From a virus, in IMG/VR virus record IMGVR_UViG_3300033146_001170, positions 1 through 40,519 of that record: 40,519 nucleotides of DNA; one strand, given 5' to 3'. A program made the position numbers and the translations under genes. This document shows, one piece after another, positions 1 through 40,519 of this stretch. The notes beneath the pieces are model-generated. The model searched no databases, had not been told where the DNA came from, and was given only the letters and a program-made list of their open reading frames with translations. The number at the start of each line of letters is the position of its first letter. Position 1 is the stretch's first letter.

Positions 1-101
1 ATGAAGAATCAAAACGCGCATTAGATATTTGGGTTGGAGGAGATTCAGACCTCAGAAAAACTGAATTACGTGGAACAAGTTTTTTATTGGATGCAGTGTA
101 A
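1..101 (+). CDS. 39: DNA topoisomerase II large subunit, C-terminal end (partial)
   Basis: Reading from base 3, an open frame of 32 codons runs to TAA at 99-101; the gene begins upstream of the window. The visible end contains ALDIWVGGDSDLRKTEL, which resembles the type II topoisomerase segment that follows the TOPRIM domain (an aliphatic-rich stretch, then D-x-RKxxL). In T4, gp39 supplies the ATPase and TOPRIM parts and pairs with gp52, which is encoded just downstream here. The assignment rests on this short match plus the neighbour, so it is probable rather than certain. Nothing can be said about the missing N-terminal part. Confidence 0.55.
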   Translation, partial: EESKRALDIWVGGDSDLRKTELRGTSFLLDAV

Positions 102-127
102 AAAACTTAAAAAACTTGAGAAATCAC

Positions 128-156
128 TTGATTTAAAAATTTCTTTTTGTTATACT
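128..156 (+). promoter_or_regulatory. sigma70-like phage promoter
   Basis: TTGATT at 128-133 and TATACT at 151-156 are separated by 17 bases, followed by GTATTT. It lies between the topoisomerase fragment and the gene at 216. The same -10 context (TATACTGT) recurs at 2354, 5109 and 8480. Confidence 0.6.
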
Positions 157-215
157 GTATTTAACGTTGAGTGTGAAATAATCTAATCTGACAAAAAGAG
201 AAAAGGAGAAAAGAA

Positions 216-983
216 ATGGGTATTTCAGTGCTAAGCATTGATAAGAAACATTTTATCAAAAGAGAAAAAATTAACGGACCTTTGGAATTGTCGGATCCTA
301 ATGCTGAAAGAATTAATAGAAAACAAGATTGCGATAATTATCTAAGAAATCTTGCATGTTTACCTATTCTAACCAAATATAGTGATTTTTGGAAATACCT
401 TACTAGTGAAGGTTTAGAGGATGTTTTGGAGCATGCGATAAGGAATATGAGTTATGAATTTGATATTCCTGCAAGTCTCGAACGATGTGTAGCGGCAGCG
501 GCAGCGAAGATTTATCATTGTGCGAAAACAGGTCAAGATTTTTCAGACCTTTCGGATCTAAAAGTAATTTCGATCAATTTATCGAAAGATTCTTATAGAT
601 ATAATAAAGATGGTGAACCAATCGCTACAATGAAGTTTTCGAGTATAATCAGCAGTGTCGTATCAAAAGGTGGTAAAGGTGGGGAAAAATTAGGAGCGTT
701 GAGGGTCATTATTTTTAATCCTTATAAAAATGATGATTCGGCTCCTGAACTTGATTTTTATTATATTCCTAAGCCAGAATGGAAAAAACTTTGTAAAAAT
801 AACATAAATGGATCTATATCGGTTACATGGAGTTATACAAAACAACAAATAACAGCTTTGCTTCCTTTCAAATTGGATTCATTTGAAGAAATGGCAAATA
901 TGACAGATGAATTGTTTTATGAAAGAGAATATCAAAAGCTTCAAGAAAAAGCAAAAGAACTCAAACTAGCAAAAGTAGCTTAA
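216..983 (+). CDS. Hypothetical protein between the two topoisomerase subunit genes
   Basis: The product has 255 residues. The ATG at 216 follows AAGGAG at about 203-208 with good spacing and is the first gene after the promoter at 128-156. I do not recognise a family. The protein looks soluble and cytoplasmic. It has an alanine-rich helix near residues 92-98, a central mixed region with KGGKGGEK, and a charged helical C-terminus (EYQKLQEKAKELK). No catalytic motif, membrane segment or signal peptide is visible. Its position, 10 bases before gp52, suggests co-transcription with the topoisomerase, but no function follows from that. Confidence 0.85.
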   Translation: MGISVLSIDKKHFIKREKINGPLELSDPNAERINRKQDCDNYLRNLACLPILTKYSDFWKYLTSEGLEDVLEHAIRNMSYEFDIPASLERCVAAAAAKIYHCAKTGQDFSDLSDLKVISINLSKDSYRYNKDGEPIATMKFSSIISSVVSKGGKGGEKLGALRVIIFNPYKNDDSAPELDFYYIPKPEWKKLCKNNINGSISVTWSYTKQQITALLPFKLDSFEEMANMTDELFYEREYQKLQEKAKELKLAKVA

Positions 984-993
984 AGGATATTAA

Positions 994-2322
994 ATGCCAG
1001 AGATCAAAGTACAAGAATTTTTCAAAACAGAATTTCCTAATTTCGCTGTTTATAATTTGTATCGAATGGTAGGATCTTACGTTGATGGACTTAAACCTTC
1101 ACAACGTAAGATCGTCCATACTGTTATGAAGCGAAATATAACATCACCTAAAAAAGTTTCTCAATTAGCGTCTGATGCTTCTAGTGAAACACAATATCTA
1201 CATGGAGAAATTAATCTCCAAGGTGTTATTGTTAATATGGTGCAAGATTTTGCTGGCACTAATAATATGAATTTGCTTTATCCGGAATCATCATTTGGAA
1301 ATAGATGTTTTCCACAAGCAGCTGCTGCACGGTATATTTACACACGTAAAAATGATATCTTTGATAAGATTTTTCATAAAGAAGATATTGATCTATTACC
1401 TAAACAAGAGTTTGAAGGTGATCCTATTGAGCCGAAATATTTCTTACCAACATTACCATTAATTCTTATAAATGGTTCTGAAGGGATTGGTTCAGGCTGG
1501 GCTCAAAAGATTCTCCCTAGAAATCCAAAAGATGTTAAAAAAGAAATCTTACGATATTTAGAGGGAAAGGAAACTCGTTCAATTAAACCTTGGTTTAATG
1601 GTTTCAAAGGTGAAGTAAGATTTGTTGAAGGAAATACTTGGGAATTATGTGGTGTTTTGGAACAAAAGAATCTAACTACATTTGAAGTTACAGAGCTTCC
1701 TCCTAATGTTTCTTTAGATAAATATACTTCTCAATTAATTAAATTGGAAGATCAAGGTAAAATTGTTTCATTTACTGATTATTCAGATTCGGGTACAAAT
1801 TCGTTTAAATTTGAAATTAAAACTAAAAGAGATTTTTCTAAAAATAAATCGCACGATCAATTGATGAGAGCTCTTTATTTAGTTAAACGGGTGACTGAGA
1901 ATTTTACGTGTATGGATGAGAACAATGAAGTTCGTGAATTCCTTAATGACGTTCAAATCTTACACGATTACTGTGATCTTAGATTAAACTACTACGACAC
2001 TAGGAAGCAGAAGATCATCCACGAGAAGCAGTATTTGGTGGATACATTGACGAATAAACAACGGTTTATTGCTGATATTGTTGAAGAACAGTTAAAAATC
2101 AAAAATCTTAAAAAATCTGAGGTTATTGAATATCTTAAAAAGAATAATTATGACCAACGAGATTCATCATATAATTATCTATTAAATATGCCAATATATA
2201 ATATCTCAAAAGATCAATATCAAAAATTACAACTTGAGATTCAAAATGTTCAAAAAGAATTAAAGGTGATTGAGTCTAAAACGCCAAAAGATATCTGGAA
2301 AGAAGATATGAAAAAGATTTAA
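994..2322 (+). CDS. 52: DNA topoisomerase II medium subunit (gp52-like)
   Basis: The product has 442 residues, essentially the length of T4 gp52. It is the DNA breakage-reunion subunit of the phage type II topoisomerase, equivalent to GyrA/ParC, and relieves supercoils during replication. Near the N-terminus is the conserved DGLKPSQRKI segment (residues 31-40). The winged-helix motif AAARY places the DNA-linking tyrosine at residue 114. LINGSEGIGSGWA (about 158-170) matches the conserved glycine-rich segment of GyrA-type proteins, and the C-terminus is helical and probably coiled-coil. The gene follows the 216 gene closely and is two genes after the gp39-like fragment, so both enzyme halves are encoded together. 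Confidence 0.95.
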   Translation: MPEIKVQEFFKTEFPNFAVYNLYRMVGSYVDGLKPSQRKIVHTVMKRNITSPKKVSQLASDASSETQYLHGEINLQGVIVNMVQDFAGTNNMNLLYPESSFGNRCFPQAAAARYIYTRKNDIFDKIFHKEDIDLLPKQEFEGDPIEPKYFLPTLPLILINGSEGIGSGWAQKILPRNPKDVKKEILRYLEGKETRSIKPWFNGFKGEVRFVEGNTWELCGVLEQKNLTTFEVTELPPNVSLDKYTSQLIKLEDQGKIVSFTDYSDSGTNSFKFEIKTKRDFSKNKSHDQLMRALYLVKRVTENFTCMDENNEVREFLNDVQILHDYCDLRLNYYDTRKQKIIHEKQYLVDTLTNKQRFIADIVEEQLKIKNLKKSEVIEYLKKNNYDQRDSSYNYLLNMPIYNISKDQYQKLQLEIQNVQKELKVIESKTPKDIWKEDMKKI

Positions 2323-2330
2323 TTTTTTAC

Positions 2331-2359
2331 TTGATTTAAAGAGCTATATACTGTATACT
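2331..2359 (+). promoter_or_regulatory. sigma70-like phage promoter
   Basis: TTGATT at 2331-2336, a 17-base spacer and TATACT at 2354-2359, followed by GTTTTT. It lies just after the gp52 stop and upstream of the small-gene cluster that starts at 2403. Confidence 0.65.
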
Positions 2360-2402
2360 GTTTTTGTAGTTAAGAAATAAAACTTTATTTAAGGAGACAA
2401 AA

Positions 2403-2768
2403 ATGGCGTTTATGAATCAAGAGAAGAAAAAAGAACTCGCTCCCAAAATTAAAGAAGTTTGTAAAAAATATGGTGTAAAAGCAACTTTGGGTGTGCGACA
2501 TTATTCTACATTGATTCTCAATATTAAATCTAGTGATATTGATTTTCATCTTATTGAAGCAGATTGTGGTTATAAACAAGTTAATCAATATCATATTGAA
2601 TATCATTATACTGGAAAAGCTGAAAAGTTCTTAAATGAAGTTATTGCTGCGATGATGGAAGGCAATCATGATCGTTCAGATATTATGAGTGATTATCATG
2701 ATGTAGGTTGGTATATTGATATAAATATTGGTCAATGGAATAAACCCTATATTCAAACGAAAGGATAG
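2403..2768 (+). CDS. Small conserved phage/plasmid-type protein (LPD29-like)
   Basis: The product has 121 residues and starts after an AAGGAG-type site near 2391-2396. It is predicted to be soluble. The order helix, then GVRHYSTLILNI beta strand, then a conserved-looking tail with YHIEYHYTGKAEKFLNEVIAAM resembles small proteins common on phages and plasmids that carry an LPD29-type domain. I make that link from memory of the pattern only. The biochemical role is unknown. It is the first gene after the promoter at 2331-2359 and heads the cluster that includes the cytochrome gene. Confidence 0.8.
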   Translation: MAFMNQEKKKELAPKIKEVCKKYGVKATLGVRHYSTLILNIKSSDIDFHLIEADCGYKQVNQYHIEYHYTGKAEKFLNEVIAAMMEGNHDRSDIMSDYHDVGWYIDINIGQWNKPYIQTKG

Positions 2769-2774
2769 AAATAA

Positions 2775-2936
2775 ATGTATGATTCAAGTCATTCCGATTT
2801 TGATCTATTGGTGTTTATTATTGCTGCTTTGAAAATCTCAATGGTTGTAATCTTGTGTATTGTGTTGTTTGGTGGTGATCCTGATATTGTTGATTCTTTG
2901 GGTATGTTAATTCGTAGCTTTTCTGGGAAAGGATAA
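2775..2936 (+). CDS. Small membrane protein, 53 residues
   Basis: An ATG at 2775 opens a 53-residue frame ending at TAA 2934-2936. It fits exactly between the neighbouring genes, with 6 bases before it. Residues 11-33 are strongly hydrophobic (LLVFIIAALK, then ISMVVILCIVLFGG) and form one predicted membrane span. The N-terminus is acidic and the short C-terminus ends in basic residues. A GGATAG stretch upstream can serve as a weak ribosome-binding site. No family is recognised. Confidence 0.55.
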   Translation: MYDSSHSDFDLLVFIIAALKISMVVILCIVLFGGDPDIVDSLGMLIRSFSGKG

Positions 2937-2939
2937 ATA

Positions 2940-3017
2940 ATGATACGAGATGGATTGGGAATTTTGGCGATGGCAATTATGGGATATTTTGCTTGTGTTG
3001 GAATGTTCATACTTTAA
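2940..3017 (+). CDS. Very small hydrophobic peptide, 25 residues
   Basis: An ATG at 2940 lies 3 bases after the previous stop and is preceded by AAAGGA. It encodes 25 residues, nearly all hydrophobic (GLGILAMAIMGYFACVGMFIL), enough for one membrane span. The frame stops at 3015-3017, just before the ribosome-binding site of the next gene. It could be a genuine membrane micro-protein or only a translational spacer. The tight fit with its neighbours is the main support. Confidence 0.4.
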   Translation: MIRDGLGILAMAIMGYFACVGMFIL

Positions 3018-3029
3018 AAAGGTAATATT

Positions 3030-3338
3030 ATGGTAAGTTGGATTTTAGTAGGTATTCTTGGTGGTGCTGTATATTGGTGTTGGAGTAATCGTAAAAAAGA
3101 TATTCCAGTTGAACCCAAAACAGAATCCGATATTGAACGCGAAATCATATATAAATATAGACAAAAATTAGCACATGAATGTCTTGAAGCTTCTGAGCAT
3201 TTTAGCAGAATCGCTCATTCAGAAAAATTCAAAGCAGAAGATGTGTTTGAATCTTTATATCTATATTTGAATACTGATGAACAAGATCTTAATTATCGTT
3301 CGATTTATTTGAAAATGCTATCTGAATTGGAGGATTAA
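3030..3338 (+). CDS. Small single-span membrane protein
   Basis: The product has 102 residues. Residues 3-18 form one hydrophobic span followed at once by NRKK, suggesting the C-terminal part is cytoplasmic (positive-inside rule). The rest is a charged helical domain (IEREIIYKYRQKLAHECLE). Its last base overlaps the start of the P-loop kinase gene at 3338. AAAAAGG precedes the start. A similar design (one N-terminal span plus about 80 charged residues) recurs in the gene at 3787, so the two may be distant relatives. Function is unknown. Confidence 0.75.
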   Translation: MVSWILVGILGGAVYWCWSNRKKDIPVEPKTESDIEREIIYKYRQKLAHECLEASEHFSRIAHSEKFKAEDVFESLYLYLNTDEQDLNYRSIYLKMLSELED

Positions 3339-3781
3339 TGTCTCAACGACTGTTAATTATTCGAGGATTACCCGGTTCAGGAAAATCCACATTCGCTAAT
3401 AATATAGCATTATCAAATGATATTGTTGTAGAAGCTGATCAATTTCATATGATTGATGGCATTTATCAATATCGTTCTGAACGAGCTGCTTATGCTCATC
3501 AATGGTGTTTATCCGAAACGGCTTATTATTTAAATCAAGGTAATTCAGTCTTTGTTGCTAATACATTCATAACTGCTAGATCGGTTATACCATATTATGA
3601 ATTAGCGAAAGATTTTGATGTTGATTTTGAAATTAAATTTATGACAGAAAATTATGGTTCGGTGCATGATGTTCCAAAAGATGTTTTAGAATCAATGGCA
3701 GAACATATGGAAGATTTTGATACTCAAGATATTATTAATCGATACCAATATTGGAACGAATTAGATCAATGTGAGGAATAA
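3338..3781 (+). CDS. P-loop nucleoside/polynucleotide kinase-like ATPase
   Basis: The product has 147 residues. A Walker A motif lies at the N-terminus (GLPGSGKST, residues 10-18), followed by VEADQF (about 32-37), where an acidic residue is typical of a substrate-binding site. The later FVANTF resembles the Walker B-like strand of the AAA_33 / PNK-type kinase group. The single compact domain matches that family, which includes the 5' kinase half of T4 PseT, but no phosphatase domain is present. The substrate cannot be read from sequence. The start overlaps the previous gene by one base and sits behind TTGGAGG. Confidence 0.75.
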   Translation: MSQRLLIIRGLPGSGKSTFANNIALSNDIVVEADQFHMIDGIYQYRSERAAYAHQWCLSETAYYLNQGNSVFVANTFITARSVIPYYELAKDFDVDFEIKFMTENYGSVHDVPKDVLESMAEHMEDFDTQDIINRYQYWNELDQCEE

Positions 3782-3786
3782 AATTA

Positions 3787-4128
3787 ATGGACGCATTCAT
3801 GCAAATTTCAGGAATTATTTTTTGGTTACTATTATTAATCACCACATTAACTTATTTGATTTGTGTTATATTAGAAAAACTTAATGATCGATCGAATAAA
3901 AATAAAGAAGAACAACAACGTAAATATCGATCAGACCTTGGAAAAGAATTAATTAATACTGCATATTGGTTTTATGGAGCCGAATACGAAAATATTCATC
4001 CTTATGTATTAATGACAGTTATGGGAGAATTGATTCGTGACCCAACTGGACATGTTGATATGCCAACATTACGAAACCGTTGCTTAGAAAAGTCTCAAAA
4101 ATATAAAGAGGAGTATGATAATGATTAA
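3787..4128 (+). CDS. Small single-span membrane protein
   Basis: The product has 113 residues. Residues 9-29 (IIFWLLLLITTLTYLICVILE) form a membrane span, followed by a basic stretch and a soluble helical domain with YWFYGAEYENIHPYV. The 3' end overlaps the cytochrome gene by 8 bases (4121-4128), and its coding sequence supplies that gene's GAGGAG ribosome-binding site, so the two are probably translationally coupled. No family is recognised. Confidence 0.75.
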   Translation: MDAFMQISGIIFWLLLLITTLTYLICVILEKLNDRSNKNKEEQQRKYRSDLGKELINTAYWFYGAEYENIHPYVLMTVMGELIRDPTGHVDMPTLRNRCLEKSQKYKEEYDND

Positions 4129-4456
4129 ATACATTATATTTATTTTATTGCTTACGCTGATGTTCGTATTAGGTGCATCTTATGTTAAAGCAGACGCTGA
4201 TGTTCAATTACAATATCAATATTTGATGAATAATTCAAAAGGATTGGTTGTTTTTAATCATCAAGCTCATGCTGATAATTTAAACGATTGTTTAATTTGT
4301 CATCATAATGGTGAACCAATCAGTTGCTATAAATGTCATACAGATGATACAAAAATCACAGCTAAAAAAGCCTTTCATTTAAATTGTAAAGGTTGTCATA
4401 AAAAGATCAAACAAGGCCCAACAAAATGTTCGGCTTGTCACCAAAAGGGGAAATAA
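4121..4456 (+). CDS. Sec-exported tetraheme class III (c3/c7-type) cytochrome c
   Basis: The product has 111 residues. An N-terminal signal peptide (hydrophobic residues 5-18, likely cleavage after the alanine of KADA, residue 26) targets it to the periplasm. The mature part has four CXXCH heme-attachment motifs at C57, C69, C89 and C103. Candidate distal histidines are H47 and H50 (FNHQAH), H62 (CHH) and H86 (AFH), so all eight axial ligands of a bis-His tetraheme cytochrome c3 are present in the family order. The C-terminal CKGCH...GPTKCSACH closely follows Geobacter PpcA-type c7 proteins, which lack heme II. The family carries electrons in the periplasm of metal- and sulfate-reducing bacteria. 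The ATG at 4121 is chosen over 4115 because GAGGAG (4108-4113) is correctly spaced from it. Confidence 0.93.
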   Translation: MIKYIIFILLLTLMFVLGASYVKADADVQLQYQYLMNNSKGLVVFNHQAHADNLNDCLICHHNGEPISCYKCHTDDTKITAKKAFHLNCKGCHKKIKQGPTKCSACHQKGK

Positions 4457-4457
4457 A

Positions 4458-4712
4458 ATGGGTTATTTACTTTTAGCAATTTCAATGTTCCTTCTCGGAA
4501 TGTTATGTTTTCCACTTGTATTGTTTTTGCGTGCACGTAAAGATGATCATTGGGACAATTCCAATATGACCAACATCATCAGACTGGTCGCTCACATCGC
4601 AACACACCCAGGCGACTTTGGTGAGATGCAATACAAGGACGGTTCCAAACCATTTTGGTATCTCAATAAAGATGAATTCTCAGATGTAGTAAAAACTAGA
4701 CCAAAAGATTAA
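4458..4712 (+). CDS. Conserved small phage membrane protein
   Basis: The product has 84 residues and starts 1 base after the cytochrome stop, with AAAGGGGAA as ribosome-binding site. Residues 3-24 form one span, followed by RARKDD. The C-terminal half (IRLVAHIATHPGDFGEMQY, then FWYLNKDEFSDVVKTRP) looks like a conserved phage module, seen from memory in other marine and enteric phage genomes without a known function. The basic residues after the span suggest that the C-terminal domain is cytoplasmic. Its tight coupling with the cytochrome gene is notable but does not show a shared role. Confidence 0.8.
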   Translation: MGYLLLAISMFLLGMLCFPLVLFLRARKDDHWDNSNMTNIIRLVAHIATHPGDFGEMQYKDGSKPFWYLNKDEFSDVVKTRPKD

Positions 4713-4763
4713 AAAATGATTGATATAGATTCAGGAACCAAACATACAATATGGAGAGATTCA

Positions 4764-5084
4764 ATGAATGAAAACCCTGAAGAATTACAAATGCAAGAAG
4801 AGACCCCAGAAGCTCGTTATAATGCCCTTGTAGATCAATTTGTTCAAACCAAAGGTTGGTCTCGTCGGAAAGCCCGTCGTTATCTTGATGCTTATGCAAA
4901 AAGAGAACACGCACGAATTATTAAAGAAGGAAAAGCTCGTCAAGAGAAATTAAGAAAAGAAGGTAAATTAATCGATACTTCTCAAGATCGATTACAAATG
5001 GAATCAGAATTTCAAGAGCAATTAAAAGAAGCTGGAATTAAATTAGAAGATTCTTCTTATAAACCACCAACATCTGATTTTTAA
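4764..5084 (+). CDS. Hypothetical charged helical protein
   Basis: The product has 106 residues from the ATG at 4764, which follows GGAGA at 4753-4757 with good spacing. An in-frame ATG at 4716 lacks a ribosome-binding site. The protein is highly charged and helical: an acidic N-terminus, a basic centre (WSRRKARRYLDAYAKREHARI) and long Lys/Glu-rich helices likely to form coiled coil. The basic helix may bind nucleic acid, but this is a guess from composition. No family is recognised. The next promoter starts 2 bases after its stop. Confidence 0.75.
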   Translation: MNENPEELQMQEETPEARYNALVDQFVQTKGWSRRKARRYLDAYAKREHARIIKEGKARQEKLRKEGKLIDTSQDRLQMESEFQEQLKEAGIKLEDSSYKPPTSDF

Positions 5085-5085
5085 C

Positions 5086-5114
5086 TTGACTTTCCTTTCT
5101 AAATAATATATACT
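5086..5114 (+). promoter_or_regulatory. sigma70-like phage promoter
   Basis: TTGACT at 5086-5091, a 17-base spacer and TATACT at 5109-5114, followed by GTTTAT. It lies directly upstream of the hydrolase gene at 5145. Confidence 0.7.
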
Positions 5115-5144
5115 GTTTATGATGGAACAAGAAAGGAGTCTTTT

Positions 5145-5690
5145 ATGGAAACACTATTTCTTCATGGGTTCAATTCGGGACCTGGTCTAGTGCCTAAAGA
5201 ATGGCATACGCCTCAACTTGATTATTCGAAAGTTGAAGTAACATTGGATTTTCTTAGAGAATATATTAAAGAAAAAAATATTTCTTATATTGTCGGGAAA
5301 AGTATTGGGGCTTATTTTGCGTTGATTTTATATAACGAAGACCCAAACACAACTTTATTTCTAATCAATCCTTCATTGAAACCTTATGAAACTTTGAAAC
5401 AATTTGAAGGTACTGAAATGAAGAATTATAAAGACCCATCGATCATCACAAAAGTCCCAACAGATTTCACAGATGAATTGCGTAGGGTTAATCCTCTAAG
5501 TACAGACTTTGTATATTATACTGGAATGTTATTTGTGGAATTTGGAGATAAGGTTGTTGATCAAGTCAAAAATTACGAACATATTCATTGTATGAAGAAA
5601 TTAGCATTTGAAAATGGTGATCATGCTTTTACTCAAATGCCTGTTGTAGTCGATTATATAAATACTTTTATTAAATATGATTTCGCTTAA
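5145..5690 (+). CDS. YqiA-like alpha/beta-hydrolase (esterase family)
   Basis: The product has 181 residues, the size of the short YqiA/UPF0227 esterase group. LFLHGFNSGP (residues 4-13) is the family's N-terminal strand and oxyanion region. GKSIG (51-55) is the nucleophile elbow with Ser53. FGDKVVD supplies a candidate acid at Asp135 or Asp139. ENGDHAF places the catalytic histidine at His160. The complete triad suggests an active enzyme. The substrate is unknown; YqiA family members hydrolyse short acyl esters. It is cytoplasmic, with no signal peptide. Its own promoter lies at 5086-5114 and GAAAGGAG precedes the start. Confidence 0.8.
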   Translation: METLFLHGFNSGPGLVPKEWHTPQLDYSKVEVTLDFLREYIKEKNISYIVGKSIGAYFALILYNEDPNTTLFLINPSLKPYETLKQFEGTEMKNYKDPSIITKVPTDFTDELRRVNPLSTDFVYYTGMLFVEFGDKVVDQVKNYEHIHCMKKLAFENGDHAFTQMPVVVDYINTFIKYDFA

Positions 5691-5707
5691 ATAAAAGGTA
5701 TTTTGTA

Positions 5708-6319
5708 ATGGATTCATTCAAAACATTTTTGACAGAGAAATATGTAAATCTTCTGCCAACAGATGAAGATCAAAAACGGGAATATGCTCCAAAAGTTTGG
5801 GATATGCTCCAAAAATCATATGCGCCGCTTGGTGGAATTAAAGGGAACGGTTTCAATTCCCAAGAAGATATGATTAAAAAGATTCCATTTTGGAAAGTTG
5901 TAAAGAAGAATGGAAAAGTTATTGCTGCTTTAATGTATAAGGATAAGGGTGGACGTAAACGTGTTGCTACTTGTTCTGATGGTTCAAAAGACGCTAAAGC
6001 AGCTTTAGCAAATGCTTTTAAACAAGAACCACAACGTGGATATTTTGAAGTTTCAAAAGCATCATGGGGATTTATTAGAAAATTATTAGATCAAAAAGAT
6101 TTAATAAAATTTATGGTTACACCAGAACAAGCTGGTAAATCCTTAAAAACAGAAATTACCGATTTAAAAGATATACCAACTAAAGAACTCGATGATTCTG
6201 GGTTAAATCCAAATGACCCAGCTAATAAACCTTTCAAAAAATTCATCTACGGTCGTGTTATCGGCGGTGGAGTTCATGCAAAAGTTATGATCGGAACATT
6301 AGGAAAAATCATCGATTAA
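5708..6319 (+). CDS. Conserved phage protein with capsid-targeting-like N-terminus
   Basis: The product has 203 residues. The first ten, MDSFKTFLTE, resemble the T4 internal-protein leader (hydrophobic/aromatic positions then L-x-E), where the gp21 prohead protease cuts after Glu. The body contains APKVWDMLQKSYAPLGGIKG, then IPFWKVVKKNGKVIAALMYKDKGGRK, and near the end IGGGVHAKVMIG. I recall this arrangement as a widespread phage protein of unknown function; the central strands are vaguely GNAT-like but I see no acetyl-CoA motif. If the leader is genuine, the protein is packaged in the head and may be injected with DNA. That is inference. Confidence 0.75.
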   Translation: MDSFKTFLTEKYVNLLPTDEDQKREYAPKVWDMLQKSYAPLGGIKGNGFNSQEDMIKKIPFWKVVKKNGKVIAALMYKDKGGRKRVATCSDGSKDAKAALANAFKQEPQRGYFEVSKASWGFIRKLLDQKDLIKFMVTPEQAGKSLKTEITDLKDIPTKELDDSGLNPNDPANKPFKKFIYGRVIGGGVHAKVMIGTLGKIID

Positions 6320-6339
6320 ATCAATTAAGGATTTAATTA

Positions 6340-6663
6340 ATGAATAAATTAGATGATTTTAAAATTAGACTCCAACGTGGACCTTGGGGTGGTGGTTATG
6401 ATGTTATTTTAATGAATCACCTCAAGGGTTCAAATGATGTTTTAATTATTGAAGATGTAACAATTAAAACAATTTCCCCTGATCATATAATTAATCCACT
6501 TTTTAACCTCAATCGAAAAGATGCTCAAATTCTTATGGATGATCTTTGGGATGCTGGCGTTCGTCCATCTGAAGGTGCTGGATCTGCTGGAGCTCTTGCT
6601 GCAACTCAAAAACATTTAGATGATATGAGAAAAATTGTTTTTAAGGAATTAGAAATGGAGTAA
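6340..6663 (+). CDS. Conserved phage protein of unknown function
   Basis: The product has 107 residues and is soluble. Its C-terminal half, with DDLWDAGVRPSEGAGSAG (67-84) and then ATQKHLDDMRKIVF, matches from memory a small protein found in many phage genomes. The conserved RPSEG-GSAG turn is the signature. No biochemical role is known to me. An imperfect inverted repeat (6315-6322 with 6330-6337) encloses the AAGGA ribosome-binding site and might modulate translation. It sits 2 bases ahead of the nucleotidyltransferase gene. Confidence 0.75.
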   Translation: MNKLDDFKIRLQRGPWGGGYDVILMNHLKGSNDVLIIEDVTIKTISPDHIINPLFNLNRKDAQILMDDLWDAGVRPSEGAGSAGALAATQKHLDDMRKIVFKELEME

Positions 6664-6665
6664 AA

Positions 6666-7643
6666 ATGAATTTAAAAGAAATAGCTTTAAAAAATAATAT
6701 TTTGGAAATTAAAGTTGGTTCTCATTTATATGGAACTAATACTCCAACATCTGATATTGATCTTTCAGGTATTTTTATTGCTCCTAAAGAATTTTATTTA
6801 GGTTTAAAAACAGTTAATGAAGTCGATATGTCTATAATTTCTAAAAAAGAGAATGGACGAAACGATAAAGATGCGATCGATCGTAAATTTTACGAACTCC
6901 GCAAATTTATGAAATTAGCTACTGATAATAATCCAAATATTATCGAACATTTATTTGTTAAAAATAATAATATTGTTTTTGCTAATCGATTAGGTCAGAA
7001 ATTATTAGCAAACCGTTTTATATTTCCATATAAAGGCTGTTATAATAAATTTTGCGGATATGCTTATTCTCAAAGAAAAAAGATGATTGTAAAAAAAGAG
7101 AATATGAGTGATATTCTCAAAGCAATCCAATTTTTTGGAGGACAATCAGACCCGTCACGGAATTATGTTGTTCAATATAAAAAACAATTATTGAATGAAG
7201 TTGGCTTTAAAAATATTAAAGATACAGGTCAACATTTTTTGATTGGTGACACAAGTGTTCAAAAGAACGAAACACTTAAAAAAGCATTAATGAAATTTCA
7301 GGAGCGTAGACAAAAATTTAGTGGACGATATGATGATTATGTTTCAAAATCTGGATATGATACTAAATTCGCATCGCATCTAATTCGGTTAATGTATGAA
7401 GGAATTGAATTGTTAGAAACAGGAGAAATTCAATTCCCATTGAAAGAAGTGCAATTAATATCTGATATTAAAAACGGTAAATACGATATTCTTGAAGTTT
7501 TAGATATAGCGGATGAATTAAATTCTGTTATTGATAAAGCATTGAAAAAATCAGATCTACCTAATGGACCACAATTGGATAAAATCGAAAATCTACTAAT
7601 TGAAATGGTAGAAGAAAGTTGGGAATTTGAAAATGAAAGTTAA
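6666..7643 (+). CDS. RlaP-like nucleotidyltransferase (DNA polymerase beta superfamily)
   Basis: The product has 325 residues. The signature GSHLYGT (18-24) followed by D30-I-D32 is the Gly-Ser and paired-aspartate metal site of polymerase-beta-type nucleotidyltransferases. The pattern with SDIDLSGIF and a downstream helical domain (NIIEHLFV, CYNKFCGYAYSQ) fits the RlaP group, proposed to act in RNA repair, and similar 'predicted nucleotidyltransferase' genes of phages. It is cytoplasmic. The substrate is not known. In phages such enzymes could restore cleaved tRNA ends, but no RNA ligase lies nearby in this window. The next gene overlaps its last 11 bases. Confidence 0.8.
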   Translation: MNLKEIALKNNILEIKVGSHLYGTNTPTSDIDLSGIFIAPKEFYLGLKTVNEVDMSIISKKENGRNDKDAIDRKFYELRKFMKLATDNNPNIIEHLFVKNNNIVFANRLGQKLLANRFIFPYKGCYNKFCGYAYSQRKKMIVKKENMSDILKAIQFFGGQSDPSRNYVVQYKKQLLNEVGFKNIKDTGQHFLIGDTSVQKNETLKKALMKFQERRQKFSGRYDDYVSKSGYDTKFASHLIRLMYEGIELLETGEIQFPLKEVQLISDIKNGKYDILEVLDIADELNSVIDKALKKSDLPNGPQLDKIENLLIEMVEESWEFENES

Positions 7644-7854
7644 TCCAAGATATAAATGTAGAGCTTGCGGTAAGGTGATCACTCTTGAAAACCATACCGC
7701 AATGAGTATTGATGAAGTAGAATGTTTTTCTCAATCCATAACGCATATTTGCGATGTTAAAATTATTGGGGATGAACGTTTAGACCAAGATGTTCAAGAA
7801 AAAGAATATGTTGGTATTTGTAATCTTGTTGGATATGTTGAAGTTAAAGGATAA
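7633..7854 (+). CDS. Small zinc-ribbon-like protein
   Basis: The product has 73 residues from the ATG at 7633, which is better spaced from GGGA (7621-7624) than a TTG two codons earlier. CRACG near the N-terminus and a later HIC provide candidate zinc ligands for a small zinc-finger fold. The C-terminal GICNLVGYVEVKG is a beta pattern. The gene overlaps the nucleotidyltransferase gene by 11 bases, suggesting coupled translation. The family appears to be a minor phage protein of unknown function. Confidence 0.65.
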   Translation: MKVNPRYKCRACGKVITLENHTAMSIDEVECFSQSITHICDVKIIGDERLDQDVQEKEYVGICNLVGYVEVKG

Positions 7855-7857
7855 AAC

Positions 7858-8136
7858 ATGTTTGAAAATTTAAAAGAAAATATCCAAGTCTGGCATGTCG
7901 CTGTGGGGATAATGAGTTTTATTATTCTTATTATATTAACGGTGGTTATTTTTATGTTTTCTATCCCACAATATGTGACATATGTTGAAACTCAAAAAAT
8001 GAGAAGAGAAGTTCTTTGGATAGAAACACATGCAAAATTGGCTAATGCATATGGTCCAATTTTTGAACAATATCCTGAATATGGTAAATTCTTAATGTAT
8101 CAACAAAATAATGATTTAGAAAGTATAGGGAAATGA
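7858..8136 (+). CDS. Small single-span membrane protein
   Basis: The product has 92 residues. Residues 13-38 (VAVGIMSFIILIILTVVIFMFSI) form one membrane span, with a short N-terminus and a soluble C-terminal tail of about 50 residues (QKMRREVLWIETHAKLANAYG). AAAGGATAA precedes the start. The 3' end overlaps the next gene by 4 bases. No family is recognised. The topology resembles the small proteins at 3030 and 3787. Confidence 0.75.
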   Translation: MFENLKENIQVWHVAVGIMSFIILIILTVVIFMFSIPQYVTYVETQKMRREVLWIETHAKLANAYGPIFEQYPEYGKFLMYQQNNDLESIGK

Positions 8137-8441
8137 TTCAAGACGGATTTTATTCGAACGATCCAGAACAATTCCAAGATCATATTTTCTGGAAAGATAA
8201 TTCATGTTATAAATGTGGCTTATTTAAAGGGCATATTTATATTCCAGATTATTTACGTCCCGAAAAACAAATGAATTCGGTTTTATACACCTGTGAACGT
8301 TGTGGAGTTTCGTGGTCTGTTACTCTTACAGACGATAAACTTGTTGAGATAGATCGATTCTGTAAAATAGCTCACCAACGAGATATCTGTTATAATGAAT
8401 TTGTTCAATTAGAAAAAGAATTAAAAGAAATTTCTTTATAA
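8133..8441 (+). CDS. Small protein with two CxxC pairs (putative zinc-binding)
   Basis: The product has 102 residues. CYKCG and, about 35 residues later, CERCG form a classic four-cysteine zinc ribbon. A strand with SWSVTLTDD follows, then a helical acidic C-terminus. The start ATG overlaps the stop of the previous gene in an ATGA arrangement. Such small zinc ribbons often bind nucleic acid or protein partners, but no specific role can be assigned. Confidence 0.75.
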   Translation: MIQDGFYSNDPEQFQDHIFWKDNSCYKCGLFKGHIYIPDYLRPEKQMNSVLYTCERCGVSWSVTLTDDKLVEIDRFCKIAHQRDICYNEFVQLEKELKEISL

Positions 8442-8456
8442 AAATACATAATTTTG

Positions 8457-8485
8457 TTGACATCGAAAGTCTTTTCTGTTATACT
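8457..8485 (+). promoter_or_regulatory. Near-consensus sigma70 promoter
   Basis: A perfect TTGACA at 8457-8462, a 17-base spacer and TATACT at 8480-8485, followed by GTTTTT. It is the best match to the bacterial consensus in the window and drives the gene at 8513, so strong early expression is likely. Confidence 0.8.
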
Positions 8486-8512
8486 GTTTTTACACTAACA
8501 AAGGAGATTACG

Positions 8513-9745
8513 ATGTCAACATTTTTTGTTCCAGCTCAAAAAATTGAATTTTTAAAAAACAAATTTGCGAAAGTAGAGCGTAAAGCAAAAAAGCTCAAAC
8601 TCCCAATTCCAGTTTTTAGTGTAAACGAAGATAATTTTGAGATTCGAACGGTTATTCAAGAAGATTATAATAACCGAGTTGAAGCAAAGATCAAATATGT
8701 TGAAGTTTCGGTTGAAGGACAACTTCCAGTTATTCAAGGTTGGAATTTTGTTGCGTCGTTAGAACACACTCGTTTTTCTGATGGGGAAGTGACTTTTAAT
8801 ACAATCAGAATGAATCCTGATTATCCTGAGAATGTAGATTATAGAACACTTCCTCCAACTTGCGAGCATTGTGGACATAATCGATTTCGTAAAACAACTT
8901 ATATTTTGTTTAATAACGAAACAGGAAAAACCATGCAAGTTGGTTCTACTTGTATTAAAGATTTTTTAGCCAATTCAAATCCTGATTTTATTATTCAATC
9001 AGCGAATTATGTTGATCTTCTTACAAAATTTGTTGAAGAATATGAGCATTTTAGGTTTGGGGGTTTTTATAATGAGTTCCCAATTGAAGATGCTCTTCGT
9101 TATACATCAACTGAAATTCGTTTACACGGTTGGGTATCGCGTGGTGAAGTTTGGGATACTGGTGGGTCGAGCACTTCGGATTGGGTGCAAGGTGTTCTTT
9201 GTAAAAATCCTGAAATTTTTACCGAAACAGAGAAAGAGATTTTTGAATCAGTAAATGATTTTGATAAAGAAATCGCTCGTTCGGCGATCGAATGGATGAA
9301 ATCTTTCGATCTTAAGGACCCTAAATTAAATGATTATCTTTATAATTGTGCATTGGTAGTACAAAAAGAATGGATTGGTCCTAACGATCTAGGAATCGCT
9401 TGTTCGATTATTCCTGCTTATAAATATAAATTGGCTAAAGAATTGGAATCTAAAAAAGAGAAGAAGGTTTCTAATTTTGTGGGTAAAGAAAAAGAACGTT
9501 TAAGAGATCTGGAATTGACATTTTTACGTTGTTGGACATTTGATTCATCGTGGGGTGTTGTTAATATTATTCGTTTGCAAGATGATAACGGTAATATTTT
9601 TGTTTGGAAAACTGGTTATTTTGAAGAGATCGATCCTGGTACTAAATTGATTATGACTGGGACTGTTAAGAAACATGAAATTTACAAAGACATCAAACAA
9701 ACTGTTTTGACTCGTTGTAAATGGGATTTTGCAGAGGAGGAATAA
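8513..9745 (+). CDS. Conserved mobile-element/phage protein with zinc-ribbon motif
   Basis: The product has 410 residues and follows ACAAAGGAG with good spacing. The core has PPTCEHCGHNRFRKTTY, then GKTMQVGSTCIKDFL: two cysteine pairs (CxxC and a later single Cys) around a beta hairpin. I recall this arrangement in large proteins of unknown function on plasmids and phages. A lysine-rich N-terminus (AKVERKAKKLKL) and a C-terminal segment (IRLQDDNGNIFVWKT, then TGTVKKHEIYKDIKQTVLTRC) that reads like an OB-fold suggest nucleic-acid binding. Its strong promoter implies an early role, perhaps in host takeover. No enzymatic motif was found. Confidence 0.75.
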   Translation: MSTFFVPAQKIEFLKNKFAKVERKAKKLKLPIPVFSVNEDNFEIRTVIQEDYNNRVEAKIKYVEVSVEGQLPVIQGWNFVASLEHTRFSDGEVTFNTIRMNPDYPENVDYRTLPPTCEHCGHNRFRKTTYILFNNETGKTMQVGSTCIKDFLANSNPDFIIQSANYVDLLTKFVEEYEHFRFGGFYNEFPIEDALRYTSTEIRLHGWVSRGEVWDTGGSSTSDWVQGVLCKNPEIFTETEKEIFESVNDFDKEIARSAIEWMKSFDLKDPKLNDYLYNCALVVQKEWIGPNDLGIACSIIPAYKYKLAKELESKKEKKVSNFVGKEKERLRDLELTFLRCWTFDSSWGVVNIIRLQDDNGNIFVWKTGYFEEIDPGTKLIMTGTVKKHEIYKDIKQTVLTRCKWDFAEEE

Positions 9746-10182
9746 TGCCACATTCAATGATTTCGCATCTAATGCTAATTTTACAACATCCATTTCTTTA
9801 TTTTAATTATCGAATTAGATATAAACATAAAGTGAAAGATTTTCCAAAATTGCTTCATGTTGTTTTATCTTGTCAAACATATGATCAATGTAAATCTGCG
9901 TTCTTTTATCTTCAATTATATATTGATCAATATGATCTTAATAAAAAAGAGGGTAATAAAGAATTCAATATCATGTCAAAAATTATCATGGAACGGATCG
10001 CTATGTATTTACAAGATACAATGGATCACGATCTTAAAGGATATCATTATTCACAAATCCGTGGTTATGAAATTACAAAAGTTTGGCCTGATCTAACTGA
10101 TTATGTTGGTGTGCTTTTGGATATTAAATTCCCAAAAATTTGGAAAAGAAATTGTATTTTAAATACTGGTTCTCCAGATTAA
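9745..10182 (+). CDS. Hypothetical protein
   Basis: The product has 145 residues from the ATG at 9745, which shares its A with the previous stop (TAATG) and follows GAGGAGG. The earlier in-frame start at 9721 lies inside the previous gene and lacks a ribosome-binding site. The protein is helical, with a hydrophobic, aromatic N-terminus (SHLMLILQHPFLYFNYRIRY) that is too polar to be a clear membrane span. No family, signal peptide or catalytic motif is recognised. Confidence 0.7.
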   Translation: MPHSMISHLMLILQHPFLYFNYRIRYKHKVKDFPKLLHVVLSCQTYDQCKSAFFYLQLYIDQYDLNKKEGNKEFNIMSKIIMERIAMYLQDTMDHDLKGYHYSQIRGYEITKVWPDLTDYVGVLLDIKFPKIWKRNCILNTGSPD

Positions 10183-10217
10183 TAAATAATATATAATCAT
10201 ATTATTGGAGAATACAA

Positions 10218-10673
10218 ATGCAATCATTCAAAACCTTTTTAAATGAATCATTAGATAAGCCAGCTAATTGGAAAAGAGTTCGTGAATTAAAAACTCGAAT
10301 CACATGGGGTTGGAAGATCGGTAAACAAAATTATGAAATGATTGCAAATACAACTAAATTGTCTCCTGATAGTTGGGATATAACATTCACATTAGAAGAT
10401 CCAGAAGATATTAATGCGTTCACATATAAAGCAACTGGAACTGGTAATGAATTGGGTGTTTTTGCTACTGTAATTGATATTATTTTAAAAGATTTAATTC
10501 CAAATGAAGATCCAAAATCAATAACATTTACAGCCGAAAAAGAAGAAGATGATCGAAAGACTGGTCGTTCAAAATTATATAAACGTTTAGTTAAACGTTT
10601 TGTTCCTAAAAATTATAAAACAGATATTAAAGAAGCGGGGCACGAAGTAGAATTTACAATCACCAAGAAATAG
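10218..10673 (+). CDS. Conserved phage protein with capsid-targeting-like N-terminus
   Basis: The product has 151 residues. It begins MQSFKTFLNES, almost the same first eight residues as the protein at 5708 (MDSFKTFLTE), matching a prohead-protease cleavage pattern L-N-E|S. The body has a beta-rich region (WDITFTLEDPEDINAFTYKATGTGNELGVFATVIDII), and a C-terminal basic region (KLYKRLVKRFVP) that I recall from many phage proteins of unknown function. A near-late-promoter sequence AATAAATA (10181-10188) and TTGGAGAA lie upstream. It may be a head-packaged protein; this is inference from the leader. Confidence 0.75.
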   Translation: MQSFKTFLNESLDKPANWKRVRELKTRITWGWKIGKQNYEMIANTTKLSPDSWDITFTLEDPEDINAFTYKATGTGNELGVFATVIDIILKDLIPNEDPKSITFTAEKEEDDRKTGRSKLYKRLVKRFVPKNYKTDIKEAGHEVEFTITKK

Positions 10674-10681
10674 GAGAAATA

Positions 10682-11008
10682 ATGATCACTCGACGAATGA
10701 CCGAACAAATTAAAAATGACATTAATGACGAGCGCCAAAGGCAAAACGAAACTTGGGGATATAATGATCATCATATTTTTAAATGGTTAGCAATTATAAC
10801 AGAAGAATTGGGCGAAGCGTCAGCCGAAGCCTTAGAAATTGATTTCTTAGAAAGGAAAAATAAAGATGCGACTACTCCTGATTCTTATGTTTCTTTATTG
10901 GTATTTGAACACCAAGAAAAATTAAGAAAAGAATTAATTCAAGTTGCAGCTAGCACAGTCGCTGCATTAGAACATTTAGATAGAAAACTTGACAAATATC
11001 AAAAGTAA
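10682..11008 (+). CDS. MazG-like NTP pyrophosphohydrolase domain protein
   Basis: The product has 108 residues. WLAIITEELGEASAEAL supplies the EExxE acidic metal-binding motif of the MazG/dUTPase-like all-alpha superfamily, and the second helix ELIQVAASTVAALEHLD matches the partner helix. In strict MazG this helix carries ExxD; here the second position is Gln, a variation common in phage relatives. The family hydrolyses nucleoside triphosphates to monophosphates, which fits the nearby nucleotide-metabolism genes. The gene precedes the promoter of the clamp gene. Substrate preference cannot be read from sequence. Confidence 0.75.
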   Translation: MITRRMTEQIKNDINDERQRQNETWGYNDHHIFKWLAIITEELGEASAEALEIDFLERKNKDATTPDSYVSLLVFEHQEKLRKELIQVAASTVAALEHLDRKLDKYQK

Positions 11009-11016
11009 TGTATAAT
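10989..11016 (+). promoter_or_regulatory. sigma70 promoter of the replication block
   Basis: TTGACA at 10989-10994, a 16-base spacer and a perfect TATAAT at 11011-11016. The -35 box lies within the end of the MazG-like gene. It drives the sliding clamp gene at 11051 and probably the whole clamp/clamp-loader operon. Confidence 0.8.
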
Positions 11017-11050
11017 AAATTAAATAACAAAACAACAAAGGAGAAAACGA

Positions 11051-11728
11051 ATGAATTTTTCAGAAACAGAACTATCGATTCTTAGCAATTTCGCTAAAAT
11101 CAATCCTTCACAAATTATTAAACCAACTGGTTTTGGAGCGAAAGAACCTTCAGCGAGTATTGTAGGTGTTTACGATTTCGAAGAAGAATATGATTTTGAG
11201 CCATTTGGTATTTATGAAGTCCCAATGTTCCTCCAAGCACTTGAAGCTTTTGATAAACCTAAAATTGAAGTTAAAGCCGATCGTGTTATTATTAAAGAAG
11301 GATCTTCTAAGATTCAATTCTTTACAACTCCACTCGATCTAATCAAAAATTCAGAAGTTCCAAATATCGCTCCAAAATTCGATAAATTAGATTGTGAATT
11401 GGATTTTGATTTGCCTGCTGATAAACTAGCAACAATTTTCAAAACAGCAGCTGTTTTTAAAGCTAAATATTTGTTTCTAGAATCAGATAAAAAAGGTGTT
11501 CGTCTAACAGTTTCATCTGATACACCTGGATCTAGTGCAAACTCTTTTGAAATTATGATTCGTGATAATGTTCGTAATAATGAACTCGATGGAACTGTTT
11601 TGAAAATTCCATTTTCTGAACTTCGTATTATTCCTGGTGATTATACAATTAAAGCGTCTGCTAAAAAGATTTCGAAATGGACTTGTTTTAATGATGTGAT
11701 TTATTATGTTGGATGTATGATCGACTAG
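11051..11728 (+). CDS. 45: DNA polymerase sliding clamp (gp45-like)
   Basis: The product has 225 residues, against 228 in T4 gp45. The protein is the trimeric ring that tethers the DNA polymerase and, in T4, also activates late transcription. The opening MNFSETELSILSNFAKINPSQII is typical of T4-type clamps, and the acidic two-domain beta/alpha pattern continues to the end (CFNDVIYYVGCMID). A CAAAGGAG site and a near-consensus promoter precede it. gp44 and gp62 clamp-loader genes follow directly, as in T4. The T4-type late promoters seen downstream fit a clamp-dependent late transcription system. Confidence 0.93.
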   Translation: MNFSETELSILSNFAKINPSQIIKPTGFGAKEPSASIVGVYDFEEEYDFEPFGIYEVPMFLQALEAFDKPKIEVKADRVIIKEGSSKIQFFTTPLDLIKNSEVPNIAPKFDKLDCELDFDLPADKLATIFKTAAVFKAKYLFLESDKKGVRLTVSSDTPGSSANSFEIMIRDNVRNNELDGTVLKIPFSELRIIPGDYTIKASAKKISKWTCFNDVIYYVGCMID

Positions 11729-11738
11729 GAGATATTAG

Positions 11739-12707
11739 ATGTCAAATAAAGATTCCCTCTGGGTAGAAAAATATCGTCCAAAAACAATTACAGATGTGGT
11801 CTCTCCAGCTTCAACTCAGAAGTTGCTGGAGACCATTGTTGAAACTAAAGAACTCACTAATATTATGTTTTATGGATCAGCAGGTCTAGGTAAAACAGCA
11901 ACTGCTCGATCTATTGTTAATGATCTTGGTGCAGAAGAGTGTTATATTAATGGTTCTTTAGAAACATCTGTTGATGTTATTCGTAATCGTGTTATTCAAT
12001 TCGCTATGACACATTCGGTTGCTGGTATGTTAATGGACGAAAAACCAGCTCCTAAAATTGTTATTATTGACGAATGTGAACGACTTTCACCTCAAGCTCA
12101 AGATTCACTAAAAGTTGTTTTAGAAGAAGCATCTTCAAATTGCCGTTTTATTTTTTGTACAAATAATCTACAAAAGATAATTGATCCACTTCAATCAAGA
12201 TGTAAATTGATATCTTTTAATTATGGAACAGATCAATCAAAAGATATCATGCTCAAATATTTTAAACGTATTTGTTATATTCTTGAACAAGAAGGGCATA
12301 AATTAGATAAAAAAGCAAAAGGGATTGTTGCTGAATTTGTTCAACAATTCTTCCCAGATTTCCGTAAAATGATTAATGAACTCCAAGGGTATCTAATGGA
12401 GAAAGATACAATTGGATTGGATTTATTGCGTGCGGGGGATTCTTCACAAACACATGATATGATCAATCTTATTAAATCAAAACAATTTAATAAAGTAGCG
12501 GCGTTATGTGCTGAGATTGATTCTAATTCATTTTATTCATCATTTTATGCAGAGATTAAGAAATTTATAAAACCTGAGGCAATTCCAGATGTAGTCTTTA
12601 TATTGAGAGATGGGATGCATACACACGCATTAGCAGTAGATCAAGAGATTAATTTGATTGCTGTTTGTGTAGAGCTCATGGCAGCACTTGATGGGAAATG
12701 GAAATAA
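11739..12707 (+). CDS. 44: Clamp loader large subunit, AAA+ ATPase (gp44-like)
   Basis: The product has 322 residues (T4 gp44 has 319). It opens with WVEKYRPKTITDVV, the usual start of RFC/gp44 clamp loaders. Walker A is GSAGLGKT (46-53). Walker B ends in D111-E-C-E (a DExx box). SRC (153-155) carries the arginine finger that senses ATP in the neighbouring subunit. With gp62 it uses ATP to open and load the clamp at primer-template junctions. The gene starts 10 bases after the clamp gene, and gp62 follows in a TAATG overlap, supporting co-translation. Confidence 0.95.
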   Translation: MSNKDSLWVEKYRPKTITDVVSPASTQKLLETIVETKELTNIMFYGSAGLGKTATARSIVNDLGAEECYINGSLETSVDVIRNRVIQFAMTHSVAGMLMDEKPAPKIVIIDECERLSPQAQDSLKVVLEEASSNCRFIFCTNNLQKIIDPLQSRCKLISFNYGTDQSKDIMLKYFKRICYILEQEGHKLDKKAKGIVAEFVQQFFPDFRKMINELQGYLMEKDTIGLDLLRAGDSSQTHDMINLIKSKQFNKVAALCAEIDSNSFYSSFYAEIKKFIKPEAIPDVVFILRDGMHTHALAVDQEINLIAVCVELMAALDGKWK

Positions 12708-13096
12708 TGTCTCAATTATTTGACTACATAAAACGACTCACAAACAAAAAACCGATTGACGAAACCCAAGACTCCTTTGAAAAAGATTATTCTCCATATA
12801 TGATCAATCGGTTTTTTGCTTGTGATCGTAAATTATTAATGCTCGCTAAAGAAATGAATCGTCCTGAATTAACAAAACAAATGCATTTTGATTTTTTAGA
12901 TACGATTGTTCCAAAATCAAATAAATTTATTCGTTATAATATGAAGAAATCAAAAGCAGATAAAGATATTCAATATATTTGTGATTATTATCAAGTGAAT
13001 ATTGAAGTCGCTAAATCATATTATAAAATCTTAAAACGCAATAAAGATCAAATGAAATTTATTAGAGATTTTTATGAGAAAAGGGGAACAAAATGA
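12707..13096 (+). CDS. 62: Clamp loader small subunit (gp62-like)
   Basis: The product has 129 residues from the ATG at 12707, which overlaps the gp44 stop as TAATG. An ATG three codons earlier is possible. It is shorter than T4 gp62 (187 residues). The position directly after gp44 is that of gp62 in T4-like phages, and the features fit: a helical protein with SPYMINRFFACD near the N-terminus, a conserved start of phage gp62 proteins. It forms the non-catalytic arm of the 4:1 gp44/gp62 loader. Sequence similarity is low in this family, so the call leans on synteny and the SPYMINRF motif. Confidence 0.85.
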   Translation: MSQLFDYIKRLTNKKPIDETQDSFEKDYSPYMINRFFACDRKLLMLAKEMNRPELTKQMHFDFLDTIVPKSNKFIRYNMKKSKADKDIQYICDYYQVNIEVAKSYYKILKRNKDQMKFIRDFYEKRGTK

Positions 13097-13287
13097 GTTT
13101 TGATGGGTCATTATTTCCATGTCCATTATGTGAAGGTAAATGTTTTCCTGTTAATGGAAACGATATTGATCCAAGAGCTCAATTAGAATGGATCAAATGT
13201 TTAAATTGTGGTGAATTATGGAGTCCAATGTATGTCAGAGCATTTTGGGCAGGTTATGCTAAAAGGGAGAAAGAAATTAATGAATAA
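13093..13287 (+). CDS. Small zinc-ribbon protein (Lar-like)
   Basis: The product has 64 residues. PCPLCEGK near residue 9 and IKCLNCGE near residue 34 form a four-cysteine zinc ribbon. The pattern and the C-terminal aromatic segment (YVRAFWAGYAKRE) resemble small Lar-type (restriction alleviation-like) zinc proteins of phages, whose function is usually unknown. It overlaps gp62 by 4 bases (ATGA) and the dUTPase gene by 8 bases, so it is translated within this operon. T4 has the regA repressor after gp62; this protein is not RegA. Confidence 0.7.
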   Translation: MSFDGSLFPCPLCEGKCFPVNGNDIDPRAQLEWIKCLNCGELWSPMYVRAFWAGYAKREKEINE

Positions 13288-13804
13288 CGAAAGATTTACT
13301 TTAAATTACAATCTTAATAAAATTTTGGGACCTGGTCAAACCGAATTAATGTTTGCAAAAATTGGGGATGTTAAATCTCCCGTACGTGGAACAAAACATT
13401 CTGCGGGGATTGATTTCTTCGTTCCGAATGACTGGAATTCTGGTGTTCAATATACTATTCGTCCGGGTGATAAAGTAGTCATTCCAATGAAAATTCATAT
13501 TGATTTGTTAGGTTCCTATTTACCCAATTTTATGATGAAATTTGAAAACAAATCAGGGGTTGCTATTAAAAAAGGTTTGGTTGTTGGGGCATGTGTTATT
13601 GATGCTGATTATCAAGGAGAACTAATGGTTCATGTTTATAACGCATCAAACGAACCTACAACTATTTCCCCAGGTGATAAAATTATCCAAGGTATTCTTC
13701 AAGAAATTTTGTATGCTGAACCAACAGAATATACTTTGGATGAACTTTATTGGGAAATTTCAGAAAGAGGCGATGGTAGATTTGGCTCTACTGGAGACAA
13801 ATAA
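13280..13804 (+). CDS. dut: Trimeric dUTPase (dUTP pyrophosphatase)
   Basis: The product has 174 residues from the ATG at 13280, behind AAAGGGAGAAAG. All five dUTPase motifs are visible in order: SAGIDFF (41-47), ENKSGVA (89-95), GACVIDADYQGEL (103-115), PGDKIIQ (131-137) and RGDGRFGSTG (163-172). The acid of VIDADY and the preceding aromatic pocket build the active site; the C-terminal glycine-rich motif 5 closes over the nucleotide. The enzyme converts dUTP to dUMP, which limits uracil in DNA and feeds thymidylate synthesis. It overlaps the genes on both sides. Confidence 0.95.
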   Translation: MNNERFTLNYNLNKILGPGQTELMFAKIGDVKSPVRGTKHSAGIDFFVPNDWNSGVQYTIRPGDKVVIPMKIHIDLLGSYLPNFMMKFENKSGVAIKKGLVVGACVIDADYQGELMVHVYNASNEPTTISPGDKIIQGILQEILYAEPTEYTLDELYWEISERGDGRFGSTGDK

Positions 13805-14535
13805 TGAAAGAAATATATGGTTATGTGGGTGAAATGGGGGCAGGGAAAACTCATTTCGCCTTACAAAAAATCAAAGAATTAAAATCAGATGGTAAAACTG
13901 TTTTAATGATTTCTTGGGCTGACCCGATCAAATCTATTTTAAACAATTATGGTTTATTGAAGTCGGGTCCAATTGATAATCATTTATTTGAAGAATTTAA
14001 AGTAACAAAACCCGAATCATTTATTGCTTATCTGAAAGATTCTATTTTAGAGATTATAGAAAAACTTGGAATTCAATTATATGATTATGATTATCAACGA
14101 TTTGGTTCTGCATTAATGAGGCATACAGATGATCTTAATAAAATTTGCATTAATATTATAAATGGAACTGATTATTTTGAAAATTATCGTAAATTAATGC
14201 AAATTGTAGGAACTGATTTAGGTAGATGTTTATATGATTCTATTTGGATTGATGAAACATTAGGAATTATCAAACAAGCGTTTTATTTAGATATCGCTCA
14301 TGCGGCTATTATTGACGACATCAGATTTCAAAATGAATTTGATTCGTTTCAAGATTTTGGAGAAAAGAATCATTATAAGTGTATAATTTATGGAATTAGA
14401 TCGGATTTAAAAACACGTTCTGATCGAACATGGATAGATACTACTGATCTTAAAAAATTTCAGGAACATGGATCTGAAAAATATATACCAAATCTACTAG
14501 ATAAAATCCCATCTAATCATATAATTCATAATTAA
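13804..14535 (+). CDS. 1: Deoxynucleoside monophosphate kinase (gp1-like)
   Basis: The product has 243 residues (T4 gp1 has 241). The N-terminal P-loop GEMGAGKT (residues 9-16) fits the T4 dNMP kinase, and LMQIVGTDLGRCLYDSIWID with a following IIDDIRFQNE (Walker-B-like Asp-Asp and Arg) matches the family core. The enzyme phosphorylates dTMP, dGMP or modified dCMP to diphosphates during phage DNA synthesis. The ATG shares its A with the dUTPase stop. Grouping with dUTPase and polymerase makes a nucleotide-supply/replication operon. Confidence 0.88.
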   Translation: MKEIYGYVGEMGAGKTHFALQKIKELKSDGKTVLMISWADPIKSILNNYGLLKSGPIDNHLFEEFKVTKPESFIAYLKDSILEIIEKLGIQLYDYDYQRFGSALMRHTDDLNKICINIINGTDYFENYRKLMQIVGTDLGRCLYDSIWIDETLGIIKQAFYLDIAHAAIIDDIRFQNEFDSFQDFGEKNHYKCIIYGIRSDLKTRSDRTWIDTTDLKKFQEHGSEKYIPNLLDKIPSNHIIHN

Positions 14536-14539
14536 AAAA

Positions 14540-14567
14540 TTGACAAATTAAAAAAGTCGTGTATAAT
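14540..14567 (+). promoter_or_regulatory. sigma70 promoter of the DNA polymerase gene
   Basis: TTGACA at 14540-14545, a 16-base spacer and a perfect TATAAT at 14562-14567. Its -10 box overlaps the 5' arm and loop of the hairpin at 14552-14587, so initiation and hairpin formation are physically linked. Confidence 0.75.
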
Positions 14568-14587
14568 TAAATAAATACACGACTTTT
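14552..14587 (+). terminator. 12-bp perfect inverted repeat, terminator or regulatory hairpin before gp43
   Basis: AAAAGTCGTGTA (14552-14563) and TACACGACTTTT (14576-14587) are perfect complements around a 12-base loop. A T-rich stretch follows (CTTTTAATTTTT), which fits an intrinsic terminator for the upstream operon. A promoter overlaps it, and the gp43 ribosome-binding site lies about 13 bases downstream. In T4, gp43 represses its own translation through a hairpin at this place, so a regulatory role is also possible. Confidence 0.65.
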
Positions 14588-14609
14588 CTTTTAATTTTTA
14601 GGAGTTAAA

Positions 14610-17201
14610 ATGGCTAAATCTTTATTATCGATTGAAATGGTTAATAAAAATACAATTTATCACAGATATCTCGAAAATGGGTCAAGACAAGAAGAATATA
14701 TAGAGTTCAAACCTTTCTGTGGAGTTCCATCTAATAAAGAATCGTCAATCAAAACATTATATAATAAACCATTAGAGTTACGTCAATTCGATAACATTTC
14801 TGAATTTAAAAAATGGGTTAAAGAGAATGAAGAATATATAGATATTTATGGTAACATCCGTCCAGAATATATGTTCTTAGCGTCTACATATCCAAAAGAA
14901 ATCCCAATTCAATGGGAAGATATGAGAATCGATAATATTGATATCGAGGTTGTGAGAGAAGATGGATTCCCAGATTCGGATTTAGCTGAATGGCCAGTAA
15001 CAGCTATTACAATACAAGATATCATTAAAAAAACTTATACAACATTTGGTTATAAGAAGAATTATAAAAATAACGATTCAGAAAATATAAATTATATTCA
15101 TTGCGATAATGAAAAAGATTTATTAGAAAAATATGTAATCTATTGTCGTGAAAGAAGAGCGGATATTATTACTGGATGGAATATTGTAAATTTTGATATT
15201 CCATATTTAGTCAATAGGATCATAAAAATTTTAGGAAAGAATTGGGCTAAAAAGATTAGCCCTGTTGGGAAGTTACGTCAAAGAGTATATAAGGATACTT
15301 TCGATAATGAAGTTAGCACCTATGACATCTTAGGTACGGTTATTTACGATTATATGGAACTTTATTCTAAATTTCAAATGGAACCGAGAGACGGAAAATC
15401 GTTAGAAGTTATTGCTCAAGCAGAATTAGGTAAAGGTAAATTAAATTATAAAGAAGGAGATAATCGTTCATTAACCGAATTATATCATAATGATTTTCAA
15501 ACATATATTGATTATAATATTCGAGATACAGAATTGGTTGGTCTAATTGATGATAAACGTCAATATTTAAGATTGGCGATTAATATGACATATATGGCAA
15601 AATGTTTATTCCAAGATATTTTTGGCACTGTTGGAATTTGGGATGCATATCTTTACAATGTTCTTTTAAATAAAAAAATATTATGTTCGCCTCGTAAAAC
15701 CAATATTAAATCTTCATTTCCTGGTGGTTGGGTCGAGAAACCAAGAAAAGGTTTAAATGGATGGAATATGGTTTTTGATATCGCCTCTTCATATCCAAAT
15801 TCAATTATTTCTTATAATATATCAACCGAAACTGTTATAGAATTTAATTCGTTACCTCAAGAATTAAAATCATTAGCAGATTCAATAAGACCTTATTATG
15901 CTGAAGATAAATTTGTTTGGATGATTAACGATAATGTTTATGATGTTAATTGGTTAGAAGAAAATGCTAAACCTTTATTAACAAAATATAACATTTGTAT
16001 GACACCTTGGGGTGAATTCTTTAAACGTGATGAAATCGGATTTATCCCAGAAGTTGTTGATACGATTTTTAAATCTAGGAAAAAAGTTAAACAAAAAATG
16101 AAAAAAATAGATTTTAATTCAAACGAATATGATGCGTTAAATGCTCAACAAATGGCATTTAAAACATTAATGAATTCCCTATATGGCGCAATGAGTAATA
16201 TTTGGTTTAGATATTTTGATATTAGAATGGCTGGTTCGATCACATCAGCAGGTCAAGCATCAGTTAAAGGTTCTGCAAAATATATAAATGATGAAATTAA
16301 AGGATTGAAATCTATTTATACAGATACAGATTCATTATTTGTTGATATGCAACCGATTATAGATCAACGTTTTAAAAATAAAAAACATACATTTATTGAT
16401 GAACACGATTTTTGTATGAAAATGGCAAGACAAGTTGTAGAACCTAAATTAGAAGAATTTTTTGATCGTTTAACAAAAGGATTGAACACTTTCACGAATA
16501 CTTTAGTAATGGAAGCGGAAGTTCTCGCAGATGCATGGATATCAGTTGAGAAAAAGAAATATTCTATGCGGATTATTAATGATGAAGGAGAAGAATTCTT
16601 TAATCGTGAAACTTTAGAATTAGGTAAATGGAATTTTGATAAGACAAAATTCCAACCTGGAAAAGTTAAATTAAAAACAAAAGGATTATCTTTGATTCAA
16701 TCAACAACTCCACAATTTACAAGATCTAAATTAAAACAATCAATTGAATTAATATTTCAACATAGAAATGAACAGATTATTAAAGATAAATTTAAAGAAT
16801 GGAAAGATGAATTTATGACATTACCTTTTGAAGAAGTATCAATGCCAAGAGGTGTCTCAATTTTTAACAAATATGTTGAAAACCCAGCAGGAGCTCAAGC
16901 ACACGTTAGAGCCTCCATGGCTTTCAATAAAGCGTTAATTGATTTAGGATTAGATAAAGATTATCAACCAATCAACCAAGGCGATAAAATTCGTTATGCT
17001 TATATAAAAGTTCCTAATATATTTGGAATTGAAGTTATGGCAATAAAAGACAAGATGCCAGAGCTTATAAATAAGAATATTAAAGTAGATTGGGACATTC
17101 AATGGCAAAAATGTTTTACATCACAATTAGAAAAAATATTTGAAACAATTGGATGGAATATGTCGGAAGATGATGTCTCTTTAGAAGATTTCTTTAGTTA
17201 A
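14610..17201 (+). CDS. 43: Family B DNA polymerase (gp43-like)
   Basis: The product has 863 residues (T4 gp43 has 898). The 3'-5' exonuclease is complete: D111-I-E113 (Exo I), NFD with D196 (Exo II), and Y302...D306 (Exo III). The polymerase domain has motif A D390IASSYP, motif B K518...NSLYG (522-526) and motif C YTDTDS with D572 and D574. The C-terminus ends SLEDFFS, a hydrophobic tail of the kind that docks on the gp45 clamp. AGGAG precedes the start. All catalytic residues are present, and there is no intron or inserted endonuclease. Confidence 0.98.
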   Translation: MAKSLLSIEMVNKNTIYHRYLENGSRQEEYIEFKPFCGVPSNKESSIKTLYNKPLELRQFDNISEFKKWVKENEEYIDIYGNIRPEYMFLASTYPKEIPIQWEDMRIDNIDIEVVREDGFPDSDLAEWPVTAITIQDIIKKTYTTFGYKKNYKNNDSENINYIHCDNEKDLLEKYVIYCRERRADIITGWNIVNFDIPYLVNRIIKILGKNWAKKISPVGKLRQRVYKDTFDNEVSTYDILGTVIYDYMELYSKFQMEPRDGKSLEVIAQAELGKGKLNYKEGDNRSLTELYHNDFQTYIDYNIRDTELVGLIDDKRQYLRLAINMTYMAKCLFQDIFGTVGIWDAYLYNVLLNKKILCSPRKTNIKSSFPGGWVEKPRKGLNGWNMVFDIASSYPNSIISYNISTETVIEFNSLPQELKSLADSIRPYYAEDKFVWMINDNVYDVNWLEENAKPLLTKYNICMTPWGEFFKRDEIGFIPEVVDTIFKSRKKVKQKMKKIDFNSNEYDALNAQQMAFKTLMNSLYGAMSNIWFRYFDIRMAGSITSAGQASVKGSAKYINDEIKGLKSIYTDTDSLFVDMQPIIDQRFKNKKHTFIDEHDFCMKMARQVVEPKLEEFFDRLTKGLNTFTNTLVMEAEVLADAWISVEKKKYSMRIINDEGEEFFNRETLELGKWNFDKTKFQPGKVKLKTKGLSLIQSTTPQFTRSKLKQSIELIFQHRNEQIIKDKFKEWKDEFMTLPFEEVSMPRGVSIFNKYVENPAGAQAHVRASMAFNKALIDLGLDKDYQPINQGDKIRYAYIKVPNIFGIEVMAIKDKMPELINKNIKVDWDIQWQKCFTSQLEKIFETIGWNMSEDDVSLEDFFS

Positions 17202-17211
17202 GGTTATAATT

Positions 17212-17595
17212 ATGATGTTTTTATTTGTATTAATTTTATTAAGCACGGCGAGTTTTTCTTTATATCTCTATTTAAATGAAATTGTTAATAATCCATTAAT
17301 ATATGTTCTATTAGGATGGGGAACTGTTGTTAGTGCTCATTATTTAAGTTATTTCTTCGATCTACTCAAAATGAATGTTTTAAATAGAAACTTTCAAGCA
17401 TTTGTTATTAATGGCGAAGGCGAATATTGGGATGGTGTAAGATTTACAGAAGGAAAACATGACACTGAGCCTGTATTTGTATATAATGATTTACAAATGG
17501 ACTCATTAGTTAAACGAATCATTCGTTTAACCGGACAAAATGATCTTTATGTTCGGATTATGCCACCGGCGCCGGCTGAAGACACAGGAGAATAA
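17212..17595 (+). CDS. Predicted two-span membrane protein
   Basis: The product has 127 residues. Two hydrophobic segments lie at about residues 2-19 and 30-52, followed by a soluble C-terminal half with a predicted beta strand (FQAFVINGEGEYWDGVRF) and an Asp/Pro-rich end. It starts 10 bases after the polymerase gene and 2 bases before the next membrane-protein gene; the pair may act together. The placement does not identify a function. A lysis role is possible but unsupported by any motif. Confidence 0.7.
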   Translation: MMFLFVLILLSTASFSLYLYLNEIVNNPLIYVLLGWGTVVSAHYLSYFFDLLKMNVLNRNFQAFVINGEGEYWDGVRFTEGKHDTEPVFVYNDLQMDSLVKRIIRLTGQNDLYVRIMPPAPAEDTGE

Positions 17596-17597
17596 TT

Positions 17598-17963
17598 ATG
17601 GTTAAGAAAACAAAAGACTTTTTATCGAATTTACCAACATGGATTAAATATGCAACCACAGTATTATCATTAATCGCTACATTAGCTGGTGGATTATATG
17701 CTATGGACGATCGTTATGTTTCTGATAAAGAAGCAGCACAATCTTTACAATCTTTCGATCAAAAAATCCAACAAGATCTTTCTAAAATCGAATTGCAACT
17801 TTTACAATCTGAATTAGAAAACGCTACAGATGCTTATTATAAACATAAGCATTTAATTAAAGTATATCCAGAAGATCAAGAATTACAAGAAGAATTAATT
17901 TATCTCAAAGAAAAGAGAGAAAAAATACAAGCAGAAATTGCTAATAAGGTAGGTATTAAGTAA
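17598..17963 (+). CDS. Membrane-anchored coiled-coil protein (possible inner-membrane spanin or holin partner)
   Basis: The product has 121 residues. One hydrophobic span lies at about residues 17-35 (KYATTVLSLIATLAGGLYAM), preceded by positively charged residues. The rest is a long charged helix with heptad character (FDQKIQQDLSKIELQLLQSELE, then ELIYLKEKREKIQAEIANK). N-terminal span plus periplasmic coiled coil is the layout of inner-membrane spanins, but also of many other phage membrane proteins. No outer-membrane lipoprotein partner is encoded next to it, so the spanin reading is tentative. Confidence 0.65.
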   Translation: MVKKTKDFLSNLPTWIKYATTVLSLIATLAGGLYAMDDRYVSDKEAAQSLQSFDQKIQQDLSKIELQLLQSELENATDAYYKHKHLIKVYPEDQELQEELIYLKEKREKIQAEIANKVGIK

Positions 17964-17967
17964 ATTT

Positions 17968-18213
17968 ATGAAATTTATTAAATTAACATATTTTGTATAT
18001 GACCCACAATTTCCCAGTAAATCTTATTGTACTGGGAAATGTTTTTGGTTAAATATTGATAAAGTAGAGCAAGTTGTTCCGTATGAACCTCATAAATCTA
18101 AAGATTCAGATAGGAATAATCAACCTCCTTCTACTAAATTGATTATGGTTTCTGGTAATAAGATCGAAGTTTGTGAGACTGTTGAAGAAATCATCTTAAA
18201 ATTGAATAAATAG
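17968..18213 (+). CDS. FlbD-like small protein
   Basis: The product has 81 residues. The pattern FWLNIDKVEQVVPYE, then TKLIMVSGNKIEVCETVEEIILKLN, follows the FlbD/SwrD fold (a beta hairpin with 'N-x-D-x-I-E', then a strand and a final helix 'SxEExxxKI'). FlbD-type proteins are associated with flagellar gene clusters in bacteria, but phage versions exist without known function. The match is by pattern memory. An insertion with KSKDSDRNNQPPS lies between the strands. It lies 4 bases after the previous stop and ahead of a late promoter. Confidence 0.6.
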   Translation: MKFIKLTYFVYDPQFPSKSYCTGKCFWLNIDKVEQVVPYEPHKSKDSDRNNQPPSTKLIMVSGNKIEVCETVEEIILKLNK

Positions 18214-18217
18214 ATAT

Positions 18218-18225
18218 TATAAATA
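18218..18225 (+). promoter_or_regulatory. T4-type late promoter TATAAATA
   Basis: An exact TATAAATA lies in the 42-base gap between the genes at 17968 and 18256. The same octamer marks four other virion-gene starts in the window, so late transcription of the following block (18256 onward) is likely. Confidence 0.75.
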
Positions 18226-18255
18226 AACATATATTTAATATTTAAGGAGACAAAT

Positions 18256-18888
18256 ATGTCTGATGATTTATTGTATGAACTATTTAAGCAAGGAGAACAT
18301 TCATTAGAATGTCAAGAATATAATCCTGTTAATATGCTTAGAGATGTTATTGAAACAATCCGTATGACAGAAGACCCAACTGGCGACGCTGGGGATTTTG
18401 GAATGATCGATCCTGCTTTAGAAATTCTTCATGAAGTTGCCCCTAAATTATCACAAGATGTAATCGAAGATATTATTCAAGGTCTCTTTGATTATTATTT
18501 AGATGACGATGAAGAAGATACAGATTATTATGAAAGTAAGATTGAAGATTTTGATGAAGATATTGAAACACTTGTAGAGTCTTTTGACTTGTTAGATGAA
18601 AAAATCAACGCTGTTCAAAAGAAACGTCTTCGTTATCTTAAAAAGAAACGTCGTGCGCAATTAGGTAAACGTGGTAATACTGTCGCTTTTAAACGTACAC
18701 ATCATTTTGATAATAAGAAAAAACGTTTTGTTAAGCGTAAAAAAGCGATGACTGTTTCTGCGATGCGTAAAAAAGCGAGAATCTTTAAAAAGACTATGCG
18801 TAAAGGTTCTAGTAAAGCAAAAGCCAAACGTATGAAAAAACGTTTAGCTCATGTTAGAAACCCTTATGCGTCATCTAATAAAAAATAA
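18256..18888 (+). CDS. Bipolar-charge protein, prohead-core-like candidate
   Basis: The product has 210 residues with two contrasting halves. Residues 1-115 are acidic and helical, including FDYYLDDDEEDTDYYESK; residues 120-210 are extremely Lys/Arg-rich, with repeated KK and KRKK clusters up to PYASSNKK. FDLLDEKIN resembles an L-x-E prohead-protease site. The acidic-then-basic design suits an internal head core or scaffold protein that contacts DNA or capsid. No sequence identity to a named T4 core protein (gp67, gp68, gp22) is claimed. A late promoter lies just upstream and the next protein has a core-like leader. Confidence 0.7.
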   Translation: MSDDLLYELFKQGEHSLECQEYNPVNMLRDVIETIRMTEDPTGDAGDFGMIDPALEILHEVAPKLSQDVIEDIIQGLFDYYLDDDEEDTDYYESKIEDFDEDIETLVESFDLLDEKINAVQKKRLRYLKKKRRAQLGKRGNTVAFKRTHHFDNKKKRFVKRKKAMTVSAMRKKARIFKKTMRKGSSKAKAKRMKKRLAHVRNPYASSNKK

Positions 18889-19073
18889 TGAAATCTTTTA
18901 AATTTCTTATAGAAGCAGCTTATGCTGGAAATATTGGTTTTGCTGAAATGGTAGCGTTCTATCAAAAAGCAAACGCCAAACAAGAAAAAGAAATGGATAA
19001 AGCCGTTAAAAATAATGATTGGGAATCTTTTAAAAAACTTATTAAATTAGTATTAGGGACATCTTTGAAATGA
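18888..19073 (+). CDS. Small late protein with capsid-targeting-like N-terminus
   Basis: The product has 61 residues and begins MKSFKFLIEAAYAGN, where L-I-E|A is a good match to the T4 gp21 cleavage consensus (L/I-x-E|A/S/G). The body, with NIGFAEMVAFYQKANAKQEKEM and KKLIKLVLGTSL, resembles short phage proteins I have seen next to head genes. The A of its ATG is the last base of the previous stop. It is probably a virion or core protein; the leader is the evidence, and it remains inference. Confidence 0.7.
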   Translation: MKSFKFLIEAAYAGNIGFAEMVAFYQKANAKQEKEMDKAVKNNDWESFKKLIKLVLGTSLK

Positions 19074-19633
19074 TTACATTTTCCGAATATTTAGACGAAG
19101 CGATAGCAATAGATGCGATAAATACTAATAAAGGTAAAGAACCAATTGTTGTTATTCAAGGTCGATTTCAACCACCAACAGCTGGTCATTTAAAAGCGAT
19201 TAAAGCTGCTGCTAAAAAATACCATATGAAAGTAGCGATAGTTTTAATCAAAGGCGCTAAATCAGATGTAAAATTTGATACTAAAATCCAAAAAGAAGTT
19301 TTTAGTAAAATGTTGACTGGTATTCCACATATGTTTTTAGAAGCAGATAATGGATTTATGGGAGAATGGGTTCATCAATTAAGAAATAAAGATTATGAAC
19401 CTAAAGCATTTTATTGTGGATCTGACCGTGTTAAATCTTATCAAGGTATGATCAAGCGTTATCAAGACAAACTAAATATAGATATTAAAGTAGAAGAAAT
19501 TCCTAGAACAGGTGAAGATATTTCAGCTTCTAAAGTTCGTGAAGCTCTTAAGAATGACGATTTAGAAACATTTAAACAAAATATGGATAAACGAACTTGG
19601 TCATTATTTAATAAATTAAAGAAAATGGTATGA
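19070..19633 (+). CDS. NMNAT-type nucleotidyltransferase with capsid-targeting-like leader
   Basis: The product has 187 residues. GRFQPPTAGH (31-40) is the (H/T)xGH nucleotide-binding motif of the cytidylyltransferase/NMNAT superfamily, and ISASKVREAL (151-160) is the matching C-terminal ISxSxxR motif. A central SDR with a Trp-rich loop (FMGEW) lies between. The domain transfers an adenylyl or cytidylyl group; NMN adenylyltransferase, making NAD, is the likely but not proven reaction. The first 25 residues, MITFSEYLDEA, form an extra leader with L-D-E|A, like T4 internal-protein signals. It overlaps both neighbouring genes by 4 bases. Confidence 0.82.
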   Translation: MITFSEYLDEAIAIDAINTNKGKEPIVVIQGRFQPPTAGHLKAIKAAAKKYHMKVAIVLIKGAKSDVKFDTKIQKEVFSKMLTGIPHMFLEADNGFMGEWVHQLRNKDYEPKAFYCGSDRVKSYQGMIKRYQDKLNIDIKVEEIPRTGEDISASKVREALKNDDLETFKQNMDKRTWSLFNKLKKMV

Positions 19634-19911
19634 TAGATTTAATAAGACAATTAGCGCCACATTATAAACAAAAATTCGTTACGACTGAATCTGTTGAAAA
19701 TGATATTAAATTAATCAAAAAATTAAATATGCTTTTTGGTAAATTAGAAAAATCTCAAAAAGATATTTATGTTTTAGAGATTATCAATATTATTAAAACG
19801 ATTAATAATGTGTTACAATTGGATAAAATAATTTTAGTTGTTTATAATTGTGTTGATGTAAAACACCACACAACTTTAGATTATGTTATTAAAAAGGTAT
19901 TAGATAAATGA
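19630..19911 (+). CDS. Hypothetical helical protein
   Basis: The product has 93 residues, overlaps the previous and next genes by 4 bases each (ATGA) and is therefore embedded in the late operon. It is mostly helical (IKLIKKLNMLFGKLEKSQK, then INIIKTINNVL) with a hydrophobic strand IILVVYNCV. No family, signal or motif is recognised. There is no L-x-E leader here, unlike several neighbours. Confidence 0.65.
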   Translation: MIDLIRQLAPHYKQKFVTTESVENDIKLIKKLNMLFGKLEKSQKDIYVLEIINIIKTINNVLQLDKIILVVYNCVDVKHHTTLDYVIKKVLDK

Positions 19912-20408
19912 AATATTTGATTACAGAAGGATTAGCAGATACTGTAATGGTTTATCTAATCATCAAAAAATTATCTACACCATTTACAGAATGGGAAGCA
20001 TATAAAAAAGGTATCATCGACGAAAACGGTAAAAAAATTAAAACACCAATCACCGCTGAAGAAAGAAGAGCATGGACTGTATTTGATCGTTTTGTTGCTA
20101 ATCTTAAAAAAATAATGTCTAAATTTGTTGGAAAATCTAAATTTGCTGCCATCGCTACTTCAGCATATTTATTAAGAGATTCACAAAGTGCATTATTTAA
20201 AAACAATTTATTAACAGAATCACAAGAAGAGATCGATTTAACTGCTAATATGCAATTAAAAATAAAACAATTAATGAACGAAACAAAAATAGAAACATAT
20301 TCTGGCGATAACGAAATGTTTTTATTGTTTATGATTGAACGCAATATCGATAAATTCATGGATAAAGATTTAGATTTCTTAAAAATGGGAGAATTTAAAA
20401 ATGGGTGA
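19908..20408 (+). CDS. Conserved phage protein, leader-like N-terminus
   Basis: The product has 166 residues. MKYLITEGLAD begins with an I-T-E|G pattern. Then YLIIKKLSTPFTEWEAYKKGIIDENGKKIK, and AWTVFDRFVANLKKIMSKF, a combination I recall from a widespread family in T4-like and related phages, of unknown function. The late operon and the leader suggest a virion protein. Two further L-T-E|S and L-M-N-E sites occur later. Start and stop overlap the neighbouring genes (4 and 8 bases). Confidence 0.75.
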   Translation: MKYLITEGLADTVMVYLIIKKLSTPFTEWEAYKKGIIDENGKKIKTPITAEERRAWTVFDRFVANLKKIMSKFVGKSKFAAIATSAYLLRDSQSALFKNNLLTESQEEIDLTANMQLKIKQLMNETKIETYSGDNEMFLLFMIERNIDKFMDKDLDFLKMGEFKNG

Positions 20409-20715
20409 ACAAGTCGGTACTGGCGATATGGCAATGAATTTTCAAAAGATTGATCAGAATGGAGCTCCTCGTCGTAAAGGTCAATTAGGAATCAAACATC
20501 AAAAAGCTATTTTACCTGATACAGAATTTAATGGTAAACCGTGTTTTAATATTGATTGTCCTGATGAATATAATTCTTTTGCTAAAGGTATTAAATCATT
20601 TCATCGTTGGTCACAACATACAAAATCAGAAAATATTAGACAATGGGCTAATCAAAATAAAGGTAAATCTTTTTATGTAACACATAACGGATCTTATACA
20701 AAGGTGAGAAGATGA
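20401..20715 (+). CDS. Hypothetical protein with WSQH motif (copy 1)
   Basis: The product has 104 residues. Its C-terminal half (FAKGIKSFHRWSQHTKSENIRQWANQN, then FYVTHNGSYTKVRR) aligns by eye with the small protein encoded at 20880: F-x(5)-G, WSQH, a run of about 11 residues, then a final beta strand with T-x-x-V. The N-terminus, rich in Gly, Gln and Asn, is not shared. Such short beta-ending modules could be virion decoration proteins; nothing further can be shown. Confidence 0.7.
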   Translation: MGEQVGTGDMAMNFQKIDQNGAPRRKGQLGIKHQKAILPDTEFNGKPCFNIDCPDEYNSFAKGIKSFHRWSQHTKSENIRQWANQNKGKSFYVTHNGSYTKVRR

Positions 20716-20876
20716 AATCTTTAAATAAAATTCTCCATGAATTATTTGATGGCAAATATAGAAATTTAAAACTTTGGCAAACAGATGCCAAAAATAGAGG
20801 ACTAAAAACTCGTATTGGAGTTAGTCCAGATGGTGAACATAGTGGTTTGATAAAAAGAAAAATAAAGGAGAACTAA
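20712..20876 (+). CDS. Small late protein with leader-like N-terminus
   Basis: The product has 54 residues. The ATG at 20712 overlaps the previous stop (ATGA) and follows GGTGAGAAG. MKSLNKILHELFDG contains an L-H-E|L cut-like pattern resembling nearby leaders. The remainder is basic and polar (LWQTDAKNRGLKTRIG, ending IKRKIKEN). It is too short to identify, but it occupies its position exactly, with the next gene starting 3 bases after its stop, so I judge it real. Confidence 0.55.
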   Translation: MKSLNKILHELFDGKYRNLKLWQTDAKNRGLKTRIGVSPDGEHSGLIKRKIKEN

Positions 20877-20879
20877 ATA

Positions 20880-21101
20880 ATGGCTAAAATTACAACTGAC
20901 GATTCTACTGGAGTCCAAATTGCTACTATTGAATTAGAAACCCCAGAAGCATTTACTCAATATCAAATGGGTTTAGAAAAAGGAATGTCTCATTGGTCTC
21001 AACATCCAGAAACTAATGAGCTTTTAAAATATCGTTCTGAGAATAATCAAAATGCTCGTATTTATGTCAAATACGGCGAATTTACTAGACAGGTGAAATA
21101 A
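20880..21101 (+). CDS. Hypothetical protein with WSQH motif (copy 2)
   Basis: The product has 73 residues: an N-terminal beta hairpin (GVQIATIELETPEAF), then YQMGLEKGMSHWSQHPE, NQNARIYVKYGEFTRQVK. The second half resembles that of the protein at 20401, pointing to an ancient tandem duplication. An AAGGAGAA site precedes the start and the stop overlaps the next ATG by one base. Function is unknown. Confidence 0.65.
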   Translation: MAKITTDDSTGVQIATIELETPEAFTQYQMGLEKGMSHWSQHPETNELLKYRSENNQNARIYVKYGEFTRQVK

Positions 21102-21298
21102 TGGAAAATTTTAATAATATTATTAAAGAATCCGTGAAAAATGTTAATGGTGGTAAAGTATTAAAAGTTAATACTGATGGTAAAAAATTATCAATCGCTG
21201 TTGGTCCTAATAAAGATGTTGTTAATATCTCATTAAATAAAGAATATGTTGTTTTAACGGATAAAGATGCTAAAGATTTTATGGCTCTTTTAAAATAA
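21101..21298 (+). CDS. Small late protein with leader-like N-terminus
   Basis: The product has 65 residues. MENFNNIIKES matches the leader pattern (I-K-E|S), followed by a compact beta-rich body (GGKVLKVNTDGKKLSIAVGP, then VVNISLNKEYVVL). The A of its start is shared with the previous stop (TAATG). It closes the run of small late genes before the tail-tip genes. Function is unknown; packaging in the head is inferred from the leader only. Confidence 0.65.
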   Translation: MENFNNIIKESVKNVNGGKVLKVNTDGKKLSIAVGPNKDVVNISLNKEYVVLTDKDAKDFMALLK

Positions 21299-21309
21299 AA
21301 GGTTTTTAA

Positions 21310-22044
21310 ATGCCAGACATTAACCCTACATTAGATCTTAGAGAATTAGTTTATTACGATGGAATGCCATTTTATATTGTTTCGCATAAGATTGTATATA
21401 CATCAATAGGTAATAAAGTAGTATATCAAATCTCTCAAGATTTGCCTAGTATGTATGGATATGGACGAGGAATATATCCTAATCAAACCGCTATATTTGA
21501 TCGTGAAGAATTAATGTCACAATCTGAATATGATATTTATATGTTGGGTCATTTAGAAACTCAAGCTAATCAATATGAATATACTTTGACAGGTATTCCA
21601 ATTATTATTTTAAATGGACCTGCTGAAGAACAATATGTATTTGATGGTAATTTAACATATCCTTGGGATGGAGAATCTTATCCACCTTATGATCCAGCAA
21701 CTGGAATACCTCTTAATACTATTTGGAACGATCAAGGTGCTAGTGTTCATGATACTTCAGATGAAGGTCATGCTGGTGCTGATGGTTCTTTAATTCATAT
21801 TGGAAATATTACTTGGGATGGAACTGTTTATACAATAGATAATCAAGATTTTAATTTACATGTAATTATAAATTATACAGATCCTGATAATATTACTAGT
21901 ATAGTTCCAAATATTAATTTGTCTGTAATTGGTAAATATGAAATTTCTTATAAAGTTGTAGATTTCCAAGGAATCGCATCTTATACTGTTATTAGAACAA
22001 TTATAGTTAATGATGTTCCAGTTCGTCCACCAAGTGAGTGTTAA
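21310..22044 (+). CDS. Virion protein with C-terminal Ig-like (DUF5011-type) domain
   Basis: The product has 244 residues. The N-terminal half (FYIVSHKIVYTSIGNKVVYQISQDLP) is unassigned. Residues 135-190 form a flexible Gly/Asp-rich region, and the C-terminal 60 residues, ending IGKYEISYKVVDFQGIASY, follow the 'G-x-Y-x-I-x-Y-x-V-x-D' pattern of DUF5011/HYR-type Ig-like repeats, often found on surface proteins. Its gene lies 3 bases ahead of the PAAR gene, which suggests it belongs to the baseplate or tip. Calcium-type or carbohydrate binding is only possible. Confidence 0.65.
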   Translation: MPDINPTLDLRELVYYDGMPFYIVSHKIVYTSIGNKVVYQISQDLPSMYGYGRGIYPNQTAIFDREELMSQSEYDIYMLGHLETQANQYEYTLTGIPIIILNGPAEEQYVFDGNLTYPWDGESYPPYDPATGIPLNTIWNDQGASVHDTSDEGHAGADGSLIHIGNITWDGTVYTIDNQDFNLHVIINYTDPDNITSIVPNINLSVIGKYEISYKVVDFQGIASYTVIRTIIVNDVPVRPPSEC

Positions 22045-22047
22045 GAT

Positions 22048-22359
22048 ATGCCAGCGGTAACTAGAAATGGCGATATTTCGGTTGGCATTTGTGCTTGCTG
22101 TTGCTCCGGTTGTCCACATGTATGGGTGTCTACACATTTTAGTGGTAGTGGTAATGTGTTAGCAAATGGTAAAGGTGTAATGCGTCTAAATGATCATGGT
22201 TCTTGTACATGTCCACATTGTCCAATCTCAACTGCTGCTGTTGCTAGTTCTAATGTAATGGTTAATGGTAAAGGAGCTCATCGACTTGGTGATCTTCATG
22301 TTGTTCCTTGTGGTACTGGTACCGTTGTAACTGCAAGTCCTAATGTTATAATTAATTAA
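22048..22359 (+). CDS. PAAR-domain tail-tip protein (gp5.4-like)
   Basis: The product has 103 residues. It contains a PAAR-type pattern: MPAVTRNGD at the start, HFSGSGNVLANGKGVMRLNDHG, then NVMVNGKGAHRLGDLHVVPCG, ending ASPNVIIN. The two glycine-rich half-repeats and conserved His/Cys ligands make the sharp conical tip that, in T4, sits on gp5 as gp5.4. The N-terminal segment ICACCCSGCPH adds six cysteines, and a later CTCPHC adds three, so the metal-binding capacity is unusually large. No signal peptide; assembled in the cytoplasm with the baseplate. Confidence 0.9.
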   Translation: MPAVTRNGDISVGICACCCSGCPHVWVSTHFSGSGNVLANGKGVMRLNDHGSCTCPHCPISTAAVASSNVMVNGKGAHRLGDLHVVPCGTGTVVTASPNVIIN

Positions 22360-22371
22360 AGGAAAAAGAAG

Positions 22372-23493
22372 ATGGGTGTTATATCAATTCAAAATTCGTC
22401 GACAAGATTTTATTTAGCAGGCATTCATGAAACTCTAATCGATTGGAAGAAAATTAGAGCTTTAGTGAAGATATTAGATTCTGACATTCATGGAGCTATT
22501 ACAAAATGGGAAGATTTTAAATTACATATCGCTCCGCTTTGTACATCTGGAAATATCGCATTTATGGGATCAGCAAGTAAAGCAGATAATGTTCCAGATG
22601 AAACCATTACTCGTCCTGTTCCATTAGTTCAAGCTGCTGATGTATTTAATCTTTATAATTCTGCTTTAAATAACGGTTTCATCTTAAACGAAAATAAAGT
22701 TTGGATTCCCACAAATGAAGATCCAATTATATACGATCAAGAATTACAACAAGCATTAGGGAATTGGTATTGTGTTGCTGATTTTTTTGTTCAAATTTTA
22801 GATCTTTTATATTTAATTGGTAATTTAAAATCTTTTTGTTCTGAATATTCTTCAATATATAAATTACCTGATATTAATCATGTTGGTGGTGGTTCGGGTG
22901 TTGTTTTGGTTAGTAGAACACCAGGGCAATTAATTCAAATGTTTCCTAATACAAATGCTTATATATCAAGTAAAGCTGAATGGACTCATCTCGATACAAA
23001 AAGAATCTATGAAGTTTTAGATAATGAATATTTTTATTGGGTTTCTAGAATGGAGATCGAATATATACAAGAAGATCCATTATTAGATTTTACAATAGGT
23101 TCATCAAAAGCGAATAATTTTAGTGTATGTGAAGCTCAATATGATGAAAATACAGGTGAGTTTATAAATTGCGCACCAATATCTGATCCTAGTTCTGTTG
23201 AAGCCCCAAATTTTATTTTTAATACTATCGATCAAGATAGAACTATCGATACTGATATTTTCATTGGTTTAAATTTTTCATCATATACTACAGGTGATGG
23301 TTCTAGAGTTGAATTACCTTTAACAGATAATGCGCCTCATTGGATTTGGAAATCTAATGAGGCTAATCAATTTGGTATTGTTGTAGTAGATCCAACAACA
23401 GACCCACAAGATCCTGCTAATCCAGATGAATGGGTACCAAATACATTCTTAAATATTGCATTATATTTAAGAGTTTTAAGGGATGATCGATGA
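22372..23493 (+). CDS. Large hypothetical virion-block protein
   Basis: The product has 373 residues and starts behind AAAGGAAAAAGAAG. It is beta-rich, with segments such as HVGGGSGVVLVSRTPGQLIQMF and YEVLDNEYFYWVSRMEIEYI and a C-terminal domain ending NTFLNIALYLRVLRD. No named family is recognised. Placed between a PAAR protein and a membrane protein in the virion block, it may be part of the baseplate or a fibre, but no motif proves it. The 3' end overlaps the next start by 4 bases (ATGA). Confidence 0.7.
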   Translation: MGVISIQNSSTRFYLAGIHETLIDWKKIRALVKILDSDIHGAITKWEDFKLHIAPLCTSGNIAFMGSASKADNVPDETITRPVPLVQAADVFNLYNSALNNGFILNENKVWIPTNEDPIIYDQELQQALGNWYCVADFFVQILDLLYLIGNLKSFCSEYSSIYKLPDINHVGGGSGVVLVSRTPGQLIQMFPNTNAYISSKAEWTHLDTKRIYEVLDNEYFYWVSRMEIEYIQEDPLLDFTIGSSKANNFSVCEAQYDENTGEFINCAPISDPSSVEAPNFIFNTIDQDRTIDTDIFIGLNFSSYTTGDGSRVELPLTDNAPHWIWKSNEANQFGIVVVDPTTDPQDPANPDEWVPNTFLNIALYLRVLRDDR

Positions 23494-23759
23494 AAGTTAT
23501 AAATTTATTATGTGAATTTAAAGAAGAAAAAGACGAAAACGGAAATCTTCAAGTTCAAAATTATGTAAGTATGGGAAGATTATGTTTTTGGATTACGTTC
23601 GCTTTTATGATTTATTTTTGGTTTTGTACAGAAAAAAGTGAAGCTCCCGAAACACTATATGATGTGTTTTATTTAATGGTGCTTTATAATTTCTTCAAGA
23701 AACCTTTAGATATGATGAAAGCTGGAGATTTCAAAGAAGTATTTGGACGTAAAAAATAA
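23490..23759 (+). CDS. Small two-span membrane protein (holin-like candidate)
   Basis: The product has 89 residues. Two hydrophobic segments at about residues 28-45 (MGRLCFWITFAFMIYFWF) and 57-70 (YDVFYLMVLYNFF), with charged ends (EEKDENG, then KEVFGRKK), fit a small two-span inner-membrane protein. Phage holins have this layout, but so do several conserved phage membrane proteins with an SMGRL...W-like first span, which I recall from other genomes. Function is therefore left open. Confidence 0.65.
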   Translation: MKVINLLCEFKEEKDENGNLQVQNYVSMGRLCFWITFAFMIYFWFCTEKSEAPETLYDVFYLMVLYNFFKKPLDMMKAGDFKEVFGRKK

Positions 23760-23760
23760 C

Positions 23761-23789
23761 TTGATATTTCATTATTTTTTTGTTATAAT
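23761..23789 (+). promoter_or_regulatory. sigma70-like promoter of the nuclease gene
   Basis: TTGATA at 23761-23766, a 17-base spacer and TATAAT at 23784-23789. It is a sigma70-type signal inside the virion region, immediately after the membrane-protein stop, and drives the nuclease gene at 23823. Confidence 0.7.
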
Positions 23790-23822
23790 TAAAAGTAAAC
23801 AAATAATGAATGGAGTATCAAA

Positions 23823-24530
23823 TTGAAATTTTCACCATATTCACATACTAAAATCGAAACTTATTATCAATGTCCTAAAGCCTTTGAATATAAATATATA
23901 CAGAAATTAAAAATTTCTATTGATCCAAGGTTTTTTGAAAAAGGACAATATTATCACTCTGTTTTGGAACATTATCCAAATGAGATTGATTTTAAATTTA
24001 AATACACCGAAGAACACGAACAAGAATTATTTAAAAAAAATATTGAACGTTTTATTGCTAATGATCATGTTCAAGAATTATTAAATAATAAATTCGCTGC
24101 TGAATTAGAATTTAAATTTGATGAAGATTTAAATATTACTGATATAATCAAATGGAATTCACATTTATATGGTTTTATTGATTTTATCGGTAAAGATGAT
24201 GATATCTATATAGTTGATTGGAAATCTAAAGATCATGGTGATAAATATCCAACTAATAAAAAACAATTACAAATGTATGCAGCGTGGATATTTAAAGCGA
24301 GACCTAGATTACAAAAAATAAAATGTGAATTCGCATATATTGAAAATATCACATTTGATACATTTGAATATACTCGGAAAGATGGAGAACAATTTATACA
24401 AGATATTAATAAAAGAATTCAATTAATTGAATCAGATGTATCATTTAAAAAAGATGTCAAAAAATCTTGTACAAAATGTGATTATTTTAATGTATGTAAA
24501 CCATTTAATGTGAATCTTAAAAGGAATTAA
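23823..24530 (+). CDS. Cas4/RecB-like PD-(D/E)XK nuclease with iron-sulfur cysteines
   Basis: The product has 235 residues and starts with TTG at 23823, well spaced from GGAG (23812-23815); the nearby ATG runs into a stop. YYQCPKAF (C17) and the C-terminal SCTKCDYFNVC (C216, C219, C225) form the 4Fe-4S cysteine set of Cas4/AddB-type nucleases. D120, D132-W-K134 (the DxK box) and Q148 give the metal-dependent active site. Cas4-like enzymes degrade DNA ends. The enzyme has its own sigma70 promoter, unlike its late neighbours, so an earlier role in recombination, host DNA degradation or DNA maturation is possible. Confidence 0.85.
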   Translation: MKFSPYSHTKIETYYQCPKAFEYKYIQKLKISIDPRFFEKGQYYHSVLEHYPNEIDFKFKYTEEHEQELFKKNIERFIANDHVQELLNNKFAAELEFKFDEDLNITDIIKWNSHLYGFIDFIGKDDDIYIVDWKSKDHGDKYPTNKKQLQMYAAWIFKARPRLQKIKCEFAYIENITFDTFEYTRKDGEQFIQDINKRIQLIESDVSFKKDVKKSCTKCDYFNVCKPFNVNLKRN

Positions 24531-25114
24531 TGATGAGTAGACCATTATACCAAGTTCATTACCCTAAAATAGGTAAAGTAACGATCAAAATTAATAATGT
24601 TATTATGAAATATAATCATAATGATATTGTAGAAGAGCAATCTTTCTTTGTTAAATATCCTCATATTTTTAAAGCGAGACCCGATTTAGATGATATTCCT
24701 GTAGCTGTTGCTACACCTAAAGAAAAGAAATTGGAAGAAGAAGAAGAATTCGTTCCAGTCGAAATTAACAAACCTTCAACACCAAAACCTATTGAAGATA
24801 TTCAAGAGCCAGAACCTGTTGATCCTGTTGAACCTCCTGTTCATGAAGAACTTAAAGAAGAAATTCCAATTCCAACACCAACACCTAAATCAGAAGTTGA
24901 AGGTTTAAACGAAATTCCGATCGAAGATCTAAGTAAAGAAATAGAAGAATTAGATTTAGATAAAGAGCCTGAATATACTATTGAACAAGCAGGTAAAGGT
25001 TGGTATCGTGTTTTAGATGAAAATGGAGATCAAGTATTTCCTAAAGATAAATCAAAAAAATGTCGAAAGAAAGCAGCAGAAAAATTTATATCCAATGAAA
25101 GGGATGAACAATGA
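24530..25114 (+). CDS. Acidic, proline-rich protein with C-terminal GWYxV module
   Basis: The product has 194 residues. The N-terminal strand-rich part (KIGKVTIKINNVIMKYNHNDIVEE) is followed by a long Pro/Glu-rich low-complexity linker (repeated EPVDPVEPP and IPTPTPKS-type stretches). The C-terminal module EQAGKGWYRVLDENGDQVF, then CRKKAAEKFI, is shared with the next protein. Gene position just before gp13 suggests a neck or head-associated virion protein, but this is not established. The A of its start overlaps the previous stop. Confidence 0.7.
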   Translation: MMSRPLYQVHYPKIGKVTIKINNVIMKYNHNDIVEEQSFFVKYPHIFKARPDLDDIPVAVATPKEKKLEEEEEFVPVEINKPSTPKPIEDIQEPEPVDPVEPPVHEELKEEIPIPTPTPKSEVEGLNEIPIEDLSKEIEELDLDKEPEYTIEQAGKGWYRVLDENGDQVFPKDKSKKCRKKAAEKFISNERDEQ

Positions 25115-25671
25115 GAGTACAAGTAATTAAACCTGTTAATATTTTACATAAAGGTAAAAAATATGGTTTGGGCGCTATTATTGAAGATTATGAAGGCGAT
25201 CTAAATACATATGTTAGACCTGTTGGAGTATCAAAACCCCAACCTAAACCAGAACCAAAAAAAGTTAAAAAAGATGATGCGATTATGGAAACTTCATATG
25301 TTGAACCAGATCCAATCAAAATCACACCAGAAGGTACTGAAGTTTTAGCAACATTTTCGCCAGATGTTGAACTTTCACCTAATGCAATTAAAGCAAAAAT
25401 TGCTGAAGTAGAACGTGCTAAACCTAAAAAAATTAAATTAGAAGATGCTGAACAATCTAAAGATGATACTAAAGAAGTACAACCCACAAAAGAAATCGAA
25501 GAACCTAGCAAAGAAGAAGCATTAGAAAAAGAATATAATGTTGTTGAAGTTGGTCGTGGTTGGTACGAAGTTCAAGATGGCACTGGTAATGTTGTTTCAG
25601 AAAAGAAAATGCGTCGTGATGATGCAGAAGCACTTAGAGAAGAACTTTACGCTTACTTGGCGCTTAATTAG
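25111..25671 (+). CDS. Charged protein with N-terminal KOW-like strand and GWYxV module
   Basis: The product has 186 residues and overlaps the previous gene by 4 bases (ATGA). The N-terminus (MRVQVIKPVNILHKGKKYGLGAIIE) reads as a small barrel, followed by a Lys/Pro/Glu-rich linker. The C-terminal segment EVGRGWYEVQDGTGNVV, then RRDDAEALREEL, pairs with the module of the upstream protein. The N-terminal parts of both proteins also start with a K-basic strand. It is probably a paralogue; likely virion-associated from its place before the neck genes. Confidence 0.7.
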   Translation: MRVQVIKPVNILHKGKKYGLGAIIEDYEGDLNTYVRPVGVSKPQPKPEPKKVKKDDAIMETSYVEPDPIKITPEGTEVLATFSPDVELSPNAIKAKIAEVERAKPKKIKLEDAEQSKDDTKEVQPTKEIEEPSKEEALEKEYNVVEVGRGWYEVQDGTGNVVSEKKMRRDDAEALREELYAYLALN

Positions 25672-25680
25672 GAAACTATC

Positions 25681-26472
25681 ATGGCTAAACCAAATTATAA
25701 TACTCGACGTGGATTGAAAGATTATGTCCTTCGTAATTTAGGTCATCCTGTTATTAATGTTGAATTAGATGATCTACAAATGGACGATTTTATCAATACC
25801 GCTATCGAAGAATTTTTACCTTATTGTGATGATGGACACGAAAAACGATTTAAAGTCCTTCAATTAGAATGCGGTAAACTTTCTTATACAATGACAGATG
25901 ATGTTTATTCTGTTTTGGGATTGTATCAATCTAATTATTTAGATTATTCTCCAGCCCCTTCTGATTTATTCAGTATTAACCAATATATGGCTAATGATAT
26001 GATGATTGGTGGATTGGGTAAAATGGATATTCTTTCATTAGAATTAGTTCAAGAACAAATTTCCACTTTAGGTGTTGTATTTGGTAAAAGGATCGAATTT
26101 GAATATAATGAAATCACCAAAGAATTATATTTACATGCTGATCCCAAAACACAAACATATTTTAACGATTTAGGTTCAGATAATCTTTTAGTTTTTATGG
26201 AATATTATAAAAAACTAAATTATGAATTATTTAATGATGATGAAGAAAATCCACTTTATGGTCATTATTGGATTCAACAAATTTGTGTTGCTTATGGGCG
26301 TATTCAATGGGCAATGAATTTAATGAAATATAATGGTTCAACTTTACCTAATGGTATGACATTAAATCCAGAAGCTCAATTACAAAAAGGTCAAGATTCG
26401 GTTGAAACATTAATGAGGCAATTACATGAAGATAATAAATTTAGTGATCCAGTAGATTTTTTTATTGGTTAA
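25681..26472 (+). CDS. 13: Neck protein (gp13-like)
   Basis: The product has 263 residues (T4 gp13 has 309). MAKPNYNTRRGLKDYVLRNLGHPVINVELDD is the conserved start of T4-type gp13 neck proteins, followed by ...FINTAIEEFLPYCDDGH. With gp14 it completes the head after DNA packaging and forms the neck to which the tail attaches. Here it starts 10 bases after the preceding virion protein gene, behind TTAGGAAAC. The strong terminator at 26495 follows its stop, which separates gp13 from gp14 transcription. Confidence 0.9.
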   Translation: MAKPNYNTRRGLKDYVLRNLGHPVINVELDDLQMDDFINTAIEEFLPYCDDGHEKRFKVLQLECGKLSYTMTDDVYSVLGLYQSNYLDYSPAPSDLFSINQYMANDMMIGGLGKMDILSLELVQEQISTLGVVFGKRIEFEYNEITKELYLHADPKTQTYFNDLGSDNLLVFMEYYKKLNYELFNDDEENPLYGHYWIQQICVAYGRIQWAMNLMKYNGSTLPNGMTLNPEAQLQKGQDSVETLMRQLHEDNKFSDPVDFFIG

Positions 26473-26494
26473 ATTTATTTAATGCTTTTAATTT

Positions 26495-26529
26495 AAAAGG
26501 GAATTACTTTTTAATGGTAATTCCCTTTT
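26495..26529 (+). terminator. Strong intrinsic terminator after gp13
   Basis: AAAAGGGAATTAC (26495-26507) pairs with GTAATTCCCTTTT (26517-26529) as a 13-bp stem with a 9-base loop, followed by a T run. It ends the upstream operon, and a late promoter begins 9 bases later. Confidence 0.9.
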
Positions 26530-26537
26530 TTATTCTT

Positions 26538-26545
26538 TATAAATA
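26538..26545 (+). promoter_or_regulatory. T4-type late promoter TATAAATA before gp14
   Basis: An exact TATAAATA sits just after the terminator and 50 bases ahead of gp14, in an intergenic gap. This is the typical place for a late-gene start. Confidence 0.82.
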
Positions 26546-26594
26546 TAATAATAAAGGAAGATAAATTTCGTTAAATGTTTAATTAGGAAATATC

Positions 26595-27287
26595 ATGGGA
26601 CAATTTAGAAGACCATCATATGGAAAAGGATCTCATCCTTTCCGTATGAATCAACAATTACCAACTCCAGATATTGAACTTTTCAAAGATTTATTTGAAG
26701 AAGGTGTTCAATTACATGGAGATCCTTTAATCTATATTCAAAAAGAATTTGCTGAGGCTGAACCAACATTTGGTGAACATTTAGTAGAAACAATGAGAGA
26801 TGTTTATCATTTGTATGGTTTTATTGAGCAAACTGAAGGATGGGAAGGTACAGGAGAAATGTTCTCTAAATTTGGAATCAGATCTATGGACGATATGACG
26901 ATCCATGTTCCAAAAAATACATTTTATGATCTTGGATTTCAACCTAAAATTGGTGATATAATTTATCATGTTGTAACTAAAAAATTATGGGAAATCGAAG
27001 ATACTAAAGATGACAAAGATTATTCATTTCACCCATTAGGTCAACATGTAGCATATATTTTAGGTTGTAAATCTTATCGTTTCGACCATATTGAAGCTGG
27101 TGAAGAATTTACCCAATCTGAAGATGAACATATTCAAACAATTAATGAAGTTTTATTTGGTGATGGTTCTGTACATGAGAACGCTCATGATTTTGAAATT
27201 GAAGAGAAAAACGATAAATTAGATACTGAAATTATTGATCAGGATATCTTAGATGATTCTGAAGATGATCCATTAGGGTTTGGCTAA
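26595..27287 (+). CDS. 14: Neck protein (gp14-like)
   Basis: The product has 230 residues (T4 gp14 has 256). The N-terminal half contains LFKDLFEEGVQLHGDPLIYIQKEF, equivalent to the conserved T4-type 'alpha helix then Y-x-P/Q-R/K' segment of gp14, and FYDLGFQPKIGDIIYHVVTKKLWEI follows. The C-terminus is acidic (EDDPLGFG). Together with gp13 it forms the neck. The last base overlaps gp15's ATG (TAATG). It belongs to the transcript starting at the late promoter 26538. Confidence 0.88.
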   Translation: MGQFRRPSYGKGSHPFRMNQQLPTPDIELFKDLFEEGVQLHGDPLIYIQKEFAEAEPTFGEHLVETMRDVYHLYGFIEQTEGWEGTGEMFSKFGIRSMDDMTIHVPKNTFYDLGFQPKIGDIIYHVVTKKLWEIEDTKDDKDYSFHPLGQHVAYILGCKSYRFDHIEAGEEFTQSEDEHIQTINEVLFGDGSVHENAHDFEIEEKNDKLDTEIIDQDILDDSEDDPLGFG

Positions 27288-28393
27288 TGCAATATTTTGC
27301 ACACAGAAATATAATTCGTAAATCTGTCATTTCATTTATGACATTATTTGATAAGATTTGGATTGAAAAATATAGATCAGATGGAACAACAAAATTATTT
27401 CGTGTTCCTATCCAATTTGCAAACCGAGAAAAATGGTTACAACAAATTCAATCTAAAGTCCATTTTGCTGGTAACCATGACGGTTTTCATAATAATGCGC
27501 GTTTTGAAATTGATATGATCTTTCCACGAATCTCCGCAAATATAACTTCTCTTAGTTACGACACAATGAGAAAAGTTGGAAAAACTAATAAAATATTTGC
27601 TTGTGAAGATTGCACATTAAACGATTTAAAAGTTGATTCTTCATTCGCTCCCGCTCCTTGGAATCTTGAATTTGAATTAGCTGTTATTTCTAAAAATATG
27701 GATGACGGTCTACAAATTATTGAACAAATTGTTCCATTTTTTCAACCATCATTATCAGTTAATATTAAATATATTGAAGGATTTGCTTCTGATTCAGTAC
27801 CTATTATTTTAGATTCAGTAACACCAACACATGATGAAGATTTAGATGCTGATGTTGATCGTAATTTTATTTGGATTTTAACATTCAGAATGAAGATTAA
27901 TTTTCATACACCAAAACGTATTGTTGGTCGTATTGATGACGTAATAATGAATTTACACCCAAACGAAAAAGGCGCAGAACACGATCAATTAACTCAATAT
28001 CAACTTAATGCAAATAAATTAGAAAATATTAATGAATTTAATGATGTATTTGCATTGATATTTGATAGAGCAAATAAAACAGTTAAAATTCAAACTCGTT
28101 CTGAAGATGAAATTAAAACATTTATTAAAAGTTATCATGATACTGAATATGAAGTATTATTAGTAACTTCAGAAGGTGATTTTGATTATACTGCAGATGA
28201 ATTTTACATGACTGATTTAGCTGGAACAACCACATATCTTGTTAATGCTGATTATAATATTATTTCTATCAAAACATCAACAGCCGATGCAGCAATTGGT
28301 GCTCCACAAGTTGTACAATTTCAAGAAAAAACAACTGGAACTATATTTAATATGGCTATTTCAGATACAGGAGATCTAGAGATATCTCAATAA
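27287..28393 (+). CDS. 15: Tail sheath stabiliser / tail terminator (gp15-like)
   Basis: The product has 368 residues, longer than T4 gp15 (272). The N-terminal half matches the family: FMTLFDKIWIEKYRSDG, then FRVPIQFANREKWL, the 'IFPRIS...YD..RK' signature, and a beta core. The extra residues at the C-terminus (about 250-368) form an added beta-rich domain of unknown role (TSEGDFDYTADEFYMTDLAG). gp15 caps the top of the tail tube and sheath, and connects to the neck. It is coupled to gp14 by TAATG and followed 10 bases later by gp16. Confidence 0.85.
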   Translation: MQYFAHRNIIRKSVISFMTLFDKIWIEKYRSDGTTKLFRVPIQFANREKWLQQIQSKVHFAGNHDGFHNNARFEIDMIFPRISANITSLSYDTMRKVGKTNKIFACEDCTLNDLKVDSSFAPAPWNLEFELAVISKNMDDGLQIIEQIVPFFQPSLSVNIKYIEGFASDSVPIILDSVTPTHDEDLDADVDRNFIWILTFRMKINFHTPKRIVGRIDDVIMNLHPNEKGAEHDQLTQYQLNANKLENINEFNDVFALIFDRANKTVKIQTRSEDEIKTFIKSYHDTEYEVLLVTSEGDFDYTADEFYMTDLAGTTTYLVNADYNIISIKTSTADAAIGAPQVVQFQEKTTGTIFNMAISDTGDLEISQ

Positions 28394-28403
28394 GGAATGA
28401 ATA

Positions 28404-28985
28404 ATGTCAAATAAAGATAAATTAAAGAAATTACATGAAAAATTTAATCTTGCTGAAGAAACTGTAAATCAAATGACAGAAGCGATAGAAGTATTTACAG
28501 AAGATTCTGACGATCTTAGTGCATTAGAAGTCACTGAGATTCAAGAACCTGGGAAACATTTACCTACCGATTTAGATTCTTTCGAAGAAGTATTTACCTT
28601 AGATTTATTAAAACAAGATTTTATGGCTATGAGAAATAATATCTTAGCTGTTATAAATAGAGGTCAAACTATTTTAGAAGAAACTGGTTCATTAGATATT
28701 GGAGATATGAAAGCATCTCAATTAGAAGCACTTTCTAGTTTACAACGATCTACAGGTGAAAATATTAAATTATTAATGGGAATTTATAAAGATATAATTG
28801 CTGTTGAGAAAGATAAATATGTTTTATTAAGGGGTCTAAATCAAGAGAATCTTGGTTCTACTGGACAAGCTCCAATTAATGTAACCCAAGGTGGGACACT
28901 CACCCAAAATGTGATTGTAGCGGGTGGTACACACGATATCTTACGCCTAATGGAAGATGCACAAAAAGAAAATAAAGAAGGTTAA
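28404..28985 (+). CDS. 16: Small terminase subunit (gp16-like)
   Basis: The product has 193 residues (T4 gp16 has 164). It is helical throughout, with the central coiled-coil FEEVFTLDLLKQDFMAMRNNI, then ILEETGSLDIGDMKASQLEALSSLQRSTGENIKLLMGIYKDI, conserved in T4-type small terminases. It forms a ring that stimulates the gp17 ATPase and aids recognition of the DNA to be packaged. gp17 begins 3 bases after its stop. The position between gp15 and gp17 is the T4 order. Confidence 0.9.
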   Translation: MSNKDKLKKLHEKFNLAEETVNQMTEAIEVFTEDSDDLSALEVTEIQEPGKHLPTDLDSFEEVFTLDLLKQDFMAMRNNILAVINRGQTILEETGSLDIGDMKASQLEALSSLQRSTGENIKLLMGIYKDIIAVEKDKYVLLRGLNQENLGSTGQAPINVTQGGTLTQNVIVAGGTHDILRLMEDAQKENKEG

Positions 28986-28988
28986 TTA

Positions 28989-30668
28989 ATGGCAACAAAG
29001 GTTGAATGGGATATACCAGATATTCTTATTGATGTCGATGGTAATGATTCAATTTATTATGAAAATAATAAAAACTTAAAGAAATCAGACGTACAATTAC
29101 CATATACTGAAGAACATTTTAAAGAATTCATAAAGTGTAAAAACGATGTATTCTATTTTGCTGAAAAATATTACCATATCCGTGATTTGGATAAAGGTAT
29201 TTTAAAAATTAAATTACGTGATTATCAGAAAACAATGCTTAAATCTTTTACTGATAACCGTAATACAATTGTGAATGCTACTCGACAATGTGGTAAATCC
29301 ACTTCTTTTGAGATTTTTGTCTGTCATTATATTTTATTCCAAGAACAAAAAGCCGTTGCTATCTTAGCTAACAAAGCAATGTCTGCTATGAATATTCTTC
29401 GTAAAGTTAAAGTAGCATATGAACTTCTACCTAAATGGCTACAATCGGGTGTAAAAACATGGAATAATAATATGATCGAATTAGAGAATGGTTGTACTGT
29501 TCTCGCAGCTGCAACATCATCAAGTGCGGTTAGATCTTATTCGATTAACTGTCTAATTATTGACGAGATGGCATTTATTCCTAATAATATTTGGACTGAA
29601 TTCTTTTCATCTGTTTATCCAACAGTTTCATCATCCAAAACATCAAAAACAATTCTTGTTTCGACACCAAATGGAATGAATCATTTTTATAGATATTGGC
29701 AAGGTGCGACAACTAAAGATCCAAATCTCAGAAACTCATTTAATCCAATATTGGTTCATTGGTCTGAAGTTCCAGGTAGAGATGAAAAATGGTATAAAGA
29801 AACTCTATCAAATATGACCCAAGAAGAATTTAATAGAGAATTTGAAGGTAAATTCTTAGGTTCTGCATTAACATTGATTAATTCTTCAACATTAGAGAAA
29901 TTATCATTTTTGCATGAGAAAAAGGATACCGAATTACATCATTTATTAAATGACCATTCTAGATTCTTAAGAGTTTTTAAGAAGGTGAAAAAAACCCACA
30001 CATATATTATGTCTGTTGATTCTTCTAAATTAACAGAAAATTCATCTGGTGACCCAGTAGCGATTCAGATAATTGATATCACAAGATATCCATTTCAACA
30101 AGTCGCTGTATTTCAAACATATCACGATATGCATTATTTACAAATTCCTGAAATTGCATATACAATTGGTAAATATTATAATTGGGCTTATGCGTTTGTT
30201 GAAAATAATGAAATTGGACAACAGGTTGTTGATTCAATTGCTTATGATTTTGAATATGAGAATGTATTCTTTGAAAAGCCAAATATTGCTGGTTATAGAA
30301 CTACAAAGAAAACAAAACGTTTAGGATGTTCAAACTTAAAAGGTTGGATTGAACGTGGAAAATTAAAAGTAAATGACCCATTTACAATTGAAGAATTAAG
30401 TACATTTATAAAACAAAAAAATGGTTCTTTTGCTGCTGAAGAAGGTTATACAGACGATTTAGTAATGTCATTAATGGGGTGTTTATTTTTTACTACCAGA
30501 TCCGAATTTGATGCTTTTACTGATATGAAACATATGGCGAATGTATTATTTAATGAAGAGAGATTAAAAGAAATTGAAGATGCTGTAGAAGAGGATCTAC
30601 CTGCATTTGGTGTTGTTGATGATCATACAGGAATGGACGATATTAATGACACATCTTGGATGTTCTAA
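28989..30668 (+). CDS. 17: Large terminase subunit, packaging ATPase-nuclease (gp17-like)
   Basis: The product has 559 residues (T4 gp17 has 610). The ATPase has Walker A T98RQCGKST (to 105), Walker B ending in D192-E193, and the coupling motif STPNG (225-229). The RNase H-like nuclease has the acids D344 (SVDSSK), E405 (FVENNE) and D489/D490 (TDDLVMS). The enzyme drives DNA into the prohead at the portal and cuts the concatemer when the head is full. All catalytic residues are present. It is the last gene before the late promoter at 30686. Confidence 0.97.
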   Translation: MATKVEWDIPDILIDVDGNDSIYYENNKNLKKSDVQLPYTEEHFKEFIKCKNDVFYFAEKYYHIRDLDKGILKIKLRDYQKTMLKSFTDNRNTIVNATRQCGKSTSFEIFVCHYILFQEQKAVAILANKAMSAMNILRKVKVAYELLPKWLQSGVKTWNNNMIELENGCTVLAAATSSSAVRSYSINCLIIDEMAFIPNNIWTEFFSSVYPTVSSSKTSKTILVSTPNGMNHFYRYWQGATTKDPNLRNSFNPILVHWSEVPGRDEKWYKETLSNMTQEEFNREFEGKFLGSALTLINSSTLEKLSFLHEKKDTELHHLLNDHSRFLRVFKKVKKTHTYIMSVDSSKLTENSSGDPVAIQIIDITRYPFQQVAVFQTYHDMHYLQIPEIAYTIGKYYNWAYAFVENNEIGQQVVDSIAYDFEYENVFFEKPNIAGYRTTKKTKRLGCSNLKGWIERGKLKVNDPFTIEELSTFIKQKNGSFAAEEGYTDDLVMSLMGCLFFTTRSEFDAFTDMKHMANVLFNEERLKEIEDAVEEDLPAFGVVDDHTGMDDINDTSWMF

Positions 30669-30685
30669 AATAAATAAGTCAATTT

Positions 30686-30693
30686 TATAAATA
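30686..30693 (+). promoter_or_regulatory. T4-type late promoter TATAAATA before gp18
   Basis: An exact TATAAATA lies in the 126-base gap between gp17 and gp18, about 100 bases ahead of the sheath start. It probably gives the abundant sheath and tube transcripts. Confidence 0.8.
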
Positions 30694-30730
30694 ACTATAC
30701 ACGTAAAATTTAACATAATATAAATTAATT

Positions 30731-30754
30731 ATTTGAGGATATTAATGCTCAAAT
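30731..30754 (+). promoter_or_regulatory. Short perfect hairpin in the gp18 leader
   Basis: ATTTGAG (30731-30737) and CTCAAAT (30748-30754) pair over a 10-base loop, in the leader that follows the late promoter. A 32-codon frame (30745-30843) starts within it, but overlaps the gp18 gene. A role in mRNA stability or translation is possible, not shown. Confidence 0.4.
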
Positions 30755-30794
30755 TTGATTTGTATCAACCCATAACTCAATTAGGAGTAATAAG

Positions 30795-32876
30795 ATGGCA
30801 TTTAGTCTTTCCCCTTCAGTTGATGTTCGTGAGTATGATTTAACTTTATCTGTTCCTAATCTACCAAGTTCAAAAACTGGTATGGTTATTCGTTCTGATA
30901 AAGGCGAATCACTCAAGATTCAATCAATTACAAGTGAAAGAGATCTCGTAGCTGCTTTCGGTGAGCCAACAGCGTATAATTATCAAGATTGGTATAACGC
31001 TTGGAACTTCCTTCAGTATGCTAGTTCTCTTTACATGGTACGCGCAATGGATGATGAAGTAGAAAACGCTGGTATTGAAGTAACAGCGAATGGATCCCTT
31101 GTAGACGTAGAACAATTAACCCAAGAAAAACTTTATAATCATGATGCAGCTGAATTAACTTTAGAAACTGAAGTTACACCAGAAGGTATTCGTTTTTATA
31201 ATAAGCAAATTCAATCAGAACAAAATTATGCTGTTGCTATTTGTATGAATGCTGATGATTGGAACGAACCTTTTTCTTCAGAAGGTTCTCATTTACTTCA
31301 TACATTAACTTCAACTGCTGGATTTGATTCAACTGGTGATTCTGGATCTTCTGTTGTAGAATTTTCTGCAAACACAATGATTGTTGGTGATACTTTCCAA
31401 TATGATGGTTCTTCATATACAGTGACTGATGTTGATAATACCGGAAATGAAGTAACAGTTCAACCAGAATTAGTTGATGAAGCAGGCGATCCTCTTACTG
31501 GTGTTATTACATTTACTTCAGATATGGTTCCAGAAGTAAAAGCATATCGTGAATCGGTTTTTTCTTCTGATTTAGTTAATGCTGATGGTACTTTAGTAGA
31601 TTTCGCTAAATTCTTTGAATATCCACCAGAATTTGATAAAGGTGAATTTGTTGTTATTGTATTCGCTAAAGATGATGATGGTAAATATGACAATGTAGAG
31701 CAATTACTTGTTTCTAAGAAAGAAAATGGTCGTGACTCTGAAGGTCGTAACATTTTTGTAAATGAAGTTTTCTTTAAGAAATCAGATTATTTGTATGCTA
31801 GTTATAATCTTGAATATGCTTTTGAAATTAACACATCAGATTCTCCTTTAGTTAAAATTGAAGGAACAACTGTACTTGATGAGAATGATGAACCAAAATG
31901 GTTATATCCACGTAAGAAACAATTCTTATCAGATGGTACAACTTTTGATAAATGGATTTATGATCCAATTGGATATAAACAATCTGATGTAATGGCAGCA
32001 TTTGATGAATTTGCTGATCCTGAGAATTTTGATATTAATTTATTAGTATCTCATCAACTCGATATGAACCGCGCATCAACAATTGCCGCAACTCGTAAAG
32101 ATTGTTTAGCGATTGTTGCTCCATATGATTATGCTTCAATTGTTGGTAAATCAGCAACAGATGCTACAGAATGGATGATCGCTGAATTTGGTTCACAAAC
32201 TTCACCAGTCGCTGGTACTTTTAATACATTTAATTCATATTCTGCAATTTATGGTAATATGAAATATCAATATGATAAATTCAATGATGTAAATCGTTGG
32301 TTATGTATTGCTGGCGATATTGCTGGTTTAGCTGCACAAACTGATGCTAATCGCGATCCATGGTGGGCATTTGCGGGTCTTGAGCGTGGTAAGATTCGGA
32401 ACTCAATTAAACCAGCATTTAACCCTAATAAACAAAATCGTGATGACCTTTATATTAACAGCATTAACCCAGTTATGTCTGTTCCAGGTGAAGGTGTAAT
32501 GATTGTTTGGGGTCAAAAAACTTCATTAGCTAAACCTTCAGCGTTTGATCGTGTTAATGTTCGTCGTTTATTAATTACTTTAGAAAAAGCGATCGCAACA
32601 GCATCACGTTATGCGTTATTTGAGTTTAATGATGAATTTACACGTGCAAGACTTCGTGGTTTAATTGAACCGTTCTTGCGTGATGTAAAAGGTCGTCGTG
32701 GCATTTATGATTTCTTAGTTGTTATTGATTCATCAAATAATACAGCTGAAGTTATTGATAAAAATGCTTTAATTATTGATGTTTATATTAAACCTACGAA
32801 GGTTGCTGAATTTATTCAGATCAATATGAACGTAACACGTACTGATGCTAACTTCCAAGAGCTAATTGGACGTTAA
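30795..32876 (+). CDS. 18: Contractile tail sheath protein (gp18-like)
   Basis: The product has 693 residues (T4 gp18 has 659). The N-terminal part (SLSPSVDVREYDLTLSVPN) and the conserved SVYxVR-like SLYMVRA segment, and the C-terminal core (GVMIVWGQKTSLAKPSAFDRVNVRRLLITLEKAIATA, then IDVYIKP) are typical of T4-type sheath proteins. Sheath subunits stack around the tube and contract during injection. The gene has its own late promoter and AGGAG site. The stop is followed by a hairpin before the tube gene. Confidence 0.97.
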   Translation: MAFSLSPSVDVREYDLTLSVPNLPSSKTGMVIRSDKGESLKIQSITSERDLVAAFGEPTAYNYQDWYNAWNFLQYASSLYMVRAMDDEVENAGIEVTANGSLVDVEQLTQEKLYNHDAAELTLETEVTPEGIRFYNKQIQSEQNYAVAICMNADDWNEPFSSEGSHLLHTLTSTAGFDSTGDSGSSVVEFSANTMIVGDTFQYDGSSYTVTDVDNTGNEVTVQPELVDEAGDPLTGVITFTSDMVPEVKAYRESVFSSDLVNADGTLVDFAKFFEYPPEFDKGEFVVIVFAKDDDGKYDNVEQLLVSKKENGRDSEGRNIFVNEVFFKKSDYLYASYNLEYAFEINTSDSPLVKIEGTTVLDENDEPKWLYPRKKQFLSDGTTFDKWIYDPIGYKQSDVMAAFDEFADPENFDINLLVSHQLDMNRASTIAATRKDCLAIVAPYDYASIVGKSATDATEWMIAEFGSQTSPVAGTFNTFNSYSAIYGNMKYQYDKFNDVNRWLCIAGDIAGLAAQTDANRDPWWAFAGLERGKIRNSIKPAFNPNKQNRDDLYINSINPVMSVPGEGVMIVWGQKTSLAKPSAFDRVNVRRLLITLEKAIATASRYALFEFNDEFTRARLRGLIEPFLRDVKGRRGIYDFLVVIDSSNNTAEVIDKNALIIDVYIKPTKVAEFIQINMNVTRTDANFQELIGR

Positions 32877-32886
32877 AAAAATTATA

Positions 32887-32911
32887 TTGAGGGGTTGTAA
32901 AAGCCCCTCAA
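32887..32911 (+). other. Hairpin between sheath and tube genes, without T tail
   Basis: TTGAGGGG (32887-32894) pairs with CCCCTCAA (32904-32911) around a short loop; wobble pairs may extend the stem. AAATATAGGAG follows instead of a T run, so it is not a canonical terminator. It may be a processing or stability element, or a leaky terminator, that tunes the sheath to tube ratio. Confidence 0.6.
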
Positions 32912-32928
32912 ATATAGGAGAATAAATT

Positions 32929-33435
32929 ATGGGAATCGCATTAACAGATTTTAAAGCTAAAGTTCAAGACGTAGCTCGTACTAATCGTTTCTTGTTTACT
33001 TTTGCTTCCCCAGTTAGTGGCGGAGATTCAGAAACTATGTCTTATCTTTGTAAAGGCGCTCAATTACCTTCAAAGACAATCGGTGAGATTATTCTGAATT
33101 GGCAAGGTATGCAAAATAAAATTGCGGGCGATCCAACATTTGATGATCTTTCATTAACTTTTATTAACGATTATGATCAAGTTGGACGTAAAACATTTGA
33201 AGATTGGATGAAATATATTGACGATCAAACTTCAAATGAAAGAGAAGCACAAGGTGATTATAAGATTGATTGTACTGTTCAATTACTTGGTCGTAAAGGT
33301 GAAGTTATTGCAGAATTTAAAATGTTTGGTGTTTGGCCAAAACAATTAGATGCTGTTGATCTTAACTCAGAATCTTCAGATACTATGTCTGAATTTGGTG
33401 TAACTCTTGGTATGGATTATTGGGAACGTATTTGA
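32929..33435 (+). CDS. 19: Tail tube protein (gp19-like)
   Basis: The product has 168 residues (T4 gp19 has 163). The pattern LTDFKAKVQDVARTNRFLFTF, then LCKGAQLPSKTIGEI, and SLTFINDYDQVGRKTFEDWMK is characteristic of T4-type tube proteins. Hexamers stack to form the tube through which DNA passes. It follows the hairpin and ATAGGAG. A strong terminator is downstream at 33470. A second protein of similar type is encoded at 36518. Confidence 0.95.
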   Translation: MGIALTDFKAKVQDVARTNRFLFTFASPVSGGDSETMSYLCKGAQLPSKTIGEIILNWQGMQNKIAGDPTFDDLSLTFINDYDQVGRKTFEDWMKYIDDQTSNEREAQGDYKIDCTVQLLGRKGEVIAEFKMFGVWPKQLDAVDLNSESSDTMSEFGVTLGMDYWERI

Positions 33436-33469
33436 TATCTTACTAATATATAAAATATTACTTTATTTT

Positions 33470-33498
33470 AAGGGACGTTTTTTAACGTCCCTTTTTTT
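33470..33498 (+). terminator. Strong intrinsic terminator after gp19
   Basis: AAGGGACGTT (33470-33479) and AACGTCCCTT (33484-33493) form a 10-bp stem with a TTTT loop, followed by a T run to 33498. A late promoter lies 14 bases downstream. Confidence 0.92.
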
Positions 33499-33512
33499 AT
33501 CTTTATGAGAAA

Positions 33513-33520
33513 TATAAATA
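33513..33520 (+). promoter_or_regulatory. T4-type late promoter TATAAATA before the exported-protein module
   Basis: An exact TATAAATA directly after the gp19 terminator, 32 bases ahead of the ATG at 33553. It lies in the extended reading frame that would start at 33505, which supports the later start. Confidence 0.78.
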
Positions 33521-33552
33521 CATATAATATTAATTTTATATGGTCTATAATA

Positions 33553-34581
33553 ATGAAAAAATTCATATTAATACTTATATTCTGTTTATTATCTGTTCAA
33601 ACAGTTGCTGCAGAATATATACATATTGTTATTTTATTCGATAAATCTTATGAAAATGAAACTGGTGAGATTTTAAGTAAAGAATTAAATACATATATGA
33701 ATGAGAAAGATTATAAAATCTCTCGTATTTATATGAACTGTAATTCCAAATGTACTGAAAATACAATGTCAATTCGTTTCGAAAAAGCATTACGAAGAGC
33801 AGAAGACCGTAATCCAGATTATTTAATTATTGGTTCCGAAACTTTGTGGAATTTATATCATGATGATATAAAAGAATTTAGAGATAAACTTAAAATTAAA
33901 GTTGGTCTATTTAATATGTTTAAAGATTCTGAACGATTCCAATTTGATTTTGATTTTAAATATGATGGTTTTTTTGTTGATTATACAACTGTCGATTTAA
34001 CTACGTTTATGTTTTATACGAAACGAAATGGAATTGTATTTAATCATTTTTATATTTTAAGAGATGAATCAGCACATTCACTTAAATTGGCTTTATATTT
34101 AAAACAAATGTTTTTATTAGAAGGAAAACAACCTGCAAATATTCATATATATCCTGTTTCGTCTATACAATCTTTAAAAAAACGAGTAATGGATTTACAA
34201 ATGAAGCCACAAGGAATTTTAATTCCTATAATTAAACAAGTTTTAGATACAGATTCTAAAAAAGAAATATTAGAAACAATCGTTCATCATAACAGAAAAC
34301 ATTTTGAATTAAGTGTTTTAGAAGATGATACAAAATATTTGTGTTTTAGTTTAGCTCATGTTGTGAGAGATGATTATAAAACATATAAAAAATATCCACA
34401 GCATACTCCTGAAGTAGATGAAATTAATTTATCAGAATTTTTAACTCGATATGAAGGTAAGAAAAATAAATTTGTAGTTGAAGATACATATTTTATAATG
34501 AATGAAGACCGTGTTGGTCAAATTGCTGGAGGGTATAAATTATTAAAATTTAAGAACGATTTTGTGGATTTTTTAAGGTAA
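33553..34581 (+). CDS. Sec-exported protein, possibly periplasmic-binding-like
   Basis: The product has 342 residues from the ATG at 33553. A clear signal peptide (MKKFILILIFCLLSVQTVAAEY) with Lys residues, a hydrophobic core and AxA-type end gives a periplasmic protein, about 320 residues when mature. The alternating strand/helix pattern (YIHIVILFDKSYE, then PDYLIIGSETL, then KIKVGLFNMF) and a second lobe (NHFYILRDESAHSLKLALYLK) resemble type I periplasmic-binding or ABC_sub_bind proteins, but I claim no firm match. No visible Shine-Dalgarno site precedes it. It lies between gp19 and the portal in a late operon, an unusual place for an exported protein. Confidence 0.75.
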   Translation: MKKFILILIFCLLSVQTVAAEYIHIVILFDKSYENETGEILSKELNTYMNEKDYKISRIYMNCNSKCTENTMSIRFEKALRRAEDRNPDYLIIGSETLWNLYHDDIKEFRDKLKIKVGLFNMFKDSERFQFDFDFKYDGFFVDYTTVDLTTFMFYTKRNGIVFNHFYILRDESAHSLKLALYLKQMFLLEGKQPANIHIYPVSSIQSLKKRVMDLQMKPQGILIPIIKQVLDTDSKKEILETIVHHNRKHFELSVLEDDTKYLCFSLAHVVRDDYKTYKKYPQHTPEVDEINLSEFLTRYEGKKNKFVVEDTYFIMNEDRVGQIAGGYKLLKFKNDFVDFLR

Positions 34582-34585
34582 TAAA

Positions 34586-34951
34586 ATGAGCATTCAAGAT
34601 ATTATTAATAAAGTCTACGAAAAATTGGCGTATCATGTTATTTACACCATAAATGAAGATGGAGTGATCGTTAAAGAAGTAAAGAATGATAAATTCGATA
34701 AAGGTAGAACAAGTACAGTTATTTTATCTTTATTATTGAGTTTTTTGTTTGTATTTGTGGTTGGATTAACCGCACACGAACTCAAACATTTATCTCAAGA
34801 AAAATTATTTCAAGAATCGTTTTATGTAAATCAATTATGTTTTAAAGGTGAAGAATTAAGCGAATGTTATAGTATTTCTCACCAAAAAGAAATAAAAATA
34901 TATTTAGATGAACGTGAGGATATTAAAACTCTGTTCATTTCAGGAGAATAA
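34586..34951 (+). CDS. Single-span membrane protein
   Basis: The product has 121 residues. The N-terminal 48 residues (YHVIYTINEDGVIVKEVKN) are polar; one strong span lies at about residues 48-68 (ILSLLLSFLFVFVVGLTA), then a second soluble segment containing three cysteines (QLCFKGEELSEC). Charge distribution suggests N-in, C-out, with a possible disulfide outside. It starts 4 bases after the exported protein gene and may form a complex with it. Function is unknown. Confidence 0.75.
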   Translation: MSIQDIINKVYEKLAYHVIYTINEDGVIVKEVKNDKFDKGRTSTVILSLLLSFLFVFVVGLTAHELKHLSQEKLFQESFYVNQLCFKGEELSECYSISHQKEIKIYLDEREDIKTLFISGE

Positions 34952-34952
34952 T

Positions 34953-35597
34953 GTGGTTTTAGAAATTTTAATGAATTTATCTACCTCTGCATATTTTGCA
35001 TTAGGGGCTGTTTTAGTTACAGCGATTGTATTCGTTTTAATTATTACACCGTTAATGAATCATGTGAAGCAATTAGATGATGTTGTAATGGAAAAATTAT
35101 CGTTGTTACCCACAACAGATACTTATTCCACATTATTCTCAATTATCACTGATCAAAATGTATTTAATGAAGGTTTATTAAAAGAATATGAATTAATCAA
35201 AGATGCAGTTGTCCGTTTAAATGCAATAATTGCTGGGATGAATGGGGATCAGGAATTATTACAAGAAAATATAAATTTGTTCGTTGAACAAATGCGTAAT
35301 CTCGAAATGTCTTTAGAAGATTATGCTGCACATTTAGAATTCAATGATGATAAATCATCAAGACAAATAAATAGTTTAGTAAAAGCTCGTATAGACACAA
35401 CTACATTTTTAATTAAATTAATAGAGTCGTTAAAAGCATCACAACATATTGATCCAAATTTTAATGGTGATACATTATATGAAATTCGAGAAGAATTACG
35501 TGTGGGTGTTGAAACAATTAAAAACATGAACTATCGTTCACTCAAATCAAACCCACGTTCAGGCTCTGTAGATAAATTAACAGATTTTGAATATTAA
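34953..35597 (+). CDS. Membrane-anchored helical protein (GTG start)
   Basis: The product has 214 residues from GTG at 34953, well placed behind CAGGAG (34941-34946). An upstream ATG at 34908 lies inside the previous gene. An N-terminal span (about residues 11-31, AYFALGAVLVTAIVFVLIITPL) leads to a long, mostly alpha-helical domain (LKEYELIKDAVVRLNAIIAGM, then FVEQMRNLEMSLEDYAAHLEF). The layout resembles a membrane-bound sensor or scaffold with a cytoplasmic coiled coil, but no HAMP or kinase motif is present. It belongs to the same late operon as the exported protein. Confidence 0.7.
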   Translation: MVLEILMNLSTSAYFALGAVLVTAIVFVLIITPLMNHVKQLDDVVMEKLSLLPTTDTYSTLFSIITDQNVFNEGLLKEYELIKDAVVRLNAIIAGMNGDQELLQENINLFVEQMRNLEMSLEDYAAHLEFNDDKSSRQINSLVKARIDTTTFLIKLIESLKASQHIDPNFNGDTLYEIREELRVGVETIKNMNYRSLKSNPRSGSVDKLTDFEY

Positions 35598-35608
35598 GGA
35601 ATTAAGCC

Positions 35609-36508
35609 ATGATTCAAACATTTCCGGTAGATCTAATGTCATTAATACATCATATTCAAGTGCAATATGAAAAAGTATTAAATAATAAAAAATTTAAATC
35701 CAGAATGTGTTATTGTAAACAAGAAATATTCTCTCAGTTTACATATACAGTTGAAAAAGTTGTTATTAAATTAGGAGCACGAACATTAAAGTTCCTTGAA
35801 GATTATAATATAGAATTAAGTACTGATCTAAATGATTTACGAAAATGGTTTAATGATGAAGTTTATGAAACCCTTTATCAAAATGAACGTGTATCTAATA
35901 AATTAGTCCTAACATTTCAATTATTACAAGAATATCAAGATGAAAAGTTCTTTAATATTATTGAAAAAAAATATCAAAATATTTTACGATTATTAAAAGA
36001 TGATAAAGAAACTGGAGTCGAACAAGAATTAAATAATTTATTTGAAGAAATTCGTGCATGGTATGAATTATTTTTATATATGATTTTAGCAACACAATTT
36101 AATTGTCAATCGTTTGATGAGAATTATTTACAAGATCATAATGTCGCTTTTGATATTGCTGTTCCTGATGATAAGAGATGTATACATGAAGGTGATTGTG
36201 ATGTTCACGAAAAGGTTGTTGAAAAAGGTGAACAAATTAATATTATAATGACTAATGATTTTATCGATGATACAACTTGGTTAGATAAATTAATGTGTAT
36301 TATTTCAACATACCACACTAATCCAGATTCGGTAACATTTACATTAGATTATAGAATGTATGATCATTTAGTTCAATGTAAATTGTCAGCAAGACATTAT
36401 GATAAATTAATTGAAGCTAATAAACATTTTAAAAATATGCATATTAAAAACCATGAAGGAATTAATTTTAACGGGCATTATGATGCTATCAAGCATTTAA
36501 TAGATTAG
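35609..36508 (+). CDS. Large hypothetical protein of the exported/membrane module
   Basis: The product has 299 residues, soluble by sequence. Helical (IQVQYEKVLNNKKFKSRMCY, then KYQNILRLLKDDKE) with a conserved-looking later section (DAIKHLID end). Cys residues are scattered (MCYCK, CIHEGDCDVHEK), the last a possible metal site. The gene is 11 bases after the membrane protein and 9 bases ahead of the tube-like gene. No family is recognised; it may be a cytoplasmic partner of the module or a virion protein. Confidence 0.65.
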   Translation: MIQTFPVDLMSLIHHIQVQYEKVLNNKKFKSRMCYCKQEIFSQFTYTVEKVVIKLGARTLKFLEDYNIELSTDLNDLRKWFNDEVYETLYQNERVSNKLVLTFQLLQEYQDEKFFNIIEKKYQNILRLLKDDKETGVEQELNNLFEEIRAWYELFLYMILATQFNCQSFDENYLQDHNVAFDIAVPDDKRCIHEGDCDVHEKVVEKGEQINIIMTNDFIDDTTWLDKLMCIISTYHTNPDSVTFTLDYRMYDHLVQCKLSARHYDKLIEANKHFKNMHIKNHEGINFNGHYDAIKHLID

Positions 36509-36517
36509 GATTTATTT

Positions 36518-37006
36518 ATGTCAATCGATTATTGTAATAATATTAATTTATTAAAATCTGCGCAATTTAAATTAATATTAGAAAATCCAGAAAAGCATGT
36601 TGAATTTTTTGTTCAAGAATGTAATATTCCTGGTTGGAATTTAGGTGAGATGGATGTTCATTGGATGGCGCAAAATCAACCAAGACCTGGAGATAATATA
36701 ACATGGAATGCTTTAAGTGCAACAATCGTATGTGATGAAGAATTAAAAGCAATACGGGAATGCCATGGTTATTGTTTTCGTTTAAAAGATCCAGAAACTG
36801 GATTCTTAGGCGATCAAATGCAAGAAACATTTGATGCAAAATTAATGATATTAACTAATAAAAATAATCTACAACATGTTGTAACTTTTTATGATGCTTG
36901 GATTCAAAATGTGAGTGATTTACAATTATCACATACAACATCAGAAGATGATCCAGTAACATTTACAGTTGATATAAGGTATGATTATTATAAATTTGGA
37001 GAATAA
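36518..37006 (+). CDS. Tail-tube-like protein (gp19/gp54 fold)
   Basis: The product has 162 residues. LLKSAQFKLILENPEKHVEFFVQECNIPGWNLGEMDVHW, then NITWNALSATIVCDEELKAIRE and a final strand VTFTVDIRYDYYKFG form the beta-barrel pattern of the T4 tube-fold family (gp19, gp48, gp54). The size matches gp19. As gp19 itself lies at 32929, this is a second tube-fold protein, perhaps a baseplate initiator or tube terminal protein. The gene sits next to the gp4 gene with no gap. Confidence 0.6.
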   Translation: MSIDYCNNINLLKSAQFKLILENPEKHVEFFVQECNIPGWNLGEMDVHWMAQNQPRPGDNITWNALSATIVCDEELKAIRECHGYCFRLKDPETGFLGDQMQETFDAKLMILTNKNNLQHVVTFYDAWIQNVSDLQLSHTTSEDDPVTFTVDIRYDYYKFGE

Positions 37007-37477
37007 ATGGGATATTATCAAATTGCTAATTTTGAAAAATATCTAAAAAACCCACATAAATATAAAGGAATTAAACCAATAACTTTACGTTCAGGATGGG
37101 AAATTAAATTTGCAACTTGGTTAGATAAAACATCAAGTGTATTATATTGGAATTCTGAAACAATTGTTATTAAATATGATTTCTTTGATCCAGTTAAGAA
37201 AACCGTAAGAAAACATAGATATTTTACAGATTTTTGGATGCAAATAAAAGATAAAAATGGTGAAATTAAAGAATATGTGATCGAAATAAAACCATACGAT
37301 CAAACAAAACCACCACCAAAACCTAAACGGGAAACGAAAGCACATCAAAAACGTGTTTATACTTATTTAAAAAATCAAGCAAAATGGGCAGCAGCTAGAA
37401 AATTTTGCGAAGAACAAAAAATGTTAGGTAAACAAATAGATTTTGTGATTTTAACTGAGAAAGATATTCCTGTTTAA
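37007..37477 (+). CDS. 4: Head completion nuclease (gp4-like)
   Basis: The product has 156 residues (T4 gp4 has 150). The pattern LKNPHKYKGIKPITLRSGWEIKFATWLD, then VLYWNSETIVIKYDF, RKHRYFTDFWMQIKDKNGE and EYVIEIKPY is that of T4 gp4/gp50 head-completion protein, with a nuclease-like E-x-K core (IEIKP). It is required to finish the filled head before tail joining. The ATG follows the tube-like stop immediately (TAAATG). The downstream late promoter (37484) is only 7 bases beyond its stop. Confidence 0.9.
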   Translation: MGYYQIANFEKYLKNPHKYKGIKPITLRSGWEIKFATWLDKTSSVLYWNSETIVIKYDFFDPVKKTVRKHRYFTDFWMQIKDKNGEIKEYVIEIKPYDQTKPPPKPKRETKAHQKRVYTYLKNQAKWAAARKFCEEQKMLGKQIDFVILTEKDIPV

Positions 37478-37483
37478 TTGTAT

Positions 37484-37491
37484 TATAAATA
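37484..37491 (+). promoter_or_regulatory. T4-type late promoter TATAAATA before the portal block
   Basis: An exact TATAAATA lies in the 29-base gap between gp4 and the gene at 37507, 16 bases before the ATG. It gives an extra start for the following gene and the portal. Confidence 0.75.
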
Positions 37492-37506
37492 ACAATAGGA
37501 TACAAA

Positions 37507-37959
37507 ATGGCAAGACAATTAAAAGATAATGCGATATACTTTTTCAGATATAAAAATCCTGCTGGAAAAGGTAGATTAAAAGTTTGGGATACTGCTCCTT
37601 TAGTTATACCTTTAGATGTAACTAGAAAATCATTATTAGCAGTTAATATTCATTGGATTCCCAAAAACCAAAGAGCTGATTTTGTTGCCTTTTTAATGGA
37701 TTATTTTGCTGCTGGAAAATTAGGTGGTAAACGTTTTAAAAGATCAAAATTATATTATAGTTTTATTAAAGCAGGTAAAGTTAAATGGGCTTTAGTTGCT
37801 ATTCGTCGATATCATTTATCGCGCATAACTGGAATGAAAGAAATTAAAAAAGATGATTGGGATAAAGTCCTAGGTAAACGAAAATATAGAGCTAAATTTC
37901 AATACGATTCTTGGGTTAAAAATCTCACTCGTGGTTTTAGAAATCCAACTAAGAAATAA
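37507..37959 (+). CDS. Conserved phage protein between gp4 and portal
   Basis: The product has 150 residues. AIYFFRYKNPAGKGRLKVWDTAPLVIPLD, then LAVNIHWIPKNQRADFVAFLMDY resemble a virion-associated family of T4-like phages whose signature is 'Y-F-x-Y-x-P...D-x-x-P-L-V...GLN-H-Y-L-P-x-x-R'. The rest is basic (KRFKRSKLYY, then KNLTRGFRNPTKK). I do not know its biochemical function. Direct proximity to gp4 and gp20 makes a virion or DNA-injection role plausible. Confidence 0.75.
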   Translation: MARQLKDNAIYFFRYKNPAGKGRLKVWDTAPLVIPLDVTRKSLLAVNIHWIPKNQRADFVAFLMDYFAAGKLGGKRFKRSKLYYSFIKAGKVKWALVAIRRYHLSRITGMKEIKKDDWDKVLGKRKYRAKFQYDSWVKNLTRGFRNPTKK

Positions 37960-37968
37960 GGAAGATAA

Positions 37969-39798
37969 ATGGGTATTTTACATACAATAACGGAAGAATT
38001 AAAGAAACCGATATATTCAAAACAAGAAGCGGATATCGAAAAAAAGAAAAAACTATCAACTTCCTCAACTGAAAAAGACGTAGAAACTAATTATATTTCT
38101 TACGATCCTTTTTCTGCTTATACTAATTCCTCATTAGAAGAACATACTTCTTTTGCTAATCGTAGAGAAATGATTGGTAAATGGCGTAAATCTGTTTGGA
38201 ATCCTGAAGTAGATGAAGCTATTAATGAGATTATATCTGAAGCAATTGTTTTTGATGAACAAGAACCAGTTATTGATATTAATCTCGATGAACTCGAAAT
38301 GAGCGATAAGATTAAAGATAAAATTATCGACTCATTTAAAAACATTTTATTCTTATTAGAATTTAATCTTAAAGGTGAAGATATCTTTAAGAAATGGTAT
38401 GTTGATGGACAATTAAATATTGAAGTTGTTTATGATAATGCTAAGATTAAAGAAGGTATCCAAAAATTAATTGTACTTTCACCTTTTAATATTTGGAAAA
38501 TTAAAAACAAAGCAACTGGTGAATTTAAATATATCATTAAAGATGAAAAACCAACTAATAATTTTGTTCAAGATACTAAAAAAGCAGAACGTGTTTTTGA
38601 TGTTGAACAGATTACACAAATTGTTTCTGGAATGTGGTCGGGCGATGGTAATACACCAATGTCCTACCTCCAAAAAGTTGTTAAACCAATTAACCAATTA
38701 AATCTTTTAGAAGATTCTGTTGTTATTTGGCATATTACACGTTCACCAGAAAAACGTGTTTTTTATATTGATACTGGTAACTTACCAAAATCTAAAGCTG
38801 AAGAATATATTAAACGCTTGATTGCAAAATATCGTCAAAAGAAAGTTTATAATTCAGATGATGGATCTTTAGAAAATAGATCAAAATCAATTTCCATTCT
38901 TGAAGATTTTTGGCTTCCACGTAATGCTCAAGGTCGTGGTACACAAATCGATACATTAGCTGCACAATCTGGTGGTATGGAAAATATGGACCATATTGAT
39001 TACTTTGTAAACAAAATTTACAAAGGGATGAATATTCCGAGATCCAGACGTGATCAAGAAGACCGTATTCAAATTAATAATTCAATTGATGTCGAAAAAG
39101 ACGAATTAAAATTCTTTAAATTTATTTTAAGATTACGTCGTCGTTTCAATAATATGTTTATTGATTTATTAAAGAAAGATTTATTAGCCAAAAAAGTTAT
39201 TAAATTACAAGATTGGGAAACAATTCAAGAACATATTAAATTTAAATATGCTAATAATAACCCATATTCTGATATTAAAAAATTACAATTATTAGAAATG
39301 AGAATGGGTATTGCAGCTAATGCAATGGATATGATTGAAAATGATTTCTTATCAAAAGATTGGGTTCGTAGAGAAATCTTAGCACAATCTGAAGAAGAAA
39401 TTAAAAAGATTAAAAAAGAACGTGAAAAAGAAAAACAAGAAGGTGATGATGTTAATTCTGATGATGATAATCAATGGGGTAATGAGCCACAAACATACGC
39501 TCAACCAGAGCCTAAAGCTCCAGAACAACCTCAAAAATCAGATGAACCCCCTGTTGAAAACGGTTTCCAACAAACTAAAGAACAAAAACCTTCTTATTTA
39601 ACATCAAGTTTAAAAGAAGAATTATCAGCGTTAATTCGTCAAGAAGTACAAAACGCATTTAACGAAATAAAAGTATTAGAGAATAATAAAAAGAAAGCAG
39701 ATATCATTAATTCTTTAAAAGAAGGTGATATTATTTCTAACGGTTCAGAAAAATTTATTCTCAGTAATGGTAAATTAGTACCTTATAAAGAAGACTAA
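37969..39798 (+). CDS. 20: Portal protein (gp20-like)
   Basis: The product has 609 residues (T4 gp20 has 524). The core is typical: YISYDPFSAYTNSS, WNPEVDEAINEIISEAIVFDEQEPVI, SPEKRVFYIDTGNLPKSKAEEYIKRL and FVNKIYKGMNIPRSR. Twelve copies make the ring that DNA passes through during packaging and release. The extra C-terminal 130 residues are acidic and Pro/Gln-rich (DDVNSDDDNQWGNEPQTYAQ), then a coiled-coil LKEELSALIRQEVQNAF and a small barrel KEGDIISNGSEKFILS. The late promoter at 37484 precedes it. Confidence 0.97.
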   Translation: MGILHTITEELKKPIYSKQEADIEKKKKLSTSSTEKDVETNYISYDPFSAYTNSSLEEHTSFANRREMIGKWRKSVWNPEVDEAINEIISEAIVFDEQEPVIDINLDELEMSDKIKDKIIDSFKNILFLLEFNLKGEDIFKKWYVDGQLNIEVVYDNAKIKEGIQKLIVLSPFNIWKIKNKATGEFKYIIKDEKPTNNFVQDTKKAERVFDVEQITQIVSGMWSGDGNTPMSYLQKVVKPINQLNLLEDSVVIWHITRSPEKRVFYIDTGNLPKSKAEEYIKRLIAKYRQKKVYNSDDGSLENRSKSISILEDFWLPRNAQGRGTQIDTLAAQSGGMENMDHIDYFVNKIYKGMNIPRSRRDQEDRIQINNSIDVEKDELKFFKFILRLRRRFNNMFIDLLKKDLLAKKVIKLQDWETIQEHIKFKYANNNPYSDIKKLQLLEMRMGIAANAMDMIENDFLSKDWVRREILAQSEEEIKKIKKEREKEKQEGDDVNSDDDNQWGNEPQTYAQPEPKAPEQPQKSDEPPVENGFQQTKEQKPSYLTSSLKEELSALIRQEVQNAFNEIKVLENNKKKADIINSLKEGDIISNGSEKFILSNGKLVPYKED

Positions 39799-39952
39799 GT
39801 TATGCCTAAAACATTTAAAGAACTTTCATTAGAAAAAGATCTAAAATCTAAAAATCTAAGTGATTTTGATATCATTAAAAATGATGCTCCAAAATCATTA
39901 TTAGATGTTGAAGATCTTACTGATTTCAATCTTATTATCCGTAAAGAAGAAC

Positions 39953-39984
39953 AGATTGAACAAATCAAAGATTGAACAAATCAA
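39953..39984 (+). repeat. Perfect 16-bp tandem duplication
   Basis: AGATTGAACAAATCAA occurs twice in direct succession (39953-39968 and 39969-39984). As 16 is not a multiple of 3, it breaks the frame of the collagen-like gene and creates the stop at 39973. Removing one copy restores the reading frame exactly. Confidence 0.95.
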
Positions 39985-40453
39985 GATTGTTGAAGGTGAA
40001 AAAGGAGAACAAGGTCCTCCAGGTCCAATGGGACCAACTGGTCCTCAAGGTGAACCGGGTCCAATGGGACCACAAGGTAAACAAGGTCCTCGTGGTATTA
40101 AAGGTCCAAAAGGTGAAAAAGGCGATACGGGAGAACAAGGACCTCAAGGTGAATTAGGAATTACTGGAGAACAAGGTCCCCAAGGTGAAATTGGTCCAGT
40201 TGGTCCACAAGGCGAAAAAGGCGAAAAAGGCGATACAGGGGAACAAGGTCCTCAAGGCGAAATGGGAAAAACCGGTCCTCAAGGAGAACAAGGATTAAGA
40301 GGACCAAAAGGTGTTCCTGGTATTGCAGGTCCAAAAGGCGAAAAGGGTGATATTGGTCCAGTTGGTCCACAAGGTGAAATTGGTCCCCAAGGTGAAATTG
40401 GTCCACAAGGAAAACGAGGATTAAAAGGTGCTAAAGGAATTAAAGGAGATCAA

Positions 40454-40507
40454 GGTGAACAAGGACCGCAGGGTGAACAAGGACCGCAGGGTGAACAAGG
40501 ACCGCGA
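40454..40507 (+). repeat. 18-bp tandem repeat in collagen-like gene
   Basis: GGTGAACAAGGACCGCAG (40454-40471) is repeated exactly at 40472-40489 and nearly at 40490-40507. Each unit adds two Gly-X-Y triplets (GEQGPQ) without disturbing the frame. The repeat should be prone to copy-number change. Confidence 0.85.
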
Positions 40508-40519
40508 GGCGATCGTGGT

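Follow-up and report, generated by a model that had tools for sequence, protein, structure and literature searches.

A phage contig from a metagenome carries a genuine and intact gene for a class III tetraheme c-type cytochrome, as judged from its motifs and profile matches; loading of the product with heme is predicted. The window, by which we mean the whole stretch of DNA analysed, is a 40,519-base virus record (IMGVR_UViG_3300033146_001170) of 30% GC with no tRNA genes; on its gene content it reads clearly as part of a T4-like myovirus. The account favored here, which we consider probable, is that the phage acquired the gene and that its product would act as an exported, host-matured periplasmic electron carrier, supplementing the respiratory cytochromes of the host. 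The observations behind it are the intact gene with its heme-binding and ligand motifs, its location among phage genes, its conservation in another phage and the fold match.

In the encoded protein, residues ~1-26 are a putative signal peptide or membrane segment, and a heme domain of about 86 aa follows. Translation bears out the four CXXCH motifs (C57, C69, C89 and C103) and the full eight-ligand set of the preliminary description. The proximal histidines are H61, H73, H93 and H107; the remaining histidines, H47, H50, H62 and H86, provide one for each second axial position, and by the order in Desulfovibrio vulgaris c3 (H22, H25, H35, H70) we assign them as putative distal ligands to hemes I, III, II and IV, in that order. 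When the residues were shuffled 200,000 times, no shuffled version contained three or more CXXCH motifs, and the four motifs and four distal histidines are invariant across 35 aligned proteins. The class III assignment made earlier stands: the protein matches PF02085 with an E value of 3.6e-10 and 40.5 bits, above the curated cut-off of 22.9, and the copy in the second phage scores 44.2 bits. The ribosome-binding site claimed for the gene was likewise found, 7 nt before the ATG at 4121 (Table 1); this start is well spaced, as opposed to an alternative ATG at 4115 with almost zero spacing to AGAGGAG, and it overlaps the 3' end of the upstream gene, w6. The N-terminus looks export-like, as had been proposed, being hydrophobic with VKA and ADA cleavage-like sites (judged by eye only).

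Table 1. Features of the window discussed in the text
Feature	Position	Strand	Remarks
Phage DNA topoisomerase II subunit	994..2322	+	upstream hallmark; phrog_551
w5, polynucleotide-kinase-like ATPase	3338..3781	+	left border of slot in four of four phage contigs
w6, small membrane protein upstream of cytochrome	3787..4128	+	homologs in L002 and L070; absent from L003/L069
Shine-Dalgarno-like AGAGGAG	4107..4113	+	7 nt 5' of ATG; read from sequence
Tetraheme class III (c3-type) cytochrome gene	4121..4456	+	111 aa; Pfam, motifs, alignment, fold
w8, small membrane protein downstream of cytochrome	4458..4712	+	phrog_28633
w9, conserved phage protein	4716..5084	+	fixed right border of variable slot
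T4-type replication block: sliding clamp, clamp loader, dNMP kinase, family B DNA polymerase	11051..17201	+	
Virion hallmarks: terminase large subunit, tail sheath, tail tube, portal	28989..39798	+	

The fold can be approached through a heme-free AlphaFold model of the mature domain, made with the 35-sequence alignment (pLDDT 87); it supersedes a full-length model made with 11 sequences, which was poor (pLDDT 70). Its best Foldseek matches in the PDB are the PpcB-E/PpcA c7 proteins and the acidic cytochrome c3 of Desulfovibrio africanus. The TM scores, all from the heme-free model, are 0.72 to acidic c3 3cao (query-normalised), 0.69 to 3h33 and 0.82 to PpcC (target-normalised), and point to a c3/c7 fold; on ligand geometry, which the preliminary description wished to see confirmed, this comparison bears only indirectly. 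Among PDB entries, the closest solved relatives are a nine-heme cytochrome c and PpcA. The preliminary description had observed that PpcA-type c7 lacks heme II, the second motif being present here; the alignment agrees, and the PDB matches concur.

The gene is embedded among phage membrane-protein genes, as originally described: w6 and w8 flank it, and T4-like hallmarks lie on both sides. The family B polymerase is only ~30-33% identical to polymerases of known T4-like phages; the window therefore represents a divergent T4-like group. No partner electron-transfer or cytochrome maturation genes were seen within the window, and no PHROG family matched the cytochrome well. Several other genes of the contig deserve mention in their own right. 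An alpha/beta-hydrolase-like protein (5145-5690; UPF0227, 5.6e-10) is kept in two related contigs. A 358-aa protein with a signal-like N-terminus (33505-34581) looks, on visual inspection, like a periplasmic substrate-binding protein; its PHROG match is weak and its one Pfam hit (ICAM_N) implausible. Its gene sits between tail tube and portal, with two membrane proteins after it (34586-35597). A collagen-like GXY repeat protein (39905-40519; Pfam Collagen, 2.5e-31) runs off the contig end and is probably a fibre or head decoration. The nucleotidyltransferase-like gene at 19070-19633 matches two places ~0.9 kb apart in contig L069 (17359-18980), which suggests a partial duplication or insertion.

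Three related contigs, all from IMG/VR metagenome 3300033146, show the cytochrome region in different states. The order in the window is w5, w6, cytochrome, w8, w9; in _001603 (L002/L068) it is w5, w6, cytochrome, two different genes, w9; in _000616 (L003/L069), w5, one different gene, w9; and in _001310 (L070), w5, w6, w8, w9. The last two thus lack the gene at this place, and a whole-record profile search found no class III cytochrome elsewhere in either record, both of which may be fragments. The cytochrome is therefore a cargo of one gene, carried in a slot whose content varies between fixed borders. The window polymerase is 85% identical to that of _001603, 81% to that of _000616 and 68% to that of _001310; on these values, the simplest history is that the gene was gained once, in an ancestor shared by the window phage and _001603. 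The preliminary description had looked to other assemblies for phage-type flanking genes, which are there, and to close phage relatives for a conserved CXXCH pattern: the pattern is kept in L002, the one relative carrying the gene, and the gene itself is missing from the other two. The candidate role of w6 as an obligate partner of the cytochrome was rejected, because L070 carries w6 and no cytochrome; in that contig w8 lies directly beside w6. A Bohxovirus record contains a relative of w8 too. Two further observations concern the slot and its contents. Related proteins of 189 and 214 aa (L002 14209-14775, with no Pfam match, and L003 8007-8651) share the cytochrome-region slot. In the L002 cytochrome a lipobox-like stretch (VIGASC; L002 13893-13960) includes a Cys at the position of a Tyr in the window protein; one phage cytochrome may be a lipoprotein, the other soluble or N-anchored.

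What the protein might do can be put as a sequence of steps, and the part in electron flow that the preliminary description suggested for it is a plausible one. A lineage of T4-like myoviruses would have acquired the gene from a bacterium and kept it; the protein would be made within a run of same-strand phage genes; the apoprotein would be exported by Sec, and the cytochrome c maturation machinery of the host would attach its four bis-histidine hemes. In the periplasm it could then serve as a small low-potential electron shuttle, PpcA- or TmcA-like, linking quinol oxidoreductases or hydrogenases of the inner membrane to terminal reductases. Electron flow through it would keep respiration and the supply of ATP going while host cytochromes turn over in infection. 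Export, heme loading, periplasmic electron transfer, the partners, expression, the benefit to the phage and the identity of the host are in this scheme what we infer.

A different perspective supposes that the cytochrome, once synthesised and supplied with heme, does not sustain respiration and has an envelope or protective role, as a heme and electron sink, an oxidant or metal scavenger, or a membrane protein excluding superinfection. The location gives this some appeal: the gene sits among small membrane-protein genes without assigned function, in a variable slot, and variable slots often house morons that act on the envelope; moreover, the L002 copy, with its Cys in IGASC, might be membrane-tethered. 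It seems unlikely nonetheless, as all four heme sites and both ligand sets are kept, as inter-heme electron transfer would lead one to expect, and all close database-named relatives are electron carriers.

Comparison of the two phage copies bears on whether the gene is under selection at all. The proteins are 47% identical and their genes occupy the same slot. All 16 heme-attachment and ligand Cys and His residues are identical in both phages, whereas of the remaining 93 aligned positions only 35 are (Fisher p 1.2e-6); the NG86 estimates are dN 0.44 and dS 1.6, rough values with dS near saturation. Reading frame, ribosome-binding site and signal sequence are intact in both copies. That the cytochrome is a passenger captured from a host and drifting in the slot without selected function would fit its lack in two of the four related contigs, but is quite improbable, given that the heme residues persist while most other positions differ between the two phages, with frame and signals intact in each.

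GC and GC3 of the cytochrome gene match those of the phage, so that it is no recent capture; GC3 is ~0.20 in both cytochrome genes, which are thus well adapted to phage composition. A chimeric contig, or bacterial contamination of the virus bin, might be suspected for a small gene with close bacterial homologs in metagenome-derived records, but can be set aside with near certainty: in an independent contig the corresponding slot, with identical borders, contains another allele, and two others show the slot without it, which makes the gene cargo; its composition is that of the phage; and relatives of w6 numbered zero in 136 Desulfuromonadales genomes (a search without positive control).

The cellular relatives of the phage cytochromes are found among anaerobes; outside this phage setting, cytochromes of the kind are known from bacteria that respire metals and sulfur. 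A genome scan with the cytochrome gave 61 loci, mainly in Desulfuromonadales, Geobacteraceae, Syntrophaceae and other ‘deltaproteobacteria’, with the small four-heme form in nine of the loci inspected. A search of 136 Desulfuromonadales genomes, from the order to which a Desulfuromusa genome belongs, gave matches at E <= 1e-15 in 56 of them, frequently at least two in one genome. On sequence likeness, the closest cellular family is that of ~105-aa Desulfuromonadales tetraheme cytochromes (e.g. L087, L102, L008); resB, a c-type maturation gene, adjoins the cellular cytochrome gene in L007 and L012. In the tree a 98/92 branch splits the phage and cellular tetraheme proteins from triheme c7, and the two phage proteins are sisters, weakly supported (70/87). 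This pairing favors a single acquisition; two separate acquisitions are possible, because the pairing is weak and some cellular proteins are up to 51% identical to the window protein in the core, as against 47% for the other phage copy. The most likely donor would be a Desulfuromonadales-like anaerobe. The host is probably a cytochrome-rich anaerobe, since the protein could be matured and put to use in no other kind of host, and from the cytochrome alone Desulfuromonadales are the best guess. Host linking by DNA similarity gave chance-like short matches across the 136 genomes, save two inside the cytochrome gene itself. The low GC of the phage (30%) counts against the proposed reading, as do the two related contigs without the gene and the lack of partner or maturation genes in the window.

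The expectation that a phage cytochrome of this class would be very rare is borne out. Four alignment-based profile scans of IMG/VR (2.9 million viral contigs) recovered only _001603 besides the window; such scans need short stretches of conserved sequence, and divergent relatives may escape them. A single-sequence scan of IMG/VR found nothing, and a fixed-gap DNA pattern gave 14 loci there with no multiheme protein among them. With tblastn, neither P0001 nor the cellular relative L087 had a match among GenBank phages, and P0002 had only two, at chance level; phages and plasmids searched with both phage cytochromes and a cellular relative yielded no true match. No viral structure in BFVD matched the cytochrome model. 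In the open-access full-text literature searched, no phage class III cytochrome was found, and metagenome number 3300033146 turned up in none of the papers; phage heme-synthesis genes have been reported, in the form of a viral 5-ALA synthase (PMC11480375). The protein family itself is known; for its viral context we found no precedent in the collections and literature searched.

A wider implication is put forward tentatively: lytic T4-like phages whose hosts are anaerobes, perhaps reducers of metals or sulfur, might bring a periplasmic multiheme cytochrome of their own and with it sustain or redirect electron transfer in the infected cell, be it respiratory or extracellular. Photosynthesis provides the well-known cases of phage genes that support the energy metabolism of the host. 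If the suggestion is right, viruses would have a hand in anaerobic respiration, in parallel to the photosynthesis genes of cyanophages, and a phage multiheme c-type cytochrome would extend the idea to that mode of growth, perhaps including electron transfer onto minerals or partners. Because the gene is small and its motifs predict four bis-histidine hemes, the cytochrome claim is directly testable.

Set beside known systems, the phage protein is most like the ~105-aa Desulfuromonadales family, with which it shares size, a putative signal peptide, all eight ligands and the motif order FxHxxH-CxxCHH-CxxCH-HxxCxxCH-GPTxCxxCH; it differs in being phage-encoded, in AT-rich coding and in a core identity of at most about 51%. 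With Geobacter PpcA-E c7 it shares the fold (TM 0.63-0.69, query-normalised, for most entries) and the C-terminal GPTKCxxCH, and, to judge from its sequence, would resemble them as small periplasmic carriers; those proteins have three hemes and no heme II, whereas the phage protein has the heme II motif, and it scores 47.9 bits against NF043011 (PpcA-type c7), below the cut-off of 120. The TmcA or acidic (type II) c3 of Desulfovibrio (3cao) appears similar in its four hemes, bis-histidine ligands and modelled fold (TM 0.72). TmcA NF045722 is the best NCBIfam match, at 58 bits (66.1 for the L002 copy) against an equivalog cut-off of 114; the phage protein differs in having shorter loops and no Tmc complex genes nearby. 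Among phage genes, the cytochrome gene lies between hallmarks and recurs in a related phage, as expected of an auxiliary metabolic gene; cyanophage plastocyanin and ferredoxin are auxiliary metabolic genes for electron carriers. It has in common with these carriers, and with the viral 5-ALA synthase (PMC11480375), that it is host-derived redox or heme-related cargo of T4-like and other phages. Those examples are soluble carriers of photosynthesis or pigment and heme enzymes, whereas the protein described here is a multiheme c-type cytochrome of anaerobic respiration, predicted to be exported.
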